Origin: Puteibacter caeruleilacunae
GTDB taxonomy: Bacteria > Bacteroidota > Bacteroidia > Bacteroidales > Prolixibacteraceae
DNA length: 64,000 bases
Reading direction: 5' to 3'
Assembly: GCA_005217565.1 (NCBI GenBank)
Contig: SJCO01000016.1
Coordinates: forward strand, 121,450-185,449
The notes beneath the pieces were generated by a model, which searched no databases, was not told where the DNA came from, and saw only the letters and a program-made list of their open reading frames with translations. Position 1 is the stretch's first letter; each line of letters starts with the position of its first letter. Below, one piece after another: positions 1-64,000 of the stretch. The translations under genes were made by a program, and so were the position numbers.

Positions 1-51
1 TGGCGCAAAGCCACCTATTTTAAAGTCTAAAGCATTTATGTTACTTTTATC

Positions 52-79
52 GGGCTGATAGTTTATATCCTATCAGCCC
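52..79. terminator. 10-bp hairpin ahead of the Lrp/AsnC gene
   Basis: GGGCTGATAG (52-61) pairs perfectly with CTATCAGCCC (70-79) around an 8-nt loop. There is no T tract on either side. It could end a gene lying left of the window, or sit in the leader of the Lrp/AsnC gene as an operator or RNA hairpin. TACTTTTA at 42-49 is one mismatch from the Bacteroidota -7 box, which would put the hairpin in the leader. The stem is certain; the role is not. Confidence 0.4.
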
Positions 80-102
80 ATATCATAAATACATCTCTCG
101 TC

Positions 103-570
103 ATGGAAAACATTGATCAGATAGACCGAAAAATATTAAACATACTTCAGGATAACGCAAAAATTACTCATCGTGAGATTGCCGAGAAGCTTCATCTTAC
201 CAGAACTCCCATTTTCGACAGGGTGAGAAAGCTTGAACGAAGAGGCATCATCAAGAAATATCTAACGCTGCTAAATCCCAAGAAAGTTGGTCGCGATTTA
301 ATGGTTTTATGCTTTGTTACCTTAAAGCAACATGGCGATGAGAATGTCATTCGCTTCAAAGAAGAGATCATCAGAAATCCTAAGGTAATGGAGTGTTACC
401 ATGTGGCCGGAAACTTCGATTTCTTCCTGAAGGTGATGGTTAAAGATGTTGATGAATATTACCTGTTTGTGGTGAATGAACTAGCCATTGTGCAAAATGT
501 TATTCAGGTGCAGAGCTCATTCGTTCTGAAAGAAATCAAATACCAACTAAACTTCGAACTGGAGGAATAA
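103..570 (+). CDS. Lrp/AsnC family transcriptional regulator
   Basis: The 155-residue protein has the two-domain plan of the Lrp/AsnC (feast/famine) family at its usual length. An N-terminal winged helix-turn-helix covers about residues 5-60 (IDRKILNILQDNAKIT, then REIAEKLHLTRTPIFDRVRKLE). A RAM-type effector domain covers about 65-145. These proteins are cytoplasmic DNA-binding dimers or octamers, often controlling amino-acid metabolism or transport. Its target cannot be read here: the next gene is 710 bp away and the upstream neighbour is outside the window. A strong hairpin just upstream could be its own operator. Family assignment is secure, ligand unknown. Confidence 0.93.
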   Translation: MENIDQIDRKILNILQDNAKITHREIAEKLHLTRTPIFDRVRKLERRGIIKKYLTLLNPKKVGRDLMVLCFVTLKQHGDENVIRFKEEIIRNPKVMECYHVAGNFDFFLKVMVKDVDEYYLFVVNELAIVQNVIQVQSSFVLKEIKYQLNFELEE

Positions 571-1280
571 GAGCAACGAATTCCTCATTATAAGACCAAT
601 AGATCGCTTTTAAGGGCATAGTAGTATCTCGTTATGATAGTGACTATAAAGTAGCCGATATGCTGCAAATAATCGCAAGCTCTAGTTTTTTGAGTAGTGA
701 ATGTAAGAGTAGTACGAAAATCGAACCTGCTTCAATTGGAAGATAGATTACTTGATGTTTATATCGCGAAATTTGAAATAAACCAGAGAACATAGGATTA
801 TGATAAGAAAATTACTTCTCTTCTCCTACTATTCCTTACTAATCCTTACCAAAGCCTACATACTACGGGCATTGAGTAGGCTTTGACAAGAATTAGACAA
901 GGCTCAGAGAAGACTCAGAGAAGGCTTTGAGTAGACCAAGACTGGTCTCTGATGATCTGATCCATGAATTCTCGTAACGATGTATAAATAATCAATATCA
1001 CATTTAGAAGCGTTTTTACTGAATCATAAGAACAAGCAATTGATAGCATTATAAGAATCACTATCTTTGTGCTGAACTAAAACGTTTGGATGTTTAAATT
1101 TAAGAAGGATCTGGTAAAGTAAATAACCTTTGATAGTCGATCTAAGGTTATCCCGTAATAAAACTCAGGCATATTCTTGTCGGAGTCATTTCTATATCTT
1201 TATTTTAATAACATTTTGAGACCAAACATGGTATAACTGTATGCCTATGTGGTGGTTTTAATTACCTAATTTTAAACATC
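571..1280. other. 710-bp intergenic region with repeats and hairpins
   Basis: I see no convincing coding frame. It holds a perfect 9-bp inverted repeat, AAAGCCTAC (851-859) with GTAGGCTTT (876-884). A degenerate tandem patch follows at about 875-935, built of units such as AGGCTCAGAGAAG, ACTCAGAGAAG and AGGCTTTGAGTAG. A good promoter lies at 1039-1069, and an 8-bp hairpin, ATAACCTT (1123-1130) with AAGGTTAT (1144-1151), lies downstream of it. The part after the promoter would be a long structured leader for the methyltransferase gene, or a separate small RNA. Confidence 0.5.
1039..1069 (+). promoter_or_regulatory. Bacteroidota-type promoter for the methyltransferase gene
   Basis: TATCTTTG at 1062-1069 matches the TAnnTTTG -7 consensus, and ATTG at 1039-1042 lies exactly 19 nt upstream as a -33 box with one mismatch to TTTG. 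Transcription would start near 1075, giving a leader of about 205 nt before the 1281 start codon. Confidence 0.55.
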
Positions 1281-2054
1281 ATGAGTAACGAAAATAAATC
1301 AATTCACGAATTCGACCTTGAACTTATCTGCGAGTATTACGCAAACGTAGAACGCCAAGGCCCTGGCAGTCCGGAGGTAACCATTAAGGCCTTAAGCTTT
1401 ATTGATAACCTGACCAGTGAGTCACGCATTGCAGATATTGGTTGTGGTACCGGTGGACAGACAATGGTACTTGCACAGCATGCTCCAGGGAAGGTAACAG
1501 GTGTTGACTTGTTTCCCCGGTTCATTGATCTATTCAATGCTAATGCGCACAAACATAACCTTCAGGACAGAGTTACAGGGGTAATTGAATCAATGGATAA
1601 CCTTTCTTTTCAGGATGAGGAACTAGACCTAATATGGTCGGAAGGTGCTATTTATAATATCGGCTTTGAACGAGGCCTTCAAGAATGGCGCAAATTCTTG
1701 AAGAAGGATGGTTATATCGCAGTTACCGAGGTTTCATGGTTTACTGATGAGCGACCTGCTGAGATCAACGAGTTCTGGGAGGATGCTTACCCGCTGATTG
1801 ATACTATTCCTAACAAGCTTGCTCAAATGCAAAAGGCAGGTTATGTTCCTGTTGCTTCGTTTATATTACCTGATGATTGCTGGACAGAACATTTCTATGC
1901 ACCACAAGTTGCAGCCCAGGAAGCTTTCTTAAAACAGCATGCAGGTAATAAGGCGGCTGAAGATTTCATCGCAAATCAGCGCCACGAAACAGCTCTTTAC
2001 AACAAATACAAAGCTTATTACGGCTACGTTTTCTATATCGGCAGGAAATTATAA
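1281..2054 (+). CDS. Class I SAM-dependent methyltransferase
   Basis: The 257-residue soluble protein has a Rossmann-type methyltransferase core. Motif I ([10 protein letters not shown], about residues 50-59) binds SAM, and the acidic motif II follows in VTGVDL (about 72-77). A motif-IV-like [15 protein letters not shown] follows at about residue 114. The acceptor substrate cannot be deduced. It stands alone, with its own promoter upstream and a hairpin terminator downstream, so it is probably monocistronic. Several small-molecule methyltransferase families share this fold, so only the general class is claimed. Confidence 0.88.
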
Positions 2055-2091
2055 AAGATAAATATCAGGTGCTTTTTATTGCTGACATTTT

Positions 2092-2118
2092 CAATCCGTG
2101 ACCAAGTGTCGCGGATTG
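2092..2118 (+). terminator. Hairpin terminator after the methyltransferase gene
   Basis: CAATCCG (2092-2098) pairs with CGGATTG (2112-2118), extended by a T-G pair, about 38 bp after the stop codon. The following ATTTATACT is only weakly T-rich, so it may act as an imperfect intrinsic terminator. Confidence 0.45.
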
Positions 2119-2133
2119 ATTTATACTAAAACA

Positions 2134-2282
2134 ACCTTGTAAAACTGAATCAAAAACACCAAATCACCCTTGTAAAACTGAATCAAAACTACAGATTTAC
2201 CTTGTAAAACTGAATTATAATTCCAAAACAACCTTGTAAAACTGAATCAAAAACTATAAATTTACCTTGTAAAACTGAATCA
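2134..2282 (+). repeat. Five-copy 18-bp direct repeat array (iteron-like) ending 3 nt before a start codon
   Basis: The unit CCTTGTAAAACTGAATCA occurs at 2135-2152, 2168-2185, 2200-2217 (one change, C to T), 2232-2249 and 2265-2282. Centre spacings are 33, 32, 32 and 33 bp, about three helical turns. A-rich spacers of 14-15 nt separate the units. The last copy ends 3 nt before the ATG of the AAA_14/DUF4143 ATPase, so the array occupies its whole promoter and leader. The unit contains CCTTGTA, which faintly resembles a -7 box. The even phasing suggests cooperative protein binding on one face of the DNA. Repeats and spacers are too short and too alike for CRISPR. Confidence 0.95.
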
Positions 2283-2285
2283 GAC

Positions 2286-3596
2286 ATGGAAAGATACGCT
2301 TTATCAGATTTAATGAAATGGCTTAAAAAGACTCGGCGAAAACCACTTTTATTAAGGGGAGCTCGTCAAGTTGGAAAAACCTGGCTTGTTGAAAAACTCG
2401 CGAATGAAGAATTTAAGCACTTCATTAAAATTGATTTTGAAGCAAATCCTCAATTTATTTCATTCTTTGAAAAAGACTTAGATGCCCAACGAATATGTAG
2501 CGAAATAGAATTAGTTTCTGGTATAAGTATAACACCAGGGAAAACACTCCTCTTTCTCGATGAAATACAAGCGTGTCCCAGAGCTATAATGTCTCTTCGC
2601 TACTTCTATGAAAAAATTCCAGAATTACATGTAATCGCAGCAGGCTCTCTTCTTGAGTTTGCATTAAGTGAGATTTCTTTTCCTGTCGGAAGAATTCAAA
2701 CAATGGAGGTTCATCCAATGAGCTTTTCAGAATTTCTTCTTGCTTTAGATTATCAACAAGCAGCATCTATCTGCAACAATCCTATTTCTGAAATTTCAGC
2801 ACCGGTTCATAATTTTCTTCTGGAACAGCTTCGAATTTATTGGTTAGTTGGGGGTATGCCTGAATCTGTATATGAATACGTGCAAACAAAATCAATTCAA
2901 CAAGCCACTGAAATACAAGATGAAATATGCAACACATATAGGCTAGATTTTGGCAAATACAAACCAAAAACTGATTTTACTTGTCTCAATACTGTTTTTT
3001 CGGCTGTTGCTGCTAAAGTTGGCCAACAAATCAAATATACAGGTCTTGCCAAAGATTATTCAATATCAACAATAAAGAAGGCATATGAAAATCTCATTTT
3101 AGCACGTATTACAAGTAAAATAAAGTCTGTTTCTTCTCCCGGTATTCCTTTAGAAGTACTTGCTTCAAAGAAAAAGTTTAAGAGTATATTTCTGGATATT
3201 GGTCTAATGAATAGGGTAATGGAATTAGATTACTCTGAGGTTCTACGTTATGACAATCTATTAGCTATATACCGAGGACAACTGGCCGAGCAATTTATCG
3301 GTCAAGAGCTTATTTTTGCTTTAAACAAACCGCTATATTATTGGTCGAGAGATGCAAAAAGCAGTAATGCAGAGATTGACTTTTTATTATATAAACAGGG
3401 AACATTTACTCCAATTGAAGTAAAAGATGGTCCATCAGGTAAATTGAGAAGTCTTCATTTATACAGAAATGAATTCCAACCGGATTATTCTATTGTTTTT
3501 CACTCAGGTATGATGGCAGAAATTCCTGAAGAAAAAATTTTATTTCTTCCATTGTATTTCGCCTCCTCTTTCGTCCAATATGGCATAAATATTTAA
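2286..3596 (+). CDS. AAA_14 / DUF4143 family ATP-binding protein
   Basis: This 436-residue protein is typical in length for the family. An AAA domain comes first, with Walker A GARQVGKT (residues 25-32) and Walker B LLFLDEIQ (88-95). A winged-helix-like middle region and a C-terminal DUF4143 domain follow. Near the C-terminus, EIDFLL (from about residue 363) followed by PIEVK (about 376-380) matches the core of PD-(D/E)XK nuclease-fold proteins. The family is widespread and often multi-copy in anaerobic bacteria, with no firmly established function. The start is fixed by ATG at 2286 right behind the repeat array. It may bind or be regulated by those repeats; that is inference. Confidence 0.9.
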   Translation: MERYALSDLMKWLKKTRRKPLLLRGARQVGKTWLVEKLANEEFKHFIKIDFEANPQFISFFEKDLDAQRICSEIELVSGISITPGKTLLFLDEIQACPRAIMSLRYFYEKIPELHVIAAGSLLEFALSEISFPVGRIQTMEVHPMSFSEFLLALDYQQAASICNNPISEISAPVHNFLLEQLRIYWLVGGMPESVYEYVQTKSIQQATEIQDEICNTYRLDFGKYKPKTDFTCLNTVFSAVAAKVGQQIKYTGLAKDYSISTIKKAYENLILARITSKIKSVSSPGIPLEVLASKKKFKSIFLDIGLMNRVMELDYSEVLRYDNLLAIYRGQLAEQFIGQELIFALNKPLYYWSRDAKSSNAEIDFLLYKQGTFTPIEVKDGPSGKLRSLHLYRNEFQPDYSIVFHSGMMAEIPEEKILFLPLYFASSFVQYGINI

Positions 3597-3654
3597 AAGA
3601 AGTAATTATCAATTCTATTTTTTTGATTCTGAATGATCAAACATTTACCTTCTT

Positions 3655-4332
3655 TTACAACCTCATCCCTACAGAAAACGTCCAGTACTTAGGATCAAAA
3701 CTTACAGTCCAATGTATTCTATCACTATCCCAATCGGTATTATCATACTCAATACCTCCTAAATCAAGACCTACGCTCCATCGCTCTGTGATGAAATAAG
3801 TAATTCCAGGAGCAAGTTTTGATTTAAAGTAGTCAAAATCATCAAACTCCATCTCATATGGATCAATCCGCATAGAAGAAGAAAACATCGAATCCGCGCT
3901 CTGAATAACCCCTGTAGCATCAGTTTTCTTCTTGCCGTATCCTACTTGAAGTGTTCCATTGATATACAATCGATCAATTATATTGTGGAAATAACCAAAA
4001 TACAGTTTTGGCATAAGCACTTTTGATTTTAAATCCATTTGCTCTCTCATGTAAAACTTTTCGCTCGCCAAGAAACTCGACTTCTCCTGTTTCAATTTAT
4101 TGTATTCCAATCCTATTCCTATCAAAAAACCATTGGATAAGAAATACTTTATTGCTCCTCCCACTTCCAGATTTTGCTCTATCAATCCTGAACTATTAAA
4201 TGCTACACCACTCGTTGATCTGGTTTTAGTATAACGTCCATCAGCATTGATCAGGAAATCACCTTTTTTAATCTGAGCCGAAAGATTCAACGTGCAAATA
4301 AACATTAGGGCAAGTAAGAAGTATTTTTTCAT
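3655..4332 (-). CDS. Outer-membrane beta-barrel protein (PorT/OmpA-barrel-like)
   Basis: A 225-residue exported protein. The ATG at 4332 is preferred over the upstream GTG at 4380 because it opens a clean signal peptide (MKKYFLLALMFICTLNLSAQ). The mature part is a series of alternating amphipathic strands with glycine and aromatic residues and ends in WTFSVGMRL, typical of small 8-10-stranded outer-membrane barrels. It is clearly paralogous to the protein at 43255-43965: both share an IKKGD/IKEGD start, a YFGYF/YIGYY motif, an ERWSVGLDLGG/DRWSLGLGLGG motif and the same C-terminal ending. A terminator separates it from the SusCD genes, so it is probably transcribed alone. Function unknown. Confidence 0.82.
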   Translation of the reverse strand: MKKYFLLALMFICTLNLSAQIKKGDFLINADGRYTKTRSTSGVAFNSSGLIEQNLEVGGAIKYFLSNGFLIGIGLEYNKLKQEKSSFLASEKFYMREQMDLKSKVLMPKLYFGYFHNIIDRLYINGTLQVGYGKKKTDATGVIQSADSMFSSSMRIDPYEMEFDDFDYFKSKLAPGITYFITERWSVGLDLGGIEYDNTDWDSDRIHWTVSFDPKYWTFSVGMRL

Positions 4333-4417
4333 TACATAAATTTTAGTTGTTCTTAATGACCTCCAGCAACATACACTCACATGAACATAACTTACTTATG
4401 TAAAAAATATTACACAA

Positions 4418-4453
4418 CACCGGCCTTAACTTATAAAAAAATTAAGGCCGGTG
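4418..4453 (-). terminator. Terminator of the SusC/SusD operon
   Basis: A perfect 12-bp stem, CACCGGCCTTAA (4418-4429) with TTAAGGCCGGTG (4442-4453), encloses a 12-nt loop. It lies 25 bp past the stop codon of the lipoprotein gene. On the minus strand it is followed by a T-rich stretch (TGTTGTGTAATATTTTTT), as expected of an intrinsic terminator. Confidence 0.8.
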
Positions 4454-4477
4454 CTTATTAATCATTCACTTACCTAC

Positions 4478-5533
4478 TTACTCACTAACAGTAATGTTAT
4501 ACGTTTTAGTTACACTTTTCTTCTTTCCATCCTGATCCACATTGGTAAAGACAAATGTGGCGGTATAATTTCCAGGTTCTGAGTAACTATATTCAAAGCT
4601 TGATTTCTGATCCACAAAAGAACTTACAGGAATTCCTCTATCTCCAGGAATCGGGAAATCAATCTGAGTTAAATCCAATGGAAACATCAATGCATAACTA
4701 TCCATCGATGTAGAGCTATACCATCCTTGACCTCCAGTAATACACCACCCGGTATTCCATGGCTTCCAATAACGCGTTTCATTCGACATGGTTACATTCT
4801 CCATTCCATCACCACTGGTTCTAAAGTCTTTTCCTCCGTCAAAAACGTCAGATATTACCTGTACCTTATAATCCTTGACAAAGTAGTTCCCCATAGTTGT
4901 TCCCCCATCGTAGTTTCTGAAAGCAAAAGTTACCTTTTGGGCGTCCGATGAACTATATGATTTCAAATCAACAGTTGTTGTAATCCAATCGCCTCCCTGG
5001 CCATGCTGGCATTTACCAAATTCTACATCTGGAACTTGCTCCCACGTAGCTTCCTGGAATAACTCCTTTCCTGTTTTATATTCGTTTTTAAGCCTGAAGG
5101 CATTAACCAGATTCTCGACTTGTGCATCTACCTGCTCATCTGTTAATCCCAAAGAATCAACACTTAATGAATCACTCATCGACTTGGTATATTCGCTTAC
5201 TTCAAAATTGATACTTTTAACCGAATCAATTCCAACATAGTTCTTAGAATACCATAGCGACATAAATTGATCGCGTCCATCCCATTCTCCTTTCGATGTA
5301 AACACAAGCTGTAGACTACCCTTTGCATAAATAGAGTCTTTTCTATTATAGTCATGTCCAGGCTCACCCGAATAAAAAGACACTAAATCAGATTGTTGAT
5401 CAAAAGTAAATTCTATTGTCTCATTTGCTTTTGAACTTATTTTAATTGTAGAATTATCAATTTTAGGCACCTCTAAATCATCGGAACATGAGATTACCAC
5501 CACTAACATTAAAAAGATATATAAATATTTCAT
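4478..5533 (-). CDS. SusCD-associated surface lipoprotein with PKD-like C-terminus
   Basis: A 351-residue lipoprotein. ATG at 5533 is chosen over the ATG at 5560 because it starts directly with the lipoprotein signal peptide (MKYLYIFLMLVVVISC, then SDD). The middle part (GKCQHGQGGDWITTT, then VTFAFRNYDGG) resembles DUF5017-type or jelly-roll carbohydrate-binding domains. The last 60 or so residues (SFEYSYSEPGNYTATFVFTN) read as a PKD/Ig-like domain. As the third gene after susC and susD it is most likely a SusE/F-like surface glycan-binding protein. The gene starts 14 nt beyond the SusD stop, which indicates one transcript. The ligand cannot be read. Confidence 0.8.
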   Translation of the reverse strand: MKYLYIFLMLVVVISCSDDLEVPKIDNSTIKISSKANETIEFTFDQQSDLVSFYSGEPGHDYNRKDSIYAKGSLQLVFTSKGEWDGRDQFMSLWYSKNYVGIDSVKSINFEVSEYTKSMSDSLSVDSLGLTDEQVDAQVENLVNAFRLKNEYKTGKELFQEATWEQVPDVEFGKCQHGQGGDWITTTVDLKSYSSSDAQKVTFAFRNYDGGTTMGNYFVKDYKVQVISDVFDGGKDFRTSGDGMENVTMSNETRYWKPWNTGWCITGGQGWYSSTSMDSYALMFPLDLTQIDFPIPGDRGIPVSSFVDQKSSFEYSYSEPGNYTATFVFTNVDQDGKKKSVTKTYNITVSE

Positions 5534-5546
5534 GTGCTTTAAATTT

Positions 5547-7061
5547 TTAGTAACCGGCATTTTGTGGTCTTAGATTCTGATTTTTATCTATTTCAGTCTG
5601 AGGAATAGGATATAGCAGAAACTTCTCACTAATCAATTCTGATGCTTTACACCATGGTAAGCCATCATCTCCCTGTGCAATATTCTGCACCGTTGACACA
5701 AGTGTTCCCCAACGCTTCAAATCGTACCAACGTATACCTTCATAACACAACTCCCACGAACGCTCTTGCACTATCGCATCTTTAAAACTATCATACGATA
5801 AATCAGTTGTCAAAAACGGTAAGATGGTATTATCTTCTTTTTTGTCATCTGGTCGGGCCCGATAACGAACTTTATTTATTGCATCGCATGCATCCTGATT
5901 AGGTCCATTATTAATTTCATTCAATGCCTCGGCATACAACAATAACACATCAGAATAACGCATAACAACCCAATTTAAAGGATTAGCATATGGGTGATAA
6001 TCTGGTGCACTCCTACGCTTATACTTTACAATCATAGCATTGTTATAATCAAGTTCATTCTGATTTCTACGCTTCTCTACATTCCACTTAAAACGAGTAT
6101 CATTGACATCGTAGCTTTTCAAGAAACGAGGAACAGGTTTATGATCAGACCAAGCTCCTCCTTCCTGTTCTACATTACGATCAACACGTCCGATTCCCCA
6201 GGCTGCGACATTACTTCCCTCTCCTCCAACAGAATATGCAATCTGCACCAATATTTCGTGATACTCAGAATCATATCTATCATCTGTAATATCTCCAAAA
6301 AGTTTGGCATAAGAAGGATTCAATTGATGTACCTCTTCTGAAAACATCTCTTCACACGTCGATTTTACATCATTCCAGTGCTCCTTCTTGTTATTAGGAT
6401 AACCAGCCAAAGTAGCATATACCATTGTGAGCATACCCTGTGCACTTCCTTTGCTAAACCTTGGATGCTGAGTAACCTTATCGGCCGGTGGCAATAAACT
6501 TTTCGCGGTAGTTAGGTCTGTTAACACTTGCTCATATATCTCACTCACAGAGGCCTTCCCTGGATACAAATCAGAATTACCATTTGTTCCCTTTAACAAA
6601 AGAGGAACCTCTCCATACAAACGTACAAGATTAAAATAGATCAATCCACGGATAAACAATGCTTCGCCAATCATAACATTAGCCGAACCTGTACCAAAAT
6701 TGGCAGCTTCCATCTTGTCAAGAAACATATTAGCAGCATTAATTCCCTTATAAGCTTCTTTCCAATAGTTTTCAATATCACCTGTTTCTGCGGTAAAGTT
6801 TAGGTTCATGATCTTAGTCCAGCCCTGAGCCCAACCATCAACAACAAACTCATCAGTCGGGCCATAACCTATTTTATCAACCGATGGATACATCTGTTTC
6901 TGCAAACAACCATACACACCAGTAAGTGCCATGGATGCACCATCCTCATTTTTATAGATATTGGCCTCAGAATAAAATGTCGATGGTTCTTCTGTCAAAT
7001 CTTCACACGATACACATGCAAAAAGTAACATTGTTGCGAATATGATACTTAAGTACTTCAT
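5547..7061 (-). CDS. SusD/RagB family nutrient-binding lipoprotein
   Basis: A 504-residue surface lipoprotein with an N-terminal lipoprotein signal (ATMLLFACVSC, then EDL). It has the SusD features: a helical TPR-rich N-terminal half (YFNLVRLYGEVPLLL) and the C-terminal RagB/SusD region (VMRYSDVLLLYAEALNEI, QERSWELCYEGIRWYDLKRWGTL, then YPIPQTEIDKNQNLRQN-like ending). SusD proteins form the lid on the SusC transporter and bind the substrate, commonly an oligosaccharide but sometimes a peptide. The gene follows susC with a 2-bp gap. Family certain, substrate unknown. Confidence 0.96.
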   Translation of the reverse strand: MKYLSIIFATMLLFACVSCEDLTEEPSTFYSEANIYKNEDGASMALTGVYGCLQKQMYPSVDKIGYGPTDEFVVDGWAQGWTKIMNLNFTAETGDIENYWKEAYKGINAANMFLDKMEAANFGTGSANVMIGEALFIRGLIYFNLVRLYGEVPLLLKGTNGNSDLYPGKASVSEIYEQVLTDLTTAKSLLPPADKVTQHPRFSKGSAQGMLTMVYATLAGYPNNKKEHWNDVKSTCEEMFSEEVHQLNPSYAKLFGDITDDRYDSEYHEILVQIAYSVGGEGSNVAAWGIGRVDRNVEQEGGAWSDHKPVPRFLKSYDVNDTRFKWNVEKRRNQNELDYNNAMIVKYKRRSAPDYHPYANPLNWVVMRYSDVLLLYAEALNEINNGPNQDACDAINKVRYRARPDDKKEDNTILPFLTTDLSYDSFKDAIVQERSWELCYEGIRWYDLKRWGTLVSTVQNIAQGDDGLPWCKASELISEKFLLYPIPQTEIDKNQNLRPQNAGY

Positions 7062-7063
7062 TT

Positions 7064-10000
7064 CTAAAATTTTGCTTTAACACTAAATATTGCTATTCTC
7101 GCCGTAGGATAGGTTCCATTATCAATTCCTTTGGTCATTGTCCCTCCACTTGTTGATGCCTCTGGATCAGCTCCTGAATAATCTGTAAGTGTCCACAAAT
7201 TCACTCCTGACAAGGAGAACTCCAAATGTTTCATGTGCATCTTCTTCGAAATCTTTTTGGGAATTGTATATGCCAGAGAAACAGTTTTTAACTTTAAATA
7301 ACTAGCGTCTTCAATATATCTCGATGAGACAACCCTTGAGGGCCCTTGATATTGTAGTCCGGCTGCCGGCATAGTTGTATCCTGATTGTCCAATCGCCAA
7401 TACTGCTTCGTACTATGCAACTTATTACCACCACCGCCTAACTCCTCTAATTGTAGACGAGTCATGTTAAATACATTTCCTCCATACTGATAGGTAAAAT
7501 GAATATTCAGCTTTAATCCTTTGTATGAAAAACTATTAGATACACCTCCAAAGAAATCAGGATTAGACTCTCCAATGACAATCTTATCTTTATCATCAAC
7601 GATTCCATCGCCGTTCATATCCTTGAACTTTACACTTCCCGGGTAGATTGTTCCAGCGTAGACAGGTACATTTCCCTTAATAGAGTACGATTCCTTTAGT
7701 GGATCATAGTTAAAATCTTCTAAGCCATAAACACCATCCCAAACGTAACCGTACATCTGGCCAATTGGATCTCCTACTCTGATGATAAACTCATTCTTTG
7801 TATAATCCCATGGTGAATCGATGATCTTATAGGTAGACTCGTCATTTAACTTCTTTACCTCATTTTTATTGAAGGAAATATTAAAGCTAGTATGCCAACT
7901 AAAGTCTTTCTTTTTAATATTCTGAGAATTTAACGAAAACTCAAATCCTTCGTTCTCCAACTCCCCAATATTGTCAAGAAAACCATCATAACCACTTGTA
8001 TAAGGCATACTTACCTTATAAAGCAAATCACTGGTCTTTTTGTGGTAGTAATCTAATTCTAGATTTAACTTTCCTTTCATTAAACCAACCTCTAATCCAA
8101 TATCTGTTTGTGCGGTCTTTTCCCATTTCAATGCTGGATTCTCAAGCGATGATGATCGTACTCCAGTAGTCTGCTTGGCATTATCGAATGTGTAATTCTC
8201 ATAACTGTATTTTCCCAGCGATCCGTAAGGTGGAATTCCCTGACTACCATTGATCCCATAACTTGCACGTAATTTAAGATTAGAGAAGACCTTCAGATCC
8301 TTAATGGCTTTCACTTCATTCAATCTATATCCAAGTGCGATCGATGGGAAGTGCCCCCACTTATTCCCCGCTCCAAATTTTGAAGAACCATCAGCTCTAA
8401 AGGTTGTGGTCACTAGTAATCGTTCTTTGAATGTATACGACAAACGACCAATAAACGAGTGTAAAGTCCACTCACTTTTGTCAACACGTGGATTACCAAT
8501 ATCCTCTCCACTAGGCAATCCCCAAACACCTAATACATCATTAACGAAACTTGCTGAACGTACCGAAAAACCAGAACTTTCACTTCCTTGCTGAGTAAAA
8601 CCAAACATCGCACTCAATCGGTGATTTTCACCTAACTTAGGGTCCAGAAATACCAGATTATCGTTCATATACCCCTCATACTTACTGGTTCTAAGATCAG
8701 CTGTTCCGTTGTAAAAACTACCATTAACCGTTTTTACACTCTGAAAGTTTTCATTCCTACTTTGTCCACTCGACATGGCTCCCCTGAAAATAAACTTCAC
8801 CCATTTCAATGCTTTATATTCCAATTCACCATTTAATCGATAGCTATACTGATAACGATCATTTTGTACATTTTGCAAGTGAACAATTGGATTAATTCTT
8901 GTCTTTATGGGCTTTCCTTCATCATCGAGACCAAACTCTGACTCTTTAATATCTACATATGGATCATGTGGTGCATATTTAAGCGCGTTCAAATAAACAC
9001 CATACGTTCCACTTACACCATCTCCATAATAATGTTGCTTCGAAAAATCAAAGCTACTGCGAACAGCAATTTTATCAGAGAACTTATGTTGTCCGTTCAT
9101 CTTTAGATTCAACCGATCGTATCCAGTGTATTTCACTACACCTTTCTCATCGTTATAGCCACCAGAGATATAATACTGTGTTTTACCAGAATTTCCACTA
9201 GCCGAAACCCTGACATTATTCTTTTGTCCGAGCTCCAGGATCTCATCCTGCCAATTAACTCCCTCAACATCCTTATACTTTTCTGCCCAGTTTTTGTAAT
9301 ACTTACTCCAGGGATTGATGGCATCCATCATCTGGTAATATTCCGATCCATTAAGCATATCAAACGTACGATACACCTCACTTATACCTAATGAATAATC
9401 AACGTTTATTTCATTTCGCACATCCTTACCAAACTTATTGGTAGTGATAATGATTACACCATTTGCGCCTTGCGAACCATATATCGCAGTAGACGAAGCG
9501 TCCTTAAGAATTTCTACAGATTTAATCTCTGAAGGGTCGATGGTTGATGGATCAACTCCAATAATATCATCAACAACATAAAGTGGACTACTACTACCAT
9601 TGATTGAGTTCATTCCTCGAATTCTAACGTTCATACCTCCTCCAGGACGTCCGTCGTTCGATGAAATTTGTACTCCTGCAACACGACCAGCTAAGGCTTC
9701 TGAAACATTAGACAGGGCCTTCGATTCAATCTGTTCGGCCTTAACCGATCCAATAGAACCTGCCAAGTCTCGTTTCTTCATACCTCCGTAACCAACGGCA
9801 ACTACTTCCTCAATTCCGATAGCATCTTCCGATAATGTAACATCAATAACCGACTGAGATCCAACTATCACCTCTTTTGTCTCCATGCCAATAAACGAGA
9901 ACTGCAGAACTGTTTTTGCATTTACGCCATTAATGCGATATCCTCCATCAAATTTAGTTACCGTACCATTGGATGTCCCCTTAATCAATACAGTAGCACC

Positions 10001-10447
10001 TGGTAAGGGCTCCCCATGCTCATCGGTTACTACTCCGGTTACCGACTTTTGTTGCATACCTGCAGTCACCCCATTCATCACTTTATCTTTGTTGCGATGA
10101 ACGATAATATAGTGATCAACTATTTTATAGTTTAATGATGTACCATCAAGTACTTCATCTAAAATATCGGTTACTTTAGCATTTTTAAAATTCACCGATA
10201 CTTTATCAAGATCATTAAGTTCTTCCTTCTGAAAGAAGAAATAAAAATCACTCTGTTCTTCTATCTCCCGAAAAAGCTCAACAATACTATTGTTCTTCAT
10301 CGAAAGATCCAACTTCGCATTCTGAGAATAGGAAGAGGCACTAACAGAGAGGAATCCAATCAATAAAATGGTAATAGTTAGCTTCATTTTTAACAAAAGT
10401 TGTCGCCACGAATGGTATATACCAATCGTATTAGTAAATTTTTTCAT
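7064..10447 (-). CDS. SusC/RagA family TonB-dependent transporter with STN signalling domain
   Basis: A 1127-residue outer-membrane transporter. After a signal peptide (about residues 21-41) come an STN domain (about 44-118), a carboxypeptidase-regulatory-like domain (about 135-220, VTGVVTDEHGEPLPGATV) and a plug (about 225-340, EEVVAVGYGGMKKRDL). A 22-stranded barrel with the SusC ending follows (SGADPEASTSGG near the C-terminus). STN-bearing SusC proteins relay substrate occupancy through FecR to an ECF sigma factor. Both partners lie immediately upstream at 10614-12287. It forms the outer-membrane pore for the SusD protein. No degradative enzyme lies in the same operon. Confidence 0.97.
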   Translation of the reverse strand: MKKFTNTIGIYHSWRQLLLKMKLTITILLIGFLSVSASSYSQNAKLDLSMKNNSIVELFREIEEQSDFYFFFQKEELNDLDKVSVNFKNAKVTDILDEVLDGTSLNYKIVDHYIIVHRNKDKVMNGVTAGMQQKSVTGVVTDEHGEPLPGATVLIKGTSNGTVTKFDGGYRINGVNAKTVLQFSFIGMETKEVIVGSQSVIDVTLSEDAIGIEEVVAVGYGGMKKRDLAGSIGSVKAEQIESKALSNVSEALAGRVAGVQISSNDGRPGGGMNVRIRGMNSINGSSSPLYVVDDIIGVDPSTIDPSEIKSVEILKDASSTAIYGSQGANGVIIITTNKFGKDVRNEINVDYSLGISEVYRTFDMLNGSEYYQMMDAINPWSKYYKNWAEKYKDVEGVNWQDEILELGQKNNVRVSASGNSGKTQYYISGGYNDEKGVVKYTGYDRLNLKMNGQHKFSDKIAVRSSFDFSKQHYYGDGVSGTYGVYLNALKYAPHDPYVDIKESEFGLDDEGKPIKTRINPIVHLQNVQNDRYQYSYRLNGELEYKALKWVKFIFRGAMSSGQSRNENFQSVKTVNGSFYNGTADLRTSKYEGYMNDNLVFLDPKLGENHRLSAMFGFTQQGSESSGFSVRSASFVNDVLGVWGLPSGEDIGNPRVDKSEWTLHSFIGRLSYTFKERLLVTTTFRADGSSKFGAGNKWGHFPSIALGYRLNEVKAIKDLKVFSNLKLRASYGINGSQGIPPYGSLGKYSYENYTFDNAKQTTGVRSSSLENPALKWEKTAQTDIGLEVGLMKGKLNLELDYYHKKTSDLLYKVSMPYTSGYDGFLDNIGELENEGFEFSLNSQNIKKKDFSWHTSFNISFNKNEVKKLNDESTYKIIDSPWDYTKNEFIIRVGDPIGQMYGYVWDGVYGLEDFNYDPLKESYSIKGNVPVYAGTIYPGSVKFKDMNGDGIVDDKDKIVIGESNPDFFGGVSNSFSYKGLKLNIHFTYQYGGNVFNMTRLQLEELGGGGNKLHSTKQYWRLDNQDTTMPAAGLQYQGPSRVVSSRYIEDASYLKLKTVSLAYTIPKKISKKMHMKHLEFSLSGVNLWTLTDYSGADPEASTSGGTMTKGIDNGTYPTARIAIFSVKAKF

Positions 10448-10459
10448 ACATTTGAATGG

Positions 10460-10528
10460 TTTAAATTACTTGTGAGTTTTTTAAATCTTTAACGGTAGAG
10501 ATGCGTCACCATTTCTGCCGTTTTTTTG
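10460..10528 (+). ncRNA. Candidate cis-antisense sRNA opposite the susC leader
   Basis: On the plus strand, within the 166-bp gap between fecR and susC, TACATTTG (10447-10454) matches the -7 consensus. About 40 bp downstream lies a very strong intrinsic terminator (10491-10527). No plus-strand gene is present, so the pair would produce an RNA of about 65-70 nt antisense to the susC 5' leader. Antisense sRNAs at this position are an established repression device of Bacteroides glycan-uptake loci (the DonS type). The -33 region is weak, so the promoter is the least certain part. Confidence 0.45.
10491..10527 (+). terminator. Strong plus-strand intrinsic terminator in the fecR-susC gap
   Basis: AACGGTAGAGATG (10491-10503) pairs along 13 positions, with T-G and G-T wobbles, with CATTTCTGCCGTT (10510-10522) around a CGTCAC loop. 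A run of seven T (10521-10527) follows. The T run and the wobbles favour the plus strand, the direction opposite to susC. On the minus strand the same positions give C-A and A-C mismatches. Confidence 0.75.
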
Positions 10529-10613
10529 TTTTAAATGTTACTCCACGATTAGTGATCTAATCAAAAAACATGGAAAATTTCGTTAGGTGATCTTTTCAAA
10601 TTTTACATAGGCA

Positions 10614-11648
10614 CTATTTTATTGAGATAATTACTTTATCCTGTGCTCCCAACACTCGGGTATATTTTATTTTCAATGGTAACAATACCTCAAAGGCTGC
10701 AATAATCTGATCGAAAGGTTTATTTTTTAGGACTGTTCCCGTAAATTTCATCTCTCCAATAGCCGAATCTGCAAATTGGATATCCACATTATACCAACGC
10801 TCAAGCTTAACCGCTACTTGTGAAAGTTTCTCTTCATCAAAAACAATCTTTCCTTCACGCCATGAGATATAGTTCCTCGTTTTAATAGTGCGAATATTTG
10901 CCTCGTTTGACGTTTCATTTATAGTTATTTGCTCTGAAGGTTTCAAAGTTGCCAATGTTTCTCCTTCCTGGTTATTTACCTTCACTTGACCTTCCAGTAG
11001 TGTTATCTCACTTATATTATCATCGTGATAAGCTACCACATTGAACTGTGTACCCAAAACCTCAACTTCTTTTCCCTTAAACTTTACTTTAAAAGGTTTA
11101 TCCATAGAGGTTACATCGAAGAAAGCCTCTCCTTCCATTGATACCTGTCGTTCTTTCTCTCCAAAGCTGTTATTATAGCGTAATGTAGTTCCTGAATTCA
11201 ACCAAACCTTTGTCCCATCAATTAAAGTCATCTCCGACATTTGTCCTAATGGTACTTTAACCTCGGCATAACCACCCAGTCCATCACTCTTATTCCACCA
11301 ATTAGTAAGTACACCTCCCAAAACAAAAGCCAACACAATAACAGCAGCTAATTGTACAATATTACTAATCATCTTAATCGTTTTGCCTCTCAACCCATTC
11401 GATACATTACCCCATGATCTTTGTCGCGACACCCCGGTAAGCTTCTTTACTTCTGAAAAATCGTCCTTCATATTTTTCAGCGTTCTAAAATTCTTACGAT
11501 GCTGATCATCTTCAAGTAGTTCGGTGAATTCGCTCAACTCCTCTTCCGATATCTCCTCATGCAACCTCGCTGCGGCCAAATCCCAAAATTTATCACTCTC
11601 TTTTTCTGTCATTTTGCTTTTTTCATGAACAGTTTCAACAACTGGCAT
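10614..11648 (-). CDS. FecR family anti-sigma factor
   Basis: A 344-residue inner-membrane protein. A cytoplasmic N-terminal FecR/DUF4880-like helical region comes first (about 20-65, KFWDLAAARLHEEISEEEL). One transmembrane helix (about 94-116), a periplasmic FecR domain (about 128-220, WLNSGTTLRYNNSF) and a C-terminal DUF4974-type domain follow (about 268-340, LSQVAVKLERWYNVDIQF). It would hold the ECF sigma factor at 11739 inactive until the SusC STN domain signals substrate. Translation could start at residue 1 or at the methionine at residue 13. It lies between the sigma and susC genes, as usual. Confidence 0.94.
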   Translation of the reverse strand: MPVVETVHEKSKMTEKESDKFWDLAAARLHEEISEEELSEFTELLEDDQHRKNFRTLKNMKDDFSEVKKLTGVSRQRSWGNVSNGLRGKTIKMISNIVQLAAVIVLAFVLGGVLTNWWNKSDGLGGYAEVKVPLGQMSEMTLIDGTKVWLNSGTTLRYNNSFGEKERQVSMEGEAFFDVTSMDKPFKVKFKGKEVEVLGTQFNVVAYHDDNISEITLLEGQVKVNNQEGETLATLKPSEQITINETSNEANIRTIKTRNYISWREGKIVFDEEKLSQVAVKLERWYNVDIQFADSAIGEMKFTGTVLKNKPFDQIIAAFEVLLPLKIKYTRVLGAQDKVIISIK

Positions 11649-11738
11649 TATACTATACCCTGATCTGATTTAATAACTGAGAGAAACGACTCTCTACATG
11701 AATGACGGAAAAGTGATTCAAGGAGGGTGACAGGAAAG

Positions 11739-12287
11739 TTATTTTTTTTGCAAAAAATAGAATAAATAAAAATCACGAGGCTCAAGAGTCTCCTTTAAAA
11801 ACCTGTAAGCACGGCCTATTTGTGACTTTACAGTATTCTTGGAAATATTTAATTTATCAGCGATTTCCTGGTACGACAATGATTCAAATGCAGCTAATTC
11901 CAGAATTTTTCTCCTTTGCTCCGGTAGCTTTGCTATAGCCTTATATAGCTTCACATAGCGCAATTGTGCATCAAATTCTGTTTCCTCTGCAACCTCAGGA
12001 AACTCTTCAACAATATCGACTAACTCTTGTCTTTTCCGATGATGATCGATAATTAGATTCCGAAGTATGCGAAACAAATATGATTTTAAAGAGATCTTAA
12101 TTTCCAATTTGGACCTATTCTCCCAGAGTTTAATAAAGCAGTCGGAAACAATATTTTCAACCAGCTGATCATCACGAAACGACTGCTTCGCAAATAAACA
12201 CATCTGATGAAAATATCTTATATGAAGCTCATTTAGAGCCTTCATATCCCCATTCTGGATATTCTCCCAAAGTTTTAAATCTTGCAC
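11739..12287 (-). CDS. ECF-type RNA polymerase sigma-70 factor
   Basis: I place the start at GTG 12287, giving 182 residues, the usual length for Bacteroidota ECF factors (Q-D-L-K-L-W-E-N-I-Q onward). The frame is open further upstream to an ATG at 12437. However, a TACTTTTG promoter box at 12313-12320 lies inside that extension, and its sequence (FYFLAVYYFCNSKPKPQ) looks untranslated. Region 2 is seen in MCLFAKQSFRDDQLVENIVSD and region 4 in LAAFESLSYQEIADKLNISKN with the HTH. It should drive susC/susD transcription under FecR control. Confidence 0.9.
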   Translation of the reverse strand: MQDLKLWENIQNGDMKALNELHIRYFHQMCLFAKQSFRDDQLVENIVSDCFIKLWENRSKLEIKISLKSYLFRILRNLIIDHHRKRQELVDIVEEFPEVAEETEFDAQLRYVKLYKAIAKLPEQRRKILELAAFESLSYQEIADKLNISKNTVKSQIGRAYRFLKETLEPRDFYLFYFLQKK

Positions 12288-12312
12288 TGGTTGTGGTTTA
12301 GGTTTAGAGTTA

Positions 12313-12343
12313 CAAAAGTAATATACTGCCAAGAAATAAAAAA
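12313..12343 (-). promoter_or_regulatory. Promoter of the ECF sigma gene
   Basis: On the minus strand TACTTTTG (12313-12320) matches TAnnTTTG, with a weak TTTT at the -33 position (12340-12343) 19 nt upstream. The resulting start point near 12306 is downstream of all ATG candidates of the long frame, which supports the GTG start at 12287. Confidence 0.5.
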
Positions 12344-12407
12344 TTCCCCTCTGTATTTTGAACACAAACATCCGTGATTTGTATACAACTCCCCTACTTG
12401 TACTCCC

Positions 12408-12415
12408 TAAATTTG
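12408..12415 (+). promoter_or_regulatory. -7 box for the membrane-protein gene
   Basis: TAAATTTG is a perfect TAnnTTTG match 27 bp before the ATG at 12443. No correctly spaced -33 box is visible. Together with the leftward sigma promoter this makes 12288-12442 a divergent promoter region. Confidence 0.45.
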
Positions 12416-12442
12416 CACAAGAATCAAAAACACACAATTGCT

Positions 12443-12943
12443 ATGGAGTTTTACAATCACACATCGAATTGGGTAAAAGGAGAAATGTTTGAGGCACTTT
12501 TTATTGGTGTATTTGGCCTTCTGGTTATGATGGCAGCCGTCCTATTTTGGAAGATCGGAAGTACACCAAATGCAAAAGCTTTATTGATACCTCTAATGGT
12601 GGTAGGATTAGTGTGTGCCAGTAATGGAGTGAGTATGTATTTTTCCAATCAAAAGAGATTGGTTGAGTACAAACAAAGCTATCAGCAAGCACCTGAAACT
12701 TTTGTAAAACAAGAAAAGGAACGCGTTGAAGGATTTATGTATATGTATAAGGCCACCAATATAATGGTAACGGTATTCATGCTACTTAGCATCGGGGCCA
12801 TATGGTTTTTCAAAAATCACCATATCCAGGCAATAGCGATTGCATTAATGCTATTTGCTCTATCAGGTATGGTTATCGACTACTTTTCAAAGGAGCGAGC
12901 ATTAGAATATCATAGTCGAATAACAACAGAATTGAACCACTAA
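12443..12943 (+). CDS. Uncharacterised four-helix membrane protein
   Basis: A 166-residue protein that I do not recognise. ATG at 12443 is chosen because it lies just behind a TAAATTTG promoter box; the open frame continues upstream to 12374 across that box. Four hydrophobic segments are visible at about residues 18-36, 45-66, 104-123 and 128-147. A charged loop of about 30 residues (about 68-98, rich in K, E and Q) separates helices 2 and 3, giving two hairpin-like pairs. It diverges from the ECF sigma gene and converges with an AraC gene. No catalytic motif is visible. Confidence 0.72.
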   Translation: MEFYNHTSNWVKGEMFEALFIGVFGLLVMMAAVLFWKIGSTPNAKALLIPLMVVGLVCASNGVSMYFSNQKRLVEYKQSYQQAPETFVKQEKERVEGFMYMYKATNIMVTVFMLLSIGAIWFFKNHHIQAIAIALMLFALSGMVIDYFSKERALEYHSRITTELNH

Positions 12944-12962
12944 ATCCTTGCGTTTTATGGGG

Positions 12963-13080
12963 ACCACATTCGAACCACATTCGAGACACATTAATACCAA
13001 ATTGCGAAATCACTGCGAAAGCCCTGAGGATTTGGCGGTATTTTGGCCGAATTTGGCCAGAATGTGTCTCGAATGTGGTT
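12963..13080. repeat. Long inverted repeat between convergent genes
   Basis: AACCACATTCGAGACACATT (12973-12992) is perfectly repeated in inverse orientation at 13061-13080, 68 nt apart. Just inside, AATACC (12993-12998) can pair with GGTATT (13037-13042). The left arm is preceded by an extra direct copy of ACCACATTCG (12963-12972 and 12974-12983). The element fills the gap between two converging genes. It could be a bidirectional terminator, a palindromic intergenic repeat of REP/MITE type, or both. No target-site duplication is obvious. Confidence 0.85.
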
Positions 13081-13089
13081 ATAAAACCA

Positions 13090-13941
13090 TCAGCAGCAAA
13101 TCTGTCCGCTAAGTTTAAATTCTTTTACAGTCATGCCATAAACTTTCTTGAACGAACGGGCAAGATGACTGCTATCGGTGAAGTTCAACTGCCAGGCTAT
13201 CTCTTTCATTGTAAGATCGGTGTGCAAAACTTTGGTCTCTACAATCCGTAGCTTCGACTTAAGGATGTAATCGGCCAGACTAACACCTGCCTGCTTTTTA
13301 AAGTACTCTGAGAAATACGATTTAGCTATTCCGAACTGCTCTGCTAACAATGGGATCCGCAGTTTCTCTTGATCAATGATATGGGTGTTTATGTAGCGTA
13401 GAATCTCTCCAAACCTATTGTCAATCTCATTGGCTTGGTCAACATACTTCTTCTCAATACTTCGCGCCAAAATGTTCAAAATCGATGCTAGTGCTCCAGA
13501 AATAATCGATTCAGAATAACTATCCGAGGCGGTATATTCCTGATATATTGATTGAATGTTGTTAATGATAAATGCACGTTCTCTTTCTGAAGAGATAATA
13601 TCGCCAGGCACCTTATTGTAGTTGGCCAGGATATACGCAATCTTATCAAACCAAGCATTGTAATCAGTCAACCGGTCGGACTTTAAAAAGTAATGATCAG
13701 TAAAACGGATAAAATAAAACTTCGAAGGTTGATCAATCTTAAATCCATGACAATCTAAAGGAGGAAGTAAGAAAATATTCCCCTCGTGATAGTCGAACTC
13801 ATGCTGATTAATACACTGCTTTCCAGATCCTTTTTCCACATACACAATCTCAAAGAAATTGTTCTTATACGGTCTCTTTTCCCAAACATCAAGCTCCTCA
13901 ATATGGATCTCAAAAATCTTATTTAACGTTGCTACATGCAT
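13090..13941 (-). CDS. AraC family transcriptional regulator
   Basis: A 283-residue cytoplasmic regulator. The N-terminal half is a cupin-type sensor domain (about 20-100, [13 protein letters not shown], then [10 protein letters not shown]). The C-terminal 100 residues hold the paired AraC helix-turn-helices ([22 protein letters not shown], then [24 protein letters not shown]). It is divergent from the dehydrogenase gene at 14221, a usual regulator-target arrangement. The intervening 279 bp carry a three-site direct-repeat operator that recurs before the nitroreductase gene at 19128. It is therefore the best candidate regulator of both; this is inferred from the DNA. Confidence 0.93.
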
Positions 13942-13966
13942 TGTATCAATATCGGTTAGTTTGATA

Positions 13967-13974
13967 CAAATATA
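13967..13974 (-). promoter_or_regulatory. -7 box of the araC-type gene
   Basis: TATATTTG on the minus strand fits TAnnTTTG and would start transcription about 20 nt before the ATG at 13941. GATACAA between box and start codon resembles the operator half-sites further upstream. Confidence 0.5.
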
Positions 13975-14015
13975 ACTTTTAAAGACTCTAAACTATCAAA
14001 AACAGTAGATTTTCA

Positions 14016-14090
14016 CACAACTTCCCAATAATCGTACAATTTTATCCCATTTCCCTACATTGTCGTTGATGCTCAGCAAGAGTAGCTTTG
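14016..14090 (+). promoter_or_regulatory. Promoter with three-site operator for the dehydrogenase gene
   Basis: The -7 box is TAGCTTTG (14083-14090), with ATTG at 14059-14062 as a possible -33 box. Upstream lie three roughly one-turn-pair-spaced half-sites: CACAACTTCCCA (ACAA at 14017), ATAATCGTACAATTTTATCCCA (split as ATAATCGTACAA at 14028-14039, ACAA at 14036) and CCCTACATTG (ACA at 14057). Relative to the -7 box these lie at 66, 47 and 26 bp. The same layout is found before the nitroreductase gene. Confidence 0.6.
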
Positions 14091-14220
14091 TAACAAACTG
14101 TTATTCAAAAGGCACACACTAAATACACTTCAAATATTGATCGTATAAAAACACCTGTATTACGATTTAGGTGTGAACAGAAATAATCAGAAAATCGTTT
14201 AATCTAAAATTTAAAGAAAT

Positions 14221-15234
14221 ATGAAAGCAATTGGATATAATCAAACCGGCCCCATTACTGCCGAAAATGCATTAATAGCATTTGATACAGATACTCCTGA
14301 AGTGGGTCCTCACGATCTTTTAGTAGAGGTGTTGGGTATCTCTGTTAATCCGGTAGATGTAAAGGTACGCACAAGGATGGAACCTGAAAAAGGGACAAAA
14401 ATTATTGGATACGATGCTGCAGGTATTGTGCGACAAGTAGGTAGTAAGGTCAGTAGGTTTAAGGTTGGTGATGAGGTGTTTTATGCTGGCGATATAACGC
14501 GACCAGGAACGAATGCTCAATTTCAGGCTGTTGACGAACGCATTGTTGGTAAAAAGCCATCGTCGCTCGATTTTCCTGAGGCAGCAGGTTTCCCACTGAC
14601 TTCAATCACTGCATGGGAGATGCTATTCGATTCATTTGCGTTGAATGAAGGCGACGGAACAGGTGAGAGTCTGCTTATTATTGGTGGAGCAGGTGGTGTT
14701 GGATCAATCCTTATTCAACTGGCTAAAAAGCTAACTGACCTGACAGTGGTTGCAACAGCATCGCGACCTGAGACTGCTGCATGGGTGAAAAAGATGGGAG
14801 CGGATCATGTAATCAACCACCGCCAGTCGCTTGTTGACCAAATGAAGGAGCTGAATCTAACACCTCGTTATGTTGCTTCGTTAAATGCTACTGATCAGCA
14901 TTTCCCTGGCATCATAGAGCTTATCAAACCACGAGGACATATTGCATTGATAGATGATCCTCAGTCGCTCGATATCAACTCCATTAAGCCCAAAGCACTG
15001 TCGTTTAGCTGGGAGTTTATGTTCACGCGCTCCATGTTTCAAACTGATGACATTGAGAAGCAACATGAACTACTAAACAGGGTATCAACACTTATCGACG
15101 ATGGTACGTTAATCTCAACTGTCACCAATAATCTGGGAAGCATGAGTGTGGAGAATCTCATTCGCGCACATACCGAACAAGAAAGTGGTCGCGTAATCGG
15201 CAAGAATGTTCTAAGTGGAATTGCAACTGAGTAA
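14221..15234 (+). CDS. Zinc-type alcohol dehydrogenase-like / quinone oxidoreductase family protein
   Basis: A 337-residue cytoplasmic NAD(P)H-dependent oxidoreductase of the medium-chain family. An N-terminal GroES-like domain (about 1-125; [39 protein letters not shown]) precedes a Rossmann cofactor domain with GGAGGVGS (about residues 157-164). The zinc ligands of true alcohol dehydrogenases are not evident, as is usual for the zinc-binding dehydrogenase subfamily TIGR02817. It probably reduces quinones or enones. It is divergent from the AraC gene and has a well-formed operator and promoter with a leader of about 120 nt. Confidence 0.9.
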
Positions 15235-15298
15235 TCGCTAAAAATACATCACTCAACAAGATTTATTATTTTTACACCACAATTACAGATTGGCAACT

Positions 15299-15315
15299 GA
15301 CTACAAATTGTAGTC
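15299..15315. promoter_or_regulatory. 17-bp palindrome ahead of the ABC ATPase gene
   Basis: GACTACAA (15299-15306) and TTGTAGTC (15308-15315) form a perfect inverted repeat with one central base, 41 bp before the ATG at 15356. TTACGTAA, another palindrome, lies about 12 bp further. The geometry fits a dimeric repressor operator; a TetR- or GntR-like factor is possible. A short RNA hairpin is the alternative. Confidence 0.5.
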
Positions 15316-15355
15316 GGTCCGATCTGTTACGTAATAGAATAAATTCTTGATTTAA

Positions 15356-16606
15356 ATGCAACAACATACACATTGGGCAATATACGGTTCTGGTCTTTCC
15401 ATGGAATCGCCTTTCATTAAAAAGCTACTTAGAGGCAATGCGCCTGAACCATTTCTTCTTCTTGAAGGGAAAAAAGGTGTCTTGTTTTCAAATCACACGC
15501 TGAATCGCTTTATCAAAGAAGAGGCCATTCACGATGATTACACCCTTACAGAGGGAGAGCATCGAAGTATTAGAACCTTCTCTAGTGGAGAACAGAAAAA
15601 GGCTCTACTGAATCACCTTCTATCAAAGAATCCTGATTTCCTGATACTAGACAACGCATTCGACATACTGGATAAAGCGTCACAAAAGCTTTTAAAAGGA
15701 CGCCTGACTGAACTCTCGCAGCAAATGCCTATTATCCAAATATTCAGAAGAAAAGAGAACGTTCTACCGTTCGTCGATAAGATTGTTCGTTTTGAGGATG
15801 ACAAAATAATATTCACAGGAACAACAAATGAATACCAGGCTTTGTATCAGCAAACCAAATCATTTTCTTTGAATGGTAATATTCCTCCTGCACTGGTGGA
15901 TTTCGATCCAATGGATGATCCTTTGATTGCGTTTAAAAATGTAACCGTAAGTTACGACGACAGGTGTATTCTGAATAACATTAACTGGGAGATTAATCAG
16001 GGCGATTTCTGGCAATTGATGGGGCCTAATGGCTCTGGTAAGACTACCCTTCTGACCATGATTACCGGAGATAATCCGAAGGCTTATGGGAAAGATATAA
16101 CGCTGTTTGGGAAGAAGAAAGGATCCGGTGAAAGTGTGTGGGATATCAAGAAAAAGATTGGCTATGTAACTCCTGCCATGACTACTTTATTTAGGGGCAG
16201 ACATACTGTTGAAAGTATGGTTATATCAGGATTGCATGATTCCATTGGGTTGTACAATAAACCGTCGTTTATGGAAAGGGATTTGGCAGCTAAATGGATC
16301 GAATTGATTGGCATGACCGACATTAAGGATAAGTGGTTTTCACATCTTTCAGAAGGACAACAGTGCATGGTGTTAATTGCTCGATCAATGATTAAGCATC
16401 CGCCACTATTGATCCTTGATGAACCAACACATGGTCTAGACGATTACTTTGTTTCTATATTGATTGAGCTGGTCAATAAAATAGCAGCAGAGAGTCGCAC
16501 CACCATCATCTACGTCTCCCATAAAGATGAAAAAGGTCTGGAACCGGAGATAACATTCGAATTGATCCCTGATAAGAGTGGTTCAACAGGTAGAATAAAA
16601 CAGTAA
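15356..16606 (+). CDS. ModF-like tandem ABC ATPase
   Basis: A 416-residue soluble protein with two ABC ATPase modules. The first (about 1-165) is reduced: it has no clear Walker A but keeps FSSGEQKKALL as signature and FLILDNAFDILD as Walker B. The second is complete, with GPNGSGKTT (about 223-231), LSEGQQ (about 331) and LLILDEPTHGLDD (about 351-363). This resembles E. coli ModF/PhrA, a soluble ABC protein of unclear function next to molybdate uptake genes, though it is shorter than ModF. No permease or molybdate gene is nearby. The gene stands alone, with a palindrome upstream and a bidirectional terminator downstream. Confidence 0.85.
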   Translation: MQQHTHWAIYGSGLSMESPFIKKLLRGNAPEPFLLLEGKKGVLFSNHTLNRFIKEEAIHDDYTLTEGEHRSIRTFSSGEQKKALLNHLLSKNPDFLILDNAFDILDKASQKLLKGRLTELSQQMPIIQIFRRKENVLPFVDKIVRFEDDKIIFTGTTNEYQALYQQTKSFSLNGNIPPALVDFDPMDDPLIAFKNVTVSYDDRCILNNINWEINQGDFWQLMGPNGSGKTTLLTMITGDNPKAYGKDITLFGKKKGSGESVWDIKKKIGYVTPAMTTLFRGRHTVESMVISGLHDSIGLYNKPSFMERDLAAKWIELIGMTDIKDKWFSHLSEGQQCMVLIARSMIKHPPLLILDEPTHGLDDYFVSILIELVNKIAAESRTTIIYVSHKDEKGLEPEITFELIPDKSGSTGRIKQ

Positions 16607-16619
16607 AATTTCAGCTATA

Positions 16620-16656
16620 AAAAAGGGAGTTGATTTTTAAGTTCAACTCCCTTTTT
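16620..16656. terminator. Bidirectional intrinsic terminator
   Basis: AAAAAGGGAGTTGA (16620-16633) pairs perfectly with TCAACTCCCTTTTT (16643-16656) around a 9-nt loop. A/T tracts on both sides serve the rightward ABC ATPase gene and the leftward beta-helix gene, which converge here. Confidence 0.92.
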
Positions 16657-16673
16657 CTTATGCTTGTAGCTGT

Positions 16674-18836
16674 CTATTTATCCGCAGGATTTTTGTAGCC
16701 TATCTTCTCAAAAGGAATATCTTCAAATCCTTCGATCTCAGAAAACACCCTGGCATCTTTCTTTAATTTGAAATTCATGGATTCTTCATCAACAAATCCT
16801 GGATTATCTTCTGTTAGCCAGTTATCATCCTCAAAAGGCATCCACGCTTTGTTGTGGCGATATGCTTTCTTCACCTTATAGAAAACATTTTTTGATACAG
16901 TATTTCGTTTGGGTAGAGCAGGATCATCGTCCCAGTATTTTGCCAACTCAGGGTAACGTGTACTATATGGCGGTTGTTGGTAGTTTACGGCCTTTAATCG
17001 CACATCGTAAACACCTCCCTTTACCAAGGTATTCTTCGACCAGTTTGAGTTGCGGTTATCGACATGTATTCCTAATTCTGCATCTATAAAAATGTTATTA
17101 GAATAAGGATTATCAGTCCCTCCTCCAATGAGCACAGGCATCTCGCCCGGCTTGTAGAAAATATTTCCAAACACCTTCATTCCACAGGCTCCATCATCAT
17201 GATAAACAGCCGACGTGGCATGAATACTATTCAAATGATGAAAGAAATTGTAGCGAACAAGGTGACCTCTTTCTGAGGGATCACGACCATAATATAGAGC
17301 TCCCTGATCATGTACTTCCTGACACACATGATGTATTTCGTTATACTCAAAAAGATGGTCATTTCCTCGCATCAATATGGCCATACTAGGGGCATCGAAT
17401 AACTCACAGTTAGCTATACGGTTGCCTACACCGCTGATATCTATTCCTGCCCTGTACGACTTTTCAATGCGATTAAAGTTGTGAATTTTACAATTTATCA
17501 CTGCATTATTTCCTGGCTTAAGCGTCTTTCTATCACCTCCACTTAGATGGATACCACCTGCTCCGGTATTATAGATCTTGCAATTATCAACGACATTGTT
17601 CTGCCCTGCTCTTCGATCGAAAACGGTATCATCATAAACATGCTGCAAATAACTTCCAACCTTTTCTGAAGCCCTTACACCAATACCATTATGCGACAGA
17701 TTTTTAAAAGGAACAATACCTTGTCCCATGCATACTGCCATCATCCCAAGGTTGCGAAAGGTGCAATTATCAACGTGAATATTGTTCGAGTTCTCGATAT
17801 ATATCCCCATTCCTCTGGAACATTCGAATGTAATATTCTCAAAGCGAATATTATTGGCATCAATAATACTCACCATAGGTGTTTCAAGAATTGAAATCTC
17901 CAATTTCTTCATGATCTCATGAGGATAGAAATACAGTTTCCCCTCCTTACGATCGAGATAAAATTCTCCTGGCTGATCGACCTCCTCAAGAATGTTGTAT
18001 ACAAACCAGCGATTAAACTTCATTCCAGTACCAAAACCATACAACGAAGGTTGCTTGGTTTCAAATACCTTATTGGCAGTATCAATTTGGGCAAGCTCCA
18101 CAGCATCCTCTGCCCATCCACGTTTAAAGTATCCTGAGATCCAAATGTCCTCATGCGACTTCCACGACTGTGGTCGGTTGGTATCGAATGTAAACTTTCC
18201 GCCTCGATTAGAGAAATCACCATCACGAGGCACTGATCCAGAATCAACGATTTTCCCCATGGCTATGGTAGAATCATTCGGCCATCGTGCCAACGAGAAA
18301 GGTTCTCCATTAACGAATAATTCAGCCCATGCAGGACCAAACGGACGAGCAAATCCCACGGGACGTAATTTCCCGTAATCGTAAATGCCCTGCGACTTAA
18401 GATCAACAACTCTGATATGATTTCTTACGGCTGCATCAAAACGCTTAATCACGTTTTCATCCTTCAACTTTTCAGCTTTCTCAGCTGCTATTTCAATACC
18501 CCCTGTAAGACTAACAGCCTCGTTTTTGTAAGCAGAAAAAACAAGATTCAATCCTTCAAGATCATCTTCATTCGTAAGTCGGAAGGTACTCCTTAACGCA
18601 TACTTCCCTTCTCTGAAAAACACATGATAGCTCTTTGTATCTTCATCGTTCTTCTTTCGATTTACAATTTCCTCTTTTGCTCTTTTCAGTGAAGCAAAAG
18701 GGTTACACTTTGATCCGGTTCCATTGATGTCACTTCCGTTATTTGCAATAAAAATATCGGATTTGTTAGTACAAGAAGTTGCTAAGATGCATAGGCACCA
18801 ACACATACCAATAAATAATTTCCAAGGTGTTCTCAT
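16674..18836 (-). CDS. Right-handed parallel beta-helix lipoprotein, probable carbohydrate-active enzyme
   Basis: A 720-residue exported protein. The N-terminus looks like a lipoprotein signal (CLCILATSC, then TNK). The segment FIANNGSDINGTG with NPFASLKRAKEEI (about 30-58) is the typical opening of right-handed beta-helix glycan-active enzymes. From about residue 330 to 600, repeated N-x-I-x-x-C/N rungs follow (NNIRFENITFECSRG, NNIHVDNCTFRNLG, NNVVDNCKIYNTGAGG). Such folds occur in polysaccharide lyases and in families such as GH120 and GH141; the catalytic family cannot be fixed from sequence reading. It is a single gene between two terminator/promoter regions. Confidence 0.85.
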   Translation of the reverse strand: MRTPWKLFIGMCWCLCILATSCTNKSDIFIANNGSDINGTGSKCNPFASLKRAKEEIVNRKKNDEDTKSYHVFFREGKYALRSTFRLTNEDDLEGLNLVFSAYKNEAVSLTGGIEIAAEKAEKLKDENVIKRFDAAVRNHIRVVDLKSQGIYDYGKLRPVGFARPFGPAWAELFVNGEPFSLARWPNDSTIAMGKIVDSGSVPRDGDFSNRGGKFTFDTNRPQSWKSHEDIWISGYFKRGWAEDAVELAQIDTANKVFETKQPSLYGFGTGMKFNRWFVYNILEEVDQPGEFYLDRKEGKLYFYPHEIMKKLEISILETPMVSIIDANNIRFENITFECSRGMGIYIENSNNIHVDNCTFRNLGMMAVCMGQGIVPFKNLSHNGIGVRASEKVGSYLQHVYDDTVFDRRAGQNNVVDNCKIYNTGAGGIHLSGGDRKTLKPGNNAVINCKIHNFNRIEKSYRAGIDISGVGNRIANCELFDAPSMAILMRGNDHLFEYNEIHHVCQEVHDQGALYYGRDPSERGHLVRYNFFHHLNSIHATSAVYHDDGACGMKVFGNIFYKPGEMPVLIGGGTDNPYSNNIFIDAELGIHVDNRNSNWSKNTLVKGGVYDVRLKAVNYQQPPYSTRYPELAKYWDDDPALPKRNTVSKNVFYKVKKAYRHNKAWMPFEDDNWLTEDNPGFVDEESMNFKLKKDARVFSEIEGFEDIPFEKIGYKNPADK

Positions 18837-19021
18837 TAGTAATTTTTTTGATCTGATTTTATGGTTTTAAAACGATAAAATTGCAGATTATTTGATAGAA
18901 ACAGGCATTGGCGACCAATTAAATGATGGTATATTTTCGGGAAACACTGCAACATATTCGGGATTACACCTACTTTTTAAGACTTCATAAACCATCCATA
19001 TCCTTCATTGATACAATTTTG

Positions 19022-19097
19022 TACACATTAACCTATAATCGTACAACTTAACCCACTACTGATACAATGCTTATGCCTTTGACTTCTTGTAGCTTTG
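19022..19097 (+). promoter_or_regulatory. Promoter with three-site operator for the nitroreductase gene
   Basis: The -7 box TAGCTTTG (19090-19097) is identical to that of the dehydrogenase gene. GTACACATTAACC (19021-19033), GTACAACTTAACC (19041-19053) and GATACAATG (19061-19069) form three half-sites whose ACA cores lie 67, 47 and 26 bp before the box. A 12-bp string, ATAATCGTACAA (19035-19046), is identical to 14028-14039 and lies exactly 55 bp before the box in both promoters. The rest of the 291-bp gap (18837-19021) shows nothing clear. Confidence 0.65.
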
Positions 19098-19127
19098 CAA
19101 TGTAGATGAAACAATAAAAGATTAGGC

Positions 19128-19679
19128 ATGGATGCAATTAAAATGATTGAAGAACGCAGAAGCGTACGTAAGTTCAAAAATGAAAAGGTAGACAGAGAAA
19201 CAATGAAGGAGATTGTTTCAATTAGTCGCTGGGCTCCTTCATGGGGAAATTTCCAGGTAGCCAGATATACATTAGTCGACAACCAAGAGACCATTAAAAG
19301 ACTTGCCACCGATGGCGTTGATGGTTTCGTGTATAACATCAATACCTTAAAGGAGGCAAAGGGGGTTGCTGTTTTGAGTTTCGTAAAAGGGAAAAGCGGA
19401 AAACTTGAGGGCGACGATTATGCAACTTCAAAAGCTAATGTTTGGGAGGTTTTTGATGCAGGTATTGCATGCCAGACTTTCTGTTTGGCGGCACATGCTA
19501 AAGGTGTTGGAACATGTGTTATGGGAGTTATTAATGATGTATCAATTGCTGAAATTGTTGATCTCCCTGAAGAGGAGACAGTAGCTGCGCTTATCGTTTA
19601 TGGTTATGAAGATGGGGATCATGCTAAACCAACTCCTCGAAAAGATGTTAATGAAATACTACGCTTCGTCGGAGAATAA
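19128..19679 (+). CDS. Nitroreductase family protein
   Basis: A 183-residue FMN-dependent oxidoreductase of the nitroreductase fold, short form. MDAIKMIEERRSVRKFKNEKV at the N-terminus is the FMN-phosphate-binding RRSVR signature. WAPSWGNFQ (about 34-42) and the late GVGTCVMG (about 126-133) line the flavin site. Family members reduce nitroaromatics, quinones or flavins as dimers. It forms a two-gene unit with the monooxygenase-like gene 22 bp downstream. Its promoter matches that of the dehydrogenase at 14221, which points to a shared electrophile or quinone response. Confidence 0.93.
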   Translation: MDAIKMIEERRSVRKFKNEKVDRETMKEIVSISRWAPSWGNFQVARYTLVDNQETIKRLATDGVDGFVYNINTLKEAKGVAVLSFVKGKSGKLEGDDYATSKANVWEVFDAGIACQTFCLAAHAKGVGTCVMGVINDVSIAEIVDLPEEETVAALIVYGYEDGDHAKPTPRKDVNEILRFVGE

Positions 19680-19701
19680 TCATATTAAAAGCTAATGAAT
19701 T

Positions 19702-19998
19702 ATGAGTAACCAGAAATTAACAATTATTGCACGAATTCTAGCAAAAGAAGAATCAAGAGATTTTGTAAAGAGTGAATTACTTAAGCTAATTGATCTTACC
19801 AGGTCTGAAGAAGGATGTATTAACTATGACCTGCATCAGGATAATGAAAATCCTAACTTATTTTTGTTTTACGAAAACTGGCAAAGTAAAGCATTATTAC
19901 AAAAACACTTGGAAAGTCAGCATTTAGTAAACTATGTGGAAGTCACCAAAGATGCGGTAGAAGAATTTACGATTAATGAAATGACGCACATTGCGTAA
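19702..19998 (+). CDS. Antibiotic biosynthesis monooxygenase (ABM) / putative quinol monooxygenase
   Basis: A 98-residue protein with the small ferredoxin-like ABM fold (IIARILAKEESRDFVKSELL, EEGCINYDLHQDNENPNLFLFYENW, then LLQKHLESQHLVNYV). This resembles E. coli YgiN, a quinol monooxygenase. Such proteins act as cofactor-free dimers on quinols or similar aromatics. It follows the nitroreductase by 22 bp and ends at a strong terminator, so the two genes form one operon. The combination suggests quinone redox cycling or detoxification. Confidence 0.9.
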   Translation: MSNQKLTIIARILAKEESRDFVKSELLKLIDLTRSEEGCINYDLHQDNENPNLFLFYENWQSKALLQKHLESQHLVNYVEVTKDAVEEFTINEMTHIA

Positions 19999-20030
19999 AA
20001 AGTATTATCATTCAGTATGTCACAACTGAT

Positions 20031-20073
20031 AAAGCAACACCAACAGCATGAATAAGTCTGTTGGTGTTGCTTT
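20031..20073. terminator. Bidirectional intrinsic terminator
   Basis: A perfect 16-bp stem, AAAGCAACACCAACAG (20031-20046) with CTGTTGGTGTTGCTTT (20058-20073), has an 11-nt loop and is followed by more T. It separates the rightward nitroreductase operon from the leftward DJ-1 gene. Confidence 0.93.
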
Positions 20074-20079
20074 TTATTC

Positions 20080-21390
20080 CTATTTCGGTTTTATACCTTG
20101 TGCGTAATAACCTTTCTTCAAAAAAGAATTAAATAGTGGATTCAACAACAGGGTTGACATAGCCTTTGCAAGAAGAACTGCCGATTTATCTGCCGTCTTA
20201 GCCGAACCTGCCCCAAAGAGTGGATTAGGTGCAAACTCCAGCACTTCATGTTCAATATATTGAGCCCATTCTCTCCCAACAATTTTTTCTACAGCCTTTA
20301 GTCCTACCGTATAAGAACCAACTGCTGGTCCTGCTGAGAAGAACTTGCCATCTACAGCTATCTCCTGATCGGTTGGAGTCACTCCTATTTTTGGTAAAGA
20401 TTGAGCCTGCTGGTAATTGGTAGCTGCATTCTTCCCCTCAAGTAATCCTGTTGCTCCAACCAAGAAAGTTCCTGCACATACACAGATAATTGCAGAAGCA
20501 TTCTTTTCCTGATGTAGGATGAAATCAAGTACCTCCGGATCTTTCAGATATTTGGGGTGCGTAGCCCCTACAATCAGGACATCCAGCTGTGGACAATTGT
20601 CAAAAGTAACTGTACTTTCTATATCAGGACCAAACCCGATCATCGATTTAGAAGTCCCCTTAGTATGTGAAACGTAATGAAATTCACAATTGGGTAACGC
20701 TCCAAATACATCTACTGCTCCCATTACATCTGGGATAAAAATGTTAGGAGCTGCAAAAACACCCACTTTTAGAGGTTTTGGATCTTTAGGCACCTGAAGA
20801 ACAATATTACTCAATAATGGATACTGCACCAAAGCATCATATTCTAACGTTAACTCGGCAAACTTAGTCTTCCATTTGCCACTTAGCTCATAGTATACAG
20901 CAAAGGCCGACTCAATAGCTCCTGTCGACGGGCCTGAAGTCAGCAGTTTGCCATCTTTAATACTCTTTCTCTTATCAACTACATTTAGAATTTCCTTCCT
21001 CAATCGATCCAGAGTGTTCCGATCGGCAGTTATCTTTTCATCTTTTATTAGTCCTGCTTGAAATAAGGTCCAAACTCCATTAGAAATACCAATCACATAT
21101 TTGGCTTTCGCGGCTTTAGCAGCCACAAACTTTAGAAGATCTTTATTAACACTCTCTCTTTCACTCATCTCCCCTACTACCAGCACATCTAGCTCAGGAC
21201 AATCATCATAAGTGGCATTAGCTACTACAGTAAAATCAGACCTTCCTATTACTGGTCCTTTTGCTTCTGCAATATAATGACTCCTTGTTTTTGGATTGAA
21301 ACGGAAAATAATATCGGTCTCAATTATATCAGCCATTCTGCATCCTGGAGTTAACACAAACCCTACATTAACCTTCTTAAATATACTCAT
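20080..21390 (-). CDS. Tandem DJ-1/PfpI domain protein
   Basis: A 436-residue fusion of two DJ-1/PfpI (GATase1-like) domains, at about 5-190 and 205-400. In the second, the nucleophile elbow is intact (IICVCAGTFLVGATGLLEGK, Cys305), as in isonitrile hydratase-type members. In the first, the same elbow reads VIGISNGVWTLFQAGLI, with Asn104 where the cysteine should be, so that domain is probably non-catalytic. Family roles include glyoxalase-like, isonitrile hydratase and chaperone activities; the reaction here is not determinable. An AraC gene follows on the same strand just upstream (21469-22374), echoing the common AraC/DJ-1 pairing. Confidence 0.88.
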   Translation of the reverse strand: MSIFKKVNVGFVLTPGCRMADIIETDIIFRFNPKTRSHYIAEAKGPVIGRSDFTVVANATYDDCPELDVLVVGEMSERESVNKDLLKFVAAKAAKAKYVIGISNGVWTLFQAGLIKDEKITADRNTLDRLRKEILNVVDKRKSIKDGKLLTSGPSTGAIESAFAVYYELSGKWKTKFAELTLEYDALVQYPLLSNIVLQVPKDPKPLKVGVFAAPNIFIPDVMGAVDVFGALPNCEFHYVSHTKGTSKSMIGFGPDIESTVTFDNCPQLDVLIVGATHPKYLKDPEVLDFILHQEKNASAIICVCAGTFLVGATGLLEGKNAATNYQQAQSLPKIGVTPTDQEIAVDGKFFSAGPAVGSYTVGLKAVEKIVGREWAQYIEHEVLEFAPNPLFGAGSAKTADKSAVLLAKAMSTLLLNPLFNSFLKKGYYAQGIKPK

Positions 21391-21418
21391 AACACACTCA
21401 TGTTTAAATTACTGAGTG

Positions 21419-21426
21419 CAAATCTA
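21419..21426 (-). promoter_or_regulatory. -7 box of the DJ-1 gene
   Basis: TAGATTTG on the minus strand matches TAnnTTTG, 29 bp before the ATG at 21390. No clear -33 box is seen. CCTACACACTAACAC on the minus strand near 21451-21437 loosely resembles the operator half-sites of the dehydrogenase and nitroreductase promoters, but at a different spacing. Confidence 0.45.
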
Positions 21427-21468
21427 TCTCAAAGGCAGTGTTAGTGTGTAGGACTAAAAAAGCTGATA

Positions 21469-22374
21469 TCAGGACAAATCAATCATCTTACGAAATTCTA
21501 TAGGGGTAACTGATTCGTGCTTTTTGAAGAATCGGCTAAAGTAAGAAGGATCCTCAAATCCCAATCGCAATGCAATTTCATTGACAGTTAACTCGGCCAT
21601 AAATAGCAGGTATTTTGCTTCAATTATCTTGATTTTACTCAACAACTGTGATGCTGACTCCCCTGTTGCTGCTTTTATTGATTTGTTCAGATGATTTGGA
21701 GATACTGATAACCGCTCAGCATATTCTGCTATTGAAAGTTGGGTAGCAAGATTATCATACACTAGTTTTTTAAATCTGTAACTCAAGTTAATTGCTGCAT
21801 TATTAGTTGCATATTCATCGCGACTAATCATATTGAGTTCAAGCAACAACGTTATCGTGTAGGCATTTACAATATTCAGATTATTGGCTCCAGTGGCATA
21901 TTCATGTAGTATCCTGTTAAAGATATTTTCATAATATATGCGCATATCACGTTCAATTGAATATTTCGATTTACTCCATGTTTCAAGAAAATCAAGATTG
22001 AATATCAGTGAGTGATTATCCATAGTCCCAATCATTCCATCACTTTGAATATAGAATACCACACCTTTGCATTCAGTCGACTCAGCTTCAATTGAAAAAG
22101 GCTTCATTGGTTGAATGATTAGTAAATCGCCCTCAATCAGATCATAATCATTATACCCCACCTTAATTGCTAGCGTTCCCTCTGTGAGTAAAACAAACAA
22201 TAGTCCCGTTTCCCTCACTACTGGCGTTGGCAATTTTATAGAAGCAAGAAATTCTTCTAAGAAAATGCACAAGTAATCACTCTTACGCTTAAAATAGCGC
22301 TCGATAATACCCTTGCCTGGATTCTTTGGCATGTGCGCTTTTCTCTCTTTTGGATGATGAAGGAATTCTTTCAT
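21469..22374 (-). CDS. AraC family transcriptional regulator
   Basis: A 301-residue regulator. An N-terminal AraC-ligand (cupin-like) domain (about 50-170; GLLFVLLTEGTLAIK, IEGDLLIIQPMKPF) is joined to a C-terminal AraC DNA-binding domain (SIAEYAERLSVSPNHLNKSIK, then LTVNEIALRLGFEDPSYFSRFFKK). An alternative start at the methionine of residue 15 would shorten it slightly. It lies upstream of the tandem DJ-1 gene on the same strand with a 78-bp gap holding a -7 box. It probably controls that gene; this is inference from position. Confidence 0.92.
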   Translation of the reverse strand: MKEFLHHPKERKAHMPKNPGKGIIERYFKRKSDYLCIFLEEFLASIKLPTPVVRETGLLFVLLTEGTLAIKVGYNDYDLIEGDLLIIQPMKPFSIEAESTECKGVVFYIQSDGMIGTMDNHSLIFNLDFLETWSKSKYSIERDMRIYYENIFNRILHEYATGANNLNIVNAYTITLLLELNMISRDEYATNNAAINLSYRFKKLVYDNLATQLSIAEYAERLSVSPNHLNKSIKAATGESASQLLSKIKIIEAKYLLFMAELTVNEIALRLGFEDPSYFSRFFKKHESVTPIEFRKMIDLS

Positions 22375-22589
22375 AGAATCTGGATTATTTTCAATCTGAT
22401 TAAGTTTATTATCTCCAATTATATAAGATAGAACTTACATTGAATTTCAATCATTCTCATAGGTATAACGTAGAATGCTGGTATTCATGTTCGTTTCATG
22501 ATAATAAAAATAACAACTTTGAGCTTATCTATTCTAATAAGTGATTGATTTGTCCCATAATTGGCATAAATCACTCCATCATCAGTAAA

Positions 22590-23345
22590 CTAATCTTGCT
22601 TTAAACGTTCAATAATATCCAAGGTCGTTTTATTCATGTCAGTCCACATGACTGTTTCTACAAATTGACCTAAGGTTGGGTGATATTCTGGCAAGTGTGC
22701 TTCTAGCTCTTCCAGTGCCTCATTAAATTCTTCCAGAAGTTCCAACTCCTCTTCGCTAAACAACTCAGTAAAATCTTCCGATTCGGGCATGTATGAATCT
22801 TTCCAGTGTCGGAACAGTGCTGCCAATACTTGAGTATCGTATTCATCATTCTGACAGCTAAGAAGCACCTCCTTGGAAGTCCACAGGTGCAGTACACTAA
22901 AGATATTTTGTCTGTTCAACTCATGGAATTCATCATCAGTAACACTATAATCTTCCTCTTCTTCCTCAGCCTCTTCTTCTTTCTTGGCAATGGTATTTTT
23001 TAGCGGTCTCTGTTTGATTCGAACCTGGTAATAGTAGAATGGAGCGTATATAAAATTGAGAAAAATCAATGCATAAATAGCCTTCGAATACTTGTCGTGC
23101 TTATGCCAGAAACGTATACAAAAGATCCAGTGAATTAAAATACAAATTGATAGAGGTAAAAAGTAAAGTTTAATATCCGAGTCTTTCGTAAAGCTCATAA
23201 AATCTTTGTGATCTATAATATCAGTAAAAATCAAGACTGCCCCCAGTAATAATGATGTAACTAAGCACAATACATTAGCCCAGAAACAAATACGAATAAA
23301 AATATTGTCTTTGGTGTCTATTGAGAAGTTATTGTTTGCCTCCAT
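22590..23345 (-). CDS. Uncharacterised membrane protein with acidic cytoplasmic tail
   Basis: A 251-residue protein that I do not recognise. Three hydrophobic helices are visible at about 18-42, 58-80 and 86-110. A basic stretch (RIKQRPLKNTIAKK) is followed by a run of glutamates (about 123-132). The C-terminal half (about 135-251) is soluble, acidic and probably helical, with FSEEELELLEEFNEALEELEAHLP. The basic flank suggests this tail is cytoplasmic. It stands alone between an AraC gene and a divergent TonB-dependent receptor. The 215-bp gap downstream (22375-22589) shows only a weak 7-bp hairpin (AGTGATT 22540-22546, AATCACT 22569-22575). Confidence 0.78.
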   Translation of the reverse strand: MEANNNFSIDTKDNIFIRICFWANVLCLVTSLLLGAVLIFTDIIDHKDFMSFTKDSDIKLYFLPLSICILIHWIFCIRFWHKHDKYSKAIYALIFLNFIYAPFYYYQVRIKQRPLKNTIAKKEEEAEEEEEDYSVTDDEFHELNRQNIFSVLHLWTSKEVLLSCQNDEYDTQVLAALFRHWKDSYMPESEDFTELFSEEELELLEEFNEALEELEAHLPEYHPTLGQFVETVMWTDMNKTTLDIIERLKQD

Positions 23346-23447
23346 AAAAGTTGTCGTTTATTAAGATTATGTTTCAGTCGATGAATTTAGGGAAAAAAAA
23401 GTTACATCGCCAGAAACATTCGCTCTCTCTGCAAGAAAAATCACTAC

Positions 23448-23487
23448 AACAGTTAAGTGTTTCTAACTTTTTGGCATCTTAACTGTT
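23448..23487. promoter_or_regulatory. Inverted repeat in the divergent promoter region
   Basis: AACAGTTAAG (23448-23457) and CTTAACTGTT (23478-23487) are perfect inverted repeats with a 20-nt spacer, in the 300-bp gap between the leftward membrane-protein gene and the rightward receptor gene. Centres are about 30 bp apart, which fits a regulator bound at two half-sites. CATCTTTG at 23583-23590 is a one-mismatch -7 box for the receptor gene. Nothing else is clear in 23346-23645. Confidence 0.5.
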
Positions 23488-23645
23488 TCAATAGTATCTC
23501 AATTAACAGAAGCTGTTTTATCCATTCCCCCGCAAATTTATGTCGTTTGCCAGTATTAGTTTAGTACGAGAGAAATTCTCTTCATCTTTGCAATGAAATC
23601 GAAAAGAGACCAATCTTGTATTAATAAACCGTATAACCACTATTA

Positions 23646-26081
23646 TTGATGAAACAGATCGTGATCATTTTACTTGCTGTTCTTACAGCATGGATGCCTT
23701 TAAATACACTAGGGAACAGTCCTGAAAATCCAGTGGAGGATGAAAAAGGAAAAGTTGTAGGAGAAGTTCAGGACAAGAACTCAAAGAAGCCTATTGAGTA
23801 TGCTACAATTACCATTCATAATACCGATGGAGACCAGTTAATAACCGGAACAATTAGCGATGCTCAAGGTCAGTTTACCCTAAAGGACATAAAAAACGGC
23901 TCCTATTATATCAGCATAAAATTCATTGGATATAAAGAACAAATTCTTCGGGATATCACCGTAAAGGGACGAAATTCATCAATCAACATTGGCAATATTC
24001 TGCTAGAGGAAGACAGTCAGGCTATTGACGAGATTGTTGTTTCAACCAATCGCCAAAAAATCAGCTATCAGATAGATAAAAAGGTAATTAATGTGGCTGA
24101 GCAAATTACCTCTGCATCAATGTCTGCCGTTGAAGTATTGGAAAATATGCCATCAATACGCGTGGACATTGAAGGAAATGTTTCGCTCCGTGGAAGTACC
24201 GGATTTACCGTTTTAATCGATGGAAAACCAACAGTCCTTGACCCCAGCGATGTTTTAAAGCAAACACCTGCGTCGACCATCCAAAATATAGAAATCATCA
24301 CCAATCCATCGGTTAAATATGAACCTGATGGAACCGGTGGAATAGTCAATATTGTAACGAAAAAGAATAGAACACCAGGCATACAGGGACTGGTTAATTT
24401 CAATACTGGGTCTTTCGGTCGCTATGGTGCTGATTTCCTGCTCAACTACCGTAAGAATAACATGAATTTCTTTATCGGCAGTGAACACAGAAGGTCTCCC
24501 TATGAGGGAAATTCGTATAACGAACGCAGAACGACTATTGATGGAACAACTACCTATAACATCTCTGAAGGAGAAAGTAATCGTCAGCGCAATGGGAATG
24601 ACCTGCGACTAGGTATTGAGTGGGATATGTCGGATAATGATAACTTTTCTCTTGAGGCTCGGGGTGGTAGATATGAATCACTCTATGACTCCAGACTTAA
24701 CTATTTCACCCAACAAAATGACGAAATTCCATTTCGGGAGATAAGTGAAAATGAATCAGGAAGAAGTGCCAACTATATATCAACCAATGCGAATTACATC
24801 CACAAGTTCGATGAGGAAAAACATGAATTGGTAGCGCAATTAAACTTCAGCTATCGAGATGGGGATGAGCATGCCGAGAACTTCCGACTAGATGCCAATG
24901 AAGATGTAACTGGTGCGACCAGAACTACTGAGGTTGGCCCTGGGAAACGCTGGACTATGCGCCTGGACTATACAAAGCCTTTTGATAATGACAATGCGCT
25001 TGAAACAGGATTTCAGCTACGAAAGAGTACTAGTATTGATGAAACCACCTTCAACATCTACGACATTACAAATAAGGAGTTTGTGCTTCAACCTGATTTC
25101 AGTAACAAGATTGATTATGACCATAACATTTATGCCGTGTATGGTATATATCGAGGAATGTTCAACAATTTTGGTTATCAGGTAGGACTACGAAGTGAAT
25201 ATACATACAGAGAGGTTACTCCAACAACATCTGATGAGGTATTTACCATTGATCGTTGGGATTACTTCCCCACCCTTCACATTTCATTTCAGTTTCCGAA
25301 GGATCACCAGCTAATGACAAGCTACTCAAGGAGAATTGACCGACCAAGAGGATGGTATCTGGAGCCTTTTATCACCTGGAGTGACATGTATAACGTACGA
25401 CGAGGGAATCCGGAATTAGATGCAGAATATATTGATGCACTGGAGTTAAGCTACGTTAAGAATTGGGAAGAATCGCAGTTTTCACTTGAAACCTATTACA
25501 GAATTAAGCACAACAAAATTGAACGTATCCGCTCGGTATATGATGAAGGGATTGTTTTATCAACGTATGAGAATATTGGGAAGGACTACTCTCTGGGTAT
25601 GGAGTTAATGTATTCTACCCCATTATTTAAGTGGTGGGAAGTTTCTTTTACGGGTAACATGTTTGATTACCGCATTGATGGAGAGCGCAACAATGTTTCA
25701 TACGATATGAGTTCATTCACATGGAGTAGTCGGATGGCAAATACATTTCAGGTACATCAAAACTGGCGTTTACAGCTCGACGGATTTTATAACAGTCCGA
25801 CCATTAGCACTCAAAGCGAGAGTCGTGAGAACTATGGCGTAAACCTCGCTGTAAGGGCCGATTTTTTGGATAGAAAACTATCGACCACACTTCAGGCGCG
25901 TGATTTATTCTCAACAATGAAATATGAAAGTACCATTGAAGATGATAACTTATTCAGTCTTCGCAAATATTCAAACAATGCGCCTTTACTTTCTTTAACT
26001 TTAAGTTACCGTATTAATAATTTTAAACCAAAGCGGCAACAACGAAATGGAGACAATCAGAACGGTGGTGAAGAGTTTTAA
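23646..26081 (+). CDS. TonB-dependent receptor, outer-membrane beta-barrel family
   Basis: An 811-residue outer-membrane protein with a signal peptide (about 1-23). An N-terminal carboxypeptidase-regulatory-like domain (about 36-118; GEVQDKNSKKPIEYATITIHN) and a TonB plug (about 125-230; VEVLENMPSIRVDIEGNVSLRG) follow. The large barrel is of the OMP_b-brl_3 type (YSRRIDRPRGWYLEPFITW). It lacks SusC features and has no SusD partner. The following genes encode a LytS-type kinase and a LytTR regulator, 33 bp apart and overlapping, which suggests a co-transcribed sensing and transport unit. The ligand is unknown. Confidence 0.92.
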   Translation: MMKQIVIILLAVLTAWMPLNTLGNSPENPVEDEKGKVVGEVQDKNSKKPIEYATITIHNTDGDQLITGTISDAQGQFTLKDIKNGSYYISIKFIGYKEQILRDITVKGRNSSINIGNILLEEDSQAIDEIVVSTNRQKISYQIDKKVINVAEQITSASMSAVEVLENMPSIRVDIEGNVSLRGSTGFTVLIDGKPTVLDPSDVLKQTPASTIQNIEIITNPSVKYEPDGTGGIVNIVTKKNRTPGIQGLVNFNTGSFGRYGADFLLNYRKNNMNFFIGSEHRRSPYEGNSYNERRTTIDGTTTYNISEGESNRQRNGNDLRLGIEWDMSDNDNFSLEARGGRYESLYDSRLNYFTQQNDEIPFREISENESGRSANYISTNANYIHKFDEEKHELVAQLNFSYRDGDEHAENFRLDANEDVTGATRTTEVGPGKRWTMRLDYTKPFDNDNALETGFQLRKSTSIDETTFNIYDITNKEFVLQPDFSNKIDYDHNIYAVYGIYRGMFNNFGYQVGLRSEYTYREVTPTTSDEVFTIDRWDYFPTLHISFQFPKDHQLMTSYSRRIDRPRGWYLEPFITWSDMYNVRRGNPELDAEYIDALELSYVKNWEESQFSLETYYRIKHNKIERIRSVYDEGIVLSTYENIGKDYSLGMELMYSTPLFKWWEVSFTGNMFDYRIDGERNNVSYDMSSFTWSSRMANTFQVHQNWRLQLDGFYNSPTISTQSESRENYGVNLAVRADFLDRKLSTTLQARDLFSTMKYESTIEDDNLFSLRKYSNNAPLLSLTLSYRINNFKPKRQQRNGDNQNGGEEF

Positions 26082-26114
26082 GAAATAAACGGTATATTGA
26101 ATAAGGTAAAAACC

Positions 26115-27134
26115 ATGAGAATGAAAATGGATAAAAGAATCATCAGCACTATTCTTGTTCATGTTATTGGGTGGACTGTATTTGTTCTACTCCCTATCTT
26201 CGTACTTGAATCATTTAGTAGAATAAGTCGCTATGTTCCGCTTCACTACTACTTATCGTTTATGCTACTCATTCCATTTTTTTATATCAGCAATCATTTA
26301 ATCAAGCAAAAGAAGGCCATACGGTATTTATCGGTCATGGCCATCCTTTGTCTGGTCTTCTATTATCTGCCAGTATTGGTAGGTGAGATCTTTCCCTCCA
26401 ATGATTTCAACATCAGGCTATACGATATCAAGCCCTCACATCAGGCTAAAGTACGTATGGGCACATCCATCCTTCTGCTTATTACGTGGGCTTTTAGTAT
26501 TATCACTCATTTCTACAAATTAAGAGAGAATGCCAGAAGGTTAGAAGAGGAAAATATGAAGGTTCAATTGTCGCTACTCAAGTCACAGATTAATCCTCAC
26601 TTCTTCTTTAACAGTCTGAATGCCATCTATTACCTGGCGATGCAAAAATCGGATAATGCTCCCAGGGCAATTATTACCTTATCAGATATGATGCGCTATG
26701 TACTTACCGATGCAAAAGTTGAGTACGTATACCTGAATCAAGAGATTGAATATCTTGACAAATACATAGAGTTACAGAAGATGCGTATACCTGAAAAAAC
26801 GAAATTGAAGTATACTGTATCGATTGATGACGACTATGTTAAGATTGCTCCTCTTATCTTTATTCCTTTTGTGGAGAATGCATTCAAGTTTGGAATTAGT
26901 GCCAATCAAGAGTCTGAGATCAGAATTATTATCATTGCCGATTCCAATCAGGTCAGTCTGTTTGTCGAAAATCAAGTATTTGCCAATACCGACAATGAAA
27001 AAGGGACCAGGAATGGATTAATAAATGTAAGAAAACGTCTGGACTTAATGTATCCAGGGAAATACACACTAACAACAAAGAAAGAAGGAAATACATTTAC
27101 TGTAAAACTTTTAATCATGCTTGATGATGAATAA
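26115..27134 (+). CDS. LytS-type sensor histidine kinase (His_kinase family)
   Basis: A 339-residue membrane kinase. ATG at 26115 is preferred; the frame extends to a TTG at 26097. Four hydrophobic helices occupy about residues 8-130 without a long periplasmic loop. A coiled stretch (LRENARRLEEENMKVQL) leads to the His_kinase motif QINPHFFFNSLNAIYYL, with the phosphorylated histidine near residue 162. The C-terminal ATPase follows (FIPFVENAFKFGI as N-box, then GTRNGLINVRKRL). This class works with LytTR regulators, and one follows with overlapping reading frames. The stimulus is probably sensed in the membrane. Confidence 0.93.
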   Translation: MRMKMDKRIISTILVHVIGWTVFVLLPIFVLESFSRISRYVPLHYYLSFMLLIPFFYISNHLIKQKKAIRYLSVMAILCLVFYYLPVLVGEIFPSNDFNIRLYDIKPSHQAKVRMGTSILLLITWAFSIITHFYKLRENARRLEEENMKVQLSLLKSQINPHFFFNSLNAIYYLAMQKSDNAPRAIITLSDMMRYVLTDAKVEYVYLNQEIEYLDKYIELQKMRIPEKTKLKYTVSIDDDYVKIAPLIFIPFVENAFKFGISANQESEIRIIIIADSNQVSLFVENQVFANTDNEKGTRNGLINVRKRLDLMYPGKYTLTTKKEGNTFTVKLLIMLDDE

Positions 27135-27840
27135 CCAGACTAGCAATAAAATAAAATGTATAGCAGTTGATGATGAACCATTTGCATTAAAAATCATAGA
27201 AGAGTTCTGCAATCAAATACCTTCAGTTGAGCTTACACACTGCTTTAACAACCCTGTTGAAGCCAATCAATATTTACAACATCACAAGCCCGACATAGTC
27301 TTCCTGGATATTAGAATGCCGGATATTTCAGGAATCCAACTGGCTGAAACCATTAAATCTCTTCCTTTTATCATTTTCACTACAGCTCATGCCGAATATG
27401 CAGTAAAGAGTTATAGTCTTGATGCCATCGACTATCTGCTAAAGCCGTTTGATTTTGAACGGTTTTACAAAGCAATTCAAAAGGCTGAAAAACACCTTCG
27501 CTATGTCAATCAAGATATCGCATCAAAGGCCGAAAAAGACTTTATTACAGTGAAGGCCGATTATATGAATATCAAGATTAATATTGATGATATTCTATAT
27601 ATCGAATCGGTGGATAATTACGTAAAAATCCATGTACAAGGAAAGCACTATATGCCTCAACTGAGCATGAAAGCTGTGCTAGATATACTACCTATTGAGA
27701 GATTTATAAGAGTCCATAAATCATATGCGGTAGCTCGCAACAAGGTGAGTTTTTTCAATAATAAGCAGTTAACCATTGATGATATTAGCATACCGATTGG
27801 GCGCACTTATCTGCCCGGATTTAAAGATGCAATGCAGTAA
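27124..27840 (+). CDS. LytTR family response regulator
   Basis: A 238-residue response regulator. The receiver domain (about 10-125) has the acidic pocket VDDEP, the phospho-acceptor in IVFLDIRMPD, and the conserved lysine in LLKPF. The LytTR DNA-binding domain (about 140-236) reads ITVKADYMNIKINIDDILYIESVDNY. ATG codons at 27124 and 27127 are both possible, preceded by an in-frame TTG at 27121. The start overlaps the end of the kinase gene by 11 nt, typical of translational coupling. Its likely target is the receptor operon itself; that is inferred. Confidence 0.95.
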   Translation: MMNNQTSNKIKCIAVDDEPFALKIIEEFCNQIPSVELTHCFNNPVEANQYLQHHKPDIVFLDIRMPDISGIQLAETIKSLPFIIFTTAHAEYAVKSYSLDAIDYLLKPFDFERFYKAIQKAEKHLRYVNQDIASKAEKDFITVKADYMNIKINIDDILYIESVDNYVKIHVQGKHYMPQLSMKAVLDILPIERFIRVHKSYAVARNKVSFFNNKQLTIDDISIPIGRTYLPGFKDAMQ

Positions 27841-27875
27841 AGGGACCAACATGCATTGACACATGATTGATCCCT
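27841..27875. terminator. Hairpin between convergent genes
   Basis: AGGGACCAACATG (27841-27853) can pair, with one mismatch and one bulge, with CATGATTGATCCCT (27862-27875) right after the LytTR stop codon. A T-rich stretch (CACTATAATATTTT) follows. It would serve as terminator for the LytTR gene and possibly for the converging DUF1847 gene. Confidence 0.55.
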
Positions 27876-27909
27876 TCACTATAATATTTTCCAAGATTGG
27901 ATTTATGAA

Positions 27910-28392
27910 CTACGCCTCAACACACGCTAACTGCTGCTTAATTTCATCAAAAGCAACATGGGTATCATGATGTGTTTTAAAATCTTTCACAAACAAGGTG
28001 CTTACCGGAGCAGAAGATTTTGTTTGAAAGATAATATCGTGACCAACACACAATCCTACTTCAAGATTAAGCTCGGTACCATGACTCGCCAAATAATCCG
28101 CTTGTCCGGCAGGATTACAAATAATTCCTTTCTTATTGATCCCTAAAAACTCATCCTTTCGATATTTCCCCAGCTTACAGTCGATAGCAACCACCTCAAA
28201 GCTATCAGATAAATATTCCTTAAGGATCTCTGCCTCACGTGTACAAGCGATACAATGGGCAATACCAATCTTCTCGTATCCTGCTTTTGAAGCGAAGTTC
28301 TTAATCATTTCAATTCTGTTGTTTTTATTGCCTGCAACCTCCTCTGCGCTATGCATAAGTTTCAGGTCTTTTTCATCATATAATGTGTGCAT
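27910..28392 (-). CDS. DUF1847 cysteine-rich putative metal-binding protein
   Basis: A 160-residue soluble protein of the DUF1847 family, annotated elsewhere as metal-binding. Conserved cysteines are visible in GIAHCIACTREAE (C47, C50), AIDCKLGKY, GIICNPAGQADYLA and LEVGLCVGHDIIF, enough to hold a metal or iron-sulfur site. A histidine follows the last one (GH), and FVKDFKTHHD lies near the C-terminus. It has its own very good promoter (28413-28443). The function of the family is unknown to me; an electron-transfer or redox-sensor role is only a guess. Confidence 0.87.
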   Translation of the reverse strand: MHTLYDEKDLKLMHSAEEVAGNKNNRIEMIKNFASKAGYEKIGIAHCIACTREAEILKEYLSDSFEVVAIDCKLGKYRKDEFLGINKKGIICNPAGQADYLASHGTELNLEVGLCVGHDIIFQTKSSAPVSTLFVKDFKTHHDTHVAFDEIKQQLACVEA

Positions 28393-28412
28393 TCGATTTG
28401 TATTTTGAGCGG

Positions 28413-28443
28413 CAAAAGTATTTTAATTTTACTTCCACACAAA
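28413..28443 (-). promoter_or_regulatory. Consensus Bacteroidota promoter of the DUF1847 gene
   Basis: On the minus strand TACTTTTG (28413-28420) and TTTG (28440-28443) are separated by exactly 19 nt. This is a full match to the TTTG-N19-TAnnTTTG consensus and lies about 20 bp before the ATG at 28392. Confidence 0.8.
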
Positions 28444-28514
28444 ACAAGCCTGCGCTTTTGTGAGATAATTCTCATTTACTTCACAATTTCTAAAGATTTT
28501 AAACGAAATTATCG

Positions 28515-29441
28515 ATGATTGAATGTGTGAATTGTATGTTAAAAAAGGAGTCAAACTCCACAAATTTATTATATTTGATTCACGCTGTAACCGAACAACT
28601 ATTGATGCCTAAAAATGACATAGCACACTTGCTTTTGAATAAGCTGGATATTGATATATCCTCCTTAAAAGCATCCTACCTGGAATCTGTTCTAAATAAG
28701 AGGATAACAGAGACTAACACCAAGGATATTGAGAGCTATATAAAGATGGTAGAGGTAGACCAGGGAGAACGCAGAACACTTCATTATTCATTGTATAACG
28801 ATTATTCCCATTTTTTTCGCAATCCGCTGATGTTTGAATTTAGTGCACGACAGCTATTGCCAAAGCTTATTCAACAAAAAGCTGAGAATAATGGATTACT
28901 TAGAATGTGGACTGCAGGCTGTGCCTCGGGTGAAGAATCATACACTGTGGCAATCATTCTGAAAGAATTATTCCATCAAATGAATATGGAAATTCCTACA
29001 ACATTAATTGCAACCGATATTGAGGATAGGTCGCTTGAGAAAGCGCGACAAGGAGTGTATTCTGAGAATGCTGTAGGAAATGTGAAGCACAAATATCTTG
29101 AGAAGTACTTCCATAAAAGAAACAATCAATACCACATATGCGAGTGTATAAAAGAGATGGTGATATTGGAAAAATACGATATTGCTGATAAATATTCGTA
29201 TGCTCCACCTAGTAGTATATTTGGCAGTTTTGATATCATTGGCTGTAGAAATGTGCTCATTTACTTCAATGAGAAAAGTCGGCAAGCAGCAATTAATAAA
29301 TTTTACAGGGCTTTAAAACCTGATGGATTATTAGTCTTGGGTGAGTCTGAATTCCTCCCTGATAATCTGACAAATAAATTCGAGAGACTAAATAGTATTT
29401 TATCGATCTATCGTAAAAAAAATATATATGAAGATGCTTAA
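28515..29441 (+). CDS. CheR-type protein-glutamate methyltransferase
   Basis: A 308-residue CheR-like protein. A helical N-terminal domain (about 1-100; MLMPKNDIAHLLLNKL, then SLYNDYSHFFRNP with the conserved S-x-F-F-R) precedes a Rossmann SAM-binding domain with WTAGCASGEESYTVA (about 132-146). DIIGCRNVLIYF and GLLVLGESE follow. CheR methylates glutamates of chemoreceptors, but no chemoreceptor or CheA is nearby. The gene overlaps the start of the giant hybrid kinase by 14 nt, so the methyltransferase probably works in that signalling pathway. A second in-frame ATG at 28539 is an alternative start. Confidence 0.9.
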   Translation: MIECVNCMLKKESNSTNLLYLIHAVTEQLLMPKNDIAHLLLNKLDIDISSLKASYLESVLNKRITETNTKDIESYIKMVEVDQGERRTLHYSLYNDYSHFFRNPLMFEFSARQLLPKLIQQKAENNGLLRMWTAGCASGEESYTVAIILKELFHQMNMEIPTTLIATDIEDRSLEKARQGVYSENAVGNVKHKYLEKYFHKRNNQYHICECIKEMVILEKYDIADKYSYAPPSSIFGSFDIIGCRNVLIYFNEKSRQAAINKFYRALKPDGLLVLGESEFLPDNLTNKFERLNSILSIYRKKNIYEDA

Positions 29442-32400
29442 TTTCAAACATCAAAAACAGCGATTAACCTTTTGGTTCCTCGTCATTACCATAATTCCGC
29501 TAATGGTAACATTTGGTTTTTCGTATTTCCATTTACGCAAACAGATAAAGCAGCAGGAAATAGAAAAGCTATTGGCGGTAAGAGATTTGAAAGTAAAGGA
29601 GATCAACGACTGGATAGAGCATATTGAAGCCGATGTGAGCATGCTATCGAGAAATTCCAGAATTCACGAATGGGGACAGGCATTAACCAATAACTCATCA
29701 GCTTCAGTTATTAAAGACAAACAGGCTTATGTAGAATATGTATTCAACTACTGGATTGAAGAAAACCAATATGCAAAAGAGATATTTGTAGCTGATGCTA
29801 CAAGCGGTTCTATTCTTCTATCGACGAATCATTCAAATGAAGGGAGCAAAATAAACACCGAAGATTATTTCAATACCTGTCTCAATGAAAGACATTCATC
29901 AATTAAAGATATTTATAAAGCCAAAGAAAATGGAGCTCCTGAAATGCTCTTTGCCGGACCGGTTATAGATCCTGATAGCAAGGAAGTAATTTGCGTTGTG
30001 GCTATTAAAATTAACCTTAATGCTTCGCTTTACGAACTCATGCTCAATAGAACAGGTATGGGTAAAACAGGTGAAACGCTTATTGTAAATGAGGATGTTT
30101 ATACCTTAAGTGAATTGCGCTGGTACAATGATGCTCCGCTAAATCTTAAGATTGAAGCAAATCCGGCAGTCAAGTCTTCCCAGGGAATTACTGGTATTGA
30201 AAAAACGAAAGATTATCGGGGTATCGAAATATATGCAGCTTATACGCACATCGACAAAACCAATTGGGGATTTGTAGCAAAACGCGATGTTAAAGAGTTA
30301 AACACTCCTGTAAATAACTTCACCGTTAGCTTTTTATTTATCCTATTTGCATCAATTGTTGTACTCATTATTATTTCTCGTATCATTGCTCAATCTATAT
30401 CCAACCCAATTACCAATATCTCTAGAATTGCAGAGGAGTTTAAAGAAGGAAATTATAAGCTACGAACACAGGTAACATCAACTGATGAAATTGGAGATCT
30501 GGCATCAAGTGTAAATGAAATGGCCGATACGCTTGAGAAACATGCCTATGTACAGAAAGGTCGACAAAAAATCTCCGACTCTCTCATATCGGTTAGTAAT
30601 ATTGATAAGTTCTGGGAAACCATTAGTAAGCATTTCATGACCATTGCCGATGCTAATACTTGTGCATGTTATATTCTTGATAATGAAACTGATGTTTTCA
30701 GACATGAATATAGTATCGGTCTGAATAAAGAGATGATGACTAGTTTTTCGGCCAATGAGTTGGAAGGAGAACTTGGATTAGTTTTAACGAGCAAGACACT
30801 TATTCACAAAACGAGAGTAAATAAAGATACCCTTATAAAACTTAAAACAACGGTTTCTGATTTCATTCCTGAAGAGTTGATTTCATTCCCTATTCTCCAT
30901 GATAACGCGGTGTATGCAATTATATCATTGGCAAAAGACGGGAAGTTCAGCACAGAAGTAACAGATATTATCAATCAAACTTCTGTTACTCTAAATGCTG
31001 CTCTTACAAATATTCTATCAACAACTACCACTGAGCTACTAGCGAAAGAATTGACTCACACCAATAAAGTACTAAAGGATCAACAATTGGTTACTCAACA
31101 GCAAAACGATGAGTTACAGCGACAAAGAGATGTGCTAAATTCGCAAGCTCAAGAGCTAAAGAGACAAAATGCAGAATTGGAACAACAACGTAATCATGTG
31201 GAAGAAGCCACTCGCATGAAGAGTGAATTCCTTTCAAACATGAGCCACGAACTACGTACTCCGCTTAACTCTGTGATGGCGCTATCACGCGTGTTACTCA
31301 TGCAAGCCCAGGGTAAATTGTCGGACGAGGAAATCAGTTACCTTGAGATTATTGAACGCAACGGGAAAAACTTATTAGCACTAATCAATAGTATCCTTGA
31401 TCTATCGAAAATTGAAGCTGGTAAAATTGAAATAGCAATCTCGAAATTCAATATCAATAACACCATCCAAATTATTACTGAGAATTTATCTCAACTTGCA
31501 AGAGACAAAGGATTGGAAATTAGATTCGATTTAGATGATAGGATCAGTATGATTGAAAGCGACGAAAATAAAATCATACAGATCATTCAAAATATTATTG
31601 GTAACGCCTTCAAATTTACCGAAGAAGGACATATCAGTATAAAAACCCAACTTAAAGACAACCATGTCAGACTTGCGATAAAAGATACCGGTATTGGTAT
31701 ATCGAAGAAGGCTTTATTGCATATTTTTGAGGAGTTCCGTCAAGCGGATGGATCTACCTCTCGTAAATACGAAGGTAGTGGTTTAGGCTTATCTATTTCA
31801 AAGCGTCTGGTGGATCTTTTGAAAGGGAAAATCTGCGTACAAAGTAAAGTTGGAGAAGGTAGTGAGTTTGAGATCATCCTACCACTAACATGGGGCGATG
31901 AAGAGGTCCTAATTAGTCAGGAGCCAAGCAGGGATACCGATTATTCTTCTAAAAAAACAGTGCTGGTAGTAGATGATGAACCTGAAATTTCAATATCAAT
32001 TGCTACTAATATCGAAAAAGCTGGCTACGCGACTTATCAGCTTAACCAGGGAACAAAAGTGGTTGAAACAGCAAAACAAATTCAACCTTTTGCAATTACC
32101 CTTGACTTGTTAATGCCCGACATGGATGGGTATGAGGTGCTACAAGAATTAAAACAGGATCCTGAGACAGCCAACATACCGGTAATTGTGGTTTCAATAT
32201 CAAAAGATAAAGATACTGCATTGGCCTTGGGAGCTGTAGGATATATCTCTAAACCGGTTGTTAAAGATGAGCTGGTAAAAGAGATCAAAAGAATATCGAC
32301 GTCTCCGCTTAATGTATTGGTTGTTGAGGACAATGAATTTGAACGTAAAAATGTTGTAAAATTCCTTGAAGAAGATAACTACCTTGTGACTGATGCAGAG

Positions 32401-33534
32401 GATGGTATTAAGTGTTTAGAGCTACTGGATAAGATTCTTCCTGATGTGGTTATTCTTGACTTGATGATGCCAGGGCTGGATGGTTTTAGCGTAATAGAAA
32501 AGATAAAACAGAATCCTGAGACCGCTAGTATCCCTGTGATTATCACAACGGCAAAAGACCTATCAACAGGGGAGCGTAATAGCCTTGAGGAACTGTCATT
32601 CTCAATACTAGAAAAGAACTATTCAACAGCCAACTCTTCGCTAAAACGCATTGTGGAAGAGTTGCAAAAGCTCGACAATAAACCGGTACCACAAGCAATA
32701 ACAGGTAAGAAGCAGATATTAATCGTTGAGGATAATAATGCTGCAATTATACAACTTCAAAAGGTACTTGAAAGAGAAGGATATATCATCCATATTGCCA
32801 AAGGTGGTCAGGAAGCAATAGACTTTGTTGGCCATACCATACCAGATGGCATAATTCTCGACTTAATGATGCCTGAAATAGATGGTTTTCAGGTACTAGA
32901 GAATATTAGAAGCACTGACGAAACACGCCATATTCCGGTATTGATTCTTACTGCAAAGAATTTAACTAAAGAGGATTTGCAGGTATTGAGTAGCAATCAC
33001 ATTCAACAGCTCATTCAAAAAGGAGATGTGAATGAACAAGAACTGATTTTCAAAGTAGAACTAATGCTGGGCAACAAGCCTGCAAATCGCATAAAACAGC
33101 CTGTAAGGAAGACAGTAGAATTACCGACAAAGGCTGTTGGCAAGCCTCAATATAGTGGTAGCGGCACTCATAAAATTCTTGTAATAGAAGACAATCATGA
33201 TAACCTTACTACAATAAGCGCAATATTAAAGCCGAAATATCGATTGATACTTGCGGAGAATGGAAAACTGGGAATCGACAATGCATTCAATAGTGATCCT
33301 GATTTGATATTGCTTGATATGATGCTCCCTGAAATGAACGGACTAGAGGTACTTGATGTGTTAAGAAAAGATACCAGAACTTTAAGCATACCAGTCATTG
33401 CTCTTACAGCGCAGGCCATGAAAGGTGACAAAGAAAGATTCTTAGCTGCAGGATGTGACGACTACATGTCGAAACCTATTGATCCACTGAACCTACTCGA
33501 TATCATCTCAAAATGGCTTAGTTCCAAGAATTAA
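29428..33534 (+). CDS. Giant hybrid histidine kinase with four receiver domains
   Basis: A 1368-residue inner-membrane kinase. In order: TM helix (about 15-33), a periplasmic Cache-like sensor (about 35-290), TM helix (about 297-320), HAMP (about 320-372) and a GAF-like domain (about 385-540). Then come a glutamine-rich coiled coil (about 545-595), HisKA with [10 protein letters not shown] (His near 605) and an ATPase domain (about 700-820). Four receivers start near 840, 960, 1093 and 1247. Phospho-acceptors appear in [40 protein letters not shown] and [13 protein letters not shown]. Receivers 1 and 4 keep the lysine (SKPV, SKPI); 2 and 3 lack it. It overlaps CheR upstream, and a second hybrid kinase follows after 10 bp. 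Confidence 0.95.
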
Positions 33535-33544
33535 AAAAACGATT

Positions 33545-35161
33545 ATGACGAAAAGCAAGATACTTGTAGTTGATGATAAACTAGACAATCTAATTAGCTT
33601 TAAAGCAATCATTCAGAGTAATCCCATTGAGTGTGAATTATTGTCTGCATTATCGGGACGTGAGGGCATAGAAATGGCCCTTAGGCACTTGCCCGATGTA
33701 ATCATTCTGGACATACAAATGCCTGAACTTGATGGCTTTGAAGTCTGCAAATATCTCAAAACCAATAAAGACTTAAAACATATTCCGATTATCCTGCTAA
33801 CAGCAAAATACGATGACGCTCAGAGTAGAATAAAAGGTCTTGAACTAGGTGCTGATGCTTTTCTCTCAAAACCAATCGATGATGGTGAACTGATCGCTCA
33901 AATCAAGGTAATGTTGCGAATAAAGCATGCCGAAGATAAGCTAAGAAACGAAAAAGTGGTGCTTGAAAAGATGGTCGATGAACGGACGAAAGAGCTTCGA
34001 TTAGCCAAAGAAAAGGCTGAACTAAGCAACCGCCTTAAAGTCGAGTTTCTCCAAAATATGTCGCATGAGATTCGAACACCAATGAATGGTATTATCGGGT
34101 TTTCTGACCTACTCGACACGCCTGAGCTGGAAGAAGAAGACAGGAAATATTATCTTAAGATTATACAGAATAGTAGTCAGCAGTTACTAAAAGTAATCGA
34201 CGATATTCTTGAAATATCAACTCTTGAGACCAAACAACTGGTTGCTATTGATGAAGCCTTCAATCTTAACGAATTACTAGACGAATTATACTCGGTATTC
34301 TCTTTAAAGGCAAAAGAAACCAACCTTCCAATTTATCTTAAGAAAGGATTAGGTCATCTTGAAAGTTGTATCTCAACAGATAAAACAAAATTGAATAAAA
34401 TACTTAGTAACCTCCTTGAGAATGCAATTAAGTATACACCTAAAGGTTTCATAGAACTGGGATATTCCCTGGAAGATAAACAACTGGTAATCTATGTAAG
34501 AGATACCGGCGTTGGTATATCGCAAGAAAACAAAGAAATAATATTTGATCGTTTCACCAAAGGGCGCATTAAGGTAGCAGGCAAACGTAGAGGTTTAGGA
34601 TTAGGACTCTCTATTGCCAAGGAAAATGTATATCTTCTTGGAGGTGAAATATCAGTGGAATCAGACATTGACAAAGGCTCAATATTCACCATTAAAATTC
34701 CTTATAAACACTGTAAAAGTGTAGCTGCAAAACAAGATAATGATTCATACTCGCAACAATCATGTAAAAAACAGAGCTACACAATATTGGTTGCTGAAGA
34801 TGAAGAGGTAAATTACTTGTACATTGAGGCTTTATTCAACAAGGTAAATGGCTATAACTATCAGCTAATATGGGCAAAAGATGGACAAGAAGCAGTTGAT
34901 ATTTGTATGAATAGAGATTGCATTGATCTGGTATTGATGGACATTAAAATGCCAGTTATGGACGGACATAATGCTACGAAAAAAATAAAATCGGCTTTAC
35001 CTGACCTGCCAATAATTGCCCAGACAGCATATTCAACTAAATCGGAAATGGAAATAGCGTTACAACATGGTTGCGATGGTTTTATATCCAAGCCACTGGT
35101 TAAAGAACAGCTATTTGAACTGATTAATAAAATTGGTAAGACAAATATAATGACCAATTAA
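33545..35161 (+). CDS. Hybrid histidine kinase with N- and C-terminal receivers
   Basis: A 538-residue cytoplasmic protein with no membrane helix. The order is receiver (about 1-125; [27 protein letters not shown]), coiled coil (about 130-165), HisKA ([13 protein letters not shown], His near 178), ATPase (about 275-400; [18 protein letters not shown]) and a second receiver (about 415-535; [26 protein letters not shown]). A receiver-led soluble kinase fits a downstream relay for the membrane kinase 10 bp upstream. It ends at a bidirectional terminator, closing the CheR-kinase-kinase operon. No DNA-binding output domain is present. Confidence 0.95.
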
Positions 35162-35168
35162 AAGAACA

Positions 35169-35211
35169 ACTCCCATTAATGAGCAGTTACCTGTTACTCA
35201 CTAATGGGAGT
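35169..35211. terminator. Bidirectional terminator between convergent genes
   Basis: ACTCCCATTA (35169-35178) pairs with TAATGGGAGT (35202-35211). After one mismatch, a further 4 bp (TGAG with CTCA) extend the stem. It lies 8 bp after one stop codon and 9 bp before the other. Confidence 0.8.
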
Positions 35212-35219
35212 GCCTATTC

Positions 35220-37463
35220 TTACTGGGCAAGAATTACCTGAACGGCTTTCTCTAAAATTTCATCTTTATTGTTTTTCACACCTGCAACAGTTCGCTCTAC
35301 AACAACATCAGGAATAATCCCTGTACCTTGGAACTTATCGCCATTACCAAATCGGATAATCTGTCCGGTAAATGACGTTTCACCACCTCCAGGTAAGTGT
35401 ATCTTAGTCATTTCGCCATCAGTTCCTTGAGTTTGCTCACCTACGAATGTCACATTAGGGAATGCCTTCAAACAAATAGCGATATCCTCAGGGCGACTAA
35501 TCATGGTTTTATCAACCAGAACAGCTATCGGCTTAGCGTAAGTAAAGGTTCCTGGATTAATCTTACTCATTTCAAATTCCCAATCTTTCACATCACATGC
35601 CGAAACAACAGGGACTTCACTCAACCTGGTGGGCACCGACTGCTGACAAAGCATCTGTAGAAACGTTTGATAATCGGCCGTTGGGTATGAGCTTCGTAGG
35701 TCAATAATCAATGCATGGGTATTCTTCATCTTCTCTAGTTCATTCTCCAAATCTGATGAATTCTGAAACATTGCTAAGTTTAAATAACCAATGTTGTTAT
35801 CTAATGTAGCGCATGCTGGTCGTTTATCTCCCGCTCCCATAAACTGAAACATGTGCATTGTTCTAGGAATCTTCACCGCCTTTTCATTCCCTTTATCAAT
35901 CACAGTAAATTCAATAGCACTTCCTGGAGCTCCTGTAAAATAGCCAGGATTAATAACCGTAGCCAGTAATCCCTGACGGTTAGTTGATGACACCTTTTGA
36001 GCCTCCGCTTTTAGGATATCATTAATGCTTAAACCATCAATGGCAGCAATCACATCTCCAACATGAATATCTGCTTCAACTGACTTATCCACAGAAGTCA
36101 CAACAACCCTATCATCGAGCCATTCAAATTTCACTGGAGCCACAAATATCTTAGAGAAATCGAGAATTGAAGGATGGAATGTAGATACATGTGAATCATG
36201 CAATGAAGCCATCATCTTTTGAATCATTTCATAATACTCCTTATCTGAATGAGTCGTTTGTGCTTCTTCAAGATAGGTTTCCAATGCTTGAGCCCAATCA
36301 ACATTGCACTGCTCCAAATAAGGATAGAAGTGCTTTACGATAGTCCAGACCTTCATTACACCCAGAATTTTCTCCTCTACAGTCAGTTCTTTTCCGACAC
36401 TCTCATATTTCCGCGGAGAGATATGTAATGAGAAATTACTTTGGGTTGATTTCTTTGGAGTCTGACCAATTAGTTCATCTATCTGTTTTGAAGTAATGGC
36501 GTTACTCACATAATCATAATCAAGCTCTGTTGTAGCCTTATCAAAATAGAATGAAGTATTAAGGATAAACTCATAGTTATCAAATGAATATTCCTTTAAT
36601 CCTTGTTGTCCGGCAAAAACAGGCCCTTTATCCTCTGCTATGACAAAAGTATTGGCTCTATTCAATTGTAGCGACTGCACCAGTGATCCATAATATGACA
36701 AAAAGCTGTTGTTTACAACAAGGTACAATGGTCGTTCTATTGCTGTGAATTTACTAAAATCACATTCAGGCAAATACTGCTGAAGCTTCTGTTGATACGC
36801 CCCCAACGGCATCAACTTACCATTACCAGGCTGATCTCTATCATCTTGAGCAATCTTCCATCGTTGCTCGTAATACCACCAATCGTTATATTCATCCCAT
36901 CCAAAATGCTCTCTCGTCACAGACTGCCCAAGATAAATATCCTCAGCAATAAACATCGACATTAAATAATGAAATGGAGAGTACGAATGCCAATCAATAT
37001 CAAGCGGTGCAGAGATCCGACAGTCTAATACTAAAGGCTTTGATGATTGTTTTGCTGTGACAACAGAATCGAGGTATACAAAGCTGGTTACATTCGACAG
37101 TAAATCGTTTGATATCCTAACATAATCAAACTTCTCTCCTTTTCCGATGTCTGCTATACCAGCCTTCTTTTTATGATGATAGGGTTGAACAACCGTAAAT
37201 GGATCGTCCAACCCTATCAATAGCTTTGAATTTATATTTTTTAGGAAAGCTTCTTCTGGGGAAGTCTCTTTGATCGTTGGTAAAAATTTCACCAATTGCT
37301 TTTCCCAGTTTACATCTTTATCAGCCCTAACTATTGAAGGGTGAAACAAATAACACTCTCCCCATATTTGAGCTACTGTTTGCAGTTGTTTGGTATTATA
37401 TTCCTGTGCGATCACGATACAACTCATGATCAGAAGTTGAAAGAATAAAATTGTTCGTTTCAT
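35220..37463 (-). CDS. S41 family peptidase (PDZ, exported)
   Basis: A 747-residue exported protein with signal peptide (MKRTILFFQLLIMSCIVIAQ). An N-terminal helical domain (AQIWGECYLFHPSI) is repeated in the middle (VWTIVKHFYPYLEQ). A PDZ domain (about 440-480; VHVGDVIAAIDGLSIND) and an S41 core follow, with LIIDLRSSYP and a candidate nucleophile Ser656 in MISRPEDIA, then VGEQTQGTDGEMTKIHLPGGG. The active-site surroundings differ from the paralog at 37628, which reads ISQSQAEYTA. It probably cleaves peptides in the periplasm or at the surface. It lies 164 bp downstream of that paralog. Confidence 0.9.
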   Translation of the reverse strand: MKRTILFFQLLIMSCIVIAQEYNTKQLQTVAQIWGECYLFHPSIVRADKDVNWEKQLVKFLPTIKETSPEEAFLKNINSKLLIGLDDPFTVVQPYHHKKKAGIADIGKGEKFDYVRISNDLLSNVTSFVYLDSVVTAKQSSKPLVLDCRISAPLDIDWHSYSPFHYLMSMFIAEDIYLGQSVTREHFGWDEYNDWWYYEQRWKIAQDDRDQPGNGKLMPLGAYQQKLQQYLPECDFSKFTAIERPLYLVVNNSFLSYYGSLVQSLQLNRANTFVIAEDKGPVFAGQQGLKEYSFDNYEFILNTSFYFDKATTELDYDYVSNAITSKQIDELIGQTPKKSTQSNFSLHISPRKYESVGKELTVEEKILGVMKVWTIVKHFYPYLEQCNVDWAQALETYLEEAQTTHSDKEYYEMIQKMMASLHDSHVSTFHPSILDFSKIFVAPVKFEWLDDRVVVTSVDKSVEADIHVGDVIAAIDGLSINDILKAEAQKVSSTNRQGLLATVINPGYFTGAPGSAIEFTVIDKGNEKAVKIPRTMHMFQFMGAGDKRPACATLDNNIGYLNLAMFQNSSDLENELEKMKNTHALIIDLRSSYPTADYQTFLQMLCQQSVPTRLSEVPVVSACDVKDWEFEMSKINPGTFTYAKPIAVLVDKTMISRPEDIAICLKAFPNVTFVGEQTQGTDGEMTKIHLPGGGETSFTGQIIRFGNGDKFQGTGIIPDVVVERTVAGVKNNKDEILEKAVQVILAQ

Positions 37464-37480
37464 TTTAATGGTAAATTTAA

Positions 37481-37529
37481 TTGGTCTAATTGCTCAAACT
37501 GTTCTTCTAAATGTCATAGAACAGACCAA
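37481..37529 (-). terminator. Bulged hairpin between the two S41 peptidase genes
   Basis: The contiguous arm AGAACAGACCAA (37518-37529) pairs with GTTCT (37501-37505) and TTGGTCT (37481-37487), leaving a 13-nt bulge. On the minus strand it lies in the leader of the downstream peptidase gene. It may be a weak terminator of the upstream gene or a leader structure. The remaining gap (37530-37627) is AT-rich without clear signals. Confidence 0.35.
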
Positions 37530-37627
37530 TAAATCTAATCATAATATTAATAACACACCAATTACAAACAACTTTATTTCTTACAATATCAATTACATAC
37601 ACCGAATACGAACCATAGTGCAACTGT

Positions 37628-39832
37628 TTACTGCGCCAGAATCACCTCAACAGCTTTCTCTACTAATTCATCTCGTCCATCCTTAATGCCTGCAATAGTA
37701 GGATGTACTTCAATATCGGGAACAATACCCACTCGCTGGGTTTCTTCACCATTGGGATAGTATACCCCAATACCTGAAATCATGGTTCTCATTCCGCCAG
37801 GTAAGCTAATTGATGAAACATTACCATCAGCACCAGCAGTTGTACTTCCTATGATTGTTGAGTTTGCCCCTGCCCGAAATGCCATGGCAGTGTACTCAGC
37901 CTGACTTTGTGATATCTCATTAACCAGCACCACAAGCTTACCTGTATATGGATGACTGCTTTTAGCAATTACCAATTTAGAGCCAAAGGTAAACTCTCCT
38001 GGACATTCAATGTTTCCTTTGGTAAATTTCACAAATGGTGTTGGCGAATCAACGAAATAAGTTCCCAGTAAAAATGGTACAAATGTAGAAGGGTAATTTC
38101 TGATATCAATAATGATTCCCTTGGTATTTTTAAACTGATCCATCATTGTCTTGATATCTTCTTTTTTAATACTCTTAAGGGTAATATAGCCTATATTGTT
38201 GTCCAAAAGACGATAGCATTTCTCATTATCTTTCTTATACCAGCGATAAATATTCAGCCTATTGCGATGATAAAGCTTAAGCTTTTTATTCTTTTCTTTT
38301 CCATCGCGCAAGTAAGTAATATCAATCTCCTGCTCCTGAGAACGCAACATATCAGCCGATATATCTCTCAAACGAGTAGGTTGATTTGATGCCGGATAGT
38401 ATTTCGATATATTAGCAACAATATCATTAACCGCGCGACCATTCACCTTTGTTATTACATCGCCAATTTCCAATTCAGCCTCTTCCTTTAATTCAGGATT
38501 AAAATAGTCGTCGACAACAAGCTGCTGCCCAATAAAGCGACAATGAACTGGTGCAAAATAACGTCCTTTCCATTCTTCGATCTTGTTGTTTCCACTCATA
38601 AGAGTAGCGTGGGAATCATTAATTTCTCCAATCAACTGAGTGGTCGTAAATTCATATTCCAATTCATTCGTTGCATTTATAAACTTAGGAATATAAGCAT
38701 TCAGTGTACTATTCCAATCCTTTTGTATCAAGTGTTTATATGGGAAGAAATAGTTGATCATATTCCAATAGCGATATAGACATAGCAAACGATAACCGGC
38801 ATCAGGATAACCAACGGTTTTATAGGCATTCTCATGTGTAAACACAGGATTACCAACTCCACGAGCCATTTTTATATAGTATTGATTGCCTCTACTTCGA
38901 TACTCAAAAACTTCCTGTAGTTTAGCCTTCAGCGACTCGTTTTCGATATCCTTAAACCATTTCATATCAGGCTTAAGTTTTGCCTCTTCATCTACAGGTT
39001 TGCCCTTTCTACCTTGCTTCGTCTCTCCAAGTCCGTCGATCCACTTTATCAACTGCACATCACGTTGCGCATTGTTCTCAACCGACAAGTAAGTTGGTAA
39101 GATTCTAAACAGCTCATAATCCCAATTATAATCACCCTTGGCTATTGCCGGATGATAATACTTCAAAAAGCCCCATACATGACCTAACAATTCAAGGTTA
39201 GCGGTTATATCGCTTGTCAATTCGGGAAATACAACCTTTGATCCTGCATCAAACTCTTTATCTTTTTCAGCATTATACATTGCCTTTTTTACTTCCTTTA
39301 AGGTCTGTACATCTTTGTCATCAATCGTTAAGACCAAGTCATCGAACCACACTTCTCCCTTGCCAACAAGAATACCAGCAACATAGATTTGCATACCTTC
39401 TTCAGGATACTGCAACGTTATTGAATATTTCTTCCAATCGTTTGTCCCAGTAATACCTTGATTCTTCATATTATCGAAGACAAGAGAGACAGCATCTCCA
39501 TCAACCCGAAGAAGCAGTCCTGCATGACCACCCTCCACATTTTTGGTTTTCATATACCCCTCCAATTTTATGGTTTCACCTGAATAACTGGCTGGGATTC
39601 TGTAAGCCAAACACCCAAATGAGCCATTGTCAGAAGACGTAATTTTACCTGCATATTTACCCGAATGGCTAGTAGTGTCAACAGTCAACGGGTACTCTCC
39701 CCATTTAAACCATCCATCTGATAGTCCTTGAGTGTTAATTCTTTTTTCAAATCCTAGATTAAACTTCTGATCTGTTTGTGCCTGGCATTGGAGAAAGAAT
39801 AATGCCATTAAGAGGAATGATAATTTTCTCAT
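37628..39832 (-). CDS. S41 family peptidase with N-terminal jelly-roll domain
   Basis: A 734-residue exported protein with signal peptide (MRKLSFLLMALFFLQCQAQ). A jelly-roll, CBM/galactose-binding-like domain comes first (about 25-175; HSGKYAGKITSSDNG, then GEVWFDDLVLTIDD). The helical VWGFLKYYHPAI region, a PDZ domain (ELEIGDVITKVNGRAVND) and the S41 core follow. Nucleophile Ser643 lies in NEISQSQAEYTAMAF, and STTAGADGNVSSISLPGG shapes the site. It is the upstream member of a tandem peptidase pair and is divergent from a membrane-bound regulator at 40035. The substrate is unknown. Confidence 0.92.
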   Translation of the reverse strand: MRKLSFLLMALFFLQCQAQTDQKFNLGFEKRINTQGLSDGWFKWGEYPLTVDTTSHSGKYAGKITSSDNGSFGCLAYRIPASYSGETIKLEGYMKTKNVEGGHAGLLLRVDGDAVSLVFDNMKNQGITGTNDWKKYSITLQYPEEGMQIYVAGILVGKGEVWFDDLVLTIDDKDVQTLKEVKKAMYNAEKDKEFDAGSKVVFPELTSDITANLELLGHVWGFLKYYHPAIAKGDYNWDYELFRILPTYLSVENNAQRDVQLIKWIDGLGETKQGRKGKPVDEEAKLKPDMKWFKDIENESLKAKLQEVFEYRSRGNQYYIKMARGVGNPVFTHENAYKTVGYPDAGYRLLCLYRYWNMINYFFPYKHLIQKDWNSTLNAYIPKFINATNELEYEFTTTQLIGEINDSHATLMSGNNKIEEWKGRYFAPVHCRFIGQQLVVDDYFNPELKEEAELEIGDVITKVNGRAVNDIVANISKYYPASNQPTRLRDISADMLRSQEQEIDITYLRDGKEKNKKLKLYHRNRLNIYRWYKKDNEKCYRLLDNNIGYITLKSIKKEDIKTMMDQFKNTKGIIIDIRNYPSTFVPFLLGTYFVDSPTPFVKFTKGNIECPGEFTFGSKLVIAKSSHPYTGKLVVLVNEISQSQAEYTAMAFRAGANSTIIGSTTAGADGNVSSISLPGGMRTMISGIGVYYPNGEETQRVGIVPDIEVHPTIAGIKDGRDELVEKAVEVILAQ

Positions 39833-40034
39833 TATTGTGCTTGTTTTAAATAGTTGAAAATTGAATATCTAAATTGGGCTTACCTGTAATTTTAAGGAAC
39901 AAATCAAGGATACCAATAAACATATTCCTGATAAAGATAACTATTACCAACATTGAAAATTGTATAATTACCATTGTTTTTTAAAATCATCAATAACATT
40001 TCCTAAATTTACTTGACTAATAATTAACGATCGT

Positions 40035-41201
40035 ATGAGAACTGACATCAGTATTGGGATATTTGATTTAATAATCTTCCTTGGCATTATTCAAGGCTTA
40101 TTCCTTGCATTCTTTTTCATCAAAAAGAAAACACCAGGCAATAGAGCCAACTTAATTCAAGGTTTGCTTATATTATTTCTTTCCCTAACCATACTTGAAG
40201 AGCTTTTAAATAACACAGGCTATATTGTCAGACTCCTGCCGATCACTGATTATTCCGAGCCATTAAACCTAACTTTCGGTCCTTTGGTTTACTTGCACCT
40301 GAAGCGCTGTCTTTATCCCGATTTAAAAGAAAAATCATGGCTTCATTTTATTCCTGCCATCTTTTGGTTTGTATACATGTTCTTCTACTTCGTTCAACCA
40401 GATGCAGTGAAATATAATTCGTACTTAAACACCAAACATCCCGACTGGCAATATCTTGATGCTGTTTTAACTGTCGATGAGGATCCGCTAGGACTACGTA
40501 ACTTTATCAATCAGGCAACATTAATCCACCTGTTATCCTATATTGGATTAACGTTTTATACTTTACTGCAAAAAATGAGAAGCATGAAACAAGGTATTTT
40601 CAATACCTCAAATAACCTGCTTCGTCTACTAAGAAATACACTTTTACATTATGTGATTATCGTAGTTATCTTTGCTTGCACCAAGTTATACTTTGGTATG
40701 GATAGCGATATAGGAAGCTATTTTATTGCTACCTACATATCATTCATGTTCTTTGTGACGAGCTATCACATCATGAATAAATCAGATTACTACGAATATC
40801 CCAACTCATTTCTACAATTTCCTTTGACAAAATACGAACGTTCTTCTCTGAATGATTCCGATAAGATGAGGATTATGAATAAGCTTCAACAGATTATGGA
40901 GCGTGAGAAGTATTTCAAAAATAATCTGGCATCTCTTACGAGTCTGGCAAAAGAGATCAATGAAACATCACACCATGTCTCACAGGTCATCAATGAGAAG
41001 CAGAAAAAAAACTTTTTCGAATTCATTGCCTCCTACCGTATTGAGGAAGCTAAAAAGATACTATCCTCTAACTCACAGATTACCATTGAAGAGCTTGCCG
41101 AGGAGGTTGGATACAACTCAAAATCATCATTTAATAGTGCTTTTAAGAAATACATGCAACAAACACCCTCTGAATTCCGCAAGAAAACAAACACCCCATA
41201 A
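40035..41201 (+). CDS. Membrane-anchored AraC-type regulator
   Basis: A 388-residue protein. Six to eight hydrophobic helices fill residues 8-255 (LIIFLGIIQGLFLAFFFI, LHFIPAIFWFVYMFFYF, YFIATYISFMFFVTSYHIM). The C-terminal 110 residues are an AraC DNA-binding domain (FKNNLASLTSLAKEINETSHHVSQVIN, then ITIEELAEEVGYNSKSSFNSAFKKYM). This one-component design is common in Bacteroidota; the membrane part presumably senses the signal. The 202-bp gap to the divergent S41 gene contains only a weak -7 box (TAAATTTA near 40003). The acyltransferase gene follows 132 bp downstream on the same strand. Confidence 0.92.
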   Translation: MRTDISIGIFDLIIFLGIIQGLFLAFFFIKKKTPGNRANLIQGLLILFLSLTILEELLNNTGYIVRLLPITDYSEPLNLTFGPLVYLHLKRCLYPDLKEKSWLHFIPAIFWFVYMFFYFVQPDAVKYNSYLNTKHPDWQYLDAVLTVDEDPLGLRNFINQATLIHLLSYIGLTFYTLLQKMRSMKQGIFNTSNNLLRLLRNTLLHYVIIVVIFACTKLYFGMDSDIGSYFIATYISFMFFVTSYHIMNKSDYYEYPNSFLQFPLTKYERSSLNDSDKMRIMNKLQQIMEREKYFKNNLASLTSLAKEINETSHHVSQVINEKQKKNFFEFIASYRIEEAKKILSSNSQITIEELAEEVGYNSKSSFNSAFKKYMQQTPSEFRKKTNTP

Positions 41202-41236
41202 CTCACTGATAACATGCACAATTAATCGCATCACAA

Positions 41237-41260
41237 TGTATAATCCGATAGGATTGTACA
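41237..41260 (+). promoter_or_regulatory. Hairpin or palindromic operator between regulator and acyltransferase genes
   Basis: TGTATAATCC (41237-41246) and GGATTGTACA (41251-41260) form a 10-bp inverted repeat with one T-G pair and a GATA loop. No T tract follows, so an operator or a leaderless hairpin is more likely than a terminator. Confidence 0.45.
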
Positions 41261-41301
41261 CCGAGCTTAACGGGTAATTCGTTGAAAAACTCCTTGTCCG
41301 G

Positions 41302-41309
41302 TAAATTTG
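41302..41309 (+). promoter_or_regulatory. -7 box of the acyltransferase gene
   Basis: TAAATTTG matches TAnnTTTG 25 bp before the ATG at 41334. GTTG at 41281-41284 could serve as -33 box with a 17-nt spacer, slightly short. Confidence 0.55.
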
Positions 41310-41333
41310 TCTATCATTTAAAAACACGAAGTA

Positions 41334-42542
41334 ATGGACAAGCAAATTCAACACCCAAAGGAGCGACAATATTATATTGATTGGCTAAGAATAATCTTAA
41401 TATTAAGTGTCTTTTTATATCATATAGGTATGATTTTTAATGCTAACGACTGGCACATTAAGAATGATGTTACCTATGGTTATGATAGTGCCCTTGGTTA
41501 TACAATGACCTTTCTGGGACTATGGCGTATGCCACTTCTTATTCTTATCTCAGGAGCTGGAACATTTTTCGCATTAGGGAAACGAACTCCTGGTCAATAC
41601 CTTACCGAACGTTTCAAGCGTCTTCTTATTCCACTCACAGCTGGGATATTTATTCTTGTGCCAATCCAGGTATTCTTGGAAAGAGTGCACCTGTATGATT
41701 CCCTTTTTGATTACTACCCTCATATGTTTGAAGGTGTTTATCCTTCTGGAAATTTCAGTTGGCATCACCTTTGGTTTATCGCATATTTATTTTTCATTGC
41801 TCTACTGATCACACCTCTATTAAATGTCTTAAGGAGCCATCAGTTTAAGCGCTTTGTACAACGTTTAGAACCAACAATAACAAGACGATTAGGAGCAAAT
41901 ATTTTTCTCATACCAATTATCGCTTCGCAGTTATTATTGAGGCCATATTTTCCAGACAACACACATGACCTGGTAAATGACTGGGCTGCGGTTACAAGCT
42001 TCTTTCTTTACTTCCTATCGGGATATATCATCATCTCAAGCAATAAAATCACACACAGCATAAAGGAGAATAAATTCTTCTACCTCGCTCAAGCAGTCAT
42101 CGCTACTTATGCCCTATTCTCATTTCATTCAATGAATCTTACGGAAGAAACTAGTAGGTTAATCTGGAGAATTATCAGCAATACCCTGACATGGTCGTGT
42201 GGTATTACTGTTTTAGGTTTTGCGAAACAATATCTCAATACCAATAACAACTTCAGACATTTATGTAATGAAGCGATTTATCCATTTTATCTGCTGCACC
42301 AGCCAATCATCGTCATCATGGCTTTTGTTTTAGTACCTTGGCAAGTAAGTGTTTTCTGGAAAGCAACTATTATAATTATTTCATCATTCAGCCTTACCGT
42401 TCTCGTATATTTCTATCTGGTAAAACCATTTAACCTGATGAGAGTAATCTTTGGAATGAAACCAATTAAGAAAGCGGTGCATCAAGCAAAGAGAAAGGAA
42501 GTACTAGTAACCTCCTCCTCTTCAAACTATCTTAAAAACTAA
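41334..42542 (+). CDS. Acyltransferase 3 family membrane protein (OpgC/MdoC-like)
   Basis: A 402-residue polytopic protein with about ten hydrophobic helices. The N-terminal YYIDWLRIILILSVFLYHIGM carries the acyltransferase-3 signature (D-W-L-R, then a histidine in the first helix). LWRMPLLILISGAGTFFALGKRT and the late ILLHQPIIVIMAF-like segment (YPFYLLHQPIIVIM) complete the family pattern. Members O-acylate glycans or other extracytoplasmic substrates; OpgC succinylates periplasmic glucans. It lies downstream of the membrane-anchored AraC-type regulator, which may control it. The substrate is unknown. Confidence 0.9.
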   Translation: MDKQIQHPKERQYYIDWLRIILILSVFLYHIGMIFNANDWHIKNDVTYGYDSALGYTMTFLGLWRMPLLILISGAGTFFALGKRTPGQYLTERFKRLLIPLTAGIFILVPIQVFLERVHLYDSLFDYYPHMFEGVYPSGNFSWHHLWFIAYLFFIALLITPLLNVLRSHQFKRFVQRLEPTITRRLGANIFLIPIIASQLLLRPYFPDNTHDLVNDWAAVTSFFLYFLSGYIIISSNKITHSIKENKFFYLAQAVIATYALFSFHSMNLTEETSRLIWRIISNTLTWSCGITVLGFAKQYLNTNNNFRHLCNEAIYPFYLLHQPIIVIMAFVLVPWQVSVFWKATIIIISSFSLTVLVYFYLVKPFNLMRVIFGMKPIKKAVHQAKRKEVLVTSSSSNYLKN

Positions 42543-42545
42543 TGT

Positions 42546-42836
42546 CTACAATTCTATAGAGATCTTAACCTTTCCCCCTAGTCCTTTTTCGACAATATCA
42601 TATAGGGATTTCAGAGTCATGTTGCTACCATTATTCTCAACTCGAGAGATATAACTTCTCTTCTTGTCAAGTTTTTCAGCAAGCTGACTCTGGGTTAATT
42701 TCTTTTCTTCCCGAGCCTGACGAAGTAGCATTCCAATTTTAAATGACTCAAACTCTCGCTCAAGTTCATCTCGACGTTCTGTACCTTTCTCACCGTACAC
42801 ATCATCTTTTATTTCTGACCAACTTTTCGTATTCAT
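42546..42836 (-). CDS. XRE/HigA-type antitoxin
   Basis: A 96-residue protein with a Cro/C1-type helix-turn-helix at about residues 34-90 (LLRQAREEKKLTQSQLAEKLDKK, then YISRVENNGSNMTLKSLYDIVEKGL). It follows the toxin gene with a 3-bp gap, the toxin-first order of HigBA modules. As a HigA-like antitoxin it would bind and neutralise the toxin and repress the operon through the palindrome at 43200-43215. Confidence 0.93.
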   Translation of the reverse strand: MNTKSWSEIKDDVYGEKGTERRDELEREFESFKIGMLLRQAREEKKLTQSQLAEKLDKKRSYISRVENNGSNMTLKSLYDIVEKGLGGKVKISIEL

Positions 42837-42839
42837 GCT

Positions 42840-43190
42840 CTAGTTTCCTTTCCTCTTTTCTTCAAAATACTCGTTCATTAAATTGACTGCAAGTTCAATT
42901 TCTTTTCTTGGAGTCTTCTGTGTTTTCTTTTGAAAACCATTCAATAGAATCACTAATCTACCTTCGTCAAAAAAACAGAAAACCCTCCAAATATTAGTTG
43001 ATAGTTTTACCCTTGCTTCATAAAGTCCTTTTGCTCCGATGATTGATCTTAGATATTGATTTGGAATCCTTTCATAAGTCTCTATTATTTCGATAACCTT
43101 AAAAATCTTATCTTGAATTTTTATAGGTTGACTTTTTAGAAAATCTTCAAAATAACTTCCATACGCAATCACCTTCCGTATTTTATTCAT
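42840..43190 (-). CDS. RelE/HigB-type toxin
   Basis: A 116-residue protein with the RelE/ParE-superfamily fold. IRKVIAYGSYFEDFLKSQP opens it, LRSIIGAKGLYEARVKLSTNIWRVFCFFDEGRLVILLNGFQKKTQKTP covers the conserved strands (read in segments), and a C-terminal helix ends in EYFEEKRKGN. Family members are ribosome-dependent mRNA interferases. The ATG at 43190 lies only 4 nt beyond a TACCTTTG promoter box, so the transcript is almost leaderless. Confidence 0.92.
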   Translation of the reverse strand: MNKIRKVIAYGSYFEDFLKSQPIKIQDKIFKVIEIIETYERIPNQYLRSIIGAKGLYEARVKLSTNIWRVFCFFDEGRLVILLNGFQKKTQKTPRKEIELAVNLMNEYFEEKRKGN

Positions 43191-43194
43191 AGAT

Positions 43195-43226
43195 CAAAGG
43201 TAACTTAAAAGTTACATTTCAACAAA
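43195..43226 (-). promoter_or_regulatory. Promoter and overlapping palindromic operator of the toxin-antitoxin operon
   Basis: On the minus strand TTTG (43223-43226), a 20-nt spacer and TACCTTTG (43195-43202) form a consensus promoter. The palindrome GTAACTT (43200-43206), AA, AAGTTAC (43209-43215) overlaps the upstream edge of the -7 box, where a bound antitoxin complex would block polymerase. Confidence 0.78.
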
Positions 43227-43254
43227 AATATTTTAGAAACAGCTTTAATGACAA

Positions 43255-43965
43255 TTACAACTTAAATCCCACTCCAAACGTCCAGTTCTTTGGTTCAAAA
43301 TTTACAGACCAGTTTGCATTATCAGTTTCCCCATCTAAACTTGAATATTGAACTCCTCCTAAGCCTAAGCCAAGACTCCATCTATCAGAAATAAAATAGT
43401 TAAGCTCTGGAGAAAGTTTTGCATTGAGCAAATCAGACTTCTTATTTTCTACCCAGCTTGGAAAAGATGCAGGCCCGATATTACTCAACATATTTTGATA
43501 ACCAGCCACTACACGACTCCCTGCAAAACTTTGCACATCAGTTTTTAGTGTACCATATGCAACCTTCAGTGTACTACTGAAAAATAATTTACTCACGATA
43601 TTCTTGTAATAACCGATGTAAACTGCTGGTAACGCAGCTTTTGACTCAGCATTTAACTCACTTCGGATTAAACTAGTTCTTCCATCATCTGACTGGTTAA
43701 ACTGAGTGATGGTACCTTCCTCTTTTAATTGATAATAATCAATCCCTAAGCCCATAAGAAAATGATTCGATATAAAATACTTAAATGAAGCCCCAAGATC
43801 TAAGCTCTTTTCTATTGAAGAGATGTTATTTGATGGGATACCGGTTATCTTAGATGTTTTCTCATAACTACCATTGAAATTCAATAGTATATCCCCCTCC
43901 TTAATTTGTGAAAACACATTCACCGACACCATCAAAAGTGCCAGTATAAAAAGATTCTTTTTCAT
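43255..43965 (-). CDS. Outer-membrane beta-barrel protein, paralog of the 3655-4332 protein
   Basis: A 236-residue protein with signal peptide (MKKNLFILALLMVSVNVFSQ). A barrel of alternating strands ends in NWTFGVGFKL. It aligns along its whole length with the protein encoded at 3655-4332: QIKEGDILLN, FKYFISNHFLMGLGIDY, YIGYYKNIVSKLFF and YFISDRWSLGLGLGGV all have direct counterparts there. It is the last gene of the 47.6-43.3 kb minus-strand cluster, 18 bp after the small coiled-coil gene. The two paralogs are 39 kb apart. Function unknown. Confidence 0.83.
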   Translation of the reverse strand: MKKNLFILALLMVSVNVFSQIKEGDILLNFNGSYEKTSKITGIPSNNISSIEKSLDLGASFKYFISNHFLMGLGIDYYQLKEEGTITQFNQSDDGRTSLIRSELNAESKAALPAVYIGYYKNIVSKLFFSSTLKVAYGTLKTDVQSFAGSRVVAGYQNMLSNIGPASFPSWVENKKSDLLNAKLSPELNYFISDRWSLGLGLGGVQYSSLDGETDNANWSVNFEPKNWTFGVGFKL

Positions 43966-43983
43966 TTTAATTGGTTTTAGTTG

Positions 43984-44211
43984 TTATTCTTTACCGCGTT
44001 CATCTAATTCCTTCTTCACGCTAACCAGTTCCTCTAACACAGCTATTTTTTCGTTAAGAGTGTCAATCAGCTTGTCTCTACTTTTCACGTTATCCTTATA
44101 ATTATTGTTCAGTTCTTTCAGCAAGGCAATCTGTTCCTTTAAACTGTCAATCACATTATTCTGACGATAGACAATACCTATCAATTCCTTTATTCGCTTA
44201 TTATCTTCCAT
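43984..44211 (-). CDS. Small coiled-coil protein
   Basis: A 75-residue protein starting at ATG 44211; the frame extends three codons to a TTG. It has no signal peptide or membrane segment. Almost all of it is a heptad-rich helix (RIKELIGIVYRQNNVIDSLKEQ, then LIDTLNEKIAVLEELVSVKK), so it should form a coiled-coil oligomer in the cytoplasm. It sits 18 bp before the barrel-protein gene and 46 bp after the aspartic-protease-like gene in the same direction. I do not recognise it; coding is supported by spacing and composition. Confidence 0.62.
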   Translation of the reverse strand: MEDNKRIKELIGIVYRQNNVIDSLKEQIALLKELNNNYKDNVKSRDKLIDTLNEKIAVLEELVSVKKELDERGKE

Positions 44212-44257
44212 AATCGTCAAAATTGCAGATAATATTACAAAAACAGATCTTTTCCAG

Positions 44258-45424
44258 CTATTTCTTCCTTACTTCAACCGTCTTTTCCTTTCCATCCTTA
44301 TCTTTCAGCTTAATTACAAACACATCATCCGATTCAAATGGTAATTCTCCAGTTAAATAATCGCACGCCGTATTAGATGTTAGGTCTATTCCATTCACTT
44401 CTGTTATAACATCACCAAAATGCATCAAGCGTTTCAGTTGTCTATCCCAGACAATTCCCACAATCAACTGGTCTTCTTTAAGAGAGGTCCTGAATCCAAG
44501 CGTCTTTTCCTTTTTATCAACCGTTGATGTTTTCGAACTGTAATAAAGTCTACGATGCTTATAATCCAGTGTAACATCACCATGATCAAGTAACTCAGTT
44601 CCTATTCTTGAATCAGGATGCTCTGTCGTAAGCAAATTAACATGCTGAAAATTCACCCCTGCTATATCTACTGTAGGAATTGTAGTCTTGAAGTGCTTTG
44701 TCGACTCTCCATATCCTGAAATACCGATGGCAGATCGTCCAACACCCTCTTGATAGTCTTCGATTACCTCATGAGCAGCTAATCTAGTAAACTTCTGTCT
44801 GGCAAAGCGAATAAAACCAGGATCCCCACTGTCAAACATTACCCTATCCGACACATTTCCTGTACCTCGAAAATCCATATCAACATATGGCGTACTTTGA
44901 TTCTCTAACAAAAACATCTTAACAGACTGATCCGGTAAATCTAATTTCTCTTTCCTGTCTGTTACAATTAACGTTTCGCTGTCCCTTGAAATCTGAACAA
45001 TAGACTTACGCAGCAAATTACTTCCGATGAGGCCATCGATCCCATAACAATCAAGCAGTGGATTATTATAAACCAGAAATGGAACATCTTCGAAGCGTAC
45101 ATTTCCCAATTCAATTGAAGGAATCATAATTGCAAACATCGATGATGCTGTTCCATTACAGTCGGTCACTTTCGCTCCACCCATAAGTTCATGTTTAAGA
45201 TGTACCATTACATCCATTTTAATAGAGCACGGAGCTCCTGTATCAAGCATAAAACGATAGGTTTTCCCTTGGATCTTTATTGGAACAATTATACGCCCAC
45301 AATAATCTTCAATCTTAATTTCAGTAAAGTAATTTTTAGCGGTTTTACAGCCTTTATTAACGTTAATACCATAAGATAAAATGGATATCGATAAAAAGAT
45401 CAGTAATAAACTTAGATGTTTCAT
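44258..45424 (-). CDS. Retropepsin-like aspartic protease with PDZ domain
   Basis: A 388-residue exported protein (hydrophobic residues 3-20 as signal). Two pepsin-like lobes are seen: FMLDTGAPCS with DTG at residues 61-63, and VMFDSGDPGF with DSG at 198-200. The hydrophobic-hydrophobic-G motifs IDGLIGSNLL and RIGTELLDHGDVTLDY follow. The C-terminal about 90 residues form a PDZ-like domain (LMHFGDVITEVNGIDL). This is the bacterial aspartyl-protease/PDZ class, probably periplasmic. Two motifs in one chain suggest a monomeric, pepsin-like arrangement. Its target may be a neighbouring envelope protein. Confidence 0.88.
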   Translation of the reverse strand: MKHLSLLLIFLSISILSYGINVNKGCKTAKNYFTEIKIEDYCGRIIVPIKIQGKTYRFMLDTGAPCSIKMDVMVHLKHELMGGAKVTDCNGTASSMFAIMIPSIELGNVRFEDVPFLVYNNPLLDCYGIDGLIGSNLLRKSIVQISRDSETLIVTDRKEKLDLPDQSVKMFLLENQSTPYVDMDFRGTGNVSDRVMFDSGDPGFIRFARQKFTRLAAHEVIEDYQEGVGRSAIGISGYGESTKHFKTTIPTVDIAGVNFQHVNLLTTEHPDSRIGTELLDHGDVTLDYKHRRLYYSSKTSTVDKKEKTLGFRTSLKEDQLIVGIVWDRQLKRLMHFGDVITEVNGIDLTSNTACDYLTGELPFESDDVFVIKLKDKDGKEKTVEVRKK

Positions 45425-45480
45425 TGGGTTGAGAATTATTGGTTATTAGATTTTTACATTGGTATCAACTATGACACAAT

Positions 45481-45822
45481 TTACTCTTGACGTTTTTTGA
45501 TAAGCATATAGCCAGACCATACTGAGGTTAGTCCGAATACAACCATACCTATCAGAGCCGCCAAATTAATATTCTTCAAGGTTCTAATGGCTTCTGAATT
45601 GTCAATCTTTGATGGAGCATTAACACCTAATGAAGATGTTGCCTCATTCATTTTATCAAGAAATTTGATCATATCGTTTAAAGTCAGGTCTCTTGATTTC
45701 ATTTTCACTAGCGAGGTTTTTACAGGAAACTCCTCAAAGGTTTTTATATACTTCATATAAGCTGCAGATGAAAAACCAACCAAGGACATCAGTAAAACCA
45801 AAATAAGATAAATGCGTTTCAT
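45481..45822 (-). CDS. Small exported protein with C-terminal membrane helix
   Basis: A 113-residue protein. ATG at 45822 is chosen because it opens a signal peptide (MKRIYLILVLLMSLVGFSSA) and forms an ATGA overlap with the stop codon of the previous gene; an upstream ATG at 45858 also exists. The central part is polar and helical (LTLNDMIKFLDKMNEATSS), and a second hydrophobic helix lies near the C-terminus (about 85-106) followed by KKRQE. It could be anchored with most of the chain in the periplasm. I do not recognise the family. Confidence 0.68.
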   Translation of the reverse strand: MKRIYLILVLLMSLVGFSSAAYMKYIKTFEEFPVKTSLVKMKSRDLTLNDMIKFLDKMNEATSSLGVNAPSKIDNSEAIRTLKNINLAALIGMVVFGLTSVWSGYMLIKKRQE

Positions 45823-46235
45823 GTTTGTTTGTTGCGTTTTGAAATAAATAATCTCCATATCAGATATACAGCACCAACTGCAGTAGTTACACTCACTGAA
45901 TGATACTCATTTATCCAGAGGAAATAGGCTAGAATAAGGTAAACGAACGGGATCATAACATCATATACCCTATTTATTTGCCTCAGCCTCATCTTTACTG
46001 ATTGTGAAGCTCTTGAAAACACCTCATCCTGTAGACGATTGAAAAATATAGGAATAAAATAAATCACTAAGCCAACACCTAGATAAACCGCTGTACCAAC
46101 TATCAAGAATCGCTCAATGCTATTTTCAAAGACAGCATTTCTTAAGAAGAACAAACAAAAACAGACAGTAACAAACAACAGGAGCGGTTTAAATAACTTA
46201 TACCATAATGTTTGAAGGAATTCTAATCGTGTCAT
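45819..46235 (-). CDS. Uncharacterised membrane protein
   Basis: A 138-residue protein starting at ATG 46235; the frame continues to a TTG at 46274. Four hydrophobic segments are visible, at about residues 15-32, 40-62, 90-105 and 110-130. A basic loop (RASQSVKMRLRQINRVYD) lies between the second and third. Its stop overlaps the next gene by 4 bp (ATGA), so the two are translationally coupled. I do not recognise it. Confidence 0.68.
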   Translation of the reverse strand: MTRLEFLQTLWYKLFKPLLLFVTVCFCLFFLRNAVFENSIERFLIVGTAVYLGVGLVIYFIPIFFNRLQDEVFSRASQSVKMRLRQINRVYDVMIPFVYLILAYFLWINEYHSVSVTTAVGAVYLIWRLFISKRNKQT

Positions 46236-46261
46236 ATCAGATTCATTAAAAGTACACCCTA

Positions 46262-47008
46262 CTACCTCAGACAATATCTCTCAAAATTCTTCAGCGCCTT
46301 TTTACTAAATCCTTCATCAATCACCAACAGCTTCCCTTCTGAATTAATAAATACCATTGTAGGTGTCCCTTGTACACCATACTTAATCTTGGCGTCGCTA
46401 TGATTTCCCTGAAAATCAGATCCTAATTCCCAAGGAATTTTATACTTGCTCTTATACCCTTTAAGCTGTTCCTGATCATCAGCAAAACACAGACTAACCA
46501 CCTCGACTTTATTGTGATCTAATCTTTCATAAATATCAGCAATGTACTTTATCCCATCTCTCCCCATACAACTAAGACCATAAAAAATCAGCAATACATC
46601 CTTCTCTTCAGCAATATCTGAAAGATTGTGCTTCTCAGCATCACTTGTCGTCCAGGAGAAGTCGTAATACTGATTCCCTTTCTTCAACTGGTCAGTCTTT
46701 ACATGCTTATCTAACGATAGCGCATAAGCCTTCAATTTATTCTCAGGAGTCAGCTTGTCTAATGCCCACCGAATCTTGCACTTTTTCATGTGCTTTCTAA
46801 CCAGATACATATTTGTTAGGCTCACATCGTTGTTGGGATTTTCACTACATACCTTTGCGACTTCTTTCAGTGCTTTATTGTATCCACAGTTGGCCCATAT
46901 ACTATCAATACTGGCGCGACATTGTTCTTTAGTCAGTTCTGTTGTTGATTGGGCATTTCCGTATGAAAATACCATTAGGAGAATTAGTATTATAAAAGGT
47001 CGTTTCAT
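46262..47008 (-). CDS. Thioredoxin-like (TlpA/AhpC-type) exported protein without CXXC
   Basis: A 248-residue exported protein with signal peptide (MKRPFIILILLMVFSYGNAQ). A helical linker domain (about 25-120) with several cysteines precedes a thioredoxin-like domain (about 125-248). The strand and active-site loop read VLLIFYGLSCMGRDGIKY, with a single cysteine where C-x-x-C is expected. The cis-proline loop YGVQGTPTMVFINSEG is typical. A lone N-terminal cysteine could still act as a resolving or peroxidatic residue, but disulfide exchange of the usual TlpA kind is doubtful. The next gene starts 27 bp after its stop. Confidence 0.82.
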   Translation of the reverse strand: MKRPFIILILLMVFSYGNAQSTTELTKEQCRASIDSIWANCGYNKALKEVAKVCSENPNNDVSLTNMYLVRKHMKKCKIRWALDKLTPENKLKAYALSLDKHVKTDQLKKGNQYYDFSWTTSDAEKHNLSDIAEEKDVLLIFYGLSCMGRDGIKYIADIYERLDHNKVEVVSLCFADDQEQLKGYKSKYKIPWELGSDFQGNHSDAKIKYGVQGTPTMVFINSEGKLLVIDEGFSKKALKNFERYCLR

Positions 47009-47108
47009 GATATTTAGTTTTATTGGAACTACTACAATTAAAAATTATTTATCCGATAGATTAAGTCTTAAATATGAATAGTTTATGGGATCGTAAAGTT
47101 TAGATTCA

Positions 47109-47594
47109 TTAAAACAATCCTCCCAGCAGTCTACTGTAAAAACCATTACGTTTAGGTCTTTTTTCTCTTTCACCATCATCAGGATGTACCATGTGCAGAA
47201 CCCTAAAATTCTTCTGATTAACTGCCAATCGAAAAACACCATCATACACGTAAGGCATTGTAATTTTCCGATCACCATCAATCAGTGTAACAACACCCTT
47301 CGATACCTGATACTCAAATCGACTTCCCCCGAAGAATAGTTTGCCAAAATGAGGCTCCATCACAGCCACACCATCAGCTTGAAAATCGATTAACACACTG
47401 TTAAAGTCGAATAGTTCGGCTTTCGATAAATTAGTTAATTCAGCACTTGGCTGCATAGAAAAGCCCCCGATAACAAACTTCCCCCGAACTTTTCCAGGAT
47501 TAGATGGAACAAATGCTGATGTTCCAATGAAGACTACAATTAGCACTAAAATTGCTACACTACGGTTAGCTAGTTTAATCAAATTATGACTCAT
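47109..47594 (-). CDS. Uncharacterised exported or anchored protein
   Basis: A 161-residue protein with an N-terminal hydrophobic segment (about 13-30; SVAILVLIVVFIGTSAFV) that may be a signal peptide or anchor. The rest is a compact beta-rich domain (RGKFVIGGFSMQPSAEL, then LFFGGSRFEYQVSKGVVTLIDG), perhaps lipocalin- or DUF-like. The C-terminus is basic (REKRPKRNGFY). It is the first gene of the minus-strand envelope cluster that continues to 43255. I do not recognise the family. Confidence 0.7.
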   Translation of the reverse strand: MSHNLIKLANRSVAILVLIVVFIGTSAFVPSNPGKVRGKFVIGGFSMQPSAELTNLSKAELFDFNSVLIDFQADGVAVMEPHFGKLFFGGSRFEYQVSKGVVTLIDGDRKITMPYVYDGVFRLAVNQKNFRVLHMVHPDDGEREKRPKRNGFYSRLLGGLF

Positions 47595-47683
47595 ACAAGG
47601 TTGCTTTTTTAGTTTGACTCGCTAATTTACAAAAAAACAATTATCATGCCACACATTACCCAAAAAACGCAGCCTTCAAAAAC

Positions 47684-50080
47684 TTAATCTAGCTGACTCA
47701 ATTTTTGGTCATCAGCCCCTACTATAGTGAATTTCTTAACAAGTGAATGTCCTTGTTCGTCAACAAACGTTATTACATGGTCGCCCTCATCAGGATTCAA
47801 CTCTTTTTGATGAATCTGGCAGGTTGAACCTATAAACTCACCATCAAGATGCCAAAACACCTCAGTCTGGGGATTCTGATGAGCCAGCTCAAACACCACC
47901 TTACCGCGGGTTCCATCCAGCTCTATAGGAACGAATATACGATCGTTGTTACGAGGATAAATCAACTCCATAACCTGCTGCTCACGAACCGAATTACAGT
48001 CTTCCCGATAAGGAGGTAACGGTCGGTATAACGGATTACGTTGCTTGTAATACCACTCCATAGCTGGAGGCAATACAAACCAACTTTGATGCACCATATT
48101 ACTTACCAATTCACAGTCGGCATTTACTCGATATCTACGAGTGGCATCAAGATGTACCAATTGATGATATTTACATGTTCCTGATCGCAAGCCGGCCTTT
48201 GCAATCAATATCGTATCGACATGCTCACACCACCGCCCGGCAAGAGCTCCACTTTCGCGACAAACAGCAGCCTCCACCATGTCATCATATGGTTCATCAA
48301 ACCAACCCGTTTCAGGCAACAGACCAAATACATCAAACATTAATGGCGCAGCCATACTCACACCTGTTAGTCCTGGGCGACCTTCTCCGTCGGCATTTCC
48401 AACCCATACTCCAACAACATAATCAGGTGTTACTCCTATAGCCCAGGCATCTCGAAAACCAAAACTGGTTCCTGTTTTCCATCCAACTTTACGAGCAGAA
48501 GAAAACGATTTCCATCCACTCTCCCCATCCGGACGATTAACTTCTAACAAGGCTTGCAATGTCTGATATGCCGATGCTGCACCTAATAACGATTCCTCAC
48601 TCCCACGACCTCTTCTTAAAGAATCGCCCAATACATATTGAGGAGCGTTTAAATCATTCGGGAAATATAAGCCATCATAGGTATTGTAATGCTTAACACA
48701 TCTGGCTAAAGCACCATACATTCCACACAATTCCCACAACTTTCCCTCTGCACCTCCTAGTATCAACGATAATCCATAATGACTCGCTGGTCGGTTTAGC
48801 GTTTCCATCCCCATCTTTTTCAACAGGTAATGCAAGCGTTCCACCCCATAGTCTCGCAACATACGCACAGAAGGCACATTTAGTGAACGTGATAATGCTT
48901 TTTGTGCTGGTACAGCACCATCATAATGGAGGTTAAAATTCTTTGGCGAATAGCCGGCAATCTGCGTAGGAATATCAGCAATAAGCGTGTTAGGAAGAAT
49001 CTCACCATCGTGAAGCATACTGGCAAAAAGAAACGGTTTCAATACACTTCCCGTACTTCGGGGAGCACGAATTACATCCACCTGATTACCATGATTCTCT
49101 TTTCCTGTTTGTCGTGTATTTCCGATATAAGCAATCGACTGATTATGCTCTACATCTAACACCAACACAGCCATATTATGAATCTCATTGGCTTCTAAGT
49201 CGTGCTGATGACGCGAAACAATATGGTTTATTCGCTGTTGCAGTCCTTCATCAATTGCACTCGTAACACATTCCCCTTTATGTTCTTTATGAGCACGATC
49301 TAACAAATGCTGAGCTGTTTGAGGCAAGCGGTGAATCTTTTGTGGAACCTCTTCCATTTTTGCCAGCTTGCAAGTAGTCGAATCAATTGTTCCCAGCGCA
49401 CATAACCGATCAAGCAGCCTATCGCGCTTACGCTTTAATCGAATGCTATTCTTTCCAGGATAAATCAGTGACGGAGCATTAGGTAGGACAGCCAACATTG
49501 CAGCTTCAGCCCATGATAGATCATCTGCATCGCGACCAAAATATCGCCATGCGGCAGCATCAATACCAACAACGTTACCACCAAAAGGAGCATGAGATGC
49601 ATACAATGCCAGTATCTCATCTTTAGAATAACGCAACTCCAGTCGCGTTGCCCAAATCATCTCCACCAGCTTCTGATAGATGTTTCTCGATTTACCTTTA
49701 CGGGCAATACGCACCAACTGCATACTTAAAGTACTTCCACCGCTAACAATCTTCCCTGCCTTAATATCCTGAATTACAGCACGCCCCAATGCCACTGGAT
49801 TTATTCCAGGATGATATCGAAAATACTGATCCTCAAAGGTAATCAAAGCAGTTGCAAACTTCTCTGGTGTATCCCCTCTTTCAGGGAAACGCCACTGTCC
49901 ATCATCAGCAATACGAGCCCCCAATAATTTTCCCTTCCTACCATAAAGAATTGTTGATGTTGGATCATCAAACAACTTTGCAGGCAGACAAAGCCAGTAT
50001 ACAAGCAACAGAATTGCTGCTCCAAAAAGGAATACCCACTTTCGTTTGCTTTGCCAATATGTTAGAGAAATGAAATTCAT
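47684..50080 (-). CDS. pbpC: Penicillin-binding protein 1C
   Basis: A 798-residue inner-membrane bifunctional peptidoglycan synthase. A TM helix (about 15-32) is followed by the GT51 glycosyltransferase (TFEDQYFRYHPGI, GGSTLSMQLVRIARKGKSRN). The transpeptidase follows, with SVLKPF, SLN in SRSLNVPSVRML and KTGTS in GWKTGTSFGFRDAWAIG. The C-terminal PBP1C domain covers about residues 700-790 (VMELIYPRNNDRIFVPIELDG). It lies 65 bp downstream of the alpha-2-macroglobulin gene, the partnership seen as pbpC-yfhM in E. coli. The two are thought to cooperate in repair and defence of the periplasm. Confidence 0.96.
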   Translation of the reverse strand: MNFISLTYWQSKRKWVFLFGAAILLLVYWLCLPAKLFDDPTSTILYGRKGKLLGARIADDGQWRFPERGDTPEKFATALITFEDQYFRYHPGINPVALGRAVIQDIKAGKIVSGGSTLSMQLVRIARKGKSRNIYQKLVEMIWATRLELRYSKDEILALYASHAPFGGNVVGIDAAAWRYFGRDADDLSWAEAAMLAVLPNAPSLIYPGKNSIRLKRKRDRLLDRLCALGTIDSTTCKLAKMEEVPQKIHRLPQTAQHLLDRAHKEHKGECVTSAIDEGLQQRINHIVSRHQHDLEANEIHNMAVLVLDVEHNQSIAYIGNTRQTGKENHGNQVDVIRAPRSTGSVLKPFLFASMLHDGEILPNTLIADIPTQIAGYSPKNFNLHYDGAVPAQKALSRSLNVPSVRMLRDYGVERLHYLLKKMGMETLNRPASHYGLSLILGGAEGKLWELCGMYGALARCVKHYNTYDGLYFPNDLNAPQYVLGDSLRRGRGSEESLLGAASAYQTLQALLEVNRPDGESGWKSFSSARKVGWKTGTSFGFRDAWAIGVTPDYVVGVWVGNADGEGRPGLTGVSMAAPLMFDVFGLLPETGWFDEPYDDMVEAAVCRESGALAGRWCEHVDTILIAKAGLRSGTCKYHQLVHLDATRRYRVNADCELVSNMVHQSWFVLPPAMEWYYKQRNPLYRPLPPYREDCNSVREQQVMELIYPRNNDRIFVPIELDGTRGKVVFELAHQNPQTEVFWHLDGEFIGSTCQIHQKELNPDEGDHVITFVDEQGHSLVKKFTIVGADDQKLSQLD

Positions 50081-50108
50081 TACAATGAGGCCTCACTATA
50101 TGAATAAA

Positions 50109-50133
50109 GAAGCTCCACAAATTGCGGAGCTTC
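50109..50133 (-). terminator. Hairpin between the alpha-2-macroglobulin and PBP1C genes
   Basis: GAAGCTCC (50109-50116) pairs perfectly with GGAGCTTC (50126-50133) around a 9-nt loop. On the minus strand only CTTTATTC follows, so it may attenuate rather than stop transcription into pbpC. Confidence 0.5.
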
Positions 50134-50145
50134 AAATATTTAATC

Positions 50146-53100
50146 TTATTCTTTCACCACTTCAATCCACTGACCCGGTTTTCTGGCGTGGATGCGATCG
50201 TCATACATTGCATCACAGCTTACTGTTGGCAGATAATATCGTCCCACATATGAAGCATTCAGTGCAACACTAAACGTCTTAACCTTTTGCTTATTGATAT
50301 TGAAATAAGTATACACCCGATCGTCGCGGATATCCTGATAAGTAGGTTGATCTTCCTGCTTCTCCTCATCAATATCACCGAAACGTGTATTTACGATTTC
50401 CCAACCTGATGGGAAAATCTGAGTCAATGCCATTTGCTCATAATCGTTCATCGTTCCTGGATTCTTAATCGTTACCTCTGCCATAAAATCAGTTCCCTGT
50501 GTAAGCTTGCTAACATCAATTGCTTTACCATTCATATCGGTATATTTCACCTGAAGGATAAGATTTGATGATGCTGCAGTTTTATCGCCAGTCTCAGGAA
50601 TACCGCTAGTCATCACTCGAGCATATAAAATACCTTCAGATCGATTACTGATGTTAACCTTAGTCTCACCTGTTGCAACCTCAAGAGGTACCTGGTAAAC
50701 CGGACGATCAGAAGTCAGCTCTTTCGCTGCACCTCCATTTAAGGCATACTTGAAACTCAACCTTCCTTGATCTCCCTGTCCGGCAAACTCCGACATGGCA
50801 ATCAAGCAATAAGCAGTAGTCTGCGTACTCATCCATCTGTCGCGCGACAATTCCGCTGATATTTTCTGTACAATAGGGAAGGCTTCAGTCTTGCGATCCA
50901 TCAAACTCAATGTTTCTAATATCATGGCTCTATCGCGCAATGCCGAACCAAATGTTCCCCAATGTTCACGATAAGCTTTCACCTCTTTACTCAAATCTGT
51001 GATCAACTTCACGGCCACTGCCTTTTGACCAATAATCTGGTACGTAGCAGCCAATCGCCATTTTGCAGCATCGGTTAAATCCGAACGCTCACGCAACCTG
51101 TTCATCGATCCCAAATCAGGAGAACCAGCCAATGCCAGTGTATATAGACGATAAGCCTGCATCAAATCATTGCGTCGATAGAAGTAACCACCACGGAACA
51201 TGGAAGGCTCCCACGACTGGGCTGCATTTTTCTGATATCTCAACCAAGCCGACTTCAAGCCGATTGGCAAGGTATATCCTTTCTCTTCTGCTTTAAGCAT
51301 AAAATGCCCTGCATAACTCGTTCCCCAATCACTAGGTTCATCACGCCCCGGCCAATAACTAAATCCTCCATTGGCAAGTTGGAAACTCATCAAGCGGTTC
51401 AAGCCAGCACGTACATTCTCTTCAATCTTCACCTTCTGCTCTGAAGTCAGCTCCACAACAGTCTGCAAGAACAATTGAGGGAATACCGCTGAGGTAGTCT
51501 GCTCGATACAACCATGAGGATAACCAATTAGATACTCCAAACGGCGACCAAAGTCAACAGGAGGGATAGATGAGATTTCCAATACTCCTTTATTGGTACC
51601 TTTCATACCCGGAAGCTTAACCATGTGCTCCCAGCTCTGACCGGCTTTTAGGATTGTGTCAACCATATTTACAACACGTGGATTTGGATTACGAACATCC
51701 AACTCAATATCGTAGGTTGCCTTATCGCCATTACTTTCTGCAATCACTTTAACTTTACCAATACCAAGCTTCGAGGCAACTTTCAAATCAAAGTCGACTA
51801 CCTGCTCACCAACCTCTGTAAACTTAATATTCTTTTGCTGTTCTCCAGTAATTTGGAGATATTCATTCGATTCAATACGAACCTTCACATCTTTCACCTT
51901 AGGATCCATTGCAAAGACTGTCACCGGTAGTTTCACCGATTCGCCAGGTCCTAATACCCTAGGCAAGGTAGCCAGCACCATCAGCGGTTTACGTACCTTA
52001 GATGTCTGCTCTGCCGAGCCATAAGCTCCCTGATCTCCTGCCACAACCATCGTCCTTACAGAACCAACATAATTAGGCATGGTAAACTGATGTACCTTAC
52101 TATCACCAGCCTCCAATGTATACGGACCGTAGAACATTACCACAGGCTTAAATCTATTTGCTTTTGCGTCTTTCTTTCCTCTCAGATTCTCATCACCACC
52201 AACAGCAAATGCTTTCTCCAATCGTGCCCCAAAGGCCCCCATTACCAAATCATACATATCCCAACTCTTCACACCCAAAGCTTCACGGGCATAGAAAGTA
52301 TTCCAAGGATTAGGCGTTTTAAAACGAGTAAGATCAAGCAGTCCGTCATCAACAACAGCCACCGTATAAGTCATTTTCTTTCCATTGGTCTCAGCAACCT
52401 TCACCTCAAACTTCTTCTCTGGCTCAATGACATCAGCCACCTTAACCGAAGGATTCAGTCGCGTTGCAGGATCTTCAACCATAATAGGAATAACACCATA
52501 CATACGCACAGGTAAATCATTTTCAACCTGAGCATGAGGCTGTACAAGACTAACATGCACATAAGCATTAGGCGCCATATCAGGAGTTACTTTGAAAGAA
52601 AACTTAGTCTCTTTAGCTTCTGTATCTACCCAGAAAGCGTTCAACACCTTCGCGCCAGTCTCAATACTCACCAGAGCTTTACCCTGTTTTGATGAAGGAA
52701 TCTTCACTGTAGCCTGCTCACCTACCTGATACTTCTTCTTATCAGCACTAAATGATAAAACAGTTGCCTGTCCTGGCATTCCTTCTGGAGTTACACCATA
52801 CCATTTCGAAAAATATGCTGTTACACCAGCCGAATGACCACTTTCAGGATCCATTACCCTAATCAGGTATCGTCCGTAATCGCGCCAATTATTATATGCA
52901 ATGTTCAATTTGAATTTAGCTTTACCCATCTGAGATGAAATCACCTGCTGCGATACCACGCGTGTTGAAGAGCGCCCAATATAGGAAGCCAGATTCTCAT
53001 CATCAGAATCCCACCACCAACGCCAATCGATCTTATATACTTTCACCATCAGCTCTTTCCTTGTCAAAGGATTACCTTCTGGATCAACAGTTGCCACTTC

Positions 53101-55707
53101 TACTTCATGATCCTTATCGGTAAGGAACCAACCATTATCAGATTCAGGCAAACGCATTCCAACAAACGCATTGTACGGAGCGTAAGGAATGCGTTGCATA
53201 TCGATACTATAATCGCCACCTGCCTCAAATACTCGAGTAACAAAATTCGCATTCAGCATTCCTGGTGCCGATGAATTTCCTTTAACGTTAAGCTTAACAA
53301 CTGCTTTACCATTCTGATCGATCTTACCATCGAATACCACTTGCTCGTCGGCGTAGAACGACTTAGCAGGATCATCAAACTGATAACGTGGATATCCTTC
53401 AAAGGAAGTCTTACGTGGAGATAATCGCAGACTAATATTGGCTTTCATATTACGAGCAGTTGCTCCATGCAACCACTTCACATCCATCGTTGTTTGTTGT
53501 TCCGCCTTACCAGCTTCCAGCATCTCTGTTCCAAAATCAAGATTGATCTTCAAACGATTAGGCTTAACAGTCTCCACTTTTATTCGTTTGGTAAAAGTAG
53601 CGCCCCCCACCTTTATGCGAGCATTCCAGTTTCCTGTTGGTGCTTCCGGATCGGTAGAAGTGGTAAAAGCATAAAAACCATTCACTCCTTTAGTACTCAC
53701 CTTGTGCTTAACCACCTGTCCTTCCGGATTTCTAAGCTCAAATATCACAGGATGATTGTTTGGCAACACCTCATTTTCATCCTCCAATACAAATGTCAGA
53801 TAGATCTTATCACCCGGACGCCAAACGCCGCGTTCACCATAGATATATCCTTTAATCCCTTTTTGAACAACCTGTCCGCCTACATCAAAATTACTTAGCG
53901 ACAAGGCAGAGCCATCATCCAAGCGTAAATATCCTCGCTGATCACCTTTCTTCGCAACCAACAAATAAGGTTTACGATCAAGCTTTATCTCAGTCAAACC
54001 ATCATTACTGGTCTTACCCGAAGCCATCAACTGATTCTGATAATTATAGATCTCAAGGGTAACACCAGATTCAGGAGCTACAGTAAGCAAATTACTCACA
54101 GCACAAGTCAGCGTATGGTCATTTCCTTCTTTTGCTATGATACCAAGATCTGATGCAAATATATTGCGTGATACAAAGTGATCTGAATTGTAATATGAAA
54201 CATGACAAGGATTGCGTCTCTCATTCCAACGATAACCACGTGGATTGTAGTAGCTGCTGTACCAACCAGGTTGATCCCATTCTTGCATCTCATCTTCCAG
54301 CTCTTGCTGAGCTGCCAACTCTTCCATGTTAGTCAGATTTTCATCTGTTTCCTCATCTCCGCATCCGTATAATGAATAAGCTTTACGGAAGCGCAATTCA
54401 ACGCGATAAATTGCCCCTGGATGTACATCAATATACTTGGCAATATCGATGGTATGAGCATTCCATTTTCTTAAATCTACCGCTTGATTCTCTCCAAGAT
54501 TCAGTTTCTTCTGAAGAATCAAACGTCCGAATTTACGTAGTTCTCCAGAATTATTCATGCGATTATCCTGGAAGAAACTCAGAATATTCTTTTCAAATAT
54601 TTCAATAACACGAAGATCAACAGCCTTTAAACTTACCGCTTCAAAAGGCAATATCAAACCTTGTGATGATGGGGAGATTACACCTTTACCAATGAGACGA
54701 ACAGCTGGTTTAATATCCTCAAATGTTACCATCATCGTGGTACTCTTGTACAATGGATAATCCATTGCATTACGAACTCCTTGCTCTACACTCAACTCCT
54801 TATTTCCAGATAAACGTCGCTTAGGATAAGCTTTTAATTCATTTCCATCGATAATGAATTTAAAATCAGAATAATCCTGAAGGCGTATTAAACCTTTTAG
54901 ATCTTGTCCCTTCTGCAAAGCATCAGAAAAACGAATAGAAAGATACTGCTCTGGTTTTTGAACCACTAAAGCATTCAGTACCTTAAATACATTCAATGCT
55001 GGAACCTTCACTTCCAGCTCACCTTCTTCACTCAAACCAATAGGATCGCCCTCCCAAGAAACCTTTAAAACACCTTCAACATCCTTACGCACAAGACTGT
55101 CAACCACAAAATGGTGTTGCTTACCATCAGCAGCATGAGTCCACTGTACAGGCATCTCCTGACCGTCATATTCGGCCTTCATTACCTTCTCTATTTCTTG
55201 ATCAGCAATTACGTCGGCAGTAGTAATGTATCCCTTAAAATTTTGGGTCCCCATGTCCTGCTTATCGTACGTTTGCAATCCCTCTCCTGTAACACTAAAA
55301 CTCTGGCGGATCACCTGAAAGCTAAACGACAGCTTTTCATACTTCGATTCCACCTCAAGCAATTTACCCAGCATAAAGTCGGCCTTATATTGGCGACCAG
55401 AGACTAACTTCTCACTTGGATGAAACTCAATGGTACGAGCATCTTTCCAATACGCCTTACCGTCGACCTGGGGGGTCAACTTAAACAGCTGCTCTTCGAT
55501 CTCCTGACCTGCCATGATCTCTTTCTCTGTCTCTTCAGCAAGTTTAATTTGTAATGGTGCCTTAGCCGAGATCACACCTGTTGTGAAAGCTGTGACATAC
55601 TCTCCAAAGCCAGGATCAACTTGAATAGGCTTAGCAGGCTGATTGTTACATGAAATAATCGTGGTTAGGATAATAACCAGCGACAAAAGGAAATTGAGTT
55701 GTTTCAT
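50146..55707 (-). CDS. Bacterial alpha-2-macroglobulin lipoprotein
   Basis: An 1853-residue lipoprotein (LVIILTTIISC, then NNQPAKP). Macroglobulin domains fill the first 1100 residues, including the conserved MG segment GVKGYIYGERGVWRPGD-like stretch (KGIKGYIYGERGVWRPGD). The A2M core follows, with the thioester motif CIEQ at residues 1400-1403 in YPHGCIEQTTSAVFPQ. A terpenoid-cyclase-like helical thioester domain and the C-terminal MG10 domain (ending MYDDRIHARKPGQW) complete it. Such proteins trap attacking proteases covalently in the periplasm. It is paired with PBP1C. Length and order match the E. coli YfhM type, though longer by about 200 residues. Confidence 0.96.
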   Translation of the reverse strand: MKQLNFLLSLVIILTTIISCNNQPAKPIQVDPGFGEYVTAFTTGVISAKAPLQIKLAEETEKEIMAGQEIEEQLFKLTPQVDGKAYWKDARTIEFHPSEKLVSGRQYKADFMLGKLLEVESKYEKLSFSFQVIRQSFSVTGEGLQTYDKQDMGTQNFKGYITTADVIADQEIEKVMKAEYDGQEMPVQWTHAADGKQHHFVVDSLVRKDVEGVLKVSWEGDPIGLSEEGELEVKVPALNVFKVLNALVVQKPEQYLSIRFSDALQKGQDLKGLIRLQDYSDFKFIIDGNELKAYPKRRLSGNKELSVEQGVRNAMDYPLYKSTTMMVTFEDIKPAVRLIGKGVISPSSQGLILPFEAVSLKAVDLRVIEIFEKNILSFFQDNRMNNSGELRKFGRLILQKKLNLGENQAVDLRKWNAHTIDIAKYIDVHPGAIYRVELRFRKAYSLYGCGDEETDENLTNMEELAAQQELEDEMQEWDQPGWYSSYYNPRGYRWNERRNPCHVSYYNSDHFVSRNIFASDLGIIAKEGNDHTLTCAVSNLLTVAPESGVTLEIYNYQNQLMASGKTSNDGLTEIKLDRKPYLLVAKKGDQRGYLRLDDGSALSLSNFDVGGQVVQKGIKGYIYGERGVWRPGDKIYLTFVLEDENEVLPNNHPVIFELRNPEGQVVKHKVSTKGVNGFYAFTTSTDPEAPTGNWNARIKVGGATFTKRIKVETVKPNRLKINLDFGTEMLEAGKAEQQTTMDVKWLHGATARNMKANISLRLSPRKTSFEGYPRYQFDDPAKSFYADEQVVFDGKIDQNGKAVVKLNVKGNSSAPGMLNANFVTRVFEAGGDYSIDMQRIPYAPYNAFVGMRLPESDNGWFLTDKDHEVEVATVDPEGNPLTRKELMVKVYKIDWRWWWDSDDENLASYIGRSSTRVVSQQVISSQMGKAKFKLNIAYNNWRDYGRYLIRVMDPESGHSAGVTAYFSKWYGVTPEGMPGQATVLSFSADKKKYQVGEQATVKIPSSKQGKALVSIETGAKVLNAFWVDTEAKETKFSFKVTPDMAPNAYVHVSLVQPHAQVENDLPVRMYGVIPIMVEDPATRLNPSVKVADVIEPEKKFEVKVAETNGKKMTYTVAVVDDGLLDLTRFKTPNPWNTFYAREALGVKSWDMYDLVMGAFGARLEKAFAVGGDENLRGKKDAKANRFKPVVMFYGPYTLEAGDSKVHQFTMPNYVGSVRTMVVAGDQGAYGSAEQTSKVRKPLMVLATLPRVLGPGESVKLPVTVFAMDPKVKDVKVRIESNEYLQITGEQQKNIKFTEVGEQVVDFDLKVASKLGIGKVKVIAESNGDKATYDIELDVRNPNPRVVNMVDTILKAGQSWEHMVKLPGMKGTNKGVLEISSIPPVDFGRRLEYLIGYPHGCIEQTTSAVFPQLFLQTVVELTSEQKVKIEENVRAGLNRLMSFQLANGGFSYWPGRDEPSDWGTSYAGHFMLKAEEKGYTLPIGLKSAWLRYQKNAAQSWEPSMFRGGYFYRRNDLMQAYRLYTLALAGSPDLGSMNRLRERSDLTDAAKWRLAATYQIIGQKAVAVKLITDLSKEVKAYREHWGTFGSALRDRAMILETLSLMDRKTEAFPIVQKISAELSRDRWMSTQTTAYCLIAMSEFAGQGDQGRLSFKYALNGGAAKELTSDRPVYQVPLEVATGETKVNISNRSEGILYARVMTSGIPETGDKTAASSNLILQVKYTDMNGKAIDVSKLTQGTDFMAEVTIKNPGTMNDYEQMALTQIFPSGWEIVNTRFGDIDEEKQEDQPTYQDIRDDRVYTYFNINKQKVKTFSVALNASYVGRYYLPTVSCDAMYDDRIHARKPGQWIEVVKE

Positions 55708-55771
55708 CTGCGTTGTTTTATAAGATTATTTGATAAAATGATTTCTAGATTTTCAGATTCAATCTACTGTT

Positions 55772-57004
55772 TTAATGAAAAAACAGGTAAGCCAGTAATA
55801 TTGAAGCAATGATCCCTGCAAAATCAGCAATCAAACCACAAACCACGGCATAACGTGTCTTTGAAATTCCAACAGAACCAAAGTACACTGCCAACACATA
55901 AAAAGTAGTATCAGTAGCTCCCTGAACCGTACATGCTACTTTTGATGCAAACGAATCAGCACCAAAGGTTTTCATCGTCTCAACCATCATACCACGAGCA
56001 CCGCCTCCACTCAACGGCTTCATCAATGCCGTAGGTAATGCATCCACAAAATCGGTATTTACTCCTACAGCCAGCAGTGCCATTCGAATACTTTCAACAA
56101 AAAGATCCATCGCTCCTGAACTTCGAAATACTCCAATCGCTACTAATATGGCCACCAAGTAGGGTATAATTTTCACCGCGACAGCAAATCCCTCCTTTGC
56201 TCCCTCAATGAAAGACTCATAAATATTTACCTTCTTTCTTAGCGCCAACAAAATGAAGATAATCATTATCGAGAACAATATTACATTACTCGCGACTCGC
56301 GAAATCAGGGTAACAGTCTCCCGTTCCTGTCCCGACAAAAACCAGATAAATCCTACCACAAAAGCTGTAAATCCACCTATGTAAGCCAGAATCGTTTTAT
56401 TGAACAAGTTAATCTTTTGGTAGATTGCAACACTGATTAATCCTGCCAACGTAGAAAAAAACGTAGCCAACAATATGGGAATAAATATATCCGACGGATC
56501 AGCGGCACCAAACTGAGCACGATACACCATAACAGTTATAGGCAGAATGGTTAATCCTGAAGTGTTCAATACCAGGAACATAATCTGTGCATTCGATGCA
56601 GTATCCTTTTTAAGATTAGTGGTCTGCATCTCTTTCATTGCCTTTAAACCCATTGGCGTTGCTGCATTATCTAGTCCTAACATATTAGCAGCAATATTCA
56701 TCATGATAGAACCAGTAGCCGGGTGATTTCTTCCCAATTCAGGAAATAGCTTCTCGAAAAAAGGTCCTATCAATCGCGTCATTATTCGTACAATTCCACC
56801 TTTCTCTCCAACCTTCATCAAACCTAGCCATAAGGTTAATACCCCTGTCAGTCCCAGAGATATTTCAAAACCTGTTTTGGCCATATCGAAGGTCGACTCC
56901 ACAATAGCTGGAAATACTTCAACATCGCCCCATACTAATAATTTGAATAAAGCAACCACAAAGGATGCAAGGAAGAAGAATATAAAGATATAGTTTAATG
57001 CCAT
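55772..57004 (-). CDS. SpmA-SpmB fused nucleoside-recognition-domain membrane protein
   Basis: A 410-residue polytopic protein starting at ATG 57004; the frame extends to a TTG at 57022. It combines the two halves known as spore maturation proteins SpmA and SpmB. The first half holds GLMKVGEKGGIVRIMTRLIGPFF and the block NHPATGSIMMNIAANMLGLDNAATP (read in parts). The second holds YLVAILVAIGVFRSSGAMDL and PLSGGGARGMMVE. Around ten hydrophobic helices are visible. Fused forms are common in non-sporulating Bacteroidota; the transported substrate is unknown. It lies 64 bp upstream of the alpha-2-macroglobulin gene and may be co-transcribed. Confidence 0.9.
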   Translation of the reverse strand: MALNYIFIFFFLASFVVALFKLLVWGDVEVFPAIVESTFDMAKTGFEISLGLTGVLTLWLGLMKVGEKGGIVRIMTRLIGPFFEKLFPELGRNHPATGSIMMNIAANMLGLDNAATPMGLKAMKEMQTTNLKKDTASNAQIMFLVLNTSGLTILPITVMVYRAQFGAADPSDIFIPILLATFFSTLAGLISVAIYQKINLFNKTILAYIGGFTAFVVGFIWFLSGQERETVTLISRVASNVILFSIMIIFILLALRKKVNIYESFIEGAKEGFAVAVKIIPYLVAILVAIGVFRSSGAMDLFVESIRMALLAVGVNTDFVDALPTALMKPLSGGGARGMMVETMKTFGADSFASKVACTVQGATDTTFYVLAVYFGSVGISKTRYAVVCGLIADFAGIIASILLAYLFFH

Positions 57005-57077
57005 GTAAGGGTAATTAAGCAAGATTTACCGGAAAAACCGACTCATCTAACATTATTGTTCATTTTTATGTAAAGAT

Positions 57078-57109
57078 AAAAAAATCCTGTGAGGCTAGCC
57101 CCACAGGAT
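57078..57109 (-). terminator. Intrinsic terminator of the GH29 gene
   Basis: On the minus strand ATCCTGTG pairs with CACAGGAT (57084-57091 with 57102-57109), with an inner GG/CC pair around CTAG. A run of seven T (57078-57084 as A on the plus strand) follows directly. This is a textbook intrinsic terminator 87 bp after the GH29 stop codon. Confidence 0.9.
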
Positions 57110-57195
57110 CATATAAATAGTTTTTAAATGCGTCAACCTAATTTAGGACAACATAAACTGTCCACATTTAAAAAATCTGTAAAATCGTTTGTTAT

Positions 57196-59394
57196 CTAAT
57201 CAAGGATATCAATTTCAGCAATAGTTGCCGACTTGCTTCCTCCTGCGCCATTAATAAGCTCAACTTGAACATATTTTCCTTTCACCTTTTTGTCGAACAG
57301 TTTTGTTCGTGGCGTTGGATCATTAATTAAGTTACCAAAATCAAAAGTCGCTACCTCTTTCCATTTTTTACCATCCATACTTACCCTGAAAGTTCCTTTC
57401 TCTATTAAACCTTTCTTAAAGTCTGTTGGTGGAGTATAAATAAATCCTCGAATAAGAACCTCTTTCTTTAGATCTAATGTAAAACAAGGCTTTCCATTAC
57501 CCGAGTTCCAGAATGTATTAATATCATTATCTACAGCTTTTTCCGCACTGTATCCTTGTTCTTTTGAATCAGCTTTGGCATCCCAATCTTTTTTAATGAT
57601 TCCGAACTCCACATCAGTCAAACTACCATCCTGATTTTTGTCGAAAGCTCTTGCCTTAACCTCTCCAGAATTAAGAAAAAACGGTTTTGAGTAAACCTTC
57701 GATTTCTTCGTTGGCTCTGAACCATCAATAGTATAACGGATAACAACATTATTGCTTAAGTTCTTCTGAAAATCAATACCATGACTTTTCCATGAGAATT
57801 TATCTTTCTTAGGCGCAATACTCACAATTCCGTCAAGATCTCTGCTAATATCCAATTGAGGAGGTCGTGGAGTATAATAATGTGCTGAAACAGCAGAAAC
57901 AGATGGATTACTTCGTCCCTCAATAATGCGCAGACGTAGTTTATTTGTCTTAACATCAGGAAACCTTAATATTCTCTTATAACCTACAGTAGTAGCTTCT
58001 GCAATCTGCTGCCAACTTCCATCCACCCAAGCATCAAGGGCATGTTTCTCTATTCTCTGGCTTTGCAAATGAATAGCCTCTTGAAGCACAAAACGGTTAA
58101 GCGTAATTGTTTTAGGCAATGTAATTTCAAAACTCCCTTTACCATTCTTTGCAAGAACATAGGTGTCATCATTATCATCAAGCAATGCCTTGTCGCCTTT
58201 TGCCTTTTTAAGCAAATCATTACCATAGGTTTCACGAATACGCTTTCCAACTTCAATTAACACACTTACATCTTCATCAGAAAAACGTCCCTCCCTATTA
58301 GGAGGTATATTAAGGAGTAGGTTTGTATTACCACCAACACAACGTTCATAGATATCAAAAACATCATCGGCACTACGAACACGCTGCTTATCATCATCGC
58401 GGTAAAACCATCCTTCTCTGATAGAAGTATCCGTTTCAGACAGTAGGAAATGAAGATAGGTTCCATTTACCAAAACTGATCGACTACCAATATCTCCGTG
58501 CATATCAGGGAACATATTCATCTGACGTGGATCTTCAGGGAAAGTAACAATATCCCATTCCGATTCGCGGGTAGCACCTGATTCATTACCAACCCAACGA
58601 ACATCTTCTTTCCCGAAAATTACAGCTTCCGGAGCCAATGTTTTAATCAGCTTCTTCCATGCCAGATAATTATACTTTTGTCCACCTTTGCGTTTCGGGT
58701 GCGCACCATCGAACCATACTTCATGTATAGGACCATATTCAGTCAAACACTCGAACAACTGATTTAGCATGTATTCATTATAGTCATCCACTTTAAAAGT
58801 AAAAGTAGTTTTGTTTTTAAAAGGTCGCCCTTCTACCGGTCTTGGAATCACCCTCTCGGTATATTCACTAAGGTTACCATATAACCCTTCCTTGTTTTCA
58901 ATCTGGTATAAATCAGCAGGAGAAAGGTAAACTCCAAGTTTTAAACCATATTTTTTACAAGACTCAGAGAGTTCTTTCAAAACATCACCTTTTCCATTTT
59001 TAAAAGGAGATGACATTACACCATGCTTGGTATAACGACTCTGCCATAAACAAAATCCATCATGGTGTTTGGCTGTAAACATCACCAACTTCATCCCAGC
59101 CTCTTTGGCCACTCGACACCACTGGTCGGTATCCAAATTCTTCAGGTTAAAAACTTTAGGATTTTCAAAGCCATCACCCCATTCTTTGCGAGTAAAGGTA
59201 TTTACACCAAAATGAACAAAGCAGGTATATTCCAGCTTTTTGTAATCATATTGGTTTTTAGTCGGCACAACCTTAGCCGCCTTCTCGATGATAGCTTGTT
59301 TAGAGTCGCCATCTTCAATTTTTACTGTGCTTTGTGCTTTTACATTAATCGCTAGTGCGAAACACAAGGCTGATAATAAAAATAAATTCTTCAT
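57196..59394 (-). CDS. GH29 alpha-L-fucosidase with C-terminal carbohydrate-binding modules
   Basis: A 732-residue exported enzyme starting at ATG 59394, where the signal peptide MKNLFLLSALCFALAINVKAQ begins. The GH29 barrel covers about residues 35-420: CFVHFGVNTFTRKEWGDG, MFTAKHHDGFCLWQS, LGVYLSPAD, and EVWFDGAHPK with the presumed nucleophile aspartate; NLLLNIPPNREG closes the domain. A discoidin-like module, a chitobiase-type module (VVIRYTIDGSEPTKKSKVY) and a final F5/8-type-C module (SAEKAVDNDINTFWNSG, ending IAEIDIL) follow. It should remove fucose from glycans outside the cytoplasm. A two-site direct repeat lies about 180 bp upstream. Confidence 0.93.
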   Translation of the reverse strand: MKNLFLLSALCFALAINVKAQSTVKIEDGDSKQAIIEKAAKVVPTKNQYDYKKLEYTCFVHFGVNTFTRKEWGDGFENPKVFNLKNLDTDQWCRVAKEAGMKLVMFTAKHHDGFCLWQSRYTKHGVMSSPFKNGKGDVLKELSESCKKYGLKLGVYLSPADLYQIENKEGLYGNLSEYTERVIPRPVEGRPFKNKTTFTFKVDDYNEYMLNQLFECLTEYGPIHEVWFDGAHPKRKGGQKYNYLAWKKLIKTLAPEAVIFGKEDVRWVGNESGATRESEWDIVTFPEDPRQMNMFPDMHGDIGSRSVLVNGTYLHFLLSETDTSIREGWFYRDDDKQRVRSADDVFDIYERCVGGNTNLLLNIPPNREGRFSDEDVSVLIEVGKRIRETYGNDLLKKAKGDKALLDDNDDTYVLAKNGKGSFEITLPKTITLNRFVLQEAIHLQSQRIEKHALDAWVDGSWQQIAEATTVGYKRILRFPDVKTNKLRLRIIEGRSNPSVSAVSAHYYTPRPPQLDISRDLDGIVSIAPKKDKFSWKSHGIDFQKNLSNNVVIRYTIDGSEPTKKSKVYSKPFFLNSGEVKARAFDKNQDGSLTDVEFGIIKKDWDAKADSKEQGYSAEKAVDNDINTFWNSGNGKPCFTLDLKKEVLIRGFIYTPPTDFKKGLIEKGTFRVSMDGKKWKEVATFDFGNLINDPTPRTKLFDKKVKGKYVQVELINGAGGSKSATIAEIDILD

Positions 59395-60089
59395 AATAGG
59401 TATCGTTTTACTGTTTAAACCATCCCAATTCAGCAATGGAAACAGACTTGTGATTTAAGTAATATTGATCTTCCGGGCCGCAAGTGGTAGCATACTGTTT
59501 TCTTTATTGCCTGAAGTCGCTTATTACTCGTTAACTTTTTTTCAGCATAAATTTACAACGATTTAGCAGACAGAACTATCACCCTTGTTAAATAATCTAT
59601 CACCATTGTTAAACCAACTAATATTCAAGACATTCCAACTAAGATGTTATATGAGTATTGCTTGTATTCAGTAACAGATTTTTAGCCTTGGTGCTAACGG
59701 TCTTCCTTTAATTTGAACGTAATGTGAAACTACCGCCTAGTCAAAACGACTGCCATTTAATGTTTTGTGATATCATCAAATTGAGCTTCAACGCCCTTAA
59801 AAATTTAGCTTTTATCAGGCAACGTTATGCCATAGAAATCGACATATTAAAGTGGTATACTTTTTTCAGTGTCAATTTTAAGAAATACACCATGTAACAA
59901 CAACATTAAAATATAAAAGGAAATTGTTCTAATCCCAACTACTACCAGCGAACTACACCTCTCATTAGCAACAACATACCCTCACAACTAATTAAAACGA
60001 TTCGAATGGGTTCTTCGCCATTGCCAGAGTAGTTAACATTTTTTAACATCACTTAATCTTTGCTTAACGTTGAGTTGTGTTTTATAACA
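59395..60089. other. Long intergenic region upstream of the GH29 gene
   Basis: About 700 bp without a believable reading frame. The part nearest the GH29 gene contains the direct repeat at 59576-59613. The middle (59620-60040) is AT-rich and shows no clear hairpin or promoter. At the right end lies the promoter of the candidate sRNA. The length suggests more regulation than one promoter needs, or a deleted gene. Confidence 0.6.
59576..59613 (-). promoter_or_regulatory. Two-site direct-repeat operator upstream of the GH29 gene
   Basis: CTATCACCCTTGTTAAA (59576-59592) and CTATCACCATTGTTAAA (59597-59613) match at 16 of 17 positions and are 21 bp apart, two turns of the helix. Direct repeats at this spacing are typical of AraC-type DNA-binding domains, including those of hybrid two-component regulators of glycan loci. 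It lies 182 bp before the GH29 start codon. Confidence 0.6.
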
Positions 60090-60097
60090 TATATTTG
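60069..60097 (+). promoter_or_regulatory. Promoter of the candidate sRNA
   Basis: TATATTTG (60090-60097) is a perfect TAnnTTTG box. GTTG (60069-60072) is a possible -33 box with a 17-nt spacer, two short of the ideal. No plus-strand gene follows. Confidence 0.5.
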
Positions 60098-60102
60098 CAG
60101 TG

Positions 60103-60216
60103 AGATTTTTATTCATAGGTTTTACACCGACGCTCGTCGGTGATAGTTAGTTTTATTGGTTTAGTTAGTTTAGTTAGAAGAGAAAAGGACGGTCCCCACC
60201 GCCCTTTTTGTTTTTT
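60103..60216 (+). ncRNA. Candidate intergenic small RNA of about 110 nt
   Basis: The stretch runs from a plus-strand promoter (-7 box 60090-60097) to an intrinsic terminator (60183-60216). It contains a perfect 8-bp hairpin, CACCGACG (60125-60132) with CGTCGGTG (60135-60142). A single-stranded part follows with three copies of TAGTTAG at 60144-60150, 60162-60168 and 60171-60177, before the terminator. No reading frame fits. I cannot assign it to a named RNA family. Confidence 0.45.
60183..60216. terminator. Intrinsic terminator shared by the candidate sRNA and the GH63-like gene
   Basis: AAAAGG-A-CGGT (60183-60193) pairs with ACCG-C-CCTTTT (60198-60208) with one internal mismatch around a CCCC loop. 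A T-rich tail, TTTTTGTTTTTT, follows on the plus strand. On the minus strand the mismatch becomes a G-T pair and a weaker tract follows, so it may also end the converging gene at 60244. Confidence 0.75.
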
Positions 60217-60243
60217 ATACAGTTACCATATCGTAACCATCAT

Positions 60244-61539
60244 CTATTTAGCTTTCTTTTTCACTTCATCATACAACTTTGCCATAGCCAATAATGGATT
60301 GTGTCCCAGGTAAGCTGGCGATGGATAATCGCGACCAATATTACCTTTACGCTTTACTTTCTTTGGATCCCCACCATGAGGATGATAAAACTCCCAAATC
60401 TCGCCAGTCTGCGCAAATTGTTTTGCTGTAGAATCCAATGCCCTTTCCAACAAGATTTTTGCTGCATCATAACGGCCATAATGAATACAGCCTTTAACAA
60501 TCCAGAATGTCATACTATTCCACACCGGACCTCGCCACATGCGCAATTCAAACTTAGGATCACTCATCGATACTGTTGTTACTCCCTGAACCGCCAAGAA
60601 ATGCTTTGGATTAAGAATAAAGTTATCAATCAAATAATCGGCCCGTTCTTTTGATGCAATACCTACAACCATCGGCCAGAAATTCTCAAAGACATAGTGT
60701 TGTTTTGAAGAATCATTTACCGACCAACTATCGAAATAACACTGCTTCTTATTGTTGAACAATTCATTATTAATGAAATCTTTCAACGACTTCTCTCGCT
60801 CTTTGAAGTAAGTCGATTTCAAACCTAATTCTTTTGCCCATTCTCCAGCAAAATGATACAATGCACACACATGACTGGTTGCATCGATACATGCCTGCGG
60901 ACCAAGGTCTGCTTCATCGAACCTTACACCAGCATCAACTCCACTCTCCCAGTGACGATCGATAATATCGTGATAAAAGAATCCCTTACCTTTGGCCTTA
61001 CGCTCATTCTCAAACCAGGTAATTTGTCGCACCAACGCTGTAAAAAAGTCTGGTAATATTTCTCGATTACCTGTCAGACGCATATATTCATCAACAGCAT
61101 ATACCCACATTGGAGGATGCCCTTCAGTAGTTTTATTCCATCGCACAGCTTTAACTTTACCATCCTTACGAGGGAACCATATACTTCCTGGCAATAATCC
61201 ATGTGGTTCCTGATTTTTGATATCGTTATACAGCTGATCAAGACCATGTTGTTTATCGTACACAAAGGCATCAAAAATTTGATGTACAATATCCCAATGA
61301 CCAAATGCCGGAGCAAACCAATATCCAGGTCCTATTTCCTCCCAAGGTCTGTCGAATGGATAGGTCGCCGGATGCGTACTCTTTTTGTGCAAGTCGAGCG
61401 TGTATTGCAACACTGGTTCCCAACTTTTCTTTCCCGGTAAATCGGTTTTATTACCGTTTAAATCTTTCCCTGCACTACTTGCAATACTGCATGCTGAAAT
61501 AGCAATTAGTAGCAAGTAATTCTGTACTTTCTTCTTCAT
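60244..61539 (-). CDS. GH63/GH37-like (alpha/alpha)6-barrel glycoside hydrolase
   Basis: A 431-residue exported protein starting at ATG 61539; the ATG at 61584 is disfavoured because a promoter box lies between the two. The N-terminus looks like a lipoprotein signal (LLLIAISAC, then SIASS). Trehalase/mannosylglycerate-hydrolase-type blocks are visible: WFAPAFGHWDIVHQIFDAF, RHWESGVDAGVRF with a candidate catalytic aspartate, RMWRGPVWNSMTFWIVKG, and EIWEFYHPHGGDP with a candidate catalytic glutamate. YLGHNPLLAMAKLYDE closes the domain. It probably hydrolyses an alpha-linked glucoside or mannoside; the substrate is not determinable. The GH29 gene on the same strand may belong to the same glycan pathway. 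Confidence 0.8.
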   Translation of the reverse strand: MKKKVQNYLLLIAISACSIASSAGKDLNGNKTDLPGKKSWEPVLQYTLDLHKKSTHPATYPFDRPWEEIGPGYWFAPAFGHWDIVHQIFDAFVYDKQHGLDQLYNDIKNQEPHGLLPGSIWFPRKDGKVKAVRWNKTTEGHPPMWVYAVDEYMRLTGNREILPDFFTALVRQITWFENERKAKGKGFFYHDIIDRHWESGVDAGVRFDEADLGPQACIDATSHVCALYHFAGEWAKELGLKSTYFKEREKSLKDFINNELFNNKKQCYFDSWSVNDSSKQHYVFENFWPMVVGIASKERADYLIDNFILNPKHFLAVQGVTTVSMSDPKFELRMWRGPVWNSMTFWIVKGCIHYGRYDAAKILLERALDSTAKQFAQTGEIWEFYHPHGGDPKKVKRKGNIGRDYPSPAYLGHNPLLAMAKLYDEVKKKAK

Positions 61540-61569
61540 TAATTTTTTATTTTTAGATTCTGGTTGAGT

Positions 61570-61577
61570 CAAATGTA
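61570..61577 (-). promoter_or_regulatory. -7 box of the GH63-like gene
   Basis: TACATTTG on the minus strand matches TAnnTTTG, 31 bp before the ATG at 61539. A -33 box is not obvious. ATACA and TGTAT at about 61600-61615 form a short inverted repeat just upstream. Confidence 0.45.
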
Positions 61578-61684
61578 CAAACATCGATCGTTGAAGTTTG
61601 ATACAGATGTTGTATTCACGTTAATTTAACCGTTAAGAATAAGGTAAGACACAACGCATCAACAACATGACAAGACCATGCTTA

Positions 61685-61864
61685 TCACTTGTTCTTAGAA
61701 TCAAAAAATATATTTAGGATATTATTTTCATAATCGTCGACCATTTCTCCAAGTATTTCTAGCTCATCACTCTCCGGAGTACCTAGTTTTGCATCAAAAA
61801 TTTCTTCCAACCTGCTCAACGCTGCATTGTAATCCTCTTCTGTTTTAATCGGTTTTAATTCCAT
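61685..61864 (-). pseudogene. Truncated HigA-type antitoxin N-terminus
   Basis: A 59-residue frame starting at ATG 61864. Residues 1-47 (MELKPIKTEEDYNAALSRLEEI, then LGTPESDELEILGEMVDDYEN) closely follow the conserved N-terminal helical extension of HigA antitoxins of the IKTEEDY type. The helix-turn-helix that should follow is missing: after YEN the frame becomes NILNIFFDSKNK and stops. No toxin gene is recognisable at the expected upstream place. It is most likely a remnant of a toxin-antitoxin pair. A functional short protein cannot be excluded. Confidence 0.72.
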
Positions 61865-61948
61865 ATCAAACAACTTTAATGGGAACTCAGTCTGACTAAC
61901 TACTAAAGTATCAAAAAAATCTCAAATTCTTCAGCTACCTCACTTCTA

Positions 61949-62080
61949 TTACTTCTTGTACCACTTAGTTCTACCGATGACCACATCTAAAAAGAGGATG
62001 TCAGTTTTTGTTGCAAGTCCAGTATTATCTCCTTCATATTTTGTTCCATCAAGATAAAGTAACAGTCCATCAACAAACAT
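61949..62080 (-). CDS. Possible 43-residue protein or gene fragment
   Basis: The minus strand has an open frame from ATG 62080 to TAA 61949 (MFVDGLLLYLDGTKYEGD, then GLATKTDILFLDVVIGRTKWYKK). It stays open about 60 nt further upstream. Composition is protein-like, but no family is recognised. It lies between two gene remnants, so it may be the tail of another broken gene. Confidence 0.3.
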   Translation of the reverse strand: MFVDGLLLYLDGTKYEGDNTGLATKTDILFLDVVIGRTKWYKK

Positions 62081-62117
62081 TACTGATTCCTTAACATTTT
62101 GATCTTCATCTCTACAA

Positions 62118-62366
62118 ATGTCGGACCTGCTGGATGTTTCTTTAGATTATCTGGTTGGTAAAACCGATGTACAACTGGACAAGGAAATTCTTAAAAGTAT
62201 CCTGAAACTTAGCAAGTTCTCCGACGAAGATAAAGACCACATCTTTGCTGTACTTGATGCATTCATCGGAAAAAAGAAAAATTCAAAGTATTCGATAAAA
62301 GCAAAAGTGTTTGAAATATTACATCAATTCGATTCCTTTGCTTTTAGGGTATCTTCAATGCTTTAA
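62118..62366 (+). pseudogene. C-terminal fragment of an XRE-type regulator
   Basis: An 82-residue frame. LLDVSLDYLVGKTDVQLDKEILKSI (read in parts) and FSDEDKDHIFAVLDAFIGKKK match the region after the helix-turn-helix of common XRE family regulators, whose HTH would normally precede SLDYLVG. Upstream in the same frame there is no HTH sequence, only a short stretch (SSSLQ) before the ATG. The gene has lost its 5' half. The last 25 residues (VFEILHQFDSFAFRVSSML) may be read-through beyond the original end. Confidence 0.68.
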
Positions 62367-62516
62367 ATCCAATACCAATAATATATATTGAACTACACCT
62401 CAAATATTGTATCCAACGTTTGGAGTGCAATTCAACTTATGGACTATGTGGTACAAAATGTTAAGCCAAACAGGTGATCGTCATGTAATTAATTTTAACA
62501 CCGACTATATATAACA

Positions 62517-62542
62517 AAAGCCGCATTTTAATATGCGGCTTT
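62517..62542. terminator. Hairpin terminator
   Basis: AAAGCCGCAT (62517-62526) pairs perfectly with ATGCGGCTTT (62533-62542) around a 6-nt loop, with T-rich sequence on the plus strand (ATTGTTTT). It lies 104 bp after the stop codon of the minus-strand membrane-protein gene. The rest of 62367-62645 shows nothing further. Confidence 0.75.
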
Positions 62543-62645
62543 ATTGTTTTAATTCACAAACCAGAAGCCTTATTTTCTGCGACATAGCCAGAGGCGCACA
62601 CAGAACAGTCAATATTGTTGTCTGATTGACTCAGTGAAGGGAAAG

Positions 62646-63191
62646 CTAAATTAAAGTCTGCAACTCATTTTCTATGGATAACATTTTCTCTTTTTGAAAA
62701 CGATACAATACATAAATTACTAACACTATTATCAAAATAATAGATATTCCAAATAGCACAAATTCAAACTTATCTTCCCTAATTGCCATTGTTATTATAG
62801 TTAACACAAATAACATCAGTAATACTGGTGGAATCAACACTCCATATGATACTTTAAAGATGATTTCAACTTGGTTATTATTCTCGTAAAATTCCCCAAA
62901 TATTGTTAGAGGTAATCCTCTCGAAATAAAAAAGAGATTGCTTTGTTTAAACATTTTAAACTTAGTGACAAAATATCCTATTCTCATTTCTGGAATAAAA
63001 ACAAAGTTTGCTATTCTCATAGAGTAGACTCCATCTTTATTGTTCCAACGGCAATAAGTCCTCTTAATGGTTCTTTTGAAAATTATAATTCCTGATTTAA
63101 AGTACCTCAAATTAAACCTATGAATATTAACTAATATATAAACATGGGCTACTAAGCAGACTAAAATAAAGACCAAAAATATTACCTCCAT
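62646..63191 (-). CDS. Uncharacterised membrane protein
   Basis: A 181-residue protein that I do not recognise. A hydrophobic helix lies at about 3-24, then a soluble beta-rich segment of about 80 residues (YFKSGIIIFKRTIKRTYCRW, then FVFIPEMRIGYFVTKFKMF). Two further helices lie at about 115-135 and 143-163. A short charged tail follows (FQKEKMLSIENELQTLI). No signal peptide cleavage site is evident. It stands alone between decayed genes and an insertion element, in a region that looks variable. Confidence 0.65.
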   Translation of the reverse strand: MEVIFLVFILVCLVAHVYILVNIHRFNLRYFKSGIIIFKRTIKRTYCRWNNKDGVYSMRIANFVFIPEMRIGYFVTKFKMFKQSNLFFISRGLPLTIFGEFYENNNQVEIIFKVSYGVLIPPVLLMLFVLTIITMAIREDKFEFVLFGISIILIIVLVIYVLYRFQKEKMLSIENELQTLI

Positions 63192-63229
63192 CCTTTCTTA
63201 ATTATCTTTTTATATCATTGCTGTCCCAT

Positions 63230-64000
63230 TAAAATCTAATAATCTTCTTTGAAATGTTTGAAATATAGTTCGTTGCAGTCCTTTTTCGATTAAACGGATT
63301 TCATTTTTCACTTTTGCTATTCATAAAGAGAGTAGCAAATGCATACGGATAAATACGTTTTCGCTCAGTTAGTATCTTTTCTAGACAGGAATAAGTTCAA
63401 CTACATCGTTCGCAAATAAAAGGGAGACAAATACGTTAAACATTTCACTTGCTGGAATCAACTTCTTGCTCTGATGTTCGGGCAATTATCAAATCGTGAA
63501 AGCCTGAGAGATTTGATTATCGCTCTTGATGCTTATCGTTCTAAATCATATCATTTGGGATTAGGCAAGAATGTTTCAAAATCATCTTTGGCCAGAGCTA
63601 ACCAAGACAGAGACTATCGCATCTTTGAGGAGTATGCTTACTATTTGGTAAACGTAGCCAGGCAGAAACGAGCTTCTAACATCTTCAAATTAGATGGTAA
63701 TGTCTATGCCTTTGATTCAACAACGATTGACTTGTGTCTTTTGGTATTCTGGTGGGCAAAGTTTCGCAAGAAAAAAGGAGGAATCAAAGTGCATACATTA
63801 TATGATGTAGAAACACAAATTCCAGCATTCGTTCATATTACTGAAGCTTCAATACATGACTCTACAGCAATGAAAGAGATTCCTTATGAATCAGGATCTT
63901 ATTACATATTTGATCGTGCATATAATCACTTCAAGATGTTGTATAAGATTCATCAGATAAGAGCTTTATTTGTTGTCAGAGCAAAGAAGAATCTTCAATT
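63230..64000 (+). mobile_element. Left part of an IS4-family insertion element
   Basis: The transposase gene at 63339 and its upstream sequence belong to an insertion element that continues past the window. The left terminal inverted repeat cannot be fixed because the right end is not visible; it should lie between about 63200 and 63300. The neighbourhood (two gene remnants, an orphan membrane protein) fits an insertion-prone site. Confidence 0.6.
63339..64000 (+). pseudogene. IS4-family transposase with premature stop at codon 27 (partial)
   Basis: From ATG 63339 the frame reads MHTDKYVFAQLVSFLDRNKF, typical of the DUF4372-type N-terminus of IS4 transposases. TAA at 63417-63419 interrupts it as codon 27, where a tyrosine-like codon would be expected in IVRK-x-KGDKYVKHFTCWNQ. 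The frame then stays open to the window end with the family motifs: CWNQLLALMFGQLSNRESLRD, KVYAFDSTTIDLCLLVFWWA-like VYAFDSTTIDL with the first catalytic aspartate, and SYYIFDRAYNHFKMLY with the second. A restart at ATG 63474 would lose the N-terminal domain. The 3' end is outside the window. Confidence 0.85.

What the first reader, a model, noticed from the sequence alone, without database searches (positions are those of the whole stretch)
2134..3596. Phased five-copy repeat array fused to the start of an AAA_14/DUF4143 ATPase gene
Five near-identical 18-bp units, spaced 32-33 bp (about three helical turns), fill the promoter and leader and end 3 nt before the ATG. Iteron-like arrays normally mark replication or partition control, or a DNA-binding autoregulator. 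Here they sit before an ATPase whose C-terminus keeps PD-(D/E)XK-like residues and whose family has no settled function. The array could be the recognition site of the ATPase, a translation-control element, or a landing site for other family members. This is the best candidate here for an undescribed system.
Basis: partly seen in the sequence, partly recalled or inferred. Interest (0 to 1): 0.72.

Follow-up and report, generated by a model that had tools for sequence, protein, structure and literature searches.

The report
Self-addressed DNA array before ATPase gene
In front of this gene, which belongs to a very common candidate phage-defence family (an ATPase joined to a predicted nuclease), stands a ruler-like row of DNA repeats 32-33 letters apart; about half of the family's genes examined here have such a row, with sequences that differ from gene to gene and tend to follow the protein, so each protein likely reads its own private DNA address and would use it to control its own gene.

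Summary
In detail: five 18-bp units (four identical, one with a single change) at 2135, 2168, 2200, 2232 and 2265, the last ending 3 nt before the ATG at 2286. The surprise is that this is a rule of the family. Of 193 AAA_14/DUF4143 genes, 95 have an upstream repeat at lag 32-34 and 9 more only at lag 64-67, against 2 and 0 of 195 control genes. Repeat sequences differ between genes, even within one genome; they track the protein more than the host, keep one orientation and travel with the gene. Of three repeats searched, copies with at most one mismatch lie only at family arrays. They overlap promoters: in 26 loci, 65 of 82 copies lie upstream of the predicted -7 box. The protein is PADLOC's PDC-S01, which one paper calls the fourth most common (candidate) defence in prokaryotes: a STAND-like ATPase, a winged-helix-like region and a conserved PD-(D/E)XK site. 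Best reading: each array is the cognate operator of its own ATPase-nuclease, which would assemble on it and repress the gene. Binding and repression are inferred. Ten literature searches found no description of the array. It gives an abundant, unexplained family a predicted, testable DNA ligand.

The parts
2135..2152 (+). repeat copy 1, CCTTGTAAAACTGAATCA
2168..2185 (+). repeat copy 2, exact
2200..2217 (+). repeat copy 3, one mismatch at the 17th base
2232..2249 (+). repeat copy 4, exact; its TTG is placed where a Bacteroidota -33 element would lie (inferred)
   Evidence: promoter reading is inference
2257..2264 (+). candidate -7 box TAAATTTA, 5 of 6 matches to TAnnTTTG, in the spacer just before copy 5
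   Evidence: weak on its own, supported by the family register
2265..2282 (+). repeat copy 5, exact; would lie at the start of the transcript / leader
2286..3596 (+). AAA_14-DUF4143 ATPase gene, 436 aa; PADLOC family PDC-S01
2286..2765 (+). STAND/AAA+ ATPase core (residues about 1-160): Walker A region G25, R27, G30, K31 and D92, E93, Q95 invariant in 57 homologues
2961..3191 (+). winged-helix-like region (residues about 226-302), candidate DNA reader (assignment inferred from the predicted helix/strand order)
   Evidence: secondary structure; covariation, suggestive only
3261..3551 (+). PD-(D/E)XK nuclease-fold domain (residues about 326-422) with E335, E363, D365, E378, K380 conserved

Best explanation
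The five units are one case of a family-wide array of same-facing repeats, 32-33 bp apart, that lies upstream of AAA_14/DUF4143 (PDC-S01) genes in many bacterial phyla, and each array is likely the private operator of the protein encoded just behind it, which would assemble along the array through its predicted winged-helix and nuclease-fold C-terminus and repress its own promoter. Shown by calls: the arrays, their spacing, their orientation, gene-by-gene sequences that correlate with the protein, their conservation among orthologues, their presence with the gene at different chromosomal sites, no copy with fewer than two mismatches elsewhere in the searches made, and the conserved ATPase and PD-(D/E)XK residues. 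Predicted: promoter boxes and domain folds. Inferred: that the protein itself binds the repeats; that spacing near three helical turns puts successive protomers on about the same face of DNA so that ATP-dependent (STAND-like) oligomers can form; that binding represses; and that the repression keeps a potentially harmful nuclease silent until a trigger, perhaps an infection, changes its nucleotide state or displaces it.
Against: No binding, transcript or phenotype data exist. 89 of 193 family upstreams (46%) show no array at the threshold, though weak ones are seen by eye, as in the 68%-identical relative L113. Protein-repeat correlation partly reflects shared descent of gene plus upstream DNA. 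The split by domain is weak: partial r 0.24 for the nuclease domain given the ATPase, 0.08 the other way, and faster-evolving domains may simply resolve distance better. Same-genome repeats are slightly more alike in four of five bins. Spacing 32 versus 33 does not follow protein neighbours (p=0.24). The phase lock is moderate (2000 random draws reached R 0.55), and the window's own -7 box is only 5 of 6. Activation instead of repression is not excluded.
Confidence: 0.62

Rival explanations
1. The array is the cognate site of the protein, but its main role is as a DNA target or switch for the nuclease and ATPase (self-marking, sequestration or activation platform) rather than as an operator.
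For: PD-(D/E)XK residues are conserved: E363, E378, K380 invariant and E335, D365 in 90% or more of 57 homologues; nearest nuclease folds include McrC and Can2; listed as defence candidate PDC-S01.
Against: Promoter overlap and register are more than a pure target would need.
Confidence: 0.2
2. A host transcription factor or nucleoid protein binds the repeats and the ATPase is only the regulated gene.
For: The repeats lie at promoters, as host operators do; same-genome repeats are slightly more alike than cross-genome ones in four of five protein-identity bins.
Against: Paralogues in one genome have different repeats, relatives in distant hosts share repeat types (CCTTG units in Bacteroidota and in assembled genomes labelled Acidobacteriota L145, Aminicenantes L149/L153/L160, Treponema L171), and no copy with fewer than two mismatches lies elsewhere in the searches made.
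Confidence: 0.06
3. The array is an RNA element of the leader (translation control or an RNA binding site).
For: In the window the last copy ends 3 nt before the ATG.
Against: 65 of 82 copies in 26 loci lie upstream of the predicted -7 box; the last copy is within 6 nt of the start in 17 of 92 loci only; no Rfam match in window 1-12000.
Confidence: 0.03
4. The array is a recombination or insertion end that lets the gene move as a cassette.
For: Orthologues of one genus share array plus gene at different sites, with conservation starting near the first copy; a second partial array of the same repeat lies about 390 bp downstream of the gene in L188.
Against: By eye no matching repeat stands out in the first 150 nt after the gene in nine orthologues (not searched systematically); L188 is a single case; recombination does not need a promoter register or private sequences per gene.
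Confidence: 0.06
5. Replication or partition iterons.
For: Phased direct repeats, as in iterons.
Against: The upstream neighbours are an Lrp/AsnC-type regulator and a methyltransferase and the gene behind is the ATPase (only these three proteins were scanned against Pfam); arrays stand before this gene on chromosomal contigs and plasmids alike.
Confidence: 0.01

Closest known systems
PDC-S01, PADLOC phage-defence candidate (AAA_14/DUF4143, COG1373)
   Same: The window protein matches the PDC-S01 models (best 3e-142), as do all 57 homologues of alignment A1, each with at least four of the seven models. [quoted passage not shown]
   Different: In the passages seen nothing is said of promoter arrays; the word 'promoter' does not occur in that paper's main text. 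The founding preprint (Payne et al. 2024) is not held and was not read, so whether PDC-S01 itself was assayed there is not known to me.
STAND regulators that bind direct repeats (MalT; IniR of mycobacteria)
   Different: Those act on other genes and carry LuxR-type DNA-binding and MalT-like sensor domains; here the sites are private to the gene itself and the C-terminus is a nuclease fold.
Plasmid iterons
   Same: Phased same-facing repeats.
   Different: No replication protein seen beside the array; repeats over a promoter; sequence private to each ATPase gene.
McrC, Can2/Card1, DdmD nucleases
   Different: Different ATPase or sensor architecture; sequence identity in these alignments about 8-17%.

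Membership tests
PDC-S01 / AAA_14-DUF4143 | AAA_14 plus DUF4143 domains in one protein | tested here: met
   95.5 and 92.6 bits against cut-offs 27 and 28.1
PDC-S01 / AAA_14-DUF4143 | Match to PADLOC PDC-S01 profiles over the whole protein | tested here: met
   3e-142, residues 1-432
PDC-S01 / AAA_14-DUF4143 | Conserved PD-(D/E)XK residues | tested here: met
   E363, E378, K380 invariant; E335, D365 in 90% or more of 57
PDC-S01 / AAA_14-DUF4143 | Protection from phage | not testable with these tools
   no assay; PMC12988326 passages call validation pending for most PDCs
STAND-type ATPase (archaeal SSO1545/PABY2304 group) | ATPase, helical and winged-helix fold | tested here: met
STAND-type ATPase (archaeal SSO1545/PABY2304 group) | Ligand-gated oligomerisation | not testable with these tools
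   needs purified protein
PD-(D/E)XK nuclease superfamily | Nuclease-core fold of the C-terminal domain | tested here: met
PD-(D/E)XK nuclease superfamily | Nuclease activity | not testable with these tools
   needs an assay
Plasmid iteron origin | Adjacent replication-initiator gene | tested here: not met
   neighbours upstream are Lrp/AsnC-type regulator and methyltransferase, the gene behind is the ATPase; ORFs further downstream were listed but not scanned
Autoregulatory operator array | Sites overlap the gene's own promoter | tested here: met
   register and counts on predicted promoters of 26 loci; transcript starts not mapped, and the window's own box is 5 of 6
Autoregulatory operator array | Gene product binds the sites and changes transcription | not testable with these tools
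   indirect only: sequence correlates with protein, private sites

The most novel reading that the evidence does not exclude
PDC-S01 is a one-gene immune switch that carries its own DNA address: the phased array is both operator and built-in safety lock. Bound to its private array the ATPase-nuclease is silent and limits its own synthesis; when an invader, DNA damage or loss of the carrier strips or titrates the array, the STAND ATPase reassembles, expression rises and the nuclease is unleashed. Each copy evolves a new address so that many copies can coexist in one cell without cross-talk.
Probability: 0.2. Interest if true: 0.95.

Novelty: new variant of a known kind. Interest (0 to 1): 0.83.

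Why it matters
PDC-S01 is described as the fourth most common defence (a candidate) in prokaryotes (PMC12988326, passages), and I found no account of its mechanism; only one paper in the library searched names DUF4143. The arrays give proteins of this family a predicted DNA ligand that can be read off the genome, so binding, regulation, orthogonality and nuclease control can be tested on many natural protein-site pairs. A family with dozens of diverged private sites would also be a source of orthogonal DNA-binding ATPases, and the 33-bp ruler is a structural clue to how a STAND-like ATPase may assemble on DNA.

Tried and rejected
Translation or RNA element: rejected. Iterons: no Rep or Par gene among the three proteins scanned. 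Host-factor operator: disfavoured, not excluded. Regulon: no further sites with fewer than two mismatches in three pattern searches. Does 32 versus 33 spacing follow protein neighbours: no, 65 of 87 nearest pairs agree, null mean 61.6, p=0.24. Domain-resolved covariation by 25-residue windows showed no clear peak (partial r -0.11 to 0.12); the coarse split favours the C-terminal half only weakly. Most units are not palindromes: 9 of 92 have perfect arms of 6 or more, 1.9 expected on shuffling. Rfam: nothing in window 1-12000. Solved structures by sequence: P-loop matches to midasin (1e-10, about 48 residues), 2fna at 0.011 and a Cas4 at 0.018. NCBIfam and PHROGs: nothing above cut-off or clear (PRK08939 at 0.0075, phrog_168 at 7e-4). 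Core-versus-spacer agreement within arrays (86% and 44% of positions, 92 loci) is partly by construction, because the core window was chosen for its agreement. Literature on arrays: searches gave none; preprints and most subscription papers are not held, so absence is limited to that library.

Rows dropped before counts: the three harvests gave 65, 104 and 28 genes; genes without an N-terminal match or start codon were not taken, and those with under 200 nt upstream or an upstream identical to one kept were dropped, leaving 167 and then 193. Controls: of 452 ORFs 181 were removed as family relatives (271 left), then 76 whose upstream overlapped a family gene or its 300-nt leader, leaving 195; before that last step 14 of 271 scored at lag 32-34. 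The two remaining control positives are a second copy of a family repeat (L188) and a locus with family-gene fragments (L052). The 13 named plasmid and phage loci were my pick among 59 plasmid and 10 phage records, mostly one per genus, made before looking at their upstreams.

Full report
What is there. The window (G000:C19:121450-185449 of a 7.97-Mb, 220-contig genome) holds five 18-bp units, CCTTGTAAAACTGAATCA, at 2135, 2168, 2200, 2232 and 2265, four identical and one with a single change, spaced 33, 32, 32 and 33 bp, ending 3 nt before the ATG of a 436-aa AAA_14/DUF4143 gene. In the own genome the unit with up to two mismatches occurs at these five places and once elsewhere with two mismatches; the reversed-pattern control gives two hits. 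The upstream neighbours are a methyltransferase and an Lrp/AsnC-type regulator.

It is a rule of the family. Reading upstream, many homologues have an array with the same period but another sequence. After removing duplicates and genes with short upstreams, 193 genes remain: 95 reach a score of 12 at lag 32-34, 9 more only at lag 64-67 (two periods), and 7 reach it at any of the other 79 lags tested. Of 195 control ORFs from the same loci and the window, 2, 0 and 9 do. By source, at lag 32-34: 39 of 64 own and relatives, 12 of 23 viral, 32 of 80 genome contigs, 12 of 26 phylum draw. On the first 167 genes the best lag between 20 and 60 is 32-34 in 121, against 10 of 195 controls.

Geometry. 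In 82 arrays of the first set there are mostly three copies (46 arrays; 17 with two, 15 with four, 2 with five, 2 with six); of 172 spacings 129 are 33 bp, 33 are 32, 7 are 34, 2 are 31 and 1 is 35. Copies within an array agree at 86% of core positions and 44% of spacer positions (92 loci), partly by construction since the core window was chosen for agreement. Units are oriented: CCTTG occurs in 27 of 92 consensus units and its reverse complement in none. Most are not palindromes (9 of 92 have perfect arms of at least 6, against 1.9 expected).

Named, distant hosts. Of thirteen plasmid or phage loci picked by organism, 8 have an array by score and lag (32 or 33): Acinetobacter towneri, Collinsella aerofaciens, Criblamydia sequanensis, Segatella copri HDE06, an unannotated faecal phage clone, Fusobacterium animalis, Agathobacter rectalis and Prevotella sp. 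E2-28. A ninth, a Bacteroides thetaiotaomicron plasmid, has two copies exactly 66 bp apart with TATATTTG between them, below the score used. The four without are S. copri DSM 18205, Vibrio coralliilyticus, Ruminococcus albus 7 and Vescimonas fastidiosa (the last with a repeat at lag 42).

The repeat follows the protein more than the host. Over 82 array loci, repeat similarity and protein identity correlate at r=0.47; none of 2000 permutations reaches that (maximum 0.15) and a reverse-complement control gives 0.18; with 92 loci r=0.50. Among 37 loci with a known genome handle, 52 same-genome pairs score slightly higher than 614 cross-genome pairs in four of five protein-identity bins (5.9 against 5.0, 5.8 against 5.3, 5.5 against 5.4, 6.5 against 6.0) and lower in the top bin (7.4 against 8.6); this was not tested for significance. 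The own genome's three closest family genes have three different repeats (window; TATCTTGATAAAAGTGT; CCCTCATTnnATnACAA). The 68%- and 66%-identical proteins L113 and L114 have related but changed units, such as CCTTGGTTTTCTAAAT and CCTTGGATAACTAAAT. The nuclease-fold domain predicts repeat similarity after allowing for the ATPase domain (partial r 0.24), the ATPase hardly after allowing for the nuclease domain (0.08); the winged-helix region gives 0.23 and 0.15. This is suggestive only: shared descent and unequal rates can do the same.

Selection and movement. In 12 orthologues from one unnamed genus (another member of which, L194, prints the same upstream as L119, a genome labelled Chlorobiota) two copies 33 bp apart are the conserved part of the upstream DNA: smoothed conservation about 0.94-0.99 in the copies, down to 0.71 between them, about 0.3-0.7 upstream and about 0.6-0.8 in the leader. 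Of nine orthologues compared, four (L195, L196, L198, L203) share 0.8-1.2 kb of upstream DNA, L197 shares about 0.1 kb with them, and four (L193, L199, L206, L209) share none, so array and gene stand together at different sites.

Promoter. In 39 array loci of the window genome's own order, 26 have a perfect TAnnTTTG 20-70 nt before the start, against 8 of 65 controls; in these 26, 65 copies lie upstream of the box and 17 downstream, and the register is locked (Rayleigh R 0.47, p about 0.003; the largest of 2000 random draws was 0.55), with the box on average in the spacer. That TAnnTTTG is the Bacteroidota -7 box is recalled, not from a call. In the window the match is 5 of 6 (TAAATTTA, 2257-2264), which would put four copies upstream and one at the transcript start. 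Sites across a promoter and its start point suit a repressor better than an activator; this step is inference.

Verdict. The most economical mechanism is a cognate operator array read by the ATPase itself, for autorepression (about 0.62). Its use as a nuclease target or immune switch is the bold alternative. The literature searches made here found no description of the array (listed under Tried and rejected).

Noticed in passing
L004 / L062 (own genome C100, about 22,400-23,900): A distant DUF4143 paralogue has three palindromic units (AAAGTTTAAAGTATACTTTAAACTTT type) before its start at lag 40, not 33, so other subfamilies may use other rulers; a further paralogue (L005) has lag 32 at a score of 11.
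   Followed up: partly
L188, 3,710-3,767: A second, two-copy array with the same repeat as the family gene's own array lies about 390 bp downstream of that gene (2001-3323), before another ORF: a solo array or remnant.
   Followed up: partly
L030 / L082 (G059:C54): Two divergent DUF4143 genes share one two-copy array between them.
   Followed up: no
L001 and L003 (own genome C91, about 26,600-29,600): Two neighbouring family genes on one contig, each with its own different array: a natural test of orthogonality.
   Followed up: partly
L245 (B. thetaiotaomicron plasmid NZ_CP143942.1): A family gene of about 34% identity to the window protein recurs on Bacteroides, Parabacteroides and Phocaeicola plasmids, many of about 98-104 kb; in this one its promoter has two units 66 bp apart around TATATTTG.
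   Followed up: partly
window about 59,395-59,644: Upstream of a minus-strand ORF starting near 59,394 a repeat with lag 21 scores 14; it turned up as a control hit.
   Followed up: no
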